From the NCBI RefSeq assembly GCF_032854445.1, contig NC_088295.1:6822501-6886500 (forward strand): a stretch of DNA of 64,000 nt, read 5' to 3'. The notes beneath the pieces were generated by a model. It did no database searches. It was not told the origin of the DNA and saw nothing but the letters and a program-made list of their open reading frames with translations. The stretch comes from Liolophura sinensis (lineage: Eukaryota > Mollusca > Polyplacophora > Chitonida > Chitonidae). Below, one piece after another: positions 1 to 64,000 of this stretch. The position numbers and the translations under genes are program-made. Within the stretch, counting starts at the first letter, position 1, and each line of letters begins with the position of its first letter.

Positions 1-1342
1 ATCATATAATAAAACATTTAAGGTTTTTAGGGCTTTGGATTGGCCAGTGGATAGATTTCATGAACCTGAAGGATTAATGTTGACCAATGCTGAGATGCTT
101 TACAGATGCTATTATTCCCACTCCAACCATCCTTTTCTTTGACCCTATCAAATGACATAGGGTTGGTCTGATGGGGAGTCTTTTTTTTCTGGCTAAAAAT
201 TAACCTACGTAAGAAGCTATGAAAATCGCTGTGGAAAGGTAGGACAAATTTTGGGAGGCTCAGTTGGATTACGCCCTGTGGATATATTTTTAATAATAGC
301 TTCATGTCTTCATAGAAATGCTTAGTTAATTTGTGAAGTATTCTCTTTGTGGTAGAACATTGAGGGGCCGGTTTACTGCTGGGATTTTAGCCTCATGATC
401 TCACTAAATTCATCATGTGAAACTGACATCTTTTGCATTCATAGAGTGTGATTACATTCACTTCAAAGTCACTTGTGGAGCATGTCCAGTTTTCTAAGCA
501 GTAAAATAGTAAACAGATCAGTGTTCATCACTTAATTTTCCGTAAATCCCCAATGGCAATTTGAAAGTAGTTAAGCTGATTAAACAAGTACATTTGTAGT
601 CTTGTTTAAATGTTTTCAAGAAGTTTGATGTGTTTTGCTGAGTTTCCTGATGCCGACGTTTGTATTTGTCAGGTATAGAGACCTGTGGGAAGAAGGTAAC
701 ACTAGTAGGGCGATCCAAGCATGTGTGTTTACCTCTGGCTATCTTACTACAAGCAGACAGATCCAAGTTACCCACAGGAGGTAAACTCCTTGGATATGCA
801 TTGTTTTTTGTCTAACTCATGACATAGTCATTATTTTCTGTATCTTTTGAGCAGCTTTTCTGTAAAAGCAAGTAAGAATATTGCCTGAGGTATGAAGTGG
901 TGATGAAGCAGGCTGTGACTTGAGTGTTTTTTTGCTTTCCTTTTAATTGCCTAACACAAGATGCAGGTTCAAACCTGGCTGTGGACAGGGAATTTGTAAA
1001 TGCTTTCACTGTTTGTGGGGACCATGGCAATGATAAGCAGTTGACAACACCTGTCTGGCCCTTTGCGCAGACTAAGTTTCCACCAATATGATGTGCATAT
1101 CTGTTTGTACACACATCCAAAAGCCCTGGCACTCTGCTTTCTCCCACCTATAAAACTGACAGCCATCCTATAAGTGAAAAATTCTTGGTGTTTAACTACA
1201 TTAAAATAAATAAACTGGAAGCAGAACAGTGTATGAGCTTGTTAAACCAATTAGTAAGGATTGTGATGGCGAGAAAATTGGCCACCAAAAAGTGAAGACC
1301 TGTTTTGTTTTTACCTCTGTTAATATTGGATTAATTTTGTAG
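1..1342 (+). other. MTHFD2 intron (3' part)
   Basis: No exon of the upstream MTHFD2 region was recognised on the + strand. The stretch ends in a pyrimidine-rich acceptor with AG at 1341-1342. Around 960-1000 there is a short sequence similar to one at 46168-46205, so a dispersed repeat fragment is present. Confidence 0.6.
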
Positions 1343-1561
1343 GTGATGCCACAGTCACGATATGCCACCGAAACACACCCCAAGAGTTGCTGACACAGAG
1401 CACACAAAGTGCTGACATCATCATATCAGGAACAGGCATCCCCAGGCTGATCACTGGGGACATGGTGAAGGAAGGAGTTGCAGTCATAGATGTGGGCTTT
1501 TCAATGTCCTACAATCATGATACAGGCAAATCTAAACTTGTGGGAGATGTTGACTTTGAAG
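1343..1561 (+). CDS. MTHFD2: MTHFD2 penultimate exon
   Basis: The acceptor AG is at 1341-1342 and the donor GTACAG starts at 1562. The exon enters with two bases finishing a Gly codon and leaves with one base (G). It encodes GDATVTI through GDVDFEG. Confidence 0.9.
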
Positions 1562-2315
1562 GTACAGTAGAGTTTAATCCTTTGATACCTTTTGTCACAT
1601 TGTCCCTTTTCACATTATCTTTGATATCTGAATCCTATTTTTTTTTATTGGTGTTTTATGCCATACTCAAGATATATTTCATTAAGATATATACGATGAC
1701 AGCTAGTATTATGTTGGTTGGAAAGCAGTTGTTAAAGTTGTTGTAGGCCTAGGGAAGACTTCTTGTTGACAGCCATATCTATCTTATTTTGAAGAATCCT
1801 CCATGTTGTTGACCTTTTATTGTCTGAAACTCAATTGCTATGCATGTAATGAATTAAATCCACAGCATGGAGAATTCCAGGACCCCACCATGAAATGCCA
1901 AACACGGTTCAAAGAAGGAAGCTTAGTTTATTACTTTCTTATCACCTCTTTCTCATTATATCTCTTCTCAGCTATTTCATCTAATGCTGAATATTGGAAG
2001 AGACCTCTCCTTGTTTTGAAGTCTAGGCCAATTTGTCAACAGGTCTCACAAAAAAATACCAGGTAGTTGATCAGTAACCCCAAATATTTGCCATAACATT
2101 GCTACTCAACAACCATTTCAGTGACATCTGCCTCTCTGGTGTCCGACTGTGTCCTCTATCAAAGTCTGGTTGTCTCTTTGCAAGGTGTGTCGCAGAAGGC
2201 CACTTACATCACACCTGTGCCTGGAGGGGTGGGGCCTGTTACAGTGGCAATGCTTATGAAGAACACCCTACGATTGGCTAGGGGAGACTTTCGCACACTT
2301 CCTGTCTACATGTAG
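1343..2315 (+). CDS. MTHFD2: MTHFD2-type methylenetetrahydrofolate dehydrogenase/cyclohydrolase, 3' part
   Basis: This is the C-terminal part of the mitochondrial bifunctional enzyme that oxidises 5,10-methylene-THF and hydrolyses methenyl-THF. Two exons join in phase (1343-1561 and 2185-2315). They read [15 protein letters not shown], then [39 protein letters not shown], and after the splice [20 protein letters not shown], ending with a stop at 2313-2315. The GDATVTI, GDVDFEG and [19 protein letters not shown] blocks are the family signatures of the NAD(P)-binding and C-terminal segments. GDVDFEG fits MTHFD2/MTHFD2L better than cytosolic MTHFD1, and no formyl-THF synthetase domain follows. 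The N-terminal catalytic exons must lie upstream of the window; none was found in 1-1342. The tail after the conserved helix is short. Confidence 0.9.
2185..2315 (+). CDS. MTHFD2: MTHFD2 terminal coding exon
   Basis: The acceptor TTTGCAAG ends at 2184. The exon enters in the phase left by the previous one, encodes [20 protein letters not shown], and stops with TAG at 2313-2315. The protein ends [15 protein letters not shown]. Confidence 0.9.
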
Positions 2316-2944
2316 CAGTATAGTTTATACACATTGTAAATGTCACAAACTGGATGGTAGAATGGATGCTTCCTTTTGTGGCAGTCACAGGTAATAACAC
2401 TGGATCTGACCCAGCATAAATGGGATATAATAATGGTAACATAGTGGCTGTGTCAACCAGTACTGAGCATAGGGACAAAATGCATTACATAGGCGGAACA
2501 ATTTTAGTCTGTGGTAATATTTATGTAATGCCATGCTGTTCATTGCTGGCAGATTTATGATTTTATGCCACAATTATTTTTTCTGTATTGTACTATATTT
2601 TAGTATATTTTGTAATTTCCTGTTGTATAGCATGCTGTGATTTTAGGACACTGGCTGATGTGTTCATAAATTGTGCTTATCGTTGTCATTGGTCACCTCA
2701 GCTTCCACGCTAGTAACAGTAGCTAAGTTTGTATTTGAATAGTATATCAAATATTTACCTGACAGTGCAAGCAAAAGGCTCCAATTATTGAAGCTTCACT
2801 ACTAACAAGCTTGCTTTCTTTGAGCTCCTTGGTTTTATATATTTATTTTGTGCTATTAATTTATTTCCTTTGGCTTACTTATAGTTGTTTTGCCCACGAT
2901 TTGCCATGCCCTTCTTTGAAATACATGTAATGTCTGTATTCAAG

Positions 2945-3215
2945 ATGATAGTGAGTGAGTGAGTGCCTGGGGTTTAATGTCGTACGTAACAATTTTTCAG
3001 TCATGAAATGTGCCTCCTTGTTGCAGGGCGGATTTCCACCGCTCGTTTATCAAGTGCTGCTTCACTGAAACTGTTTTAGAATTAGGACAAGCCTGGAAGC
3101 CAGTAGTATTTTGACATGGGTCAACAGTTTGGTACAAGACAAGTCCGAGTTGGAACTTTTTAAGGAAGTGGGTAGCTGGAAAAGTTATGTGTCGCATCAA
3201 CTGAAAAATTATTTC
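2945..3215 (-). mobile_element. SINE-like element, GTACGACGTTAAAC-tail family
   Basis: On the minus strand the element ends with GTACGACATTAAACCCCAGG followed by a CACTCACTC simple repeat. The same tail occurs at 25700-25775 and 49760-49830, which defines a dispersed family in this window. The 5' boundary is uncertain. Confidence 0.6.
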
Positions 3216-3404
3216 CAGGCTTGTGGGGATATTTCAGATGCCAAAGTACTTTTAAATACTACTTATATCCCAAGCCAAATTCTGTAGACATTTTCGTAAC
3301 ATAACACAAAGAAATAATCCAGACCTATGTATGTATTTGTAAACTTGCTTTTAAAACTTTTTTTCTTAAATGGTCTTACTTTATCAAAGATTATTAGTTT
3401 ATGT

Positions 3405-3515
3405 GTGTGTTTTTTTATTAGTATTATAGAATATTTCACATATAAGATGGCAGTCAGGTTTGTGGTTGGAGGAAGCCGGGCAGAGCATGGAGGAACTATT
3501 GCTTGTGATAAAACC
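3405..3515 (-). mobile_element. tRNA-SINE tail fragment
   Basis: A short degenerate match to the tail and body of the SINE at 36262-36535: the order ATTTCACATATAAGATGGCAG, then GGTTGGAGGAAGCCGGGCAG, follows the same layout. It is a truncated copy. Confidence 0.4.
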
Positions 3516-5046
3516 TCATGAAGTATGTCTACAGCTGAACCAGCAAGAGTGAGATTTGAACATGTGACCTCATTGGATAGTGCTTAGTGCTTTGAACTCA
3601 GAATGTCTAGATCAAGTGGTCAGCGAATCTGATATTGATCTGGTGAAATGGTATTGCTGGCTTATGTTACAATCTGAATACAGTAGAGTTTTTCTTCCAG
3701 AAATTGTTTTCAGTTCTATTTATAGTGGATAAGGTGTTCTTTTGTTCATTGCTTGACATATGTGATCTGGCAAGCAAGGACAGTATGAAGAGCTTGTCTT
3801 TCAATTTGTAGGTGTTGGTTCTATCCTAGCCATGAGGATGTGATCCTCAAGATTCCCCTGCCTGCTAGTCATTTCGGTTCCTTTACTTCTGCTTTTTGCA
3901 TCAACAACTTTTAACTTTGTTGAAGGTCATTTGTCTTCCACCAGTACACCTTCAGCTTGCTCTTTGGTTGAAAACTAGTGCATCAGTTATTTGCCAAAGG
4001 TCAATTTTACTTCCACCACCCCATTTTTCTCCACCAAGAAACTGCTGGTTTACAAAAAAGAATTTTTGGAGAGGGCCTTCACGTAAAGAAAGTAAATAAA
4101 TAAACAAATAAATAATGTCACCAAACGAATCTGGGAAGAGATGTATAACTTGGCAGTGGGGACCCACGTGCTAACATGTGGTCAGCCCGTGGTCAGCCCG
4201 CGGTCAGCCCGCGGTGTTACTCCTACCAGGTTGCATTATAAAGTCATACCTGTGTATATGTCACTGTTCTGTTCTATTTAGAGATAACTCAATTTTCGTG
4301 TTGGGCCTCTTCTACCAATGTGCAAGTGACTGGCCGTAACGTAAGATGGCAGTCGCATCGATCAGCTTAGGGCTTGCTGTATCCTTACAAAAGCTTCCTA
4401 AGTTTGTGGCTCTTTTATTAAAATGACTGGCTCAACCAAAACTTTAAAAGGTTTGATGACCAGGACTCAAGAGGGATTTACCACGGACGATTTGTCGCCG
4501 AGCGACCTGAAAAACCATTAATATGAGTGCAGCCCGAAACCAAATTAACACTTGACCTACATGTGGCTCTAACGTGACGTTTTGATTTTAATATTTTATT
4601 CTTCACATCCGAGATTAAAAGACTTCACCGTTGCTTTCTTAAAAATCTCACGTACATGTCATGAATTGATTTCTTTTCTTGTTTGTTTTAAACATTTTAT
4701 TTGATTACAATCGGGTAAGTACCGGGTAGGCCTAACTGCGTCTACTTCCGGTTTGCCGACACATTTTCTGAGCACTCGTGGGAATGAACCGCAGCCAGTT
4801 TGGATGGAAATAAATCACCCGACTTATATCCTACAATTTAATACGCACCCTCTATCAAAAGTCTGATCCTATGGGGGAAAAGAGTATACTCATGTATGTA
4901 CGGTACATTGTAAATATGTCCTGTAAGAGCAATGCTTCGCCTGGTCTCCTATTCACTGGATTGTTATCTCCCCTGCTCCACGTGCAAAATCTGACTTGAA
5001 CACAAGAAAAACATCCAGCTTATCGGAATATACATACTGTATAGCT

Positions 5047-5052
5047 TTTATT
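5047..5052 (-). terminator. Candidate polyadenylation signal of the calpain gene
   Basis: TTTATT on the + strand reads AATAAA on the minus strand, about 635 bases past the calpain stop codon. It is the best placed AATAAA seen, but the 3' end is not proven. Confidence 0.35.
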
Positions 5053-5684
5053 GTATTTACAAATGATGTTAAAACTAACTTGTAAATTGCTGCTCTCGTT
5101 AACGTATATAGGGAGATCCATTTCTCTAAAATGCGAATAGAAAGAGAATTGTATTTATATATATGAAGTGGGTGTTAAATATAGTTGAGACTACTACCTG
5201 CCATAAGGTACATGTAATAAGGAACCATGTGACATACTTAAACAGTGGCATGTCATGAAGTTATCCAAAGTGTCACCTCTGAAGTGAACAAGTTAACCCT
5301 AAATCATGGAAAGTCCACTATCTGCTTCTACAATCTTTGGGGATTTCCCCTCCCCCAACCCCAACAAGAAGCGAGCCAACTTTTAAACCCTTATGGGGCA
5401 GTGTCAAGCCAAGATCGGTATTCTTCCCCTTCCCCAAGTTACACTGGTCCTCTGTTGGACAGACTTCATTATAACCATGATCCTTTGTTGTTTTTTTTTC
5501 ATCACTGCCATCTGGTGTCTTATCGTATACATTGTTTCTCTGTTAATCTTGGGTCGTCGTCCCACTGCCCTTGTTCCTCTATCCACAACTGGATTGCGCA
5601 CTGAGGCTGTTGTCCAGATGTCCTCATTATGCATAGAGATTATCCATGCACTCGTTTGTAGCTGATCGTCAGTTGTTGTTGTCC

Positions 5685-5711
5685 TCATTGATACATAGTT
5701 GTCTCCAGCCA
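5685..5711 (-). CDS. Calpain exon 19 (aa 650-657 and stop)
   Basis: Encodes WLETTMYQ followed by TGA at 5685-5687. The acceptor is TTTACAG. The short C-terminal exon and the WL.LTM-like end are typical of calpains with an EF-hand domain. Confidence 0.9.
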   Translation of the reverse strand, partial: WLETTMYQ

Positions 5712-8700
5712 CTGTAAAGATAAATAAAAAATTTGTGGATGCGGAAGAGGTCCTGGAACTCTTACCTTGAACTTTAATATGTTTGTTTATTTTGTCGGCA
5801 CCAGTTTTGTATCAGAGTAGATTTCGAAATATTTGAACCCTGGGTTAGTATGGAGTGTCAAGAAAGTGAAATGGAAAAATGCACAGCGAAACTTGTGAAT
5901 CCCTTACACAGCTCAGTGTTTCCGGTACTGTGACCAATGTGCCTATTCCATGTGAAATACTCACCTCGTTGGCGTCTAGAGTTGCTTTGGAGCCGCTGTC
6001 AGCAAAAAACTTGAATGCTCCTGAAACACGGACAATGTGAACTTTCAGCATCATATTTTTTAACAACATTTTAATTGTTTGGATTTAGCTTCAACTACCA
6101 AGCATATATTGACACTATTGATCTGCTAAAGGTTGTTGTTCAGAGGGGCAAACATGGGCCTACAGGGTCCATGAAATTCCGGAAAGTACTTGAATATTGT
6201 TGAATTGTCATTGAAAAAGAGTTTACTTGGAACAATGTTCTTGAAAGTAATTGATTTTTCAGTTTTAATCCACATAAAGCATTGTTTTCGAAAATGACCG
6301 ACGAATCACTCATCAGGCAACAGTTTCCATTAACCCTTACATAGAGGTTTATTTAATGTGAGTGCGTCAAAGTACTGGAAAACATAGGAACTGGGAGACA
6401 TAGGAATTCCTTGAAAAACGCTCTCTTTACGAGTACACTGGGCTATCAGAACCTCTTTTCAAAGAGTTCTACTTACTGTACATAGCGACGAGTCGTGAAG
6501 AGCTGAGTACGAAGTCCTCGAATTCCATCCTACCCACCCTGCCGCCGTAACGTCGGACGATGGACTTGAGTACACGACGGCTCACCGACAACCCTATAAT
6601 ACAAGTACAGTCCGATTTACAGTGTTCCGGTTTCACATGGGAGTATTGGGCGTAATAAAACAAATTATTTGTGTCCGGCTGCATGGTGTTCAGTTGTATC
6701 GATCACTGACCAAAGAGTCAGAAGGATCTACAACAGAGTTCGAAGAGTTGGAATAATTTTAGCTAGACTAATCTGACCATGGTGTTATGAACATGCAGAT
6801 ATAGCATCATGACGGGCCTATACCAGCGACATGACGGACTGTTTACTTGCCTATTAACTTGTAAACTTCGTTCAGCTCGTAGGTATCGATAGACCCCGAT
6901 TTGTCCCTGTCAAACGCCCGGAAAGCCTCCTGAAGTTGAAATGGTATTTATTATCTTATATATATATATTATCAATATTATATCTCTGGAATATTAGACA
7001 ATATCATTTTGACAATATGGAATTTCCTTTCTTGCTACATATACACTATTTAACAAACCCTAGATATGGCTGTTTCTGTAGACAAAAAGTTCTTCAGAAG
7101 TCGGATTAAAGACACTTCGTCGAGAGAATAAGACTGTTGTTGCCAGATGCAGAATAACCCGTGAAACCACAGCTTACCTTCCAGACTTTGAGGTCGTCCC
7201 AGATCTTCTTGACGGTCACCAAATCGACCACACCCTCTTTTCTCTTCATCTGGGGGACTGGTGAAGGCAAACTTATGCGAAGAAGTGAGGTGTTCTTGGC
7301 GCGATTAATGCCTACTATACAAACGCCAAGAAGCGTTCATATCGAGTACTGTCGGTACTGATTTTAGTGGTAGTATGTAAATCTAAATATCTTAGTACGA
7401 AATATGTTCAAAGGCTGCAGTAATCCCCTGTAAAGGCCATTTCTGACCTAGTCTTAACAACTAGAACCTTTACAAGTGGCTGTATATATGTAGATAAATT
7501 GGCAAAAGGATACATCATTAGAGGTGAGCAAACTACGACATGTTTCCAGCGAGAACCCATCGCTCTGGCCCCATACTGCAAAACAAGACAATATAAACTG
7601 TCCGGACATAAATTACACCACCCAACCCTAATCACATACTGCAAGACATTGCACACACTACATTTATTCTCAGTACACAAGGTATATTATAACTCCGGCT
7701 CCATTGATACAATATTGTGAAACAACACTGCAGGCGGTCACTAAATATGTAGCGGGAGTAGCTTTCCAGTGCCTATTATACTAAGAGTAGCTGGTGGGTA
7801 TTGCCGCTATAGCTCATCTGGTGGAGCGCTGGGCTTCAGCTGTGGAACTCCGAGTTCAAATCATTGTGTGATCCACAGAATAAGTCCATCCCTTTATACA
7901 TACACTATGTCATTCACACAGCCAGTACACAAATTTAATGATTGTTGCTTAACGCCATAGCCATATACTCGGGAATTTTTCCCTCCTATGATAGCGGTTA
8001 GTTTTACTGGAGGAGGAAACGTAGATAAACCACCGATCTTAGGCAAGTTAATGATGAACTTTCGCACTTGTCATTACATATATAACATCACCTTTTTCCT
8101 GGTTCCATGTTTTAAAGCATTTTTGGCCTACTGTTAATTGAACAGTGTCAAATACTTAAACGTAATGTACGCATTACTAATGGCAGGGGGCGTTAGGCGT
8201 GCCCTTATAATGTGTGGCTGTCCTTTTAAAGCATACAGCGTTTCGACGAAACCCATGTGAGTTGACATAAAACCTTTACATTTTTTCTTGGCCTCGCTGA
8301 GAATGTCCCTGATATCGTACGGGTCCGCCAGTCCCTTGTTGCCGACGTAACGGGTGAACAGTTTGAACACGACGTCATTGGGGTCTTCTCCGTCAGACTG
8401 GACAAAATAACAGAACAACATCTGACATACACACTAGATTCCACAGTTACTGTTTGTGGTTACCATCATGCAGAATAACCGCTACAGTCAGGTAATATCA
8501 TAGGACTGTTCACGTTCATTATACAGTATGTGATGTACTTTGACCATACGGAAATTATCACACTGTTGTCACTTTCATTATACTATTTTAATTCTAAGCA
8601 TTACTTTTAAATTAATTCTTTCTTGAATGTATATTTTCAACCTTATTGCTAAACTTGACCTCAGCCCATTTTTTAGCTTACCTCAAGTGGTCCGGTCGGT

Positions 8701-11700
8701 GAATCTAGAGGCCTGAAATTAACCAATACGAATCATATTCAATATAGGTCTATCTTTTACGGCACCATCACAGTTGTGCTTTATGGAATAAATTGTCCAT
8801 TGTAGCCATGATACTAACACGCTATTACGATAAATTAGTATATGTTTTGAAGAAACGACAACACCAGGCCAAAGGTATACATGCACAACTAAAGTATCCC
8901 ACAAAAAGTTTAGAAGGTATAACTTTTGTCTTTTAATCACGTGTCTGGAGTACAAGTGGCCAGACATCGTGTTTCCGGTTTCTTTAATATGGCGCACCCC
9001 ATGGTCTTGTAAGAATTCTATTTTGAAAACTGATTTATTGAGTTACCAAACACATCTGAAAAAGGTGGCTATGAACGTTTGGTCTGTCTCCTCTACCCCT
9101 TTTTAAGTCTCCATCAGGAAATAAGACGACATACCCTATAACACCAGCTGTAGTCTATTTATTTATTTGTTTATCCGATCGAGGTATGTGTGAAAAACCC
9201 TTGACCCGATGAAAACCATGTCACTTCGTCAGGCATCATCAAGCAAAGATCCTGATTTCAAGCTGGAATGGCGGTGGCTAAATCCAAACTCGCAATCTGT
9301 AGATCTAAACCCACCATCTCAGTGACTGAGGCTTTGAGGTCTTCATGATTCATCAGCGTACCCCTACCCCTACTATGCCGACTGTATTCAAGTCACCAAC
9401 GGACTAAGCATGAAAGGGACTGATATTTATAGCCTAAAAGCTTACACGCTGTCTGTTTTCTTCTCGGCAAATATGCGAAGTAAGAATTCAGATTCGGCGT
9501 AGGGTTTGAATGTGGACGGAATGATGACGTATTTGCCAGGGTCGAGCTCGAAGCGGATAGTCTTTTCTCTGTAGGCCGAGTATAAACCTGAGGATTTCTT
9601 CAGGATGAGGGCGCTGCGCTCGTAGTTCTCCCTCAGGGGTTCCTCCCGGGCTCCCGGGCGCAGCTGTGACAAACAACATGAAGAAACAGGTGTATAAGTT
9701 GTATAGTTCAGAGAAGTTGTATAAGTTGTATAGTTCAGAGAAGACTAATTGTAAAATGGAAAACAGGTGTGTGCTTTAAAGAGAAACTTTCAAGAATTAA
9801 CCAGGCTTGTAAATATTTTATTGGTATTTAACGACGCGTTTGAGAATTATTTACTTATCCGATGGTGGAGAGGTTTATGGGTGGATGAAATTAGAGCGTC
9901 CGAAGTAGGCAGTTTGGTATCAGACCTCTATATAAAAACCTGTTGAACACAGATTCCGAAATAACGGCGAAAAACATAAGAAACAAATAAGCCAAGAAAC
10001 TCTGACAGCCAAGTCAACCCAGGAAACAATCAAATATGCCAAGAACACGTGGTGAAAGAATAACGTTAATACACAAACCTGGAGACAAATAAGCCAAGAA
10101 ACCCTGATAAATACTGACACCGATACAAAACCTGGAAAAAATATGCCAAGAACACGTGGTGGACAAATAACGTTAATACACAAACCTGGAGACAAATAAG
10201 CCAAGAAACCCTGGTATATACTGACACCGATACAAAACCTGGAAAAAATATGCCAAGAACACGTGGTGGACGAACAACGTTAATACACAAACCTGGAGAC
10301 AAATAAGCCAATAAACCCTGGTAACTACTGACACCGACACAAACCCTGGAAACAAGTAAACCAAAAAACTCAAGCGAAGCCTGGGGACAATATTCAGAGG
10401 AGAAACACATAAGCTAAGGAAACCTGACTGACACCAATACAAACCTGGGAAACATATAAACAAACTCTGATGAAGACCGACGAAAATACAAACATGCGAA
10501 ACAAATAAGCCAAGAAACCCTGGAAAAGACTTGAGAGCTATACAAACCTTGGAGTCTAGACTTGTGGCTAGTATCAGCTCATTCACCACCACATATACCT
10601 GTTGTTGGAATATATCCTTCTCTATATTCAGACCACAGTATGATACCTCTTGCCCTTATTGGTGAACTATTCAAAGAAAGGGGCTGTGGATTTTGAAACT
10701 AAACACTATTATTCGAAAAAAATGTAGATAAGATGATACGAAAGATGATAAATGACAGCGCAACAATGTTCTATGATGTGAACAATAAAGGATTAAAATG
10801 TGAACTTGTCAAATGTGGTATACGAGGCCTTTCAAATAGATATGCTAAGAAGAAAACAAAATAACAACGGACAGAAGAAATGGAGCTTAATGAAAGTTTA
10901 ATAGAGCTTGAAAAACGATTAGGAAAAACTCCATTTTCTGAAACATATGGTAGAATTAATGAACTCAAAATCAGAACTGAAGCAGATAGACAAACTAAAA
11001 AATGCCAAAATCATATTCAGAAATAAGGCACGATGGTATGAACAGGCAGAAAAAAGCTCTAGATGTTTTCTTAGTCTAGAAATACAAAACTATCTCAATA
11101 TAACCATTAACAAACTAGTTGACAGTGAAAATGATCTGCATGTCACCAACACAACCGAAATCCTGGAAATGCAGAAACATACACAGAAGTCACTCTTCAC
11201 AGAAATTACAGACTGCACTCCCGAAAACATCACTAGATACATTGATGAGAACAGTACCCCAAAAATAATTGAGAGCGCAAAAATTGACTGCGATAGGACA
11301 ATAACTGAGGCAGTGGGTAGACAAGGTGTTAAAGCATTAAACAATAGTAAGTGTCCTTGATGCGATGGTTTTCCATTTGAGTTCTACAAGCTTGTGTGGA
11401 ACAGCTAGCAAACAGCTAGTTGTTGATAGTATAACTTATGCGTATGAAAAAGGACCACTGTCAATTGATCAAAGAAGAGGTGGGATAACCCTTAAATCTA
11501 TAAAAGATAAGGACAGAACAAAACTATCCATTTGAAGATCAGTCACTCTGTTAAACACTGAAAATATGTTAAAGAGTATGATCCCCGCTGTAATACACAG
11601 TGACCAGAAAGGATGTATCCAGAATGGATATGCTGAGGAAAATATCAGGTTTATCTTTGATATCATTGAGAATACGGAAAATTATAAGGGAAACGGTATA

Positions 11701-14700
11701 ATAATGTTCCTTGGCTTATTTAAAGAAAGTTCTGGAGATGTTTGTATTTGGCAGTGTGTAATTTGTAAACTGGATCCAGATTCTTGAAATGAATGTAAAG
11801 AGTGGTATAAGACAGGGATACCCCTTGTCTCATTATCTCTTCATCTTAGCTGTAGAGCTAATGGTCATTAAAATCAGAAATTCTAGAATGTTTTAAATTG
11901 AACTTAAGTGAATTCCTCTATTGTAACTTTGTTACAGTTGATATTCCAGCTTGTGTACCATTCTTGTACAAAGAAGTGTTACAAAGCTGGACGTATACTG
12001 CTGAAGATCATAATCTCACTACACCTGTACACTTTACACAAATATTGAAGCAATGTATATGGTTCATCGGGTATATCACTATTGGAAGGAAAACCGAAGC
12101 AGAGATCATATACTTGTACCAACTATTTGATGAAAATGGTAAGCTTTGCAACCTAATGTACTACGAGAAAAATTCATCATCCACGATGAAACTAACTTTT
12201 TATCATTCTGTGGTCACAGAGAAGCCATTCCATTTGGCTGGAAACTTTTGATTAAGGAGACTACAGGGAATGACACCGTAAGGGAGGTTAATGTAGATTT
12301 CAGCACATTTATAAATGGAAAAAGTATTTTTAAAAAGTTAAATGTAAGCACTTCTATTGGCATCTTGTGAATAAGATAGTTGTTGCGCCAACTTGTGTAA
12401 AGAAGTGGGAGGGAATTTTATTAACAGCTACCTCTGTTACACATGAAAGCTGTAGCTGTCCTTACAAGATATGCAAGGTTAGTAAATTTAGATCATTCCA
12501 GTTTTGATAATGCATCGCACACTCCCTTGTACCAAATATTTATATAGAATAAAACAGACAGATAGTCCACTAGGTAACGATTGTCAAGAACAAGTCCTTA
12601 TGCCATATGTTGTATGAATGTAACACTGTTACTTATTTTTGGCACCAATTCGGTGATTGGTGATCTGCGAATTTCTCTGCGGTTACGTTCAGAATGCTCT
12701 CCAGGAGTGATATCATATTTGGCATAGTAGGGAAAAACAACCAGTTTAATGTACTGTTAAGTTATTGCATACCATTAGGAAAATGGCATATTTACCAATG
12801 TAAACTGGGAGACAGAAAACCTTAATGGCTTAATGCCTTTCTCATATGATATAGAAGATACCATCACAACCGAAAAATATATTTGTCTAAAAAGTAATGC
12901 TTCAATTGACATGTCTCAAAAGATCTGAATATGTACTCTTACCTGTGTATACATGTATATACTTTTACCCTACACAGAGGGATTCTTGTTTCCATCTTCC
13001 TTCTTTTAAATAATTAGCAGGATATGCATTTTATAAATTTGTCATTACCATCACTGTCATTTTTTGCAATATGTAATGGTGTATACTTCCCTTCTCTGGC
13101 AGCAAGACTTATAGTATATGTAACTGGTGTTGTACATCGAATGTAAATGTGCTAATGCACATAAAATCATTTTTTACAAAAGACTCTACTTGAGCACCCA
13201 CAAAAAAAAAATAAAGAGCAGCTTTGCGCAAAAACAATACAAACCTAGGAACCATTTAAGCCAAGAAACCCTAGCTTTACAAACACCACAAACCTGCTGA
13301 AAGCAAACTTGGTGAAGAAAGAAGCCAAATGGAACCAAGCGCCAAACCACACCCGGTGAACACAGCAGCCAAATAATACAAACGTACCGTAAAACACAAG
13401 TCTGGTAAATATCGATGTATACTGAAACAGAAAAAATTGTCACCATATAGGAAAACACGAACCTGGTAAATATCAAATCCAATGTTGATCTTCTTACTCC
13501 TGTCTTTCTGCACCTCGAGTAAGGACACGACGACAGTGCTTCCGTTTGTGTCCGGGTCCAGGTGTAGCCGGAACTGTGGGTTTTTCCAGTACAAAGCTGA
13601 TGTAACAGAACAAATGATGGTATGAGGCGAGTGGAACACGTCAGAGAGAACAGAAAAGTGCGATGCTGTCATGCAGTGGCAGTGTCTCCGAAAGCAGAGA
13701 TAAAACTGCGAATAAATCTATGGTATTTTTAGCGTCAAAAGCCCCAAAATTAGTTATGGAAGAACACCTCAGTAGCTCGAAATGTTTGAAGTACATGTAC
13801 ATGCGTTAAAATATCAGTCGGTGACAAATATACACTTGGCTTTAACATTAGTGAACATGACCATCGATCAAGTCATTAAATGAGCACTGGGCCACCATGT
13901 CTTATGAATTAACGTTAACAGTAATCAGTTTGTAAACGACAGTCACTAAGAGACACTCAGTAGTGGAGGGTGAGATTTCGAGCACAAGCCACAAGCACAA
14001 CCAAGCATACCTACTGACCCTAACTGGTTAGATATTAGTCTATGAGCCAGAGCTTGCTAGATCTAGTCGCCAGAATTAGTAGTAGAGAATACCGTATGTT
14101 TTGCGACTGAGGATATACTGTATACTGTCGGGATACTTGTCACTAGCTTATCATATTGCTATACATTACCTTAACGTTACCTTAATAATGCCACATGTAC
14201 ATGTACTGTCTTCTATTTATTGTGTGATTTGTGCTGTGCTTGACATCTGGCGATATGACTACAGCATTATCTAGTGAGGGATACCCTGCATTTGGCAAAT
14301 CCTGATTGCGTGAAAAATTAAACTCAAAGAGAGATACGCCGCGACACTACAACCCTGATTGTGTATACCCTGAGACTAATATAAAAGTTACATTAGTCCC
14401 AGGTATGCCAAAGAGAACCTAAAGCTCCAATGACCTCTAAAGCCCACTGTGTCCTGCGTAACATCTGCTGTGTACCTAAAGATGTTAGGAAGTAAGGAGA
14501 AACCGTAACCGAGTATTACATAGGTAAATGATGGAAATTAGCAGAATGCACAGTAGTGAGTGATACACAATCAGATAAACCTGACTAAATGACAACTAGC
14601 GACATCAAGGTAAGTCGGTGTCAACGTGGAGGGTAGGGGAAGGAGTGGAGAGTGTTTACCTTGATAGGGCGGGTTGCCACACCCACCGGCTGACACACCG

Positions 14701-17700
14701 CGCACCCAGGCGTCCTTAAATATCGACGTCTCCCACTGTTTCTTTTTCTGCAAACATGACAGTGCAAACCGTGGTAAAATCAGGCGTGGAAATCACGCAT
14801 GGTTAAACCCTACATTTAGGGGCTTATTACGTTACAGTGTACTATCAGAAGAATTTATTATTTACAGCAGTTGACGAGAATATCTTATGAATACACCAGG
14901 GGTGGGGTTACTGGGCGGAGGTATCAGATTAGAGCCCAGAAAATACCACCCCACCTCTCCAGACATCTGACAAAACTTGAAAGCATAACCAAAACTTCGG
15001 GAGTTCAAATTGATCATGGGGCTGCATCAGTCAAGGTAGGCTTTAGGCTAAAGTGATTCAAATTAAATTCTTAAGGGCGTGAATGATACATTTTTGATCA
15101 AAAAAGTACACCCAGGCCCATCTCCATCTAAAACCAATCCACATTTTAAAACTGACTTTGTGTTGTCAGAATGGAGTGTTACAGCGAGTCTTAGATAGCT
15201 GTCTGCTCACCATGTCCACGGCCACCTCGGCGGTCAAGGCGTCGGGAATTAGATGGGTAAACTCCATCTCGCTGAAGTTTGCCACCATGTCATGTACTGT
15301 CATCCTGTGGGAGGGAATATACATGTATAAAATAATTAGAATTTGTTTCCTAAGAGGGTGTTGACAATCCTAGTACAAGAGGCGAAGGTACAGGGGCCGT
15401 CCAGGTACCGAAGCTCAGAAGGCTTGAGACGCGTTCTGGCCTGACTGGTAGTTCAGGAGCCGCCTCGGCCCCAGGAGCTCTTGTATTTCAAACAGCCAGA
15501 GACGTGTTTCAGACTTCTGATAACTATAAAATTGTGATATTAAGCCTGGATAATCTAGTATTGTATTAGACGTAGATTCGTGGGTTCCGGACGCTCTGGC
15601 TTTTCACATACCCTTGCTGAGAGGTGCTTTCTGATCATTTCTGATAACATAGTTCCTTTTTTTCTCTTTTGTTCTTTGTTAGTTAATTAAAAAATTAAAA
15701 AAGGACTTACGTATATATGTGTATCTGTATAACATACTAATCAACCGTGTTCTGAACACTGTGGAACTGGGTACATCTTAACAAAACTCTTACCAGAACT
15801 CTCCTTCATTGTCAACCACGAGGCCAACTTTTCGTTTGTCTTCAGTCGACAGCATTCTCCACTGGCTTGATCTGGAGAGAAAAATGTCAATGTTGGGTAG
15901 TGTACAACAAATTCTCTCAAAACGCTGACATACCTTGGTTTATTCCTGAGACTCATTACGGCTATGAACAAAAAGAAGATACATAGAACACGTACACTAT
16001 AATACTGAGTTAAATGTTCTGCAACCTCTGCCGAAGGCTGGTGGCATGTTTGTGTTTGCCATTGTAAGACCTTATTCTTATCCTTAGTTCTGTGGTAAGT
16101 CAGAGAGTCTCGTTCCTTACCGGTCACTCCATGCCCCATTCCACTCGCCCTTCCCCCACGGGTTCCTTATTCTCACCAGTTTGTACTTGACGCCACCTCT
16201 TTCAATCTATGAGACACAAACACAGCAACTATTAACAAGGCCATGTTACAGTCAACTTGAATTCATGTCATCACCACATATGGGGAAGCAAGGTTTTATA
16301 CAAACACTGAAAAGTTTGCATTAAAGGTCGACATACAAAAAGGAATCTGTTAGTTATGGTCTTGAAAGTAAATTATCAATTCCACCTTGTCTCTAATCGC
16401 TGCCATGTGCACAGCCAAATGGGTTGAACGGATGATCCGTCCAAATGGAAATGCTAACTCACCAATGCCAGCTTCGTGATACTGTAAGCATGACCCTCGT
16501 ACAAACCATTTGGTAACTTTATTTCTCTTGGACCAGCTCTTGTTTTCTGGAAGAACACAAAATAAGAGATTTAATTCTCTGACTAATATAAATATCACAC
16601 ATGCAAATGTCGATTTACAGGAATGTATGTACTTATGTGATAAGGTGAATATTTAGTTATTTTCAAACCAGAAATAGATTTACACGCCTTGTAAACTGTA
16701 ACAGATTTACTCTGTGGACTGTTTCCATGGTTGATATATCAATGTTAACAGATTTACTCTGTCGACTGTTTCCATGCTTGATACGACAATGTCAACAGAT
16801 TTACTCTGTGGATTGTTTCCATGGTTGATACACCAATGTTAACAGAATCACTCTGTCGACTGTTTCCATGGTTGATACACCAATGTTAACAGAATCACTC
16901 TGTCGACTGTTTCCGTGGTTGATACACTAATGTTAACAGATTTACTCTGTGGATTGTTTCCATGGTTGATACACCAATGTTAACAGAATCACTCTGTCGA
17001 CTGTTTCCATGGTTGATACACTAATGTTAACAGATTTACTCTGTGGACTGTTTCCATGGTTGATACACCAATGTTAACAGAATCACTCTGTCGACTGTTT
17101 CCATGGTTGATACACTAATGTTAACAGATTTACTCTGTGGACTGTTTCCATGGTTGATACACCAATGTTAGCAGGTTTACTCTGTGGATTGTTTCCATGG
17201 TTGATATACCAATTTTAACATAATTACTCTGTTGAATGTTTCCATGGTAGATACACCAGTGGTAGCAGATTTACTCTGTGGACTGTTTCCATGGTTGATA
17301 CACCAATAGTAGAAGATTTACTCTGTGGACTGTTTCCGTGGTTGATACACCAATGTTAGAAGATTTACTCTGTGGACTATCTCCATGGTTAATACACCAA
17401 TGTTAGAAGATTTACTCTGTGGACTGTTTCCATGGTTGATACACCAATGTTAGAAGATTTACTCTGTGGATTGTTTCCATGCTTGATACACCAATGTTAG
17501 AAGATTTACTCTGTGGACTGTCTGCATGGTTGATACACAAATGTTAGAAGATTTACTCTGTGGATTGTTTCCATGGTTGATACACCAATGTTAGAAGATT
17601 TACTCTGTGGACTGTTTCCATGGTTGATAAACCAATGTTGGAAGACTTATTCTGTAATCCCATGGATTATACACCAAAACATTAATGTCAACAGATTTAC

Positions 17701-20700
17701 TCGGTGATGGCTGATAAAGGAAACTTTTTTTAACAACAAGGAGAGAAACTCACAAATATGGCTCCGGCTATGAGCGAGTTCATGTTGAAAGTCCGACTGA
17801 GGATGGTGTACAAGTTATCTGGATTAGGTTTCTTGTCTTTCTCTGTCATGTCGATCAGCTCCGATATACCCCCTGTCATGTCCACAAAGGCGTCGTGGAC
17901 TCGTCCACCACTGATGGCTTCGTAACATCCATATAATCTGTAAACGAAGGAAAGAAAACCATCTGCCGAATTACAGATTTCACAATTATATATAAAAGAA
18001 TGGACACTGAAATTTGAGAAAATTTGCACTACACATTTAGATTTAAAATGTACTAAAGGCAGGTAGTTCTTATCTATCTTGAAGATCAATGTAAGTATCT
18101 TGGAAATGATGTCTAATATTATAGAAGTCTTGGAAAGGTCCTGGAAGAATCGTCTTGTGAGAATGACGCCGGGTTGGTTTTATACTTGAATGCATGTAAC
18201 ATATTAATGTGGCTAATGATTAAATCTATGCGTCAAAACAGACCTTCGAATACGAGCCGTCAATCACTAAGGACATTCCAGGCCAGTAGTCGCAAAACCA
18301 ATTCTCAAACACGAAGTATAACACAAGCCATCAAAGAACTAAGAAAGTATATAAAGTACGAAAATAAGACGGAATCATGCAAAGAAAAGCAGTCAACAAT
18401 TTTCACTGATGTTGGGAAGACGCAAATTATGTTCTAAGAGACTGAGTGGATTCAATATTCAAGCGCCTTGCTAGAATATCAGTTGTCGATAACAAAATAG
18501 TCATAGGTTTACATCATTCCATTCACATGTGGACCATTGAAAAGACCCATTGTCTTGGTTACACATCAGGATAAACATTTCACCCAGGTCATATCAAGTA
18601 GATTTCGTTTAAATTAAATTCGTATATCTGAAAGATTGTGATACTAGTTCATGAAAAAAGCAGGTCTATCGGGATTTGAGAGAAATTTCTACTGAGGGAG
18701 ACATCAACCGCTGGGACAGGACGTACTTGGCATAAGCCTTCTCCAGCAGCGCCGTCCAGAATTCGTTGGGCTGGTCGAGGTTGCGGCCATAGATCAAGTT
18801 TCGCCCCCTGTACGTGGGAAGCCGATCGTCCACGGTTACCTCAGTCCATCTGTCGTATGTCCAAAAGTTAAACCGGAACAGTCCTGGGAACGGATACAAA
18901 GATATGTCATGTTACACGCCCCAAACGTTGATGGTAAAACCGGAACACGTACTGAGACGGATACAACGATATGTCATGTTATACACCCCGGACACTGATA
19001 GTAAAACCGGAACGTGTGCTGAACCGGATACAAAGATATGTCATGTTAAACATCCCAGACGTTGATGGTAAAACCGGAACACGTACGGAGGCGGATACAA
19101 AGATATGTCACGTTACACGCCCCAAACGTTGATGGTAAAACCGGAACACGTACTGAGACGGATACAACGATATGTCATGTTATACACCCCGGACACTGAT
19201 GGTAAAACCGGAACATGTGCTGAACCGGATACAAAGATATGTCATGTTATACACCCCAGACGTTGATGGTAAAACCGGAACACGTACGGAGGCGGATACA
19301 AAGATATGTCATGTTATACACCCCAGACGTTGATGGTAAAACCGAAACACGCACTGAGGCGGATACAAAGATATGAGCGTCCGCTTCGGGAGCGGTAGAT
19401 CCAGGGTCGAGTCACACCTAAGACTTTAAAAGAGGACTTCCTCGCTTGGCGTTCAGCATGAAGGGGATACTGCAACGACTGGTTGACCCATACTAGTATA
19501 ATGGCTCGGGCGGGGCGCCTTACAATCAGTCATTAGCCAATCATTTGCATACGGCTATACGCACAGGGCTCCGGGTAACACTTGAAACATTCTTTTGGCA
19601 ATGGTGACAAAAGTGAATTTTAAGGAAATGCCTAAGACTGATGGCAATGATGGGTACACTAACCGCGTTGGTCTGTATTGACGGTATTGTGTGGTAATGA
19701 CGGTAATAGTGAATATTTCAGGGTTTGTTTTCTGATATTGGCGGTATTTTTCGGTGTACTGTGTGTATTCCCGGAAGAGGTGATGTGTAATGGTGGGTAA
19801 TAGTGGTAATGATGAGTGTTGAGGCATTGGACGTAGCCAAAGGTAATGCGCTGAGTACATAGTGGTAACGAATGGAATGCCATTCCAGACAATTCAAGTG
19901 AATCCAAATGCTACATCCATATGAAAACAAAAGTCATCAGCCTTGATGAAACTTACCGACATAGCCACGCCCAAAGCTCTGGTCGAAGGGCACCACCCGC
20001 CTGAGGAGTCTTTGGTTTGTGGCGGCGATCGTGGCCGCTCCTGCCAGAAACCAACAGTCACCTGGGATAGAGGACAAGTACACAATAAACAGTCACCTGG
20101 AGGTAGAGGACAGGTAAACAGAGAACAGAGGAACTGTAACAAAGCTGTAAACCTGCCAAACTGAATCCTGAAATCAGACCTTACCACTGACTGAGAACAT
20201 CACAATTCGAAATAATGGAAACTACACCAAATAGGCCATACGTATGACAAAAAAACCGACCGAGGAGCTTTGAAGCAAAATATCTCCGCGGTGTTCAAAT
20301 ATTGTAAACTTCCGCCCATTTACCCACTTAACAGTACTGAGTGTACGTAATACTGAAATACTGTCACCTTTGTACCGCATGTAACTTTGATGTCTAATGT
20401 AGACATACTAATGTTTTGTCAGAAGACTTTACGACAAGTCAACAGGAATAGTTTAAATATGGATACTGATCATTACCATTATTTGAACAGCAAAATCACA
20501 AAGTGTCCTGCACAGCATAGTCCTTGTAGTATTTGTTAGATCCTGCGTGTTGTGCTACGATTTCAATATCATCACTCCATTAATACCATCGGTTATTACT
20601 TCCAAAAACTGTGTCAACAATATTCTGCGAAATACATTCAAACACACTTTTTTCAGTTGTACAATGAGTACAATTCTCTTGTAAGTAAGTATGAGCGGAG

Positions 20701-23700
20701 TGTTCAAAATACCTGGCGCTACACAAATGTAATTCTAATTCCGCATGTCCAGTGGCTGGGGGATGTGCCCGCATCGTGTTGAATAAACTTCAAACGTTTG
20801 ACAAATGAACAGTCGCAGCCGGAGCCAAACTTAGACATACAGACCTATTTTTGATAAACGACAGCTTATATCCTACCAAGGTTCACAATCTGAATATTGT
20901 ATGCATTTATACGCCTAGCACATTCCTCGCGTCTTCGGCATCAATGAAATGTCAGAACTGTTTCTTTTTGGATGATTCGATCAAAATTTCTCACATACTG
21001 TCTAAGCTCACTGGTGGTTTGTCTTGAACAGTGTACTGAAAATTGGTCTTGCGATTACTGACCTGGAGCGTCGTTAACGATTGTTTATATTTTGTGTCCT
21101 AGATAAAGGATGTGGCATGGCCTTATCACCCGTGCTGGCTGTGACAGTGTAATTCCCGCTTACCCAGTTCTCCCTGCTGGACATCATAATGCGTAGCGCT
21201 CTCATTGATAAAGACGGGGTTCGAAACCAGTTCCTGAAACCATGCAATGAAGACTTATAGCATAAAGCTAGTAAAAAGATACATGTAAATATAAGATACA
21301 TTTCACACTCTTTTGAAATATCGTGTTGTGCATAAATACCTCAAAGATACGAAACAGTTTCGCCTAATTTTCATCAGATTCCGAAGGCAGTGTATTGCAA
21401 GCCATCTCTTATCATTGTATTCCCATACTTGCACAATACAAGATTAAAATGCAGAAATGAATTTGAATGTTACCACTCTTAATCACAATGAAAAAGTGAG
21501 GATGAACTTTGTGTCTCAAGCTGCGTGGAAGCGAGTTTAACGGGTTATCTCTCGTCTAGTCCCTCGGGCATGTTCCGCCCCAAAAACCAACGCGCCACAA
21601 AGATGCCGGGGGTAGCGGAGGAAAACAAAACACTCACCACGTAATCTTACCGGGGATGTGAGAGCCCGTATGAGGAATCTAATACTTAACGCTTACCACA
21701 TGTATAAATACCTTCATTTCCGAGCTGCACACCCCTTCAGTCTTTTATGTGCATTATAGCTGCTTATAATATTAGTTGTTCAATAATGGAATACACGGAG
21801 GAGTCAGATATGTGGATGTTTGAGGAAATTTGATTTTTCACCCTAAATAACCTCTAGTGATGCGTAGTTGCGACACATATAAAACTATGTTAACTTCTCA
21901 GAGTACAATGACATTGTCAAGGTCGTTGGTTTACTACTCAACCCAGAGGATTAACCGACATTGTAGAACCCAACGGATCTTCCAAAATAAATGAAACCAA
22001 AATAAATAAATAACTGGCATGGGTAGAACTATATCGAAATTAGTTTCATCTTACTGTAAAAGTCTACAGACATTCTATTCTCAGACTTTGGAGTTCCGGT
22101 CAAGCATTGTGGCTGTTTCAAGCGATGCCAGATGACTACCTGGTTATAAAATTGGTCTCCTACATAGTGTTGAAAGGTAGACTTTGAAAAATGTATAAAT
22201 GAACTACACGCATATTATTACAGTGTTTACATTGTTATTACAACATGCTTATGCATGAGATATCACACCACACAAGTAGCGGCTTTTCTGCACACCACCC
22301 TTACTCTGTATCACATTCAAATGTAATGGTCCGTATACAGTAAATTTTCCGAATTTGATCATGCGTGATGTGTCTCTCTCGGAACTACAGTTATACACAC
22401 GCGTAAGCACTTACATGTACATTAAAGACATTTGGCTGTGTAGTGCAACCCATGGCGTGTTAACACTGACGTAAGCTTTTATATACACGTAAAACGTGTC
22501 ATATATAAACAATACACACAATAATCAGCTCATTAGCTTAAACATGGACATAGTGTCATTATGTCATACTGACATGTACAGGTAGCAGTCATGTGTAAAC
22601 GAGCTTTATAGGAAGATCAAAGCCTAAGTGAATATATAGGTGAACGGGTTTGTGATGAACGGGTCATGATGAACAGCTGATAGGCAGAATGCTGCTGTTT
22701 TCACCTAATTGGCTAACCGATGCATGATTAGCTGGTAAATAGGTTCACTTACTGGGTTTTTTATTCAGTTTATAAAAATGAACATCTAAGAGTAATTCTA
22801 CAGATGTTATAAAGTAGTTGACATGTGGTTTTGTCTGTCTGAAGCTGACAGGTCAGGGTTTTCCTGATGTATTACCCAAAGTATAAAAACAAAATCTGTC
22901 AAGAATTACGCATCCAGATCAAAAAACGCGCCCCTGTGTGAAAAACAAGGTGAGAAACCAGAAATATGTTGTACACCTGTTAACATTGCGTGTGTTATTA
23001 GCACAGGTTGATTACCACCTTGGATGAGGAGCTGGTTATGCACATCTGAGCATGGTGTTTTAGAACGATGAGTTATAATTTGTCGTCTCTATTACACAAA
23101 TATAGCCGCTCTTACTTAATTCGATTCCTTGCAATCCCTTCTATTCCCAAAGTCAATCTATATAAGTATATTTGCACCATGATTTCTTATCCCTACGAAA
23201 TTGCTAAATTCTAATTGCTTTATTGGAACTGTTAAACCTCCCGTCACTGAGTAGCCTACTTTTCTAAGTTGATGTAACTCAGAGTTTACATAATCTGCCA
23301 TAAAGACAAACGGATGGCTGTGAATTCAGACCGCTAATAAAAACGACGGGTATATATTTATACCCCTTTGCATCAAGAAATGAGTGTGGCTTACTACAGG
23401 GATCATTAAGTGATAAGTGGTTAGAGTTTTACGTTCGTTCTGTCCCTCTCCACACAGTTCATGTGGCCATAGAACTGTGGCTCCATGGTGTGTTAATGGC
23501 GCCTCACTTTATCTGACGCTAGACACCGTTAACGTGCTTCAGCTAGATAACAGCCACGGTTCGGTTCAGACTATATATATTATGTCGGTGTTTATTGGAA
23601 TATAGCTGTTGACATTTCGCCAGTAATACCTTTTAAGCATTTATGTATGGCTCAAATATACATAATTAGCAGTCTTCATAACTGACAGGTATTTGATAAT

Positions 23701-26700
23701 ATTTGCTGTTCTGACTACCGACTACCTACGTTGGCAAACACCGCACTGTAAATACCTGCTTATCAGGTCCTCACACAAGCACATTTGTCCTCGTGACGTA
23801 ACCCGTTATTACCCACACACAGCCCAGTCCTACTCTCCTCGCCGGTAAACAGTCTCGTGTCCTCACGACATGATCCGTTATTAACCACATCAGGGTACAA
23901 AAGCTCAGTCCTATTGTCCTCACCAGTTTTGCCCACACCAAGGTACAACAGCCCAGTCCTATTGTCCTCAGCTGTAAGCTGTCTCGTGTCCTCACGACTC
24001 GACCCGTTATTACCCACACAGAGGCGCAACAGGCCAGTCCTATTGTCCTCACCGGTAAGCTGTCTCGTGTCTTCACGACGTGACCCGTTATTAGCCACAC
24101 CAAGGTACAACAGCCCAATCCTATTGACCTCAACGGTAAACTGTCTCGTGTCCTCACGACTTGACCCGTTATTACCCGCACAAAGGCGCGACACCCCAGC
24201 CCTATTGTCCTCACCGGTAAGCTGTCTCGTGTCCTCACGACGTGACCGGTTTTTACCCACACCAAGGTACAACAGCCCAGTCACACTGTCCGCACCGGAA
24301 AGCTGTCTCGTGTCCTCACGATGTGACTCGTTTTTATAACCCACACCAAGGTACAAAAGCTCAATCCTACTGTCCTCATCGGTAAGCTGTCTCGTGTCCT
24401 CACGACGTGATCCGTTATCACCCACATCAATGTACAGCAGCCCAGTCCTACTGTCTTCACAGGTAAGCTGCCTCGTGTCTCCACACACTGGTACCAAAGT
24501 CTTCTTATTTTTCCTCACAGTTAACTTGTATCGTGTACTCATGATTTTAATTAAGCATACATTTCTAACAGGTTTCTTTAATTAAGGTAATTAACTACCT
24601 TCACAATGTCGTGATGTTGTACTTATTGAAATTGGTCTGTTACAGTTATATGGTACCATCATAGTGGCGGGACCATCTAGGGTGTTAATTGTCGTTAAGT
24701 GTGGGAGACAAGGACCACTGATGGAAGGAGTGTAAAGCAACATTTTGAAAAACTCCAGTTTTTCCAATTTGTAGGCTATAGTAGCACAGACAATTATCAA
24801 AGAACTTATTCGGCTTTCGTTGGCATATTTGCCTTACAGCATTGCTCTATAGCCGCAGGCGATCGACTCTGCGTGTTCGAATCTAGATGTCGTACACGTG
24901 AATACACCATGAAGTATTTATTTACTTATTTATTTATTTATTTATTTGATCAGTGTTTTAGGCCGTAGTCAAGGCTATTTCACTTATACGATGGCGGCCA
25001 GCATTATGATTGGAGAAAACTGGGCAGATCCCGGGGGAAACCAATGACCATCCGCAGGTTGTTGGCAGACCTCATAAAATAATATTGTTGGATAAAGTAA
25101 GCTTATTCATTTGTAGCAAAATTTAGTGCGATACACCTTAATAATGATGAATTACAGACATGAATGTATTCAGCACTAACCAGTAGCTGATAGACACATA
25201 TGTTGGTATATTCGCCTGCGGGTTTCGCTACAGTTCTGCTGTATTAATGACAAAGGCTCCGGGTTACGTTGACCCACAGGTGTTTGCTTAACATAATAGA
25301 CAAGGTAAACTAAAGAGTCAGAATCAGTCAGTACATGGAGGTTAGAACAGCCGTACCGCAACCATCGTGAAAATCAATATGGATAGCTTTTTATGAAGTT
25401 AACTCTATGTACACACTGTAGACTAAAATTTGTGCCAGCCGTCTAGAAAAATTCGGCAGCGATAGATCCAGGGTCAATCCTGGGTCGAGTCACACCTAAA
25501 ACCGTGAAAGAGGAAGTTGTAACTTCCTCGCTTGGTGTTCAGCATGAAGGGGATAGTGCAACGACAGGTTGACCAGTATCAGTATAATGGCTCGGGCGGG
25601 GCTGCTTACCTCCCTTCGGTAAGGCGTCACAGTGAAGCAGCATTAGATAAAAGAGCGGTGGAAATCCGTCCTGCAACAAGGAGGCACATTACGTGCACTC
25701 TAAGGATTCCGTCGTCGTGAAAAATTGTCAAGTACGACGTTAAACACCAAGCACTCACTCAGTCACTCACTCAACGAGAAGGGAGGTTCCAACAATAAAC
25801 ATCCCTAAACAAAAAGACCTTCCAAAGGAGATGTTCAACACAAACCACCTAAGAACCAATAAGGCATAGAGTAAGAAATTAGAATCGATTCATGTACCGA
25901 GAACCAGCCAAGAGTTTCCTATGCTTCTGGCACGGCGCGAGGAATGTTCTAGGTGTATATATTTGTCCGACGTATATAAACAACCCTGTGAAAAATTTGC
26001 TATTGTATGCTACTTTACAAGTAGAGATAGAGACGGGGTGCCATAGTCAAAGCATACAGCGGACCTACTTTAATATTAGATTCACGGGCATTATTCACTA
26101 GCCTGCATTCAGTTGCCTATTGGACGGTTATACAGAGCTGTCCGACAGCGTGCCTTTTGCTCTCGCTTGACCTGGTAGCACATGACAATATTGTTCTTTA
26201 GTACAGGCTGTAAACGCCACGATACATCAAAATGTGTGTATATATTACATTGCCTCAGGGAGGTATGTACACGGAGAAGTGAAACGAGCTGAGCGACAAT
26301 CCACACCAGATCGTATAACGGGCAATGTTTTATTCAGGCAGATCAGAGGTTACTAAGTTATAACGTGGGGTGGATGAGACAATCCACAGCTGAGAGCAAT
26401 GCTTCATTCAGGCAGATCATAGGTTAGTAAGTTATAACGGGGGAGGGGGGGGGGGGGGGGCAATCCACAGCTGAGAGCAATGCTTTATTCAGGCAGATCA
26501 GAGGTTATTAAGTTATAACGTGGGGTGGATGAGACAATCCACAACTAAGAGCAATACTTCATTCATGCAGATCAAAAGTTACTCAGTTTATAACGTGGGG
26601 TGGATGAGAAAATCGACAACTTAGAGCAATGTTTCATTCAGGCAGATCAGAGGTTACTAAGTTATAACGTGGGGTGGATGAGAATTCACAGCTGAGAGCA

Positions 26701-29700
26701 ATGCTTCATTCAAGCAGATCATAGGTTAGTAAGTTATAACGGGGGAGGGGGGACAATCCACAGCTGAGAGCAATGCTTTATTCAGGCAGATCAGAGGTTA
26801 TTAAGTTATAACGTGGGGTGGACGAGACAATCCACAACTAAGAGCAATACTTCATTTATGCAGATCAAAAGTTACTAAGTTATAACGTGGGGTGGATGAG
26901 AAAATCCACAACTTAGAGCAATGCTTCACTGAGGCGTATGAAAGGTTATTAAGTTATAGCGTGGGAGTGCGTGTGTGTGGGAGGTGGGGTGGGGGTGGGG
27001 GTGGGTGAGACAATTCACAGCTGAGAGCAATGCGTCATTCAGGCATATCAGAGGTTATTAAATTATAACGTGGGGTGGATGAGACAATCCACAACTGAGA
27101 GCAATGCTTCATTCAGGCATATGAAAGGTTATTAAGTTATAACGTGGGAGTGGGGGGGTGGGGTGGTGAGACAATCCACAACTGACAGCAATGCTTCATT
27201 CAGGCATATGAAAGGTTATTAAGTTATAACGTAGGAGTGGGGGGTGGGGTGGTGAGACAATCCACAACTGAGAGCAATGCTTCATTCAGGCATATGAAAG
27301 GTTATTACGTTATAACGTGGGAGTGGGGGATGGGGTGGTGAGACAATCCACAACTGACAGCAATGCTTCATTCAGGCATATGAAAGGTTATTAAGTTATA
27401 ACGTGGGAGTCGGGGGTGGGGTGACAATCCACAACTGAGAGCAATGCTTCATTCAGGCATATGAAAGGTTATTAAGTTATAACGTGGGAGTGGGGGATGG
27501 GGTGGTGAGACAATCCACAACTGACAGCAATGCTTCATTCAGGCATATGAAAGGTTATTAAGTTATAACGTGGGAGTGGGGGTGGGGTGGTGAGACAATC
27601 CACAACTGACAGCAATGCTTCATTCAGGCATATGAAAGGTTATTAAGTTATAACGTGGGAGTCGGGGGTGGGGTGACAATCCACAACTGAGAGCAATGCT
27701 TCATTCAGGCATATGAAAGGTTATTAAGTTATAACGTGGGAGTGGGGGGGGGGGGGGACAATCCACAACTGAGAGCAATGCTTCATTCAGGCAAATGAAA
27801 GGTTATTAAGTTATAACGTGGGAGTGGGGGGTGGGGTGGTGAGACAATCCACAACTGACAGCAATGCTTCATTCAGGCATATGAAAGGTTATTAAGTTAT
27901 AACGTGGGAGTGGGGGGTGGGGTGGTGAGACAATCCACAACTGAGAGCAATGCTTCATTCAGGCATATGAAAGGTTATTAAGTTATAACGGAGGAGTGGG
28001 AGGGGGGGAGACAATCCACAACTGAGAGCAAGGCCCCAAGGGTTACTAAGTTATAACTTAGTAAGGCAGATCAGAGGTTTGTAAGTTATGACGTGAGGTG
28101 TAGGAGACAATCCACACAACACGTAATGTGGATACACTAACATATAGATGCAGTTACCATTTATTCTTTTCGCGCCTATCTCACTGCGTAGGCCTACCTA
28201 GACTCCTGAATCACACAGTTAAGACAGTTGCGGACCATCGTTCAAGTTTATATGCTGCTAATACGGGTCTCGTACTAAAAGGCTTACACAGTAGGCTGCA
28301 AATAATGATTGGCTTTGCGCCGTCGTCAAATGAGAACAAGACGACAGACGAAGTGAAGAAGAATTTCAGCCTAACAAATGACATGCCAAACATAATATGT
28401 ACAATACTATCGTGTCGTAGTACACAGCGCTGTGACGAGGTGGGATGAGAATCTAAGATACTGCATGAAAACTACGGGCACTTTTACATAATCGTATCAA
28501 TTCGTCCAACTCTACCTACACTGATGGATCAGTTCGCTCTGCTACGGATCTATATGTGTATTACTAGATGAGATGACGAGGCAGATATGAATAATGCCTG
28601 ACCCATGTACACATAACTGATGAAGACATTTGCTCTGGGTACTTGGTAACACACAAATCTAACAATTAGGCTCGATACTACTCTTGGTAGTTATTGTTTA
28701 AATCTCAAATCAACCCGACAGAACAGGATAACTGTCATTATTAAAACCACCTGGCGGCCAACTGATCAATAAATGGGTTTTTAAGCTGCACAAACGGGGT
28801 TCGTAAGCGAACGCATTAAACCATGTAAATGTGGCTGGTGTGCTTTCTCCCGGCCAGAAAAGCCTGAGTCCCAGCCACATGACCCGATAGGTAGCAGATG
28901 TGTATAACATTCCTGTGTATACAGTCGGGTAATGTCCTCAGAGGTTTACAACCCAGCGGTTATGCAGGCCTGTACACCGGTACAGCACTGACCTGCTGTT
29001 ATGTACGGTAAGATTAGTGGGACATCTGCACCTGGAGATTACTCACTACCGATGACGGCTAAAATGTCGTCAGTCTCAAATAAACCACGAGCCTCGTAAA
29101 AGCATAAAGAAGAGAATGATGCTACATTAAGGACGGCTACAAAGCTTCATCAGCGGTTTAAAAAAGCATGTGATATTGCAGAGTCGTAGGCCTGTCCATA
29201 TCAAGGCATGGACATGTTTAGAGCTATTGTCTGTTACTATACAGGTCCGTGCATGGCGAGCATGGATCAAATCACTGAAATTCTTGTGACAACTGTTAGC
29301 ATTGCTTTGGGCAGTGCCTAGAATAGACGCAGGTAATGACTTCTGAATGACTAGGTAACGGGTTGTAACAATGACAGAGATCGGCCACTGTGTATACCTG
29401 TGCGGTAGACATGGGAGATGGTAGGCTATGTCCTGTTCAGGTGATGAACGCACTACCCACCGGTCCGCTATCTCAAGGATCTCGATGTTACAGGACCTAT
29501 GTACATCATCCCTACCCCCAAACTAGATCAGAGTTACACTGCACGTCTTCCAGTAACTACCGCAAATAATGCATACAGTATTCAAAAGATTAATTTCTGA
29601 ACAGGCTGGTACACTTAGTGCCTTTAGAAAACCGGTTATGGCTAAATTTAAATTTTGTACGATGTATCTGCAACAATACTTATGTTCCCTCCTTTAAGGG

Positions 29701-29897
29701 TTGGTGACCTGAGGACGTAATTAACTCACCTTCGGTCTCCTCCAGACGATGTCAAGCGAGGCGGTGCCTTTGTAGTAGAGAGACCTGGCATTGGCAGGAA
29801 AGTCTGGGTCTTCATACAGAGACCCACCACGGCTCTCCAATTCGGCCCTGAGGGTCTTGTAATCCCTACCCTCTTCTTCCAGATAACGGTAAAACAT
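5685..29897 (-). CDS. Classical calpain (Cys/His/Asn triad, C2-like domain, penta-EF-hand), complete, 19 coding exons
   Basis: This is a calcium-dependent intracellular cysteine protease. Nineteen exons join in phase to 657 aa. Residues 1-80 are the N-terminal region ([22 protein letters not shown]). The protease core follows: [13 protein letters not shown] with oxyanion Gln and catalytic Cys82, EGHAYSI with His247, and RIRNPWG with Asn271. The C2-like domain III spans about 340-490 (TAGGC-like [35 protein letters not shown]). A penta-EF-hand domain spans about 500-657, with one canonical loop [12 protein letters not shown] at 572-583 and degenerate loops elsewhere. It ends WLETTMYQ, like the WLQLTM end of vertebrate large subunits. 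Start: ATG at 29895-29897, followed by an acidic stretch; an upstream exon with another start is not excluded. All catalytic residues are present, so activity is expected. The orthologue number is not assigned. Confidence 0.93.
5965..6020 (-). CDS. Calpain exon 18 (aa 631-649)
   Basis: Encodes [19 protein letters not shown], the last degenerate EF-hand loop. Acceptor TTTCAG, donor GAG|GTGAGT, phase 0. Confidence 0.92.
6477..6593 (-). CDS. Calpain exon 17 (aa 592-631)
   Basis: Encodes [20 protein letters not shown] then [19 protein letters not shown], a degenerate EF-hand pair (F.DF..C..RL..M family block). Donor A|GTAAGT, phase 1. Confidence 0.92.
6851..6929 (-). CDS. Calpain exon 16 (aa 566-592), canonical EF-hand, GC donor
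   Basis: Encodes [19 protein letters not shown] and NEVYKLI. Loop residues Asp572, Asp574, Ser576, Asp580 and Glu583 fit a calcium-binding EF loop. The only in-frame exit is AG|GCAAGT, a GC-AG intron. Confidence 0.92.
7178..7257 (-). CDS. Calpain exon 15 (aa 539-565)
   Basis: Encodes [20 protein letters not shown] then DLKVWK. The acceptor CACCAG at 7258-7260 is the one that keeps frame with exon 14; the AG eight bases later does not. Donor AAG|GTAAGC, phase 0. Confidence 0.85.
7798..8090 (+). mobile_element. tRNA-derived SINE in calpain intron
   Basis: The head resembles a tRNA: TAGCTCATCTGGTGGAGCG as an A box near 7811 and GAGTTCAAATC as a B box near 7851. The body runs on to about 8090 without a coding frame. 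It is not a folded tRNA gene, because no matching acceptor stem was seen. Confidence 0.5.
8280..8397 (-). CDS. Calpain exon 14 (aa 500-539)
   Basis: Encodes [20 protein letters not shown] then [19 protein letters not shown], the first helix pair of the penta-EF-hand domain. The donor T|GTAAAG is preferred; a second GT six bases on also keeps the frame and would add two residues. Confidence 0.85.
8682..8712 (-). CDS. Calpain exon 13, 31-bp mini-exon (aa 489-499)
   Basis: A small linker exon between domain III and the EF-hand domain, [11 protein letters not shown]. It is chosen because its acceptor ATTTCAG and donor GAG|GTAAGC join exons 12 and 14 exactly in frame. Confidence 0.75.
9446..9663 (-). 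CDS. Calpain exon 12 (aa 417-489)
   Basis: Encodes [19 protein letters not shown] through [40 protein letters not shown] and KTDS. It completes domain III. The donor GTAAGC at 9445 leaves phase 2; the other GT two bases earlier would break the frame. Confidence 0.93.
9950..10565. repeat. Tandem array, 107-bp unit, calpain intron 11
   Basis: Three clear copies have the same point at 10062, 10169 and 10276, with more degenerate units on both sides. The core AAACCTGGAGACAAATAAGCC recurs. Related sequence appears again at 13220-13290, on the far side of the LINE at 10590-13170, so the LINE seems to sit inside or beside the array. The units resemble the exon 11 donor region. Confidence 0.8.
10590..13170 (+). 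mobile_element. Decayed Tx1/L1-like LINE, antisense in calpain intron 11
   Basis: Broken reverse-transcriptase reading frames run in order on the + strand: SIYSDHSM near 10635, [14 protein letters not shown] near 10825, [20 protein letters not shown] near 11025, [10 protein letters not shown] after a stop near 11359, [10 protein letters not shown] near 11538, [18 protein letters not shown] near 11590, [20 protein letters not shown] near 11810, LFDENGKL near 12125 and [16 protein letters not shown] near 12600. This order matches the RT and C-terminal part of L1/Tx1-type elements. Several stops and frame changes show that it is dead. The ends are approximate. Confidence 0.85.
13463..13596 (-). 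CDS. Calpain exon 11 (aa 372-416)
   Basis: Encodes [20 protein letters not shown] then [15 protein letters not shown] and INIGFDIYQ, domain III. Phase 0 out, donor CAG|GTTCGT. Nearby and further downstream there are degenerate copies of this donor region. Confidence 0.93.
14660..14747 (-). CDS. Calpain exon 10 (aa 343-372)
   Basis: Encodes [20 protein letters not shown] and then GGCGNPPYQ, the start of the C2-like domain III (family block W..G.W..G.TAGGC.N). Leaves in phase 1; donor G|GTAAAC. Confidence 0.93.
15211..15304 (-). CDS. Calpain exon 9 (aa 311-342)
   Basis: Encodes [20 protein letters not shown] and then [11 protein letters not shown], the end of the protease core (FWMTFDDF..F..LEICNLTPDAL in family terms). 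Donor ATG|GTGAGC, phase 0. Confidence 0.93.
15794..15871 (-). CDS. Calpain exon 8 (aa 285-311)
   Basis: Encodes [20 protein letters not shown] and then NEGEFW. The acceptor TCTCCAG and donor TG|GTAAGA fit; phase 2 in and out. Confidence 0.93.
16121..16206 (-). CDS. Calpain exon 7 (aa 257-285), catalytic Asn271
   Basis: Encodes [18 protein letters not shown] and then [10 protein letters not shown]. It contains the RNPWG motif with the catalytic Asn. The acceptor is CTCATAG; leaves in phase 2 at donor GTAAGG. Confidence 0.95.
16463..16546 (-). CDS. Calpain exon 6 (aa 229-256), catalytic His247
   Basis: Twenty-eight codons, [20 protein letters not shown] then YSITKLAL. It contains the GHAYS motif with the catalytic His. 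Phase 0 on both sides; donor TTG|GTGAGT. Confidence 0.95.
16683..17700. repeat. Minisatellite, 47-bp unit, about 21 copies, calpain intron 5
   Basis: The unit contains GATTTACTCTGTGGACTGTT and CCATGGTTGATACACCAATG. Copies differ at a few sites, such as GATTTACTC against AATCACTC, and two variant types alternate in 16840-17100. No resemblance to the flanking exons was seen. Confidence 0.95.
17754..17937 (-). CDS. Calpain exon 5 (aa 167-228)
   Basis: Encodes [30 protein letters not shown] and [11 protein letters not shown], which match the GCYEALSGG and TGGVTE blocks of calpains. Donor GTGAGT, phase 0. Confidence 0.95.
18727..18883 (-). CDS. Calpain exon 4 (aa 115-167)
   Basis: Encodes [20 protein letters not shown] and then [14 protein letters not shown], the conserved strand and helix of protease core PC1/PC2. 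The acceptor TTCCCAG at its 5' end is the apparent seed of the 67-bp tandem array just upstream. Leaves in phase 2 with donor GTACGT. Confidence 0.95.
18884..19375. repeat. Minisatellite, 67-bp unit, 8 copies, calpain intron 3 next to the exon 4 acceptor
   Basis: GATATGTC starts at 18901, 18968, 19035, 19102, 19169, 19236 and 19303, with a last copy at 19370, exactly 67 apart. Three sub-types alternate (ACTGAGACGG, GCTGAACCGG, ACGGAGGCGG), giving a 201-bp higher-order unit. The first unit runs into exon 4: both share AAACCGGAAC and CGGATACAAAGATATGTCAT. Confidence 0.95.
19385..19545 (+). mobile_element. SINE-like fragment, GTACGACGTTAAAC-tail family (5' part)
   Basis: It matches 25445-25620: GATCCAGGGTCGAGTCACAC, CTTCCTCGCTTGG, GTTCAGCATGAAGGGGATA and ATAATGGCTCGGGCGGGGC occur in the same order. 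The tail is missing. Confidence 0.7.
19957..20061 (-). CDS. Calpain exon 3 (aa 80-115), catalytic Cys82
   Basis: Encodes [20 protein letters not shown] and then [16 protein letters not shown]. The acceptor TATCCCAG and donor G|GTAAGT flank it; it enters and leaves in phase 1. Confidence 0.95.
21164..21233 (-). CDS. Calpain exon 2 (aa 57-80), oxyanion Gln
   Basis: The acceptor GGTTTCAG precedes GAA. The exon encodes [18 protein letters not shown] and then QQGELG, and ends with donor G|GTAAGC, phase 1. The Gln six residues before the catalytic Cys is the oxyanion-hole residue. Confidence 0.92.
23780..24540. repeat. Minisatellite, 81-bp unit, about 9 copies, with a 27-residue open frame
   Basis: CGTGTCCTCACGA recurs at 23985, 24066, 24147, 24228 and 24309, 81 bases apart. 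Because 81 is divisible by three, the minus strand stays open for 259 codons, repeating [20 protein letters not shown]-like units. It lies in calpain intron 1 on the same strand. The frame is probably a by-product of the repeat, as it has no known domain. Confidence 0.9.
24911..25080 (-). mobile_element. tRNA-SINE fragment (tail and 3' body)
   Basis: Same family as 36262-36535 and 38390-38648: a (TTAT)n stretch, GTAGTCAAGGCTATTTCACT, CGATGGCGGCCAGCATTATG and GGTTGTTGGCAGACCT, all in minus orientation. The tRNA-like head is absent. Confidence 0.65.
25445..25775 (+). mobile_element. SINE-like element, GTACGACGTTAAAC-tail family (fullest copy)
   Basis: Runs from GCGATAGATCCAGGGTC to GAAAAATTGTCAAGTACGAC, GTTAAACACC and a CACTCACTC simple repeat. 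It is the most complete of the four copies in this window. Confidence 0.7.
26330..28115. repeat. G-rich minisatellite, 80-86 bp unit, about 22 copies, calpain intron 1
   Basis: The unit has a constant part (GACAATCCACAACTGAGAGC, AATGCTTCATTCAGGCATAT, GTTATTAAGTTATAACG) and a variable G-tract of GTGGGAGTGGGGGTGGGGTG type. One copy has a run of 16 G at 26445-26460. The G-rich strand is the + strand, which is the template strand for calpain transcription. Array length is likely to differ between individuals. Confidence 0.95.
29730..29897 (-). CDS. Calpain exon 1 (aa 1-56)
   Basis: It starts at ATG 29897 ([20 protein letters not shown]) and ends at the WRRPK block with donor AAG|GTGAGT, phase 0. 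A TGA lies in frame 15 bases upstream of the ATG, which supports this start unless an acceptor is used just before it. Confidence 0.85.
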
Positions 29898-30640
29898 TTC
29901 ACCTTTCTCTCACCTGTTCACCTAACACCTTAGTTAGCCCCTGTACATGATAGTTTCAGGTAATGCGATCGAACAAGCTGTGCTCTGCACTTAACTGTCT
30001 CCCTTTCCACTGTGTAACAGACGCTGCCAGGCTTGACTGAACCCTCCAGCTCACCTGTACATCAGAAGACACTAGTTTCACTTTAGCCGCCTTTGCTAGA
30101 AAACGGATCTCTCGAGATCCAATACCGGTTATGTGTCGACAAGTCTTTTGTAAATACCATATATAAATATCTGTACTACAGGCCAACTACGTTTGCTCAA
30201 ACGCGCCCTTTTCACTGTCCTTGGGTAGTTATACAGGTGCTGATTCTGCGGCCACTCACTGCCTTTAAGCCAGTATGGATCTACTTTCGTATACTATGAC
30301 GATTATATTGAGGATTCACTGATCGCCTTTCTATGGCATTTCCTCAAATGCAGGTCAAGGCACCGTACGCAACTGTTCATGTACTCAGCATGCGCACACT
30401 GGATTGACCTAGTTTGCCGACATTCACCTGTACGAGTCATTGAAGTTTATATATATACGTATGTATCATACCGGCAGGTTTCAGGAAGCCACGAATAACT
30501 CGATACCCGGACCGCAACCCCTTGACTCAGCTTCAATAAACCCTTAGTCCCCAGTCCCTCTCAGGCCTATATTTTCGGCCACGGTTACAACAACGCTATT
30601 AGCTGGTGGATAGCTTCCCTGTCATCCACAAGCAACAATC
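29898..30640. promoter_or_regulatory. Region upstream of calpain start; promoter expected, none defined
   Basis: This lies between the calpain start codon and the LINE. No TATA box or initiator could be fixed from sequence alone. No other gene was seen. Confidence 0.3.
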
Positions 30641-30649
30641 AAATAAATA

Positions 30650-33230
30650 AGCAATAAAATTAGAAGAAATGGCATTGACAACTTGGAGAATAAAGAAAAT
30701 TTTGAGACCGATAAAACTCTTCCAACGCAGAATTTAAGCACAAATACCAACGCTCATAATTTGATTTCTACACAAACAGCACAAGTATATTATTTAACTA
30801 CATCTCCAACGGGTGACTAAATTAACCTACCCCAACAGGCGCGTGTACAATTTTCGAAAGGCAGACATTCCTCATCTAAAAATGCTTCTTTCATCAGTGT
30901 CCTGCAACTCTCTCATAGGCAACACAGACGTTAATGGAAGTATGTCAAATTTTTATGACATTCAGTATGCGTCAATCTCTAACTCTGTTCCAAGTGTTTT
31001 AATTCGTGGGCGCAAGTTTCCACCTTGGTTTGATCAAGATCTACTAGCCGTGCTTAAAGAAAAGGAACAGTCTTATAACATGTACAAAAAAAGATAAAAG
31101 TGACATTCATTATTCTAATTTCGCTGTTATGCGAAAAAGATTCAAAAAGTTCAAACGGGAAAAATATCAGGATTATATTTCAAATGTTGAGTCAGAAACG
31201 GAAAACAACCCGAAACGATTCTGGGGTTTCGTAAAAGCCAAAGCAATCAGAAGGCTCAATTCCGGGCTCTGTCAAGTATGAAAATATTGGGGCTAATGAT
31301 ATCAACTCAGTCACAGAGTTGCTTAACGATTTTTTCTACAGTGTTTTTACCAGACCCCAAACAACGGAAATGCCTCTGTTCTCTGTTCAGTGTGATGACA
31401 TAATGAGCAATGCTACTGTTAATGCCCATGATATATCCTGATTACTGGATTCTGTAAAAATCCACAAGGCCTGTAGATATGACAATATTTCAGGTCTACT
31501 TTTGAAAGAGTGTGCAGAGGAATTTTCAATGCATCTCTTCAAAATGGGTGCTTCCCAACAGATTTTAAGAGAGCTAACGTGATTCCAATTTTCAAAAAGG
31601 CGACCGGACCGACGTTACTAATTACCGCCCTATATCTTTGTTACCACTCTTCAGTAAAATTTTGAAAAGGCTGTATATGAAACACCGTTTCAACATGTTC
31701 GAAACAAAATAGCCTTAAATCAACATGGATTTTTTCTTAACCGTGACACAGTTACCAACCTAGCCTGTTATGTTGATGGTATCACTAAGGTTTTTGACGC
31801 AAAACTGTAGACCGATACTGTGTACCTAGACCTATGTAAAGCCTTCGACAGCGTCTCTCATGATATGCTGATACATAAACTGAAGCATTATGGCTTCCAA
31901 CGCCCACTGCTCAAATGGCTGCGCTCCTATCTCGAAGGCCATTCGCAACGAGTTGTTCTACAGGGCGCAGAATCTTAATGTAAGCCGGTATTATTTGGTG
32001 TACCGCGAGGGTCTTTGATTCGTCCGCTGCTGTTTACTTTATATGTAAACGACATGTCTTCTTGTGTTCGGCACTTTAAATTGTCACTGTATGCAGATGA
32101 CAGTAAACTTTACAAAAAAGTGCGTTTCGCGCAAGAGTGTGAGCTATTACAGGATGACCTTGCAAGTTTAACAAACTGGTGTTCAGTTTGGCAGCATAAG
32201 TTAAACGTGGATTAAGTGTTGTGTCATATCATTCACGAATAAGACCAACAAAAGTATATCCAATTATAGCATAGACATGCACTTGAAAGAGTTGAGACTG
32301 TGAAAGATCTTGGGATAACATTAACCAGTAATCTGATTTTTAGAGTACATGTCACCAGTACCGTTAGAAAAGGTTATAAAATGTTTGGTTTTCTCAAGCG
32401 ATCGTGCATTTCTTTTACAAAAATCAAGTCACTTATATCCCTGTACAGATCTTTAGTTCACTTCAACTTGGAGTATGGGTAAATTATATGGTCCCCCACT
32501 CAAAAATATCTCTCAGACAAGTTAGAGTCCGTTCAAAAAAGTTCATCAAATATCTTTGTTTTAAAACTAATGACGCTCATTCCTCTGAAAAATACAGTTC
32601 TATGTGTAAACATTTTCAGCTGCCAACACTATCTGATCGCCGCAGAGCTGCCGATTTAAAGTTCTTACACTAATGTGTTCATTCTATCGTTGACTCGTTA
32701 GTAGAGCAGGTCAACTTTAATTTTCCTGCCTGGACCTTACGACAAACAGCAACTTTTCCGGCCTTCGTCAACTAGAATTAACGCTCGAAAACATTCATTT
32801 TTCCCTCCAGCCATGAATTTCTATAATGACCTGAGTTCTAGTCATTCCACAGAAATATTTTCTTCACAACAATCTTTTAGAAGGTCAGTTCACTCGATTC
32901 TTTTTTAACGGTTTTTCTATGATTAACATATTTCATGATCTTAACTTCTGATTATAACGGTTTACAACTTTTATCTTTTTTAGATGAAATTTCAACAAGA
33001 ACAGTTTTATATATTCACCTGTTTACATGTAGGCTTATAACATTTCTGTACCAAGAATGACATCACATGTTTACACTATCTTTGTACAAAAAATGCATTT
33101 CATATTTACCTAGCTCTACATATGTGTATTATACGCTTCTGTTACTCTGTATGTTTCCCTGTTATCAGACCTGTAAGTGGGCTCCTGGCCTGTTGGGTTT
33201 AAATATTAATAAACCTAAACGATAAATCAT
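30650..33230 (+). mobile_element. Decayed Jockey/CR1-like non-LTR retrotransposon
   Basis: Broken frames in order: RRVYNFRKADIPHL at 30838, KFPPWFDQDLLAVLKEKE near 31013, an RT core with LDLCKAFDSVSHDMLIHKLK near 31825, LIRPLLFTLYVNDMSSC at 32016 and LSLYADDSKLYKK at 32082 (the YADD catalytic box), then KDLGITLTSNLIF at 32300 and a C-terminal FYNDLSS..RRSVHSIL near 32818. It has several frameshifts and stops. The 3' end is AT-rich (TATTAATAAACC). Confidence 0.85.
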
Positions 33231-33584
33231 TTAAATCGGACTTATGCGTACAAGCCCTTACTTCCCAGGTTTGAATCAGCACACACCTATATGTTGCCGT
33301 CATTTACGCTCAATTTGAAATCGGATATAGACCCACGTATGAACTTCCTCAGCATGACTTGCTCATCAGTATAATTGTTACATTATTATACAACAGTTAA
33401 CTCTCTAAATCGATGTACCTTGCACTCAAACAGACCGCATCCACAATAATTTTAAAAAATCCATTATGATAATAAAGATAACCTACGTAAGCCTCCTACA
33501 TTGCATGAAATCATGGATGTATGTTGTGTACGCATCCTGTTCGTCAGAGAAGACGTGCGCTGTGCATACACGTGTGTAGTTAAT
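33231..33584. other. Gene-free stretch
   Basis: AT-rich sequence between the LINE and the 45-bp array. Nothing was recognised on either strand. Confidence 0.4.
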
Positions 33585-34035
33585 AGTGCGCATGGGAGAT
33601 ATCCCTGTGTACATTTACGGATATATAATAGTGCGCATTGGAGATACACCTGTGTACATTTACGGATATATAATAGTGCGCATGGGAGATACCCCTGTGT
33701 ACATTTATCCATATATAACCGTGCGCATGGGAGATACCCTTGTGCACATTTATCCATATATAATCCTGCGCATGGGAGATACACCTGTTTACATTTATCC
33801 ATATATAACCGTGCGCATGGGAGATACCCCTGTGTACATTTATCCATATATAACCGTGCGCATGGGAGATACACCTGTTTACATTTATCCATATATAATC
33901 GTGCGCATGGGAGATACCCCTGTGTACATTTATCCATATATAATCGTGGGCATGGGAGATACCCCTGTTTACATTTGTCCATATATAATAGTGCGCATGG
34001 GAGATACCCCTGTGTACATTTATCCATATACACGT
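33585..34035. repeat. Minisatellite, 45-bp unit, 10 copies
   Basis: GTGCGCATGGGAGAT starts at 33586, 33631 and 33676 and continues every 45 bases. The unit also contains ACATTTATCCATATATAA. Since 45 is a multiple of three, both strands show long open frames; these are repeat artefacts. Confidence 0.95.
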
Positions 34036-34739
34036 TATATATATTTCTACATTGTCTCTCCCTTACCGTTTCTTGTCAACACGCTGTAAATGAACTTTAA
34101 TGTAAACTGCCTTGGTTTACTAAGTGCCATTCTTGAGTCACTGATACATTTTTAAAAAATTATCTACATTTCATATCACCATAGTTTTATTTTGACAATT
34201 ATTTTATTTCACGATCATTCTATTAATCAGGCACATCCTCTTGCAAACATTTTTGATTCACCTATAAAGACGGCTATGTGTCCGTGTATGCCACGAGCTT
34301 AAAAGGCTTATGGGACCGTTCACAAAACCATGTTTTCTATGTTTCATCTCTACGTTTCAGAGTTATAAGATTAGGTTCATATGAGGAGTGTTCCCGATGC
34401 AGAATCTGTTCCCGGACACTGATCATCCAACTACGTGTAAGTACGTTCAAATATTACGACAGAGATTGGGAGCTGTGCTTGCCGACTATATTTACTGTGA
34501 ATCTTAAATTCACCATAATTTTGATTCACGGTGCCAGTCAAATGTACAAAATTTCCATTCAACTGTCAATAACCACAACTTCCCAGTACGGCTGCACGTT
34601 CAATTCTCTCGATTATTTGAACCGTATAGAAGACGGAAATACGACAAGACGGAGATACAGCAGGCCTGCACGAAATGGCAGGTAAAAGGTATACAGAGTA
34701 CGGTACTTCTACGTAAACATATATATGGCCTTTGTAAAC

Positions 34740-34772
34740 ATTAGAAAATAAATAAATAAATAAATAAATAAT
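34740..34772. repeat. (AAAT)n microsatellite
   Basis: AAATAAATAAATAAATAAAT at 34746 onward, perhaps the tail of a SINE whose body is no longer recognisable. Confidence 0.8.
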
Positions 34773-35319
34773 AGAGACAATGCTTATCTACCTTAAATTA
34801 TATGATACAATAGTATAGAAATTAATGGCATTTAGTTAAAATGTTTACCGATCAAGTTCAAAATGCGTTTACCCAACAAGTTAAGTAACTTACATATGCT
34901 GCTGGTAAAAGTGGTTTGGATAGCGAAAGCTCAAGACGAGTGGCGTGAATCTCAGCTGCGTTGGAGCCAGTTTCCGTGAAGTCAATGTGATCTTCAACAT
35001 CGAAAGCAAGTTTTATTGAGCAATGTACTAAACATATCTGATTGGAATCTGCTACAGCCACGGTTTACGTCCAACAATGCCTCAGTCGAAGAAAAAAAAC
35101 AGGATCTTATTTCCTCTTCAATTCAAACCTTGTATTTAGGAATGTATTTTGCTCAGTGACTTGCAGAATGCGATAAGAAGGATGTGTGGTTTATCCATTT
35201 TGTTCCATGAATCCATTTTGTCCGCCGATATTGGCCAAGAGGAAAACCATGTAGGCCAACATAGTAAAGAATTTCGTCGCTGATCGACTCTTGACGTTAG
35301 ACAGTTTTCAGTCCAACGC

Positions 35320-35490
35320 ATTTTGTCTTGCCATTCATTTTGTCGTCCTGTAATGCATTTCGCCGTACTGTGATGCATTTTGTCGTCCTGTAACGCATTT
35401 CGTCGAATTGAGCTGTATTGCGCCGCCCTGTTATGCATTTTGTTGTCCTGTAATGCATTTTGTCGTCCTGTAACGCATTTTGCCGTTTAG
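35320..35490. repeat. Short tandem array, about 22-bp unit
   Basis: Repeats of GCATTTTGTCGTCCTGTAA with variants GCATTTCGCCGTACTGTGAT and GCATTTTGTTGTCCTGTAAT, seven or eight copies. Confidence 0.85.
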
Positions 35491-35648
35491 TAGTGTAGAC
35501 TTAATGCCGAAACCGAAGATCATGATTCAGTCGCACCACTGTACTGGTCAAGCGCCAAATTTTAGTCAGTCAGCGTGGGTCCTAATTAAGGAGTCTTTTG
35601 TGGACCTGATTTATAAGAATGGCCAGTGTTTCTCGTGTCTAAAGTACA

Positions 35649-35668
35649 AAAAAAAAAAAAAAAAAAAA
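35649..35668. repeat. Poly(A) tract
   Basis: A run of about 20 A on the + strand. It may mark the 3' end of a retroposed copy, but no parent was recognised. Confidence 0.85.
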
Positions 35669-35756
35669 CAATCCTCAAGTTTGACATTGTTTAGGTGCAA
35701 ACGGCAAGGTGTTATGGTACTTACAGACAATTCTTGTTTCGTCAGCTTCTAACGCC

Positions 35757-35870
35757 AAATACACCAGACAAGTCTATACACCAGACAAGTCTATACACCA
35801 GACAAGTCTATACACCAGACAAGTCTATACACCAGAAAGTTTATACACCAGACACGTCTACACAACAGAT
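35757..35870. repeat. Tandem array, 17-bp unit, about 6 copies
   Basis: CAAGTCTATACACCAGA repeats, first exactly and then with changes (AAAGTTTATACACCAGA, CACGTCTACACAACAGA). Confidence 0.9.
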
Positions 35871-35954
35871 AAGTGTATACAGTTACTATGCAGAAGGTTG
35901 TCACTGACCTGGTGGACTGTAATTAGTATGCTAAGTTAAGTCTCATGGCGAATG

Positions 35955-36130
35955 ACCGTGCAGTGACCGACAAGCTTTGTGCACAGTAACTGACAAGCCA
36001 TGTGCACAGTGACCGACAAGTCTTGTGCACAGTGACTGATAGGCCATGTGGACAGTGACCGACAGGCCTTGCGGACCCTGACTGGCAGGCCTGGACAGTG
36101 ACTGACAGGTCTTACGCACTGGCTGACAAT
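35955..36130. repeat. Tandem array, 23-bp unit (46-bp dimer)
   Basis: CAGTGACCGACAAG and CAGTGACTGACAAGCCATG alternate, each followed by TGTGCA-like sequence. About seven degenerate copies. Confidence 0.8.
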
Positions 36131-36261
36131 CCTAACTGTACTGGAGGAATCGTCAAGAGAAGAACTGTGTCGAGGTTAGTATTACTCAACTGTACTGCAT
36201 GCATTTATACACTTCATGGAAGATGACGAACAAGGTTAACTGCATCGTTGTAATGATAATA

Positions 36262-36535
36262 AGCAGTGACATTTATTTATTTATTTGATTTGTGTTTTAC
36301 GCCGTACTCAAGAACATTTCATTTATACAAGGGCGGGCAGCATTATGGTGGGAGGAAACCGAGCAGAGTCCAGGGGAAACCCACTACCATCTGCAGGTTG
36401 CTGGAAGACATTCCCACATAAGGCGAGAGAGAAAGGCAGCATAAGCTGAACTCACAGCGACCCCATTGGTGAGAGGCTACTGGGTCATTACGCTGCACTA
36501 GTGCGCTAACCAACTGAGCCACAGAGGTTCCAGGC
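36262..36535 (-). mobile_element. tRNA-derived SINE, near full length
   Basis: On the minus strand it runs from CTCTGTGGCTCAGTTGGTTA (A-box-like head) through the GCGCACTAGTGCAGC arm to the tail CTTGAGTACGGCGTAAAACA and (AAAT)n. It is the inverted partner of 38390-38648 and lies just beyond the INTS15 3' side. Confidence 0.85.
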
Positions 36536-36708
36536 AGTGACAATGTATTGTATATGTATATACAGTATTGAGTGCACCCTATAGAATCACTCACATAAAC
36601 TGAAGGAGAAATCCTTACCGTTTACTTTGGCATAAATCTAAACTTTTAAGAGCCAATTTATAGGCAGCATGAAAACAAACTGAGTACAAGTAACAAGAGC
36701 ATGAAGGG

Positions 36709-36714
36709 TTTATT
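36709..36714 (-). terminator. Candidate polyadenylation signal, INTS15 side
   Basis: TTTATT on +, AATAAA on the minus strand. It is 2.4 kb past the last secure INTS15 exon, so the link is weak. Confidence 0.2.
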
Positions 36715-38389
36715 CTATGCCACCTGAATGGTCAGTTTATTATACTCTAGCATCTTGAACACATTAGAGAATTTACATGCCCACATTAACATATCAGAGT
36801 ATCAATCTGTGAAGACACAACAGCTACTGAAGTCTGTTCTATATGCTTCGCTCACTGTCAACATTTTGTTCATAACACCAATGACGAACACTTTCATCAT
36901 ATGACCCAATCACACCAATTAGAACTGAGATCTGAGAATGTCCAGTCAGGTTAAAGAGACTTCCTTGAATAGTGCCTATACACCTTGAGGGTCTCTATAC
37001 ACAAGTGGGTTAAACCTCAAGCATACATACATACATATATACACATGTGGAGTTGTCAGATATTCCTTGTTCTACTCCAAAGGGTCAATATCGTCACATC
37101 GTCCATCAGCGTACAGGCAAGGACACTGTATGAGGATACTCATAATCCCACAATCTGTACATAGAATCACATGATTTCAACTACAGATTAGACCGATAAA
37201 CCCTTTCCATAAGAACCACAGTGATCTCATGTCAACCTTCAGAAGAGCTCCTTCACAAGAATTGTGGTCATCTCACGTCGACCTTCAAAAGAGCTGCGAT
37301 CTCAGGGTTCCTTCCCTCTCAACTGTTGCAAGCATCCTTCCTTTGATCCTGTGACATTTCACCTCTGGTGATTTCATCATACCCTTTCTCAGAACTGTTA
37401 AAACCTTGCCAAATGTTTATGGAGAACTGCTGAGGCCTCAAACATCCTCTACATGTATATATCCTCCCATCCACATCATGACATCAGGATAAATCCATGG
37501 GTGCATCAGAGAGGACTCCATGCTGTTTCAAAACAAGCTCCAGCAATCTGAAATGTGATCAGACAGTCTATGGTTATTGTTTCTCCAATGCCAAGGGCTA
37601 TCCTCATATCTGCAAGCTTCTTTACACTACAACGTGGCTGAACCAAGTGGTTTCAATGAGCAAACATGAGAAATGACAAGATACCTGAAATATAGATGTC
37701 ACTTCCACATGGCATGAGGAGATATATTTATTTGCTTGTTGTCTGACACGATCCTCAAAAATTTTTCCACTCATACGATTGTCAATCAGTTTTATCTACC
37801 TCTCAATACCAGGCTCATCCCAATACAAACTAGGTCATTCTAATGCAAACTAAAGTGAATCTATATCTTATAAACACCAAATACACTTTTGAACTACTGG
37901 CCCCTGTATTAACATGGAATCAATATATTACAACGGTATACAATACCTGTTGGGCAATAATATTTCAACCATCTTTGACAGTTCATCTGCAAACAGAACA
38001 GACAAATGACACCAGTAAGCAATTCTATGATGGACACCTTTCCAACATTGTAACAGAACTACTGAGATGGCCATGGTTTCTTCTTTGTTGACATTACCTA
38101 CACATACGTCACATGATATCAGGTTGTCCTAATAGCTGGATGGTACCAAAGCTACCACACTGAAATGGCAGAAGGAGTTTATCACACATAACACTCCACT
38201 GTGTACTGAGAAGGCACAAATCCTGGAATGAAGCATTAATTATTAAATTTGGTTATTTATTTTGACTGGCCAATCTAAAATTGTTGAATCTGTTAAGGAG
38301 AGAATTATGCACACTACCTAGAATCAATTTTCAGGAGAACTCCACCAAATGTCAAGACAAGCCAACAAAATTTATACACACAACAGGGT

Positions 38390-38648
38390 CTCTGTGGCTC
38401 AGTTGGTTAGCGCGCTAGTGCAGCATAATGACCCAGGAGCCTCTCACCAATGCCGTCAGTGTGGGTTCAAGTCCAGCTCATGCTGGCTTGCCGGCCATAC
38501 GTGGGCAGGTCTGTCAGCAACCTATGGATGGTCGTGGGTTTCCCAGGGCATTGCCTGGTTTCCTCCCACCATAGTGCTGGCCGCCGTTGTATAAATGAAA
38601 TAGTCTTGAGAACGGCGTAAAACAACAACCAAATAAATAAATAAATAT
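38390..38648 (+). mobile_element. tRNA-derived SINE, full length
   Basis: The head has TGTGGCTCAGTTGGTTAGCG (A box) and GTGGGTTCAAGTCCAGCTC (B box), followed by a body with GGTTTCCTCCCACCATAGTG and a tail with GAACGGCGTAAAACAACAAC and (AAAT)n. The head and tail arrangement is that of molluscan tRNA-SINEs. Confidence 0.9.
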
Positions 38649-39095
38649 ACATACAACTTAAATGTTGCTTAACTGTCAATAAAAAAAATGGGCTAATGAA
38701 CACAAAGAACTGTAGATTATATAGACAACATCTCTGGTTATTCTACATGTGCCACTTTTCAGGGTAAATGCTTATACTAGTAATTATGGTTAACAAATGT
38801 GTATAGGAAATAAATAAAGTTTTTCTCAATAGAATCTAGAGTGCCTTTCTTTCCAAACTTATTTTGAAACTGATTAATTTTTAGAATTTTAGCAGAGTCA
38901 GCAACTGACAATGTTTTCTTTTGCTTTTTTTGTAACATTTACACATGGCTTCACTGTTTCACTTGCTTTTTTGGAACATTTACACATGGCTTCACTGTTT
39001 CATCAGCTGTCGTAACTAGAATCTTGTGTGTTTGTTTACTGGTCAGCCATACAGCTCAGGACACACATGTAAGACACAACAAAGTTTGAACCTAC

Positions 39096-39578
39096 TTTTT
39101 GAGCACCGCAGATTTCCAGAGGCTAATGCCACTTGAATTGCCTGACCTAACCGCTCCACAGAGAACTGTATGAGGTCTTCCTCAGGCTTCCTAGACGCTG
39201 ATTTACACATCTTCTGAAAACTGACCACTACAGCCTCTAAGTTTCTCAGTGTCAGCAGAGTGCAGTGCTCATGGCTGAACTGTAGTAGAGTTTGTAGGAG
39301 AGCCCAGTGGAGAGTTGAGAACACTGATATCATGGAGCTGTTCTCGTGACCGTCAGGACTCACACAGTTACCTCCCCTGGCTGACACTGTGTCCTCCACT
39401 AGAGGGCCCACGGCACACCACTTAAGTAGGCCCGCTAGAGGACAATATTTCTCAGAACCTTCACGCATCATGTGAGGTGAGGAGAAGGTTAACACTGATG
39501 TGGCACATAGAGACGGGTCGTCAGAAATCCACTGTGTGATGTACTTCACCAACAGCTGGGGAGGGGCACTCTCTCGGT
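39096..39578 (-). CDS. INTS15: INTS15 exon 4 (aa 183-343)
   Basis: A 483-bp exon from DRESAPPQLLVKYITQWIS to ALASGNLRCSK. Acceptor ATTTCAG; donor A|GTAGGT leaves phase 1. Confidence 0.88.
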
Positions 39579-41368
39579 CTGAAATACAACATGCACACAA
39601 AGATGACATCTCAAACAGTTCTCTTTAAGATCAAGTTTATTTTACTGATTTATTGGTTGCCATGTTGGAAATCTGTCATATTTGGATAACAACATGCTTA
39701 CAAGGGAGATATGATAAAACATTTTGACATTAGCAACCAAGGAAGGGTACCTGAGAGCATCTCCACTAGTAAACTTATCTGAAACTATTCTATTTTGTTA
39801 TACTGATCAGACTAACACAAACTCTCACCGGTGTAGGAATAGACACAAGTGACAGCTGACATGATGTTACAGGCGAGGAGTGGGGAGATCGTCGGCAGTG
39901 TTCTGAATGCAGAGGTCATATCTGGGAAAAGTCGGCAGTGATCCTGTACAAGGGTTCGAGTGACTGCCAGCACATGCTCACTGTCTGAGCCATGGTCCTG
40001 CAATAAGAAATATCAGTAACAAATTGACATATCCACTGTCTCACCAGTGATCCTGTAACTAGACAAGTCTTAGGACACTTTCCAAGGGTTAAGTTTTACC
40101 TGCATCCAGTCTGCGACGCTGTCCAGGACAGCCTTGGAGTGTACAGATATCCCCATGGATACCAGCTTTGTGAGAAGTTCCACCTTACTGGAGTTGACCC
40201 TTCCCCCAAAGATGAAGGCGAAGGCTGCTATTCTCACCCCATCTCGCAGCTTCTCCAGGAAATCACACAGCAGCTCCAACAGCTGCAGCTCCTGAATCGC
40301 ATTCAGCTGTTTCTACAACATCATTAAGTCACTGTGATATTAAGACAGCACAAGGTAGAAGTCATTACACAGTAATAATCATTACACAGTAAACATCATT
40401 AAAAAAGAAATACAATCTGTCAAACCTAAGCCTTGCTAAGGCAGTCTTCCAACATCAGATATAATCTATCAAGCCTCTTGAAATTATTTTTGCTCCAAAT
40501 ACCATATTTCACGTATAGTTCAGCCAATTATTCTGCTAAGTATATCCCATGATTCCTTGCGTATGGTTGTGATTCTTGGTAATTGGCCACAGCGAGGGGC
40601 AGTGGAGAAAGACGAGTGTGCTCACGAGACTTTGCATACATGTGACAAAATGAATAAACACGCTCACACTTCACTGAGCAGCGAAATGTTAGCTCTAGTG
40701 CCATCTCTGCGTATGTACTACTAGAATGCCTGTTTAACGTATGGTCTGCAAGAGCAAGTCGTACCAAAACACCTGCCGACAACCGACTGAACCTTGAGAA
40801 AAATGAATGGTTTCTTACCCACCAGAAACTACTTTATAACGACAGTCTAAATGGACTTTTGTGTGTATGATCACCTTTCTCTCAGTCCATACCTGGGAAG
40901 TTTACCCCATGTGGTGAGGGCCAACAGTCAGACCATCAACGAGGATTAATAACTATCCCTTGTCATCTCTTCCGACTACTCAAATCGGCTAAACTCTATG
41001 GCCAGAAATTTTCGGCTAAACTCTACATGATTTACGTTAATGGGGGTTATCACTGCAGTTGTAGATAGAAGAAATCTGCAACCAAAAAGGACAGGAGCTA
41101 AACTGATTCTGTTACTTATTTTATGCTGTATTCAAGAATTCAAGAGTTTCTTTACTCTTGGGATGATTTTACCTGTATCCTCATCACTCTAATCCCAACC
41201 TACCCTATGAGAAGATCTCCTGAAGAGGATGTAGTCCTGGCACACATCAGAAATATATTTCCCATCACCAGCACTTGTACTGGATAAGCTTGTGGCCAAG
41301 AACTTCAACGCTTGTTTTGTACACTCCGGAAACTCCAGGAATTTCAAAGACTTAACAATGTCTCCCAT
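39096..41368 (-). CDS. INTS15: Integrator complex subunit 15 (C7orf26 homologue), C-terminus unresolved
   Basis: INTS15 is a subunit of the nuclear Integrator complex, which cleaves snRNA and other Pol II transcripts. Four exons join in phase to 343 residues, against about 450 in human. The start MGDIVKSL matches the human MSDIRHSL start. Strongest block: LNAIQELQLLELLCDFLEKL, then KVELLTKLVSMGISVHS and VLDSVADWMQ (human LNSLQELQLLEIMCNYF, MSLLGKLVSMAVAV, CAASWLQ). Exon 3 has RTLVQDHCRLFPDM and exon 4 has LLVKYITQWISDDP, LAGLLKWCAVGPL and LGQAIQVALASGNLRCSK. Exon 4 leaves with donor A|GTAGGT, so at least one more exon is needed; the Pro-rich human tail was not found. Identification rests on remembered similarity, not a search. 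Confidence 0.87.
39829..39997 (-). CDS. INTS15: INTS15 exon 3 (aa 127-183)
   Basis: Encodes DHGSDSEHVLAVTRTLVQDH then CRLFPDMTSAFRTLPTISPL and IMSAVTCVYSYT. Donor G|GTGAGA, phase 1. Confidence 0.9.
40100..40312 (-). CDS. INTS15: INTS15 exon 2 (aa 56-126)
   Basis: Seventy-one codons from KQLNAIQELQLLELLCDF to DSVADWMQ. Acceptor TTGTAG, donor CAG|GTAAAA, phase 0 on both sides. Confidence 0.92.
41204..41368 (-). CDS. INTS15: INTS15 exon 1 (aa 1-55)
   Basis: ATG at 41366-41368 gives MGDIVKSLKFLEFPECTKQA, then LKFLATSLSS and ISDVCQDYILFRRSSHR. The open frame continues 24 bases upstream to an AG at 41394, so the transcript may have a 5' non-coding exon further up. Donor AGG|GTAGGT, phase 0. Confidence 0.8.
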
Positions 41369-41880
41369 AGCTCTCCAACAGTCTTCAGCATTCCTGGGAA
41401 TATTAGACAATTACTTCACTCGCTGACACAGCCTCAACAATAACGGTATTTTTTCAGTCTAAATTTCAATTACCTGTACTCTTGTCAGGATTACGGAAAT
41501 AACAGTTCATTAAACACACACATATCACACTGCCTGTGAAGATTATTTTACAAATATTCGAAGTGGGCGAATGCCGCCATGTTGAGCAGCTACACCCATG
41601 TTCTACTTCAAAGTGGAGTAGGAAGATGGCGCATTCACTGAAGAGCGTATACCGTGGAAGCTTTCATGGCTTTCATAAATCTATTCCAAATCACGTAGGG
41701 ACGTATGGTGGCGGTGCGGTGGGTGAGGAAAGCAGGTCAATAACAAAGGCAATCAGCTAGGCCAGTACAGCCCTCAAATTTTAGGGATTTCTGGAGGTTG
41801 TTTGCAGAGCAATCATGACCCTAGATTCAGGTTGCCCCTCCAGACTTTTGGTTGTCCTCCTTGCAGCCTTTAACAAAATT

Positions 41881-42060
41881 TTAATCTGTCCCTGAATAAT
41901 GCTTTTCGCATCCTTTGCAAAACATTAATTTTCTCTCTATATCGTACCGAAGCCAAGGCTCAAACATTGCTGGAAAGACCTGACTCTTTGCGTTTTTTCG
42001 TAAACTTTTCTTGCTGCTAATTTTTTGACATCGGTCTTTCGTTTCTTTTTCGCTGACTCT
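41881..42060 (-). pseudogene. TTF-type zinc-finger-like fragment (hAT/DUF4371 type)
   Basis: The minus strand encodes QVFPAMFEPWLRYDIERKLM then FCKGCEKHYSGTD before a stop. The pattern F..W..WL.YD....MFC..C.KH is that of the N-terminal zinc finger of hAT-derived genes and transposases. A Lys-rich stretch in another frame just upstream (KESAKKKRKTDVKK) suggests a frameshift. It could instead be the terminal piece of a spliced gene. Confidence 0.4.
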
Positions 42061-44299
42061 TTGACGTTGTTGAGATATCGCCACATGTTTGGCGGAATTT
42101 GCGTTGGGCAGAATGACGATAAGCTGTGTCGGAATTTGTACAAATCTTGAGATGCCGTCGAAACTGTCAAAACTCCCAGTTTTGTGCACGCAACAGATGC
42201 ACAAAGGAGCCAAAGCTGTATCATTGCGCAAGTACCTCCTCATGCAGCCAGTGAGATTGACAGTTGCAAGAAATCCTAAATGCGTTAGGTTTTTATGGAA
42301 GTGATAAGTAATTATTTTTGCTGATTGTTTTCCTCTTATCTCAAACTAATTGAGATGTTTCACATGATGCGCTTGAAAGACAAAAGCTTGATAACCAGTG
42401 TCTGGTGGAAGCGCGTAAACACAGCTGTCATGGGCTCTGTGACCGGTCTGTTGGGAGTCGGCTGGCCACATGAACAGCTGGCTTAGCGGCTTACACGTTT
42501 TTCACCGCCACCGTTTTATAGGCTCACGGGCCATTTAGATCCAGCATAAAGTGATGTAAATTGCACATAAGCTTCCTCTTAAATTTGTTAGGCTTTGGAT
42601 AATTACCAATGAAAGGTGTGGTAATGGATTTTGGGGGTTGCCGACGGACTACCACATGTGGTGGTTTTGGTTGCCCGATGGGTTGTCACGGACGACCGGA
42701 CGAGTATAGAAACTGAGGGTTGCAGTATATTAAGAAAAGAAGTTGGAGTCTTTCAGGGCTAACCCTGCAAGTGACTTGATACCCATGGAGGTTATGTCCA
42801 TGAAGAATCTTACATCAGAAGAATCAAAATTAATTTTCATGACATCTTGTCCCTTACTAAATATGTACTATCAGTGAAAGTCTATGTGTATATTTTCATG
42901 CTCAGATCAAGACAAGTTATAGCATAAAGGCCGATACTGCCAAAACTATTCTTCAAATACTACACAACTACGACACATCAAAAAGTGTTCAAACTGTACT
43001 CTTAAATCAGCATTACAAATCTGCAACAAGGATTGGCTATGATAAGTTTAGGTGGCTTAGACGTAGCCAAAAGCTAAGCTGGATATTCCTACCATAACGC
43101 CCAGCTTTATACAGACTTCCACGCAGACAATTTCACTCAAAAAACCTGCTCAAATACTACCTTATTTTTACTATCCACCAACTGCCTAAAATGCCTGACA
43201 TGTAACTGTCAAAGCCAGCATTGGTAAATCTTCTTTCAACAGTAATACACCTGTTTTAGTTTTCAAATCCAACAAATCAAATCAACGTCTGCCATGTTTG
43301 GATTTCGTTTTCAACTTTGGGCAAGGTGTTGCATTGTGAAAATTTAATCCAACATTCCTTTTGAAAATTCGCATGCTCTGTAAGCAGAATGTTGGGTTCA
43401 CCTTAGCTTTGGGCCAACTTAGATGGAGTGAATTTGGGCAGTCTCCAGTCTGCACACAATCAGTGAATCTGTTGCCAAACCTGTTGCTGAAAGATCCTAA
43501 TACCTGAGATCTCAGCAGTGAAATGTCACAACTTCGCACACCACTTTTTAACTAGTCTGGTTGCATTGGGGACGTTTTCACACATTGTGTCACTGTATGT
43601 GTTGTTGTTGTTGTACTTGGTAACACCAACACTTAACCAGGAAGGCTACTGATCAACAGAAGGATGCGTCGTCAGTGGTACACAATCATAACTCCACATC
43701 CTCTTCTAGGTACCAAATTCAAACATCACAAGCGCTGCTAGGCTTACCATCGATCACTGTACCGCAAATCAAAATCAAATCAAACCACTCATGTTTTCGC
43801 CGCCATTACTACCCTCTCGGACTAAGGGGGAGATAATTGCTGGAGCGAGTTGCTAACTTCACCCCAGCAGATGGTTTGTACCGCAAATGGATCAGGGGCG
43901 ATAACCCCATTGCATTGTCAAAAGACAACATGAAAGGTTGCCGAGGGCAAGTTTTCGAAAGCAAATGCTATTCAATAACAACTAAGGCAACAGTCACCAA
44001 ATTCGTTAGTGATATTCTTGTTTAAATTAAGCTGATTCTGAATTCAAATGATTACTCTGACTGCGTAACGAAGACGTTTATTTTGACAGAGTTAAATGTG
44101 TATGCGTACTGGTTATAAGTGTAGATATATCCTCAGTCTAAGAAGCCTATGTCAATTGTATGCATCAGCAATAGTTGTGGAGTGTGGTGGATTGAATCAT
44201 CTTATTAGTCATTCCAAAAGTTTTCATCAATTGTCATTTACTTGACGCAAAAAGGATCTCATGAATACCTTACGTAGAACGTACGTGTGATGGACTTCC

Positions 44300-44432
44300 A
44301 GCAACCTGTTGATGGCCAAGAATTTAAACAGATCTCTCTTTCTTTTTCCTCTCATCACAAAGCTTGCTGTGGTTGTATAAGTGAAATATTCTCAAGTATG
44401 GGCTAAAACACCAATACAATAAATAAATGAAT
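44300..44432 (+). mobile_element. tRNA-SINE 3' fragment
   Basis: GTGGTTGTATAAGTGAAATA, TTCTCAAGTATGGGCTAAAA and CACCAATACAATAAATAAAT match the tail of the SINE at 38390-38648. Confidence 0.65.
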
Positions 44433-44699
44433 AACCCTACATAGAAGTCTCCCTCACTGGCACAGATTGTTAAAGTACTAATCCTAGCTTTCCATAACCA
44501 TCTTATGGACCTATAATTTATTGGCAATCAAAACCAATCAATCAATCAACCAGTCAACCATAAAATACAACTCTGGCAAAGTGGGTGATGTAAGAGATCT
44601 GTAGCAGAAGAGTCTTAATTAATTCTACATATTTTCAGCCTATTTTAGTCCGGTACCAGACAGTGGCAGAAACAGAAACAAAATGCCCACCAGTCCTTG

Positions 44700-46125
44700 A
44701 TCTGAAAGTTAACCATGAATGACTGATCAACCACGAGTGTAGATCTAAAACATGCATGTAGGATCAGCTCACTAGTGCAATCAACGTGAGTGTAGATCTA
44801 CAACACACATGTAGGATCAGCTCACTAGTGCAATCAACCCGAGTGTAGATCTACAACATGCATGTATGATCAGCTCACTAGTGTAATCAACGTGAGTGTA
44901 GATCTACAACACACATGTAGGATCAGCTCACTAGTGTAATCAACGTGAATGTAGATCTACAACACACATGTAGGATCAGCTCAATAGTGCAATCAACGTA
45001 AGTGTAGATCTACAACACACATGTAGGATCAGCTCACTAGTGCAATCAACGTGAGTGTAGATCTACAACACACATGTAGGATCAGCTCACTAGTGCAATC
45101 AACCCGAGAGTAGATCTACAACACACGTGTAGGATCAGCTCACTAGTGTAATCAACGTGAGTGTAGATCTACAACACACATGTAGGATTAGCTCACTAGT
45201 GCAATCAACGTGAGTGTAGATCTCCAACACACATGTAGGATCAGCTCACTAGTACAATCAACGTGAGTGTAGATCTACAACATGCCTGTAGGATCAGCTC
45301 ACTAGTGTAATCAACGTGAGTGTAGATCTACAAAACACATGTAGGATCAGCTCACTAGTGCAATCAACGTGAGTGTAGATCTACAACACACATGTAGGAT
45401 CAGCTCAATAGTGCAATCAACGTGAGTGTAGATCTACAACACACATGTAGGATCAGCTCACTAGTGCAATCAACCTGAGTGTGATCTACAACACACATGT
45501 AGGATCAGCTCACTAGTGTAATCAACGTGAGTGTAGATCTACAACACACATGTAGGATCAGCTCACTAGTGCAATCAATGTGAGTGTAGATCTACAACAC
45601 ACATGTAGGATCAGCTCACTAGTGCAATCAACGTGAGTGTAGATCTACAACACACATGTAGGATCAGCTCACTAGTGTAATCAACGTGAGTGTAGATCTA
45701 CAACACACATGTAGGATCAGCTCACTAGTGCAATCAACATGAGTGTAGATCTACAACATGCACCTATGAAAAGCTCTAGAGTGCAATCAACCTGAGTGTA
45801 GATCTACAACACGCATCTAAGAAAAGCTCTATAGTGCAGTCAACCCGAGTGAAGATCTACGACACACATGTAGGATCAGCTCACTAGTGCAATCAACATG
45901 AGTGTAGATCTACAACACACATGTAGGATCAGCTCACTAGTGCAATCAACGGGAGTGTAGATCTACAACATGCACCTAGGATAAGCTCACAAGTGTAATC
46001 ATCTCTTGTGTAGCTCTACAACAAGCATGTAGGACCAACTCACTAGTGCCATCAACCTGAGTGTAGATTTACAACATGCACTTCAGACTAGCTCACTAGT
46101 GCAATCAACCAGAGTGTAGATTTTG
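44700..46125. repeat. Minisatellite, 53-bp unit, about 26 copies
   Basis: The unit is GTGTAGATCTACAACACACA, TGTAGGATCAGCTCACTAGT, GCAATCAACGTGA. GTGTAG starts at 44790 and 44843. Central copies are nearly identical; the right end decays after 45760. Confidence 0.95.
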
Positions 46126-46197
46126 CTAAATATGATAATACAGACAGGAACCTGCACATATCCCTTAGTGCAGGTTCCAAACTGGCCTTGGACAGGG

Positions 46198-46932
46198 AAT
46201 TTGTAGAATCCACCAGCTCTCACTGCTTGTGGAATCCACCAACTCTCCCTGCTTGTGGAATCCACCAACTCTCAATGCTTGCAGAATCCACCAGCTCTCA
46301 CTGCTTGTGAAATCCACCAACTCTCACTGCTTGTAGAATCCACCAACTCTCACTGCTTGTGGAATCCACCAGCTCTCCCTGCTTGTAGAATCCACCAACT
46401 CTCACTGCTTGTGGAATCCACCAGCTCTCACTGCTTGTGGAATCCACCAACTCTCACTGCTTGTGGAATCCACCAACTCTCACTGCTTGTAAAACCCACC
46501 AGTTCTCACTGCTTGTAGAATCCACCAACTCTCACTGCTTGTGGAATCCACCAACTCTCACTGCTTGTGGAATCCACCAGCTCTCACTGCTTGTAGAATC
46601 CACCAACTCTCACTGCTTGTGGAATCCACCAGCTCTCACTGCTTGTAGAATCCACCAGCTCTCACTGCTTGTGGAATCCACCAGTTCTCACTGCTTGTGG
46701 AATCCACCAGCTCTCACTGCTTGTGGAATCCACCAACTCTCACTGCTTGTGGAATCCACCAGCTCTCACTCCTTGTAGAATCCACCAACTCTCACTGCTT
46801 GTGGAATCCACCAGCTCTCACTACTTGTGGAATCCACCAGCTCTCACTGCTTGTAGAATCCACCAACTCTCACTGCTTGTGGAATCCACCAACTCTCACT
46901 GCTTGTGGAATCAACCAGCTCTCACTGCTTGT
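46198..46932. repeat. Minisatellite, 26-bp unit, about 28 copies
   Basis: GGAATCCACCAACTCTCACT, GCTTGT, with variable AACTCTC/AGCTCTC and GTGGAA/GTAGAA positions. Offsets at 46206, 46232 and 46258 give the period. Confidence 0.95.
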
Positions 46933-47365
46933 GAGAAAAACAGCTAACAACGCTCATGTGGCCATTTGTCTAGTCTTCACTTTGTTGAGGACCACTTGTC
47001 TTCCCCTTATATGCTGGCTATATCTGTACATCACCTGTGGTAAAGTTGGTCAGTAATTTACCACAGGTCTGCAGCTTTACACAGACACACCAGTTTCTGA
47101 CACCTATATGTTGGTTATATCTGTACATCACCTGTAGCAAAGTTGTGGTAAATTTTACACTATGCTACATTTCACAGTAACCATGTATATAACTTGTTAC
47201 ATTGAAAAGGTGACAGGAAACCAGATTGAATCAAAACACATCATCAAAACTTCTTGTAATAAAAGTATTATATTTACTTCCAAATAAAAAAGAAGAAATA
47301 TACAAAAGTGGATCACTGTTTGTATTAGAGAAATGCATATGTATTACAGGTTTCATGAATCAGCA
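46933..47365. other. Spacer between arrays
   Basis: Non-repetitive AT-rich sequence. ATATGTTGG..TATATCTGTACATCACCTG-like text occurs twice (about 47010-47040 and 47106-47135), a small direct duplication. No gene. Confidence 0.5.
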
Positions 47366-48748
47366 TTGACGGCCGAGTTACATGCAAATGTGTTACACAT
47401 CGCACAAACTCACGCTGACAGGTGAGTAACATGCAAATGTGTTACACATCGCACAAATTCACGTTGACAGGCCAGCAGCACGCAAATATGTCATGCATCT
47501 GACAAGCCCACGTTGACAGGTAATACGCAAATGTGTCACCCATTTGACATGCCCACCTTGACAGGCGAGTAACACACAAATGTGTCATGCATCTGACAAG
47601 CCCATGCTGACAGGCCAGTAACACGCAAATGTGTCACGCATCTGACAAGCCCAAGTTGACAGGCCAGTAACACGCAAATATGTCATGCATCTGACAAGCC
47701 CAAGTTGACAGGCCAGTAACACGCAAATGTGTCACGCATCTGACAAGCCCAAGTTGACAGGCCAGTAACACGCAAATATGTCATGCATCTGACAAGCCCA
47801 CGTTGACAGGCCAGTAACATGCAAATGTGTCACGCATCTGACAAGCCCACGTTGACAGGCAGGTAGCACTCAAATGTGTCAGGCCTGTGACAAATCCACC
47901 TTGACAGGGGAGTAACATGCAAATGTGTCAGGCTTCTCACAAACCCACGTGGACAGGCCAGTAACATGCAAATGTGTCACGCATCTGACAAGCCCACGTT
48001 GACAGGCCAGTAACACGCAAATATGTCATGCATCTGACAAGCCCACGTTGACAGGCCAGTAACATGCAAATGTGTCACGCATCTGACAAGCCCACGTTGA
48101 CAGGCAGGTAGCACTCAAATGTGTCAGGCCTGTGACAAATCCACCTTGACAGGGGAGTAACATGCAAATGTGTCAGGCTTCTCACAAACCCACGTGGACA
48201 GGCCAGTAACATGCAAATGTGTCACGCATCTGACAAGCCCACGTTGACAGGCCAGTAACACGCAAATATGTCATGCATCTGACAAGCCCCAGTTGACAGG
48301 CCAGTCACACGCAAATGTGTCACGCATCTGACAAGCCCACGTTGACAGGCCAGTAACACGCAAATGTGTCATACATCTGACAAGCCCCAGTTGACAGGCC
48401 AGTAACATGCAAATGTGTCACGCATCTGACAAGCCCCAGTTGACAGGCCAGTAACACGCAAATGTGTCACGCATCTGACAAGCCCCAGTTGACAGGCCAG
48501 TAACATGCAAATGTGTCACGCATCTGACAAGCCCCAGTTGACAGGCCAGTAACATGCAAATGTGTCACGCATCTGACAAGCCCCAGTTGACAGGCCAGTA
48601 ACACGCAAATGTGTCACGCATCTGACAAGCCCCAGTTGACAGGCCAGTAACACGCAAATGTGTCACGCATCTGACAAGCCCCAGTTGACAGGCCAGTAAC
48701 ATGCAAATGTGTCACGCATCTGACAAGCCCATGTCGAAAGGCGAGTTT
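47366..48748. repeat. Minisatellite, 49-bp unit, about 28 copies
   Basis: The unit is GCCAGTAACACGCAAATGTG, TCACGCATCTGACAAGCCCC, AGTTGACAG. A block with the rare variants GCAGGTAGCACTCAAATGTG and GGGGAGTAACATGC occurs twice, 245 bases (five units) apart, near 47859 and 48104, so a five-unit block was duplicated. Confidence 0.95.
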
Positions 48749-48764
48749 CATGTTATACTTCACT

Positions 48765-49705
48765 TCTAGACCAGTCTATTCATGATGACGAGCTGTATTC
48801 TGCTTATCCCATGCTGGTTGACAACAGACAAATGTGCACCTTGGGACAGGAGGGGATATGCATACAGAACCCTGATACTTCTAGACCAGTCTATTCATGA
48901 TGACGAGCTGTATTCTGCTTATCCCATGCTGGTTGACAACAGACAAATGTGTACCTTGGGACAGGAGGGGATATGCATACAGAGCCCCGACACTTCTAGA
49001 CCAGTCTATTCATGATGACGAGCTGTATTCTGCTTATCCCATGCTGGTTGACAACAGACAAATGTGCACCTTGGGACAGGAGGGGATATGCATACAGAAC
49101 CCTGACACTTCTAGACCAGTCTATTCATGATGACAAGCTGTATTCTGCTTATCCCATGCTGGTTGACAACAGACAAATGTGCACCTTGGGACAGGAGGGG
49201 ATATGCATACAGAACCCTGACACTTCTAGACCAGTCTATTCATGATGATGAGCTGTATTCTGCTTATCCCATGCTGGTTGACAACAGACAAATGTGTACC
49301 TTGGGACAGGAGGGGATATGCATACAGAGCCCCGACACTTCTAGACCAGCCTATTCATGATGACGAGCTGTATTCTGCTTATCCCATGCTGGTTGACAAC
49401 AGACAAATGTGCACCTTGGGACAGGAGGGGATATGCATACAGAACCCTGATACTTCTAGACCAGTCTATTCATGATGACGAGCTGTATTCTGCTTATCCC
49501 ATGCTGGTTGACAACAGACAAATGTGCACCTTGGGACAGGAGGGGATATGCATACAGAGCCCCGACACTTCTAGACCAGTCTATTCATGATGACGAGCTG
49601 TATTCTGCTTATCCCATGCTGGTTGACAACAGACAAATGTGCACCTTGGGACAGGAGGGGATATGCATACAGAACCCTGACACTTCTAGACCAGTTTTAT
49701 TGTGA
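48765..49705. repeat. Long-unit tandem array, 115 bp, 8 copies, nearly identical
   Basis: ATGATGACGAGCTGTATTCT recurs every 115 bases from 48782 to 49587. The few variable sites (GTGCACC/GTGTACC, AACCCTGA/AGCCCCGA) travel together. Such uniformity points to recent expansion or homogenisation. It runs into a diverged unit and then a SINE-like copy at 49760. Confidence 0.95.
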
Positions 49706-49759
49706 TGACATGGGCTGTGTCCTGCTTATCTTATGCTGGTTGATGACAGACATGTGGGT

Positions 49760-50010
49760 ACCCTCAGACAGAATGAATGAATGAATGCTTGGGGTTTAAT
49801 GTTGTACTTAACAAAACTTTTCAGTCAAATCATGTACGTGTGTGTACATACACTTTGTCATCTTGTGACAGGGCGAGTCCATGCCACCAAAGTGCTACTG
49901 CCACTGAAGTATCATGCTGAAGACACCAGACATGGCACCCTTCCCAGTCACATTATACTGACATCGGGGTCAAGCAGTCCTGTTTCCTTGCGCTAACCTC
50001 TCAGCACTGG
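49760..50010 (-). mobile_element. SINE-like element, GTACGACGTTAAAC-tail family
   Basis: On the minus strand it ends AAGTACAACATTAAACCCCA followed by a (CATT)n simple repeat. It shares the GGGCGAGTCCATGCC region with the copy at 2945. Confidence 0.6.
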
Positions 50011-50974
50011 GCGCCAACCTGCTGAGATTTGTATTGGCTGACAGAAGGCACTGTCGTCATACCTTGAATAAAAACAACCTTCTACTGCAGATGTAAACAA
50101 TCTTAATAGCTATCCTGTTAGTTGTTTTAATTTAAATTTGAAGGAGAATAAAGGAGGGTTGGGGGTCAGTCTTTAGCTCACACTGCCCAGTGTGATAAAC
50201 ATTGACAGTCAAACAAGTTTCAGAGGATGACTTGGTCTTATGCAATCAAATATATCGGTATATTGCTGCCCATCCTATTGGCTCAGGCTCGAGTGACTCT
50301 ATATATGCCCTTCATGCAGATCCTAAAAACAACATCAAATTGTTCTACCATTTATTTTGACCAAAATATATGGCATTTAAAGAAGCCCTGTTCTAAATGA
50401 TAAATGCAGGTAAGATCACTGGTAACTGAATCAAATGTTGACTGTTTACAGTCCAGTCAGAGCAATGCTTGTTTAACTCCTGGCCTAACGGAAAACTTTC
50501 TGGTATAAGATCCGACCAGCGGATGAGTGTTCATTTTGAGCCATGATGACTGCTGTGCTACTGAAGCTTAGAAGATGTTATGACACAAACTAGCACAAGG
50601 TTGAATGGCACAGCTGGTTAGTATGACGGAAAATCTCCTCTCAAATTTTAATTCTGACAAAGCCCATGGCATTGTTCACTGTATTTCCATCTGTCCGCCC
50701 GGTCATCACAACTACACACACCGAATTTGGAGAAACGGCTCGCAATATTTTAGACATCCTCCTATCAAGCTTCTTGAGGCAGGACTGAAATAAATAACAC
50801 GGGTAGATTTAGAATACATCATGACATCGATTTCAGAGTAATACTACACCCAGTGGCATTTGCATTACTTGGCTTATGGAACTAGTGAAGAAAAACCTAG
50901 GCCAATGTAAGAAAAAAATAGGCAAATGTAAGAAAACACATCTTTCATTAACTTTCTCTAATATTAGTGCTGTA
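50011..50974. other. Region beyond REXO5, no gene recognised
   Basis: Further REXO5 exons for RNA-recognition motifs were looked for on the minus strand here and not seen. Open frames are short. Confidence 0.4.
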
Positions 50975-53900
50975 CTAGTGTTGTATTACAGTGAACTCCT
51001 GGTAGGGAGTACAGCGTTGTATTACAGTGAACTCCAGGTAGTGAGTACAGCATTGTATTACAGCGAACTCCTGGTAGTGAGTACAGTGTTGTATTACAGT
51101 GAACTCCTGGCAGTGAGTACAGTGTTGTATTACAGTAAACTCCAGGTAGTGAGCACACTGTTGTATTACAGTGAACTCCTGGTAGTGAGTACAGTGTTGT
51201 ATTACAGTGAACTCCTGGTAGTGAGTACAGTGTTGTATTACAGTGAACTCCTGGTAGTGAGCACACTGTTGTATTACAGTGAACTCCTGGTAGTGAGTAC
51301 AGTGTTGTATTATAGTGAACTCCTGGTAGTGAGCACACTGTTGTATTACAGTGAACTCCTGGTAGTGAGTACAGTGTTGTATTACAGTGAACTCCTGGTA
51401 TTGAGTACAGTGTTGTATTACAGTGAACTCCTGGTAGTGAGTACAGTGTTGTATTACAGTGAACTCCAGGTAGTGAGCACACTGTTGTATTACAGTGAAC
51501 TCCAGGTGGGGAGTACAGCGTTGTATTACAACGAACTCCTGGCAGTGAGTACAGTGTTGTATTACAGCGAACTCCTGGTAGTGAGTACAGTGTTGTATTA
51601 CAGTGAACTCCTGGTAGTGAGCACACTGTTGTATTACAGTGAACTCCAGGTGGTGAGTACAGTGTTGTGTTACAGTGAACTCCAGGTAGTGAGCACACTG
51701 TTGTATTACAGTGAACTCCAGGTGGTGAGTACAGTGTTGTGTTACAGTGAACTCCTGGTAGTGAGTACACTGTTGTATTACGGTGAACTCCTGGTAGTGA
51801 GTACAGTGTTGTATTATAGCGAACTCCTGGTAGTGAGTACAGTGTTGTAACTGTGCTGCCTGAGCTGTACGCACCATTCTGTCCTCATCAGTGATGTTGG
51901 TGTTGCTTTCCAGAAGTCTGTTGTAAGCATGTAGCTGAGTCCAGACAAACTCCTTGCTCTTCACGCACTCTTTGGCTTCTGACTTGCTTGTCTTGTCTGA
52001 GCTTGTCTCAACACGCTGTAATGTCTCATCAATAACCTTGTACCTCTCCAACACCTCGGCACAGTCTATCATTGCCGCTAGAACACAGAAATACATACAT
52101 TGTATACATTAATGATGATCAAACTGGTATAAGATTGTGAGCCTATCCTAGAAAACATGAAAAGTAAAGGGGAAAGTGTAGATTAAACATCAACGGGGAA
52201 TGATTTAATGATTATGGCTTAGCACCACATCAGCAATATTTCAGTCATATTGTGGAGAGACGAGGAATGAAAGAATTTCATATAACATATTTGTTTGAAT
52301 ATCTGACTGGTATTTTACAGTGCACTAAAGTGTAGATTAGGTCAAGTTTATTGGTAGTACTACTGCATATCACCGGTTACCTAGAGCCATTCAACCTCAC
52401 AATCTACAAGTACTGGCAAAAGTACAGTAATGCAGCTCACGAGGTACCTGAAAGAGAACTGCACCTCACCAGGTACCAGACATCACTGCTCCTCACCATG
52501 TACCAGGCATCACTGCACCTCACCAGGTACCAGAGAGACCACTGCACCTCACTAGAGTAAACATTACACCTCATGAGGTCCAAGAATCACCACTGCACCT
52601 CACTAAGTACCAGTATCGCCACTCCACCTCAACTGATCTACACATACTCACCCTTCTTGTTGCACTTTTTCAACTTCTCAAAGAATGAGTTATTGAAGTT
52701 ATAGCCCAGGTGTTCAAAGAAGTTTTTCCTTTTCTCAATCATGTGGGGAATGTCAGGGATAGACTTTGTGTGATGACTGTCAGACGGGACTGCTGATTTG
52801 GTGGTGACTGTCTTCTCACTCTCTCTGTTGACAGTTTCTGATATCTGATTGCTTTTCTCGGAGGTGTTCTGACACCCATTACTCTCATCCTCTACAGCTG
52901 CAGTCTTGGCAGTGGTTCCACACCCCTCAGATGCATCTTGTTGGTCAGGCTGTCTACTGACCTGCTGTGGAAAGTTGATGTTCCCCATCCTGACGTCCCC
53001 ATAATGCAACCCTACAACACACAGATAAATGAATCGGACATAACTCCTGAGCCTGATTGTTTGACATCATTACAACATCACTTCACTTACATCCTTGTTA
53101 ATGGATAAATAACAGCCATGATGATTGGCTGTTGTTGTGGGAATGATCTTTGATCTTAATTGTGGGGCACATTTGTAATGCATAACTGTTGCAGGTAGTC
53201 ACTGTACATCAGTAATGTTTTCTCGTTCCTTTCTTGGAAATAGAAACCACAAAGAGATGATTTTAGAAACAAGAATGTTTTTCTCACAGCTCTGGGCATG
53301 AATGTAGGAAAGCGGGGGGAGGTGAGCAATGACAACATAAAGAAAAAATTCATAATATATCATAGGGTTCAACTAAATACTGCGTGTGAGTAGGGAGAGT
53401 TAATAATCACCTTGTCTTAACTTAAGCTTGACCAGCTCCATGGTGGCTATAGCATCCTCAGATGGGTTGTGCCCTGACTGGCCGTCTTGAATCAGCTTAC
53501 TGAAACAGATAATTACATTTATTTATTTACTTAATTTATGGATTGTGTTTCATGCTGGTCTGAAGATCATTTCAGTACTTCCTTCGAATGATGGTAGCTT
53601 AGGATGAGATTGACCCATAGAGAGCCTGATTGGTAAATATGCATAAAATAGAACGGTTATTAGGAAATACAAAATAGGCCAAGAAAATGAAAAAAAAAAA
53701 ATTAAATTTTTTTTGGCATATCATCTTTCATTTTCCTTTAAACCATACATGTACTCTTTGTTTTATGCTACCTGTATCCTTCATATCGGACACAATACTT
53801 ATCATAAACATCTCTTACAAACATATACAAAACTTTGATTAATGTTATTACTTCTTCTTTCTATTTTTTTTTGTTATGAAAGTACAAGAACATTTTGCTT

Positions 53901-56900
53901 ACCCCAGGAAGATGCTTGAAAGCTTTCGCAGACTGGGTTTGACATTTGACAAGCCCGTCAGGTTGTATATCACACTTGTGTCAATCACATAGGGGTGGAA
54001 CATCTGTAAGGATGAAAAAGCACAGTATGACTGTCATGTCAAAACTAAACCATACTGCTGTCAACACTAGTGTCAATACTAGGCCTGTATGAAAATAACA
54101 GATACAGGGAATGTCATCCACAGTTTTTTTCATTTAGAAAGTGTCAAATTCTCGATTCGAATCCAAGTATTGATTTCATTTGGTTTATAGACATACTCAA
54201 CAAGTTTTTACTCAGTTCATGGCAGTCTGTTTTGTGTAGTGGGCTTGAACAAACCACCAGTTTAAAAACCACACGGTATAGCCATACTGATGGAAGACAA
54301 GTGGTCCTCACTGGATGAGACAGAACAAACAGCCGTTGACCACATAAATTTTCCCAGGAAGGTGTCTCACTTTCTTGGAGAAACTTTTTTCTGACAAAAT
54401 TAACATGGCAGATATAGGAAAAATAGGAGAAAAACTAGGAGACATCTTTTTTTCAAATTCTGACTAAATCTGAAAATTTCCCGTGTATGGTTGGGATTGA
54501 AGTAACTGTACACACATCAAAACATATGTAAATTTTTTACACTCAATCCAGAATTGGTAGTAAGGCAACCAAATCCTTGCCTTTAGGAGACACATGAATG
54601 TAAACCTTCAGCTCAAGCCATAAAGCACTGTTGCACATGCAAGCTAACACGTTACAAAACAAAAACCCTGAGGGTCTTAGTGTGTAGTAGAACAAGTTAC
54701 CAAACACAAACCTTGAGGTTTAAGTGTGCAGTAGAACATGTTACCAAACACAACCCTTGAGGGTTTCACTGTGTAGTGGAACATGTTACCAAACACAAAC
54801 TTTGAGGGACTCACTGTGTAAGAGAACATACCAAACACAAACCTTGAGGGTTTCAGTGTGTAAGAAAACATGTTACCAAACACAAACCTTGAGGGAGTCA
54901 GTGTGTAGTAGAACATGTTACCAAACACAAACTTTGAGGGACTCAGTGTGTAATAGAACATGTTACGAAACACAAACCTTGAGGGTTTTAGTGTGTATAA
55001 GAACATGTTACGAAACACAAACCCTGAAAGTCTTAGTGTGTAGTAGAACAAGTTACCAAACACAAACCTTGAGGGTTTCAGTGTGTAAGAGAACATGTTA
55101 CCAAACACAAACCTTGAAGGACTCGATGTGTAGTAGAACAAGTTACCAAACACAAACCTTGAGGGTTTCAGTGTGTAGTAGAACAAGTTACCAAATACAA
55201 ACCTTGAGGGTTTCAGTTTGTAGTAGAACGTGTTACCAAACACAAACTTTGAGGGACTCATTGTGTAGTAGAACAAGTCACCAAACACAAACCTTGAGGG
55301 ACTCGGTGTAGTAGAACAAGTTACCAAACACAAACCTTGAGGGTTTCAGTGTGTAAGAGAACATGTTACGAAACACAAACCTTGAGGTTTTCAGTGTGTA
55401 GTAGAACAAGTTACCAAACACAAACCTTGAGGGTTTCAGCGAGTAGCAGAACAAGTCACCAAACACAAACCTTGGGGGTCTCGGTGTTTAGTAGAACATG
55501 TTACCAAACACAAACCTAAAGGGACTAAGTGTGTAGTAGAGCATGTTATCAAACACAAACCTTGGGGGTCTCAGTGTGTAGTAGAACAAGTTACCAAGCA
55601 CAAACTTTGGGGTTCTCAGTGTGTAGTAGAACATGTCACCAAACACAACCTTTGGTGGTCTCAGTGTGTATAAGAACATGTTACCCAACACAAACCTCGA
55701 GGTTCTCAGTGTAACATGTGTAGTAGAGCATGTTTGGTAACATGTTCTACTACACACTGAGACCCTCAAGTGTAGTAGAACATGTCACCAAACACAACCT
55801 TTGGGGGTCTCAGTGTGTATAAGAACACATTACCAAACACAAACCTCGAGGTTCTCAGTGTAACATGTGTAGTAGAGCATGTTTGGTAACATGTTCTACT
55901 ACACACTGAGACCCTCAAGTGTAGTAGAACATGTTACTAAACACAAACTTTGGGGGTCTCAGTGTGTAGAAGAACACATTACCAAACACAAACCTTGAGG
56001 GTCTCAGTGTGTCTTAGAACATGTTACCAAACACAAACTTTGAGGGTCTCTGTGTAGTAGAACAAGTTACCAAACACAACCTTGAGGGTCTCAGTATGAA
56101 GTAGAACAAGTTACCAAACATAAACTTTGGGGGTCTCAGTGTGTAGTAGAATACGTTACCAAACACAAACCTTAGGAGTCTCACTGTGTAGTAGAACAAG
56201 TCACCAAACACAACCTTGAGGGTCTCTGTGTAGTAGAACAAGTTACCGAACACAAACTTTGGAGGTCTCAGTGTGTAGTAGAACACGTTCCCAAACACAA
56301 ACCCTGAGGGTCTCAATGTGGGGAAGAACACGTTACCAACAAACCTTGGGGGTCTCGGTGTGTAGTAGAACAAGTTACCAAACACAAGCCTTGAGGGTCT
56401 TAGTGTTACCAAACACAAACCTTAAGAGTCTCGCTGTGTAGTAGAACAAGTTACCAAACACAAACTTTGGGGGTCTCAGTGTGTAGTAGAACAAGTTACC
56501 AAACACAAGCCTTGAGGGTCTTAGTGTTACCATACACACATCTTGATGGTCTTAGTGTGTAGTAGAACAAGTTACCAAAGACACACTTTGACAGTGTGCA
56601 GCAGAAAAAGTTACCAAACACACACCCTGAGAGCCATGAGATCAGCATTCAGTGACTGTCCACACAAAATCGCATCCGGAGGAAGAATCTTCTGTATGTG
56701 CCTTTGTACATCTTCCAAGCGGGTTGTTATGGTTGATAGCATTTTCTCTGAGACACCAGAATACCTGCACAAGAGAAAGGCATGAAAAAACTTTGTACAA
56801 TGCTCTAACTCCAGGTAGGTCTGTGTGTGTGTGTGTAAGACAGCATGTGCTGATTCCAGGTAGTGATTTTAGTGTATGGTTTCCTCAGTGATTCATACAA

Positions 56901-59900
56901 CACCATCAGGTGTGCTTCTGGTCTTGGTCAGGTAGTTGGTGATTTTAGTATATGGTTTCACCAGTGTCTTGCCTTTGTATCATATGGTGTCTATCAGGTG
57001 TGTTTCTGATCTTACCTGGTCAGGTAGTTGGTGATTCTAGTGTATGGTTTCACCAGTGTCTCGTACAACACCTCCAAATCCTCATTCACAAGAGAGACCC
57101 AAGTCAGCTCTGATGTCTTCTCCGAGGTTTTACACTGAAACCAGAAATACATCAAAGTCAAAGTCAAAGGCAAGCTCCACTTGTCACCCTCAAGGAAGTT
57201 CATTCTATATCATCATCCCATGTCAAATAATGAGATGGGCAATACTATTTATTTGGTTAACATTTAATGTCTCTTTTGACATTTATCCACCAAGTCTTGT
57301 AACAGGTGGGTCAGAACACCAACATATTTATAATGCTACATGAATGCATTGCCATATGAGCGGCACGTCACAAACTGACATATGCATGGCCTTTTCTCTG
57401 AGCATCAAACCAGGCAGTACAGTACAGAAGCAATCATGGCATCATCCTAACCTTTCCCAACCTGCCAAAAAAAAGGCTGCCACAATATGGTTGCAACATT
57501 GCCAAAATTGAGTTAACAATAATCATTCATGTAATCTGAACAATAGCAGTTTCACTTTCATTTAATTTTTAAGCTTCTTCTTTTTGAGAAAATAAACATC
57601 TTGTGTATTACAATTTGCAATGTGTCACAGACAGTTAAGAAATCAAGGAGTTATGGAGTTTAGTGAATGAATGATTTGGCAATGTAGTTTAAAACATAAA
57701 GAGTGTGGTTTAGCACGAGATATGGGGTTACATGTGCTGAAAAGAAACCCCAATCTGGTCTGACTTCTATCTTGTTTACATTATGCCCCATAATGCAACA
57801 CAGACAGACAAACATACATCATCACAGCATGTATGTAAGCCCTGTGGCATAATACACTGATGGGATAGAACATGAACATGTAGTATTGCCTGATGTCCAA
57901 TTTACAAGTCCTGTCTAAACCAAGGCCTCTTTAATACACAGAGGATGAGTAAAAGACCTTCCTTTATCACCCTCCACTTTCCCATGGTACAGACATAGGG
58001 GGTCCGAGGGCCCCCTACCCGAGTCCTGATGCCTATGGTACATGTCCTCTTTATGGCTTACCATCTCACAATCCACAGCAAACATTGGACTGCTAGCCGT
58101 CACTTCCTCATACTTATCACAGGTAAACACAAAGTCTTTCAACTTATCTACAAACAAAACAAAAGTTTTTGAAGGTTTTCTTCATTTGTCATACATGTAC
58201 TATTACATACTGATGTAACTGCTTTAATACTTCGTCATACAGAGTTCATTTTTGTGATCAGCTTACAACAATTCTTAAACAGTCCAAAAAAAACACAAAA
58301 CCCACCAAAATCAAGAAACCCTGGATAGTAGTCAGAAACTGACACATGTAGCTAACTACCGTACACGTAAACAAGTATGACCAGAAGGTGACATATTTCC
58401 CCTGTCCCACCAACAATAAAGCTGTTATGACCCTTTGACAAATGATGCATTGCAACCTAATAAGCACATCTTCAGCTCATTTCCAAAACATTTATGAAAG
58501 ACTTAAGTTTTCATGTAAGCTGTTGGTTAGTCCTGAAATTCAAATCAAGGGTGATAGAGGAGAAAATAATTCAAGCAATGCTACTGTAATTCTCCAACCT
58601 CTTCGCATGTTTGTTTAATCAGACATATTTTGAAGGCATTATTCTGTGTTGACTGATAAAATTGTACTTTTTGTGAAATTGGTCAATCCAACCAATGTAG
58701 TTCTGTTTCCAAAATCAAATTATAAATGTGCATAAATTGCACTGAAAGTTGCCCTTTTATATGTGAAAAGGTTGAGGAATTAGGGTACCAAAACGTAGCT
58801 GACATTTGCTTACTACTGTGTTAACTACTAAATGTTACCTGGTTGACTGTCCAAAGGTAAGGGGTATTTCTCACCTGACATTTAACTACTTCTCTGTTAA
58901 CTACTAAATGTTACCTGGCTGACTGCCCAGAGGTAAGGGTTATTTTTCCCCCACCATTTGACTACTGCTCGGCTAACTACTAAATGTTACCTGGCTGACT
59001 GCCCAGAAGTAAGGGGTATTTTTCACCTGACATTTAACTACTTCTCTGTTAACTACTAAATGTTACCTGGCTGACTGTCCAAAGGTAAGGGGTATTTTTC
59101 CCCCACCATTTGACTACTGCTCGGCTAACTACTAAATGTTACCTGGCTGACTGTCCAAAGGTAAGGGGTATTTTTCCCCCACCATTTGACTACTGCTCGG
59201 CTAACTACTAAATGTTACCTGGCTGACTGTCCAGAGGTAAGGGGTATTTCTCAGGACATCAGATTAATGCCCTATTAACTACTGCTGTTACCCGACTGAC
59301 TATCCAGAGGTAACAGGGAATTTCTCACCTGACATTTGATGACTACTCTGCCAACAACTGCTGTTACCCGACTGACTATCCAGAGGTAACAGGAATTTCT
59401 CACCTGACATTTGATAACTACTCTGCCAACAACTGCTGTTACCCGACTGACTATCCAGAGGTAACAGGAATTTCTCACCTGACATTTGATGACTACTCTG
59501 CCAACAACTGCTGTTACCCGACTGACTATCCAGAGGTAACAGGAATTTCTCACCTGACATTTGATGACTACTCTGCCAACAACTGCTGTTACCCGACTGA
59601 CTATCCAGAGGTAACAGGAATTTCTCACCTGACATTTGATGACTACTCTGCCATACTCTGCCAACAACTGCTGTTACCCGACTGACTCTCCAGAGGTAAC
59701 AGGAATTTCTCACCTGACATTTGATAACTACTCTGCCAACAACTGCTGTTACCCGACTGACTATCCAGAGGTAACAGGAATTTCTCACCTGACATTTGAT
59801 GACTACTCTGCCAACAACTGCTGTTACCCGACTGACTATCCAGAGGTAACAGGAATTTCTCACCTGACATTTGATGACTACTCTGCCAACAACTGCTGTT

Positions 59901-62900
59901 ACCCGACTGACTATCCAGAGGTAACAGGAATTTCTCACCTGACATTTGATGACTACTCTGCCATACTCTGCCAACAACTGCTGTTACCCGACTGACTCTC
60001 CAGAGGTAACAGGAATTTCTCACCTGACATTTGATGACTACTCTGCCAACAACTGCTGTTACCCGACTGACTATCCAGAGGTAACAGGAATTTCTCACCT
60101 GACATTTGATGACTACTCTGCCAACAACTGCTGTTACCCGACTGACTATCCAGAGGTAACAGGAATTTCTCACCTGACATTTGATAACTACTCTGCCAAC
60201 AACTGCTGTTACCCGACTGACTATCCAGAGGTGACAGGAATTTCTCACCTGACATTTGATGACTACTCTGCCAACAACTGCTGTTACCCGACTGACTATC
60301 CAGAGGTGACAGGAATTTCTCACCTGACATTTGATGACTACTCTAGTGACTACTAAATGTTACCTGACTGACTCTCCAGAGGTAAGGGGTATTTCTCAGC
60401 TGACATCTGGCTACTGCTCAGCAAGAGGTGGGTCCTTGGAAACACATCTTCATCGGGTAACTCAGCGATTTTATGATTGATCGTAATTAACTTTTGAATG
60501 TATTGAGGTGTGGCCCCATATGATATCTCCTTGGCATTCTTTAAAGGAACTGGAATAAAATCAATGTGTAACGTCTGTATACATGTCACATTATTCTGAC
60601 TAGAAATGAAACCAATGATGATAACTTCTTTGCATCTTTATGAGGAGTTTAATCAAAACTTACTTATTACTTAAGAATTTATATTAACTGGTATTTTACA
60701 TGTATAAACTGGTATTTTGCATGCATAAACTGGCATTTTACATGTATAAACATAAAGAACAAGTTGTTCCAAACACTGACTTATTTAATGAAAAAAAAAA
60801 AGAGTTGCACAAACCATTTCTTCTAAGCAGTTCAGAAATACTGACAGGTAAATTGAACATTTCCTGATCCACCGTGCTGCCATACTGGGATGGGGAGGTC
60901 AGTGATATGCACTGGGAAAATGAAAGTGGTGTTTAGTCATTCACTGCACAGAAAAAGTATTTTTTGTGGGTATTTATTTTTAATCAAAAACTGGAGAATG
61001 GTATATTATGTATCACTTATCTACATATCAAATGGCGCTCAACTGAACAGAAATACAAGTACTGTTTTGAAATAAATATTTTGACTTCAAGTGAACGTAT
61101 GAAATTATTTAACTCTAAATTTAAATTCCAAATGCATATAGAGCTACATTACCCGTACGGACTCTTACCATGTCAAAAAGAGCATCCAGATGGGAGAAAG
61201 AATCCTTGTATGCTTCATAGTCTGACTGGCCTACATCATTCAGCACCACAACAACAACACCAGAGACCTTTGTACATCGCAGTAACTTGCACCATCTTTA
61301 ACAACATCAAATGTTACTTTCAAATCACTTTAATCCACAACTTTGGTCTTTGAGGGCTCAACTGGATACAGCATTGCCTTCACAGCAGTCTTATGTTTAG
61401 TGACTTAAAGGATTTTATTATTTACTCATAATTAGTTACCCCTGAGTATTTTATTAAATTGACTTTATAAAACTATTACGAAAGGGCACAATATTCTGAG
61501 TAATATGGCATATAAAATCACCAGATAATGAGGCTGATTTTACACCTTTTCCCCACCAATACTGTTTAGTTTCTGTCAAATTCTGTCATACAAGGTTGAA
61601 CAGGTTATAATCTTAATGACCAGGACCAGTAGCAAAATCTGGACACTAATGCTATAAGGCAAAGCATGGGGAAGTGAAAATGAAATATGTCAATAAAGAG
61701 TCACACAATTTTCCACAAAATGTAATAGAAAGCTCTGTGCCACAAAAAGTGACAATGTCCCCAGATGTGAAACTAAAGCTTGTACTATTGTAAGTTATCC
61801 GCATGTTTAGAAGGGTACATGGGATTTAAGCCCTTGGTGTGAAATTTTAAACCTGGGCCGCAGGCCGTAGGGACAAACGATATTGTCTAGTACATGTAAA
61901 GCTGAACTAAGAAAAAATCACGCTAGCTATGTCGACTGCAGACAGCTTTGGTATAGTGGTGTGACGTCACAATGTCGTGCCTTGTGCTGCAGTGTCATAA
62001 AGAAAAATCAGTCTGCGAAGTACCTTAGCTGCACAGGGTATAAATCTAGCATCACAGAGAAAAATGAAGTCAGTCTGCGCTGTAATTTAGCTGTTTAGGG
62101 TTTAAATCTCATACGTCCCTTGTGGGTATGGCCTGCTGCTCTGACAAGGGTATGTCAACATTTTAACCTGCCTGATCAGCCAATGGCAATCAAGAATCAC
62201 GGAAGATGTAGGGACAAAGCAAAATACAGCTGTATCCACCTCCCACCCCTCAATAATATTGCACTTTACGCCATATTGTTTACACTACACCAAAGCATGT
62301 TATTTGTGAATGAACTCAAAAGTTTATCAGTAACAAAGGCCGAAAGTAAACATTTGGTTTTTGTACGATCAAGCTGGACAACCATAGTTCTGCCGTTAAA
62401 AATCAGACAGTATTACATGTACTACATACTGTACCTGGGTTTGAAACTTGTTATGTTTCCTTCTAGTCCGAACAAAATTAGATGTTGAAGGTCTTGAACA
62501 AACAATGGTGGGCGTACCCCATCATCATCAAGGTCATCCAAGGTCAAATACAACTTTGGCCTCTCCTGCGGCATTTAAAAATAAGGCATTCAAGTAATAT
62601 CAAATACTTGCCTGGTAAATAGTAAAACAGAAACAAAAAGTAACCTGGAAGATTCTCCAGTGTAGATACTAGGTGGCCTCTAGGAAACAAAAAGTGATGG
62701 ACGTCATGGTTAGTGTAAGACAGCAAACAAAGCAAGCCAACACCCACCCTCCCCTCCTCTCCCCTCCCTGCATGAATGTTTCCCATTCAAGCAAGACACA
62801 TCTTCTTCACCCCCTTTCCTTCCATGATAAACGTTTCCATTTCTGCAGGCCATGTTTTCCTGGCACCCACCACTTCCATGAGAAACGTTTCCCATTCTTG

Positions 62901-63988
62901 CAGGCTGTGTTTTCCTGACAAAGCTGATATCTGAAATTTTTGTTTTCCTGACAAAATTGATCTATAAAATATTTGTTCCCTATTTCTTACCGGGTATATG
63001 TGCTTTTATTCCCAAAACTAAGAAAATCCTCTGGTGTCCACAAAATGACCTTTGTAGCGGCCAGATGTTTAGCTTTGTTTTCATTCTTTTGATTCAACGG
63101 AGATTTCTGTGTAAGATTTTGACAGTCATGTGGTAACATGGTGTGCTTCCATCTATAACCACACTGTTCACTCAGCTCCAGCAAAGTCTAGAAAAACGGC
63201 ATGTTATTTCATTTAAGTATTGATTTCTATGCAGTTAATTCTGTGAAGACTAAGTTGTAAGTGCAAAGCCCGTAATTACTCATATTTTTGTTAAACATCA
63301 CTAGTCTATCGAGCTATACGTACCCCGTGTATGTACTGAAGTTATGTAAGTCCATGCTAGTGAATGACCAGTAAGAGTTGTCTCCCATGAGCATGAATGG
63401 CCGTAATGTTTTCATACTTAACTGTTGTGAATAAGGATTGTAGTAAGCTGTTTTACTGTATCTCATCAGTCAATCACACTGTGAATGGCAAGAATAAACA
63501 GAACAGAAAACTGGCACGATGTGCATTGGGTTCAAAATAATTAGATGAGCAATTTCTGCCAGAGTTATAAACTTAAAATCCATAAGGCTTATCAAAACAG
63601 TTTGCTACGCTCAAACATATGCCTTACCATAGAGGCCTTCTTCCACTCACGAACAGCCCTAATTCGTGCCCTTGTTTCTTCGTCCATCTCAGCAGACTTG
63701 TTACCATGGTTACTGACTTCCTCAGTCCTGGCCTGCTTGTCAGGGGTACAGCAAGTTGTGTCTTTTGTCTGAAGATTGCAAGCATTTACATGTAGGCTCA
63801 CTGGTCCTTTGCCTTCTACTGATTTATATTAATGTCTGGAGAGAAGCTATTATACACATTATTTTTCAAAATCTTTATTTACATAACCTGCAACCCCAGA
63901 TTCATACCTTTTCTTTGTCCTGTACAAGCTGTAGAAAGGCAACTGCTTTTCTTTTCTTTGATTCCAGGCGTTGAGCTTTCTTTGACAT
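50975..63988 (-). CDS. REXO5: RNA exonuclease 5 (NEF-sp type, DEDDh family), 14 exons, repetitive C-terminus
   Basis: REXO5 is a nuclear 3'-5' RNA exonuclease that trims snoRNA and rRNA ends. Fourteen exons join in phase from ATG 63988. Residues 1-140 are basic and low in known motifs. Residues 141-309 match the family's N-terminal part (VQDLQHLILFGLEG, PRWC, VVVVVLNDVGQSDY). The exonuclease domain has MFAVDCEM (Asp335, Glu337), ELTWVSLV, LETLVKP-like YETLVKP, LCGQSLNADL (Asp419), HPYVIDTSVIY and GHNPSEDA (His468, Asp473), so the DEDDh residues are all present. Residues after 488 are a low-complexity Ser/Thr/Glu stretch, then FVWTQLHAYN, a family-like block. Vertebrate proteins then carry two RRM domains; these were not found. 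The last exon stays open through a 36-bp minisatellite to a stop at 50975-50977, giving 974 aa if it is read. Identity is from motif memory. Confidence 0.87.
50985..51850. repeat. Minisatellite, 36-bp unit, about 24 copies, at the REXO5 exon 14 edge
   Basis: The unit is TTGTATTACAGTGAACTCCT then GGTAGTGAGTACAGTG. It is a multiple of three and lacks stops, so several frames are open. In the REXO5 frame it would encode a 12-residue repeat EFTVIQHCTHYQ. Variants (GAGCACACTG, CAGGTAGTG) alternate between copies. Confidence 0.95.
51845..52077 (-). CDS. REXO5: REXO5 exon 14, non-repetitive part
   Basis: AAMIDCAEVLERYKVIDETL to KSKEFVWTQLHAYNRLLESN and DEDRMVRTAQAAQ, then directly into the 36-bp array. 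The true 3' end is uncertain: a GTGCGT donor follows DEDRM near 51883 and a weak GTTACA lies near 51849; otherwise the frame reads on to 50975. Confidence 0.8.
52195..52270. repeat. Dispersed-repeat fragment
   Basis: GGCTTAGCACCACATCAGCA then ATATTTCAGTCATATTGTGG resembles a core seen in molluscan SINE-like repeats. Only this fragment is left. Confidence 0.35.
52652..53011 (-). CDS. REXO5: REXO5 exon 13 (aa 488-608)
   Basis: A 360-bp exon with a polar linker (GLHYGDVRMGNINFPQQ, many Ser/Thr/Glu) ending KNFFEHLGYNFNNSFFEKLK. Donor G|GTGAGT, phase 1. Confidence 0.88.
53411..53499 (-). CDS. REXO5: REXO5 exon 12 (aa 458-488), Exo III motif
   Basis: KLIQDGQSGHNPSEDAIATM then ELVKLKLRQ, with catalytic His468 and Asp473 (HxxxxD). 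Donor G|GTGATT, phase 1. Confidence 0.93.
53512..53605 (-). mobile_element. tRNA-SINE tail fragment
   Basis: ATTTATTTATTTACTTAATT followed by GATTGTGTTTCATGC and GATCATTTCAGTAC keeps the order of the minus-strand SINE tails at 24911 and 36262. Heavily diverged. Confidence 0.45.
53903..54003 (-). CDS. REXO5: REXO5 exon 11 (aa 425-458)
   Basis: MFHPYVIDTSVIYNLTGLSN then LRKLSSIFLG; acceptor CTTACAG, donor GG|GTAAGC, phase 2. Confidence 0.93.
54660..56625. repeat. Minisatellite, 45-bp unit, about 43 copies, REXO5 intron 10
   Basis: The unit is AGTGTGTAGTAGAACAAGTT, ACCAAACACAAACCTTGAGG, GTCTC. The right end merges with the exon 10 donor (ACCAAACACACACC|CTGAGAG). Two copies of a block near 55733 and 55886 contain units in inverted orientation. 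Confidence 0.95.
56626..56764 (-). CDS. REXO5: REXO5 exon 10 (aa 378-424), Exo II motif
   Basis: YSGVSEKMLSTITTRLEDVQ then ILPPDAILCGQSLNADLMAL with catalytic Asp419. Donor AGG|GTGTGT, phase 0; this junction is repeated in the intron that follows. Confidence 0.93.
56855..57015. repeat. Partial tandem copies of the exon 9 donor region, REXO5 intron 9
   Basis: GGTAGTTGGTGATTTTAGTA then TATGGTTTCACCAGTGTCT at about 56930-56978 copies the exon 9 end (GGTAGTTGGTGATTCTAGTG, TATGGTTTCACCAGTGTCT). A more diverged copy lies at 56855-56905. Confidence 0.85.
57016..57134 (-). CDS. REXO5: REXO5 exon 9 (aa 339-378)
   Basis: CKTSEKTSELTWVSLVNEDL then YETLVKPYTRITNYLT; acceptor GTTTCAG, donor AG|GTAAGA, phase 2. 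Confidence 0.95.
58062..58147 (-). CDS. REXO5: REXO5 exon 8 (aa 310-338), Exo I motif
   Basis: DKLKDFVFTCDKYEEVTASS then PMFAVDCEM with catalytic Asp335 and Glu337. Acceptor TTTGTAG, donor ATG|GTAAGC, phase 0. Confidence 0.95.
58795..60363. repeat. Minisatellite, 75-bp unit, about 20 copies, REXO5 intron 7, copied from the exon 7 end
   Basis: The unit (+) is TACCCGACTGACTATCCAGA, GGTAACAGGAATTTCTCACC, TGACATTTGATGACTACTCT, GCCAACAACTGCTGT. The exon 7 edge reads TACCTGACTGACTCTCCAGA, GGTAAGGGGTATTTCTCAGC, TGACATCTGGCTACTGCTCA. Units at 58795-59275 are more diverged. The 75-bp period keeps frame, so the minus strand has 225-codon open frames repeating QMSGEKFLLPLDSQSGNSSC. Confidence 0.97.
60364..60549 (-). 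CDS. REXO5: REXO5 exon 7 (aa 248-310)
   Basis: PLKNAKEISYGATPQYIQKL to FPRTHLLLSSSQMSAEKYPL and PLESQS. Donor CAG|GTAACA. The last 60 bases of this exon plus its donor are the template-like sequence of the 75-bp array that fills the next intron. Confidence 0.88.
60565..60814. other. REXO5 intron 6, with short repeat
   Basis: ACTGGTATTTTACATGTATA repeats about three times near 60690-60750, with small changes. Nothing else seen. Confidence 0.6.
60815..60884 (-). CDS. REXO5: REXO5 exon 6 (aa 225-248)
   Basis: YGSTVDQEMFNLPVSISELL then RRN. The acceptor ATCCCAG is good; the donor G|GTTTGT is weak but is the one that fits exon 7 in phase. Confidence 0.75.
61169..61295 (-). CDS. REXO5: REXO5 exon 5 (aa 182-224)
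   Basis: RWCKLLRCTKVSGVVVVVLN then DVGQSDYEAYKDSFSHLDAL; joins exon 4 to make the family PRWC block. Donor ATG|GTAAGA, phase 0. Confidence 0.9.
61296..62434 (-). other. REXO5 intron 4
   Basis: A 1.1-kb intron, AT-rich. A short text (AAGAAAAATCA..GCTGTAATTTAGCTG-like) recurs near 61910 and 61997-62090. No coding signal. Confidence 0.6.
62435..62560 (-). CDS. REXO5: REXO5 exon 4 (aa 140-182)
   Basis: PKLYLTLDDLDDDGVRPPLF then VQDLQHLILFGLEGNITSFK. The AG at 62561-62562 (GGAGAG) is the only acceptor that joins exon 3 in frame; a nearer CAG would shift it. Donor AG|GTACAG, phase 2. Confidence 0.83.
62991..63187 (-). CDS. REXO5: REXO5 exon 3 (aa 75-140)
   Basis: TLLELSEQCGYRWKHTMLPH to KVILWTPEDFLSFGNKSTYT; acceptor TTTCTAG, donor CG|GTAAGA, phase 2. 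Confidence 0.8.
63628..63768 (-). CDS. REXO5: REXO5 exon 2 (aa 28-74)
   Basis: TKDTTCCTPDKQARTEEVSN to MDEETRARIRAVREWKKASM; acceptor TCTTCAG, donor ATG|GTAAGG, phase 0. Confidence 0.8.
63908..63988 (-). CDS. REXO5: REXO5 exon 1 (aa 1-27)
   Basis: ATG at 63986-63988, MSKKAQRLESKKRKAVAFLQ then LVQDKEK, donor AAG|GTATGA, phase 0. Lys/Arg-rich, possibly a nuclear localisation signal. Confidence 0.8.
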
Positions 63989-64000
63989 GGTTAATAATTT

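Follow-up and report, generated by a model that had tools for sequence, protein, structure and literature searches.

Tandem copies of an exon-donor junction in an intron of a chiton exonuclease gene, and similar arrays at other donors

An intron of an exonuclease gene of the chiton Liolophura sinensis consists largely of tandem copies of the junction between the preceding exon and its 5′ splice site. Judging from sequence, we consider the array, with a probability of about 80%, to be a neutral intronic minisatellite that spans the junction and is spliced out from the first donor, "neutral" being a label for the want of signs of a function. The gene lies on the minus strand of the window, i.e. 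the whole stretch of 64,000 nt that was analysed. A PDB sequence search assigned its product to the DEDDh exonucleases, SDN/ISG20 group; the match covers positions 73–233 of the query, and the exon tail that resembles the array falls outside of it. No family came from Pfam and NCBIfam scans of six reading frames of the gene, or from running the joined exonuclease peptide against Pfam. The names "REXO5" and "exon 7" are those of the earlier note only.

The 75-bp array and its exon

The exon called "exon 7" (60364..60549, minus strand; 186 nt), delimited by splice signals and an open frame, encodes PLKNAKEISYGATPQYIQ..THLLLSSSQMSAEKYPLPLESQS and carries the SSQMSAEKYPLPLES stretch. Splice signals place the authentic 5′ splice site, GTAACATTTAG, at 60353..60363 on the minus strand, with 60363 as the first intron base, and the intron extends from there to 58148 (2,216 nt). 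TRF reports a 75-bp minisatellite of 21 units (21.1 copies) at 58799..60406 on the minus strand, with a higher-order period of 310 bp. About 1,565 nt of the intron (71%) belong to the array, which agrees with the earlier note that the intron is filled with such units. The remaining 651 nt outside of the TRF array (58148..58798, minus strand) lead up to the acceptor, and the next exon, from 58147, reads KLKDFVFTCDKYEEVTASSPMFAVDCEM.

The units are copies of the final 56 nt of the exon, followed in the original order by its donor CAG|GTAACA and some 18 nt of the intron. The similarity begins 56 nt before the donor; a young unit matches at 46/57 positions and the most distal one at 46/55. The last 60 nt of the exon aligned with the intron with a score of 38, while the best of 500 shuffles reached 19, so the alignment of the units with the exon tail passed the shuffle check named in the earlier note. 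The first 60 nt and the middle 60 nt of the exon had scores of 10 and 11, within the range of the shuffles. We take the last 56 nt of the exon to be the probable template of the units. The array starts with a single junction unit, continues with 13 young units that are nearly identical (85 nt long in two cases), and closes distally with seven units that are older or hybrid. Two higher-order blocks of 310 bp (59404..60023, minus strand) agree at 310/310 bases and represent a recent block duplication.

The motif GGTAAC occurs in each unit (21/21), and the homologous GT is intact in 20/20 copies; as a sequence feature, the previously described ladder of decoy donors is thus present. The donor itself had been misplaced. 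The sequence taken for it, CCAGAGGTAA, is on the plus strand and is the reverse complement of the coding TTACCTCTGG inside the exon; the true donor, CAG|GTAACA, belongs to the minus strand. The GGTAAC site of the 13 young units has the form CGG|GTAACA, which is weaker than the true donor. In addition, CAG|GTGAGA is found at 15 places and scores 7.2, compared with 3.3 for the true donor, on a generic matrix.

The claim that about 20 units keep the exon reading frame was overstated: 11 of the 21 units are open throughout in the exon-homologous frame, and the first unit (76 nt) and the two 85-nt units have lengths that are not multiples of three, so that the frame is broken along the array. A TAG in the exon frame follows 8 nt inside the intron, past the true donor. 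Use of a decoy would therefore be expected to truncate the protein before the exonuclease domain, and the idea that 25-codon exon copies provide in-frame variation of exon length is unsupported. A search with the array DNA, which skips very common words, found one genomic match in one assembly rather than similar copies at many genomic places; the array is therefore not seen as a dispersed, intron-making element.

Splice-junction arrays in the window and in a genome sample

The same gene has a second donor-side array, with a 45-bp unit and 38.8 copies in the main TRF row (54646..56625, minus strand). Further TRF rows continue to 56558, and the array reaches the donor AGG|GTGTGT (first intron base 56625), which comes after the exon ..LNADLMALR. 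The junction alignment covers only 6 nt of this exon, and the exon part alone scored 8, not above the shuffles (best 13). An acceptor-side array with a 67-bp unit and 7.6 copies (18870..19375, minus strand) extends across the 3′ splice site in front of a calpain exon with 18883 as its first base; here, too, the exon part alone (score 12) did not exceed the shuffles (12–14). The arrays at 16699–17639, 50972–51849, and 52458–52552 lie tens of bases inside introns and not across a junction (donors by eye). Those at 10031, 23819, 26322, 33581, and 44735–49752 had no tie to an exon in those of their flanks that were inspected.

The genome sample comprised 64 of 66 loci, with 37 array rows. Two loci were dropped before the counts, i.e. 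L014, which is within the window and holds the acceptor-side calpain array, and L068, which has a 99-bp array in common with L069; a second array of L068 (56 bp, not donor-anchored) was lost as well. Nine of the 37 arrays, called by eye, lie on a donor, and seven of these include exon sequence; one lies on an acceptor or start codon. The ratio of donors to acceptors is 9 to 1 (p 0.02), and restricting the count to arrays that hold exon sequence gives 7 to 1 (p 0.07). Two of the nine donor cases (L008 and L058) merely abut the donor, which is weak in L058 (−0.5). L067 ends and L063 begins with a 40-bp array, probably a single one that entered the counts at both loci. The nine further loci, together with the exon-donor-intron order kept in the 75-bp unit, strengthen the earlier suggestion of a junction-templated expansion.

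The seven arrays that contain exon tail and donor are in genes for a USP46-like protein (99-bp unit, 85 nt of which are exonic; 8.3 copies), a DDX41-like protein (39 bp, 22.1 copies), a helicase (69 bp, 11.5 copies), a second helicase (L030; 22 bp, 26.6 copies), a USP (31 bp, 8.1 copies), a calpain (37 bp, 9.9 copies), and an eIF4A-like protein (45 bp, 3.0 copies). In four of the sampled genes (USP46, DDX41, eIF4A, and calpain) the exons with the repeated tail match solved proteins, indicating that the exon is the source of the repeat in those genes. When the USP46-like protein is joined across the array, its alignment with USP46 (6jlq) spans 98/98 residues with no gap; in this gene, seven decoys that score about as high as the true donor come after it (mean 8.0 vs 8.0). 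None of 16 Ras-family loci (L071–L086) had an array touching the exon match; these loci were excluded from the counts, and their matches mostly reach the profile ends, suggesting single or terminal exons.

For exons that had been matched independently, 5 of the 17 arrays downstream of 56 donors were donor-anchored, compared with an expected value of 0.86 (p about 0.001), in a test that was devised post hoc and involves small counts, predicted donors, and a generic matrix. L069 was excluded because the array already contains the start of its HMM match, and the donor of L067, one of the five anchored cases, was set by hand. Upstream of 52 acceptors, 0 of 13 arrays were acceptor-anchored, with the calpain case of the window dropped. 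A first version of the enrichment analysis gave a weaker result, i.e. 4 observed and 0.98 expected (p 0.013), and 3 versus 0.69 and 0.55 with stricter array sizes (p 0.029 and 0.017); its one acceptor-anchored array, L014, was no excess.

The similarity of the exon tail to the downstream intron exceeded all 150 shuffles at 3 of the 59 loci with a predicted donor (L030, L031, and L037), and at 0/59, 0/54, and 0/54 loci in three control comparisons. This alignment test missed L016, L020, L058, L067, and L069 because the anchored exon end differs from the predicted one, and L008 because its unit contains no exon sequence. An excess of donor-like sites on the sense strand was considered as a general signature of arrays. 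The values were 21/39 by sign (p 0.75; Wilcoxon p 0.016) for the sample and 29/51 (p 0.40; Wilcoxon 0.005) including the arrays of the window, and no significant excess remained without the four donor-anchored loci known at that time (14/30; Wilcoxon p 0.12), so that this signature is not used as evidence.

Possible origin of the array and alternative explanations

The 75-bp array would have begun when a segment reaching from ~56 nt before the end of the exon, across the 5′ splice site, to ~18 nt into the intron was duplicated in tandem. The direction from exon to intron is suggested by the coding role of the exon and by the conserved exons of the sister cases. Growth to ~21 copies may have involved further tandem duplication or unequal exchange, as indicated by the near-identical central units, the unchanged 310-bp block, and the diverged edges. 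The spliceosome would use the first, exon-attached donor and remove the whole array as intron, to which the stop just past the donor and the analogy with the continuous USP46-like protein point. The 15 CAG|GTGAGA decoys outscore the true donor on the generic matrix and make its exclusive use less certain. As a junction minisatellite, the array would have no function of its own, and it could persist because copies downstream of the true donor are transcribed later and would do little harm. Copies upstream of an acceptor would be the first to compete, which would fit the donor bias of the genome sample.

It is unlikely, as an alternative, that the array serves regulated poison splicing, in which its donors would sometimes be used, early stops would lead to nonsense-mediated decay, and array length would set the dose. 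Such a role would be compatible with the intact GTs of all homologous decoys in the 75-bp array and of most in seven sampled arrays (9/9, 2/2, 18/22, 21/21, 10/10, 5/7, and 7/7), with some decoys that score at least as high as the true donor, and with the stop that read-through meets 6–41 nt beyond the donor in each of the five cases where a single exon phase is open. However, intact decoys are also expected from recent expansion, and the array units differ between genes. Moreover, 3 of the 13 decoys in the 45-bp array of the same gene are broken and none reaches the score of the true donor, L058 has 0/1 intact decoys, and the same method found no homologous copies in L008.

We regard an intron gain, in which duplication of an exonic piece with AG and GT signals gave rise to the intron and the array forms its body, as very improbable. 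Gain by tandem duplication has been proposed for lancelet globin mirages (PMC3087553), and the 22-bp unit of the helicase L030 is wholly exonic, begins with GT, and ends with AG, so that copy 2 supplies the donor. At L030, however, the array gives way to other DNA, and the locus showed no next exon (by eye). The 75-bp unit holds intron sequence, and the acceptor lies outside of the array, separated from it by 651 nt; intron body and both splice sites do not all stem from the duplicated exon. Least probable of all is an ordinary intronic minisatellite, with the exon likeness due to chance or to an exon built from intron repeats: tandem repeats are abundant in the window (48 TRF rows), but the similarity is far above the shuffles and confined to the exon tail, and the repeated-tail exons of the four sampled genes match solved proteins, while the tail in the window gene is outside its PDB match.

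Comparison with known systems and implications

The closest known kind are the lancelet "mirages" (Adh3, the globins BflGb6 and BflGb9, TnC, and PGBD5), which PMC3087553 and PMC3902484 describe as minisatellite-like tandem duplications of exon/intron boundaries. Like the chiton array, they consist of tandem units across such a boundary, with AG/GT signals in many units and comparable unit lengths (tens to about 160 bp). Their concerted evolution and distinct edge units resemble the identical blocks, near-identical centre, and diverged edges seen here by identity. The chiton array has about 21 copies, compared with 6 and 3 in the two BflGb6 haplotypes. The chiton sample differs in that donors are affected more often than acceptors and the host is a mollusc. 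A lancelet origin of the DNA had been considered because mirages occur in these animals, but the mitochondrial gene order (genes named by eye) agrees with the ancestral order of molluscs; a search for the GFP family was negative in this genome and likewise in all 14 control genomes, and hence carries no weight. The model of intron gain by tandem genomic duplication, credited to Rogers in PMC3087553, likewise involves a tandem duplication of splice-signal sequence inside a gene, whereas the chiton intron shows no sign of being new and its acceptor lies outside of the array. Ordinary intronic minisatellites or VNTRs share the unit length, the head-to-tail copies, and the young, homogeneous centre; in the chiton, by contrast, exon sequence and a splice donor are part of the unit.

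Relative to the known mirages, the novelty lies in the phylum, in how often such arrays occur, and in their bias towards donors, and the results suggest that boundary-spanning arrays are not peculiar to lancelets. The pattern also bears on where minisatellites originate. A tentative and somewhat doubtful extension is that minisatellites arise preferentially at 5′ splice junctions throughout the chiton genome. Up to ~20 intact and nearly identical donors would then be tolerated because the donor transcribed first wins, with copies after the donor being harmless and copies before an acceptor not, and the imbalance of donors and acceptors would be a readout of co-transcriptional splice-site choice. 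Work on how the spliceosome chooses among equal donors usually relies on engineered minigenes. The chiton genes are natural counterparts, with 2 to about 20 copies of one donor in the same exonic context, and their ladders of decoy donors could show how cells pick the correct splice site.

A minisatellite made of an exon–intron junction

The exon at 60549-60364 (minus strand) has the open frame ..THLLLSSSQMSAEKYPLPLESQS and ends at the donor CAG/GTAACATTTAG; the intron that follows is 2,216 nt long. Later exons of the gene encode ..FAVDCEM, ..LNADLMALR and MFHPYVIDTS... Because the joined peptide of 239 residues matches, from residue 73 on, Small RNA degrading nuclease 1 (1.7e-21), ISG20-like 2 and ISG20 in the PDB, the host gene is predicted to encode a DEDDh exonuclease. 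The labels REXO5 and exon 7 come from the earlier note and are plausible for this gene.

The 75-bp tandem array that had been described in this intron was recovered with Tandem Repeats Finder at 58799-60406 (21.1 copies, alternative period 310 bp). The claimed alignment of its units with the exon end also withstood comparison with shuffled sequence: the exon's final 60 nt align with the intron at a score of 38, versus 19 for the best of 500 shuffles, and the first and the middle 60 nt, with scores of 10 and 11, are not above shuffles. The likeness begins 56 nt upstream of the donor, with 46/57 bases matching a young unit and 46/55 the most distal unit. Since it is local to the exon tail and starts at this distance from the donor, the unit reads, from its alignment, as exon tail, then donor, then intron start. 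The motif CCAGAGGTAA, previously assigned to the donor, is actually the plus strand of coding TTACCTCTGG. From the exon outward, the array passes from one junction unit through 13 young units, two of which are 85 nt long, to 7 units that are older or hybrid. Two adjacent 310-bp blocks are identical (310/310 bases), and the central blocks are recent.

Three of the large arrays in the window lie at splice junctions, and one of them has a strong exon likeness. The second donor-side array of the same gene (54646-56558, 45-bp unit) reaches the donor of the exon ending in ..LMALR; its junction alignment scores 26 versus 19 for the best shuffle, with an exon share of only 6 nt that, taken by itself, does no better than shuffled sequence. 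The third array, on the acceptor side in a calpain gene (18870-19375, 67-bp unit), overruns the acceptor with an alignment that is unbroken across the junction, and its exon part alone scores 12, not above shuffles (12-14).

The window holds further repeats. A 36-bp array with 24 copies (50972-51849) directly follows the coding stretch ..DRMVRTAQAAQ, is open in several frames and may be an exonic C-terminal repeat. Clusters of differing minisatellites with units of 26-115 bp occupy 23819-28031 and 44735-49752. Reverse-transcriptase-like reading frames (..YADDSKLYKKV..) seen by eye at 30798-32673 (plus strand) suggest a decayed non-LTR retrotransposon.

Decoy donors and the reading frame

The GT homologous to the donor is intact in 20/20 copies, so that the ladder of decoy donors proposed in the earlier note stands as sequence; taking the other arrays as well, most decoys are intact. 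GGTAAC, said to be carried by each unit, is indeed present in 21/21 units and reads CGG/GTAACA in the young ones. CAG/GTGAGA, created by a single base change relative to the exon, occurs at 15 places in the array and outscores the true donor on a generic matrix (7.2 vs 3.3).

About 20 units had been thought to keep the exon frame; a whole-unit open frame in the exon-homologous phase was found in 11 of 21. Read-through from the exon past the true donor meets a TAG after 8 nt, and therefore, judging from the sequence, no decoy donor can yield a longer in-frame protein. This stop argues against the suggested variable exon length as a source of in-frame protein variation.

Arrays at donors of other genes

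For a wider sample we used three Pfam families and took 66 loci at exons that match them (218,370 bases) in the assembly of the same chiton (G000). L014, inside the window, and L068, which has its array in common with L069, were left out. The resulting 64 loci contain 37 arrays, spread over 21 loci, and nine of the 37, called by eye, are sited on donors. Six of these include 25 to 85 nt of exon sequence: L069 (USP46-like, 99-bp unit, 85 nt exonic, 8.3 copies), L037 (50 nt), L031 (DDX41-like, 33 nt, 22.1 copies), L020 (eIF4A-like, 32 nt), L016 (calpain, 30 nt) and L067 (USP, 25 nt). No other sampled array forms as clean a natural ladder of equal donors as that of L069 (oriented 925-1744, G000:C8 ~30.70 Mb), which has the near-consensus donor AAG/GTRAGT. 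At the helicase locus L030 (oriented 1633-2212), a wholly exonic 22-bp unit (GT...AG) stands at the intron start and the donor itself comes from the second array copy, possibly a case of donor replacement or intron growth. The arrays of L008 and L058 begin at the donor without exon sequence.

One of the 37 arrays, a 64-bp repeat in calpain (L008, oriented 609-791), overlaps an acceptor and/or a start codon. A 41-bp array at L023 (oriented 2424-3189), in a gene that we presume to be DDX23-like, begins at an apparent stop codon; arrays may thus start anywhere that coding constraint ends, beyond donors alone. No array was found on an exon end at the 16 Ras-family loci, which offer few donors. By eye, tRNA-like stretches (..GCGTCCGCTTCGGGA..GGTAGATCCAGG..) that adjoin arrays are alike at L030 (oriented 2290-2420) and in the window (19370-19480), and are likely a SINE family. 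Contig C99 (108,685 bp) carries seven COX1 copies ~15.5 kb apart, probably a head-to-tail mitochondrial concatemer produced by the assembly, possibly a nuclear mitochondrial array. The order of the mitochondrial genes, named by eye, agrees with the ancestral mollusc arrangement.

In a matched-donor test, designed post hoc like the other tests of the pattern here, with the pattern already seen, and using only donors of Pfam-found exons (n=56, one set by hand), 5/17 downstream arrays were donor-anchored versus 0.86 under uniform placement (p about 0.001). The nearest non-anchored downstream array lies 426 nt from its donor. None of 13 arrays upstream of 52 acceptors was acceptor-anchored, the window's own calpain case being left out. 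Assuming one donor per kb, 9/37 arrays on donors compare with 2.1 expected (p about 0.0004), and the 7/37 with exon sequence give p about 0.006. Donor versus acceptor counts are 9 vs 1 (p 0.02) and 7 vs 1 (p 0.07). An earlier version of the enrichment was weaker, with 4 vs 0.98 (p 0.013) and 3 vs 0.69 and 0.55 (p 0.029 and 0.017). By direct alignment, 3/59 exon tails had downstream copies that beat all 150 shuffles, a test that missed the remaining donor cases; its three controls gave 0/59, 0/54 and 0/54.

Origin of the arrays and the lancelet mirages

In the USP46-like gene, joining the protein sequence from either side of the array gives 98 residues that align gap-free with USP46 (6jlq), so that the conserved protein has no space for array units. 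Exons of the DDX41-, eIF4A- and calpain-like genes agree with their families to the donor or nearly so. These matches to conserved sequences show that the intron copies derive from the exon in the four genes, and we infer the same direction for the main array. The unit of exon tail, donor and intron start and the other donor-sited arrays in the sample favor the junction-templated expansion advanced in the earlier note. The array would have been born by tandem duplication across the splice junction and would have grown via unequal exchange or slippage; splicing would proceed from the first donor, and the array would have no function of its own. The donor transcribed first would be committed before the decoy donors exist, and decoy acceptors would be transcribed ahead of the true acceptor; if so, a bias towards donors is expected. 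The bias could equally well reflect a tendency of mutation to strike donor regions.

Tandem duplications of exon/intron boundaries, termed mirages, are described in the lancelet Adh3, globin, TnC and PGBD5 genes; they are said to vary in length and, from Adh3 data and globin RT-PCR, not to disturb regular splicing (PMC3087553, PMC3902484). The main array fits this description in anatomy. A full-text literature search of one library, judged by titles and abstract openings, returned no report of junction-spanning arrays in a mollusc, and the words "minisatellite" and "tandem repeat" are absent from the main text of the eLife chiton comparison (PMC12005716). The main array is real and a well-formed case of a kind that is known but little studied, in what is, as far as the literature searched shows, a new phylum for boundary-spanning arrays. 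The sampled loci give evidence of a wider donor-anchored pattern in the genome, which merits a genome-wide count and examination of RNA.
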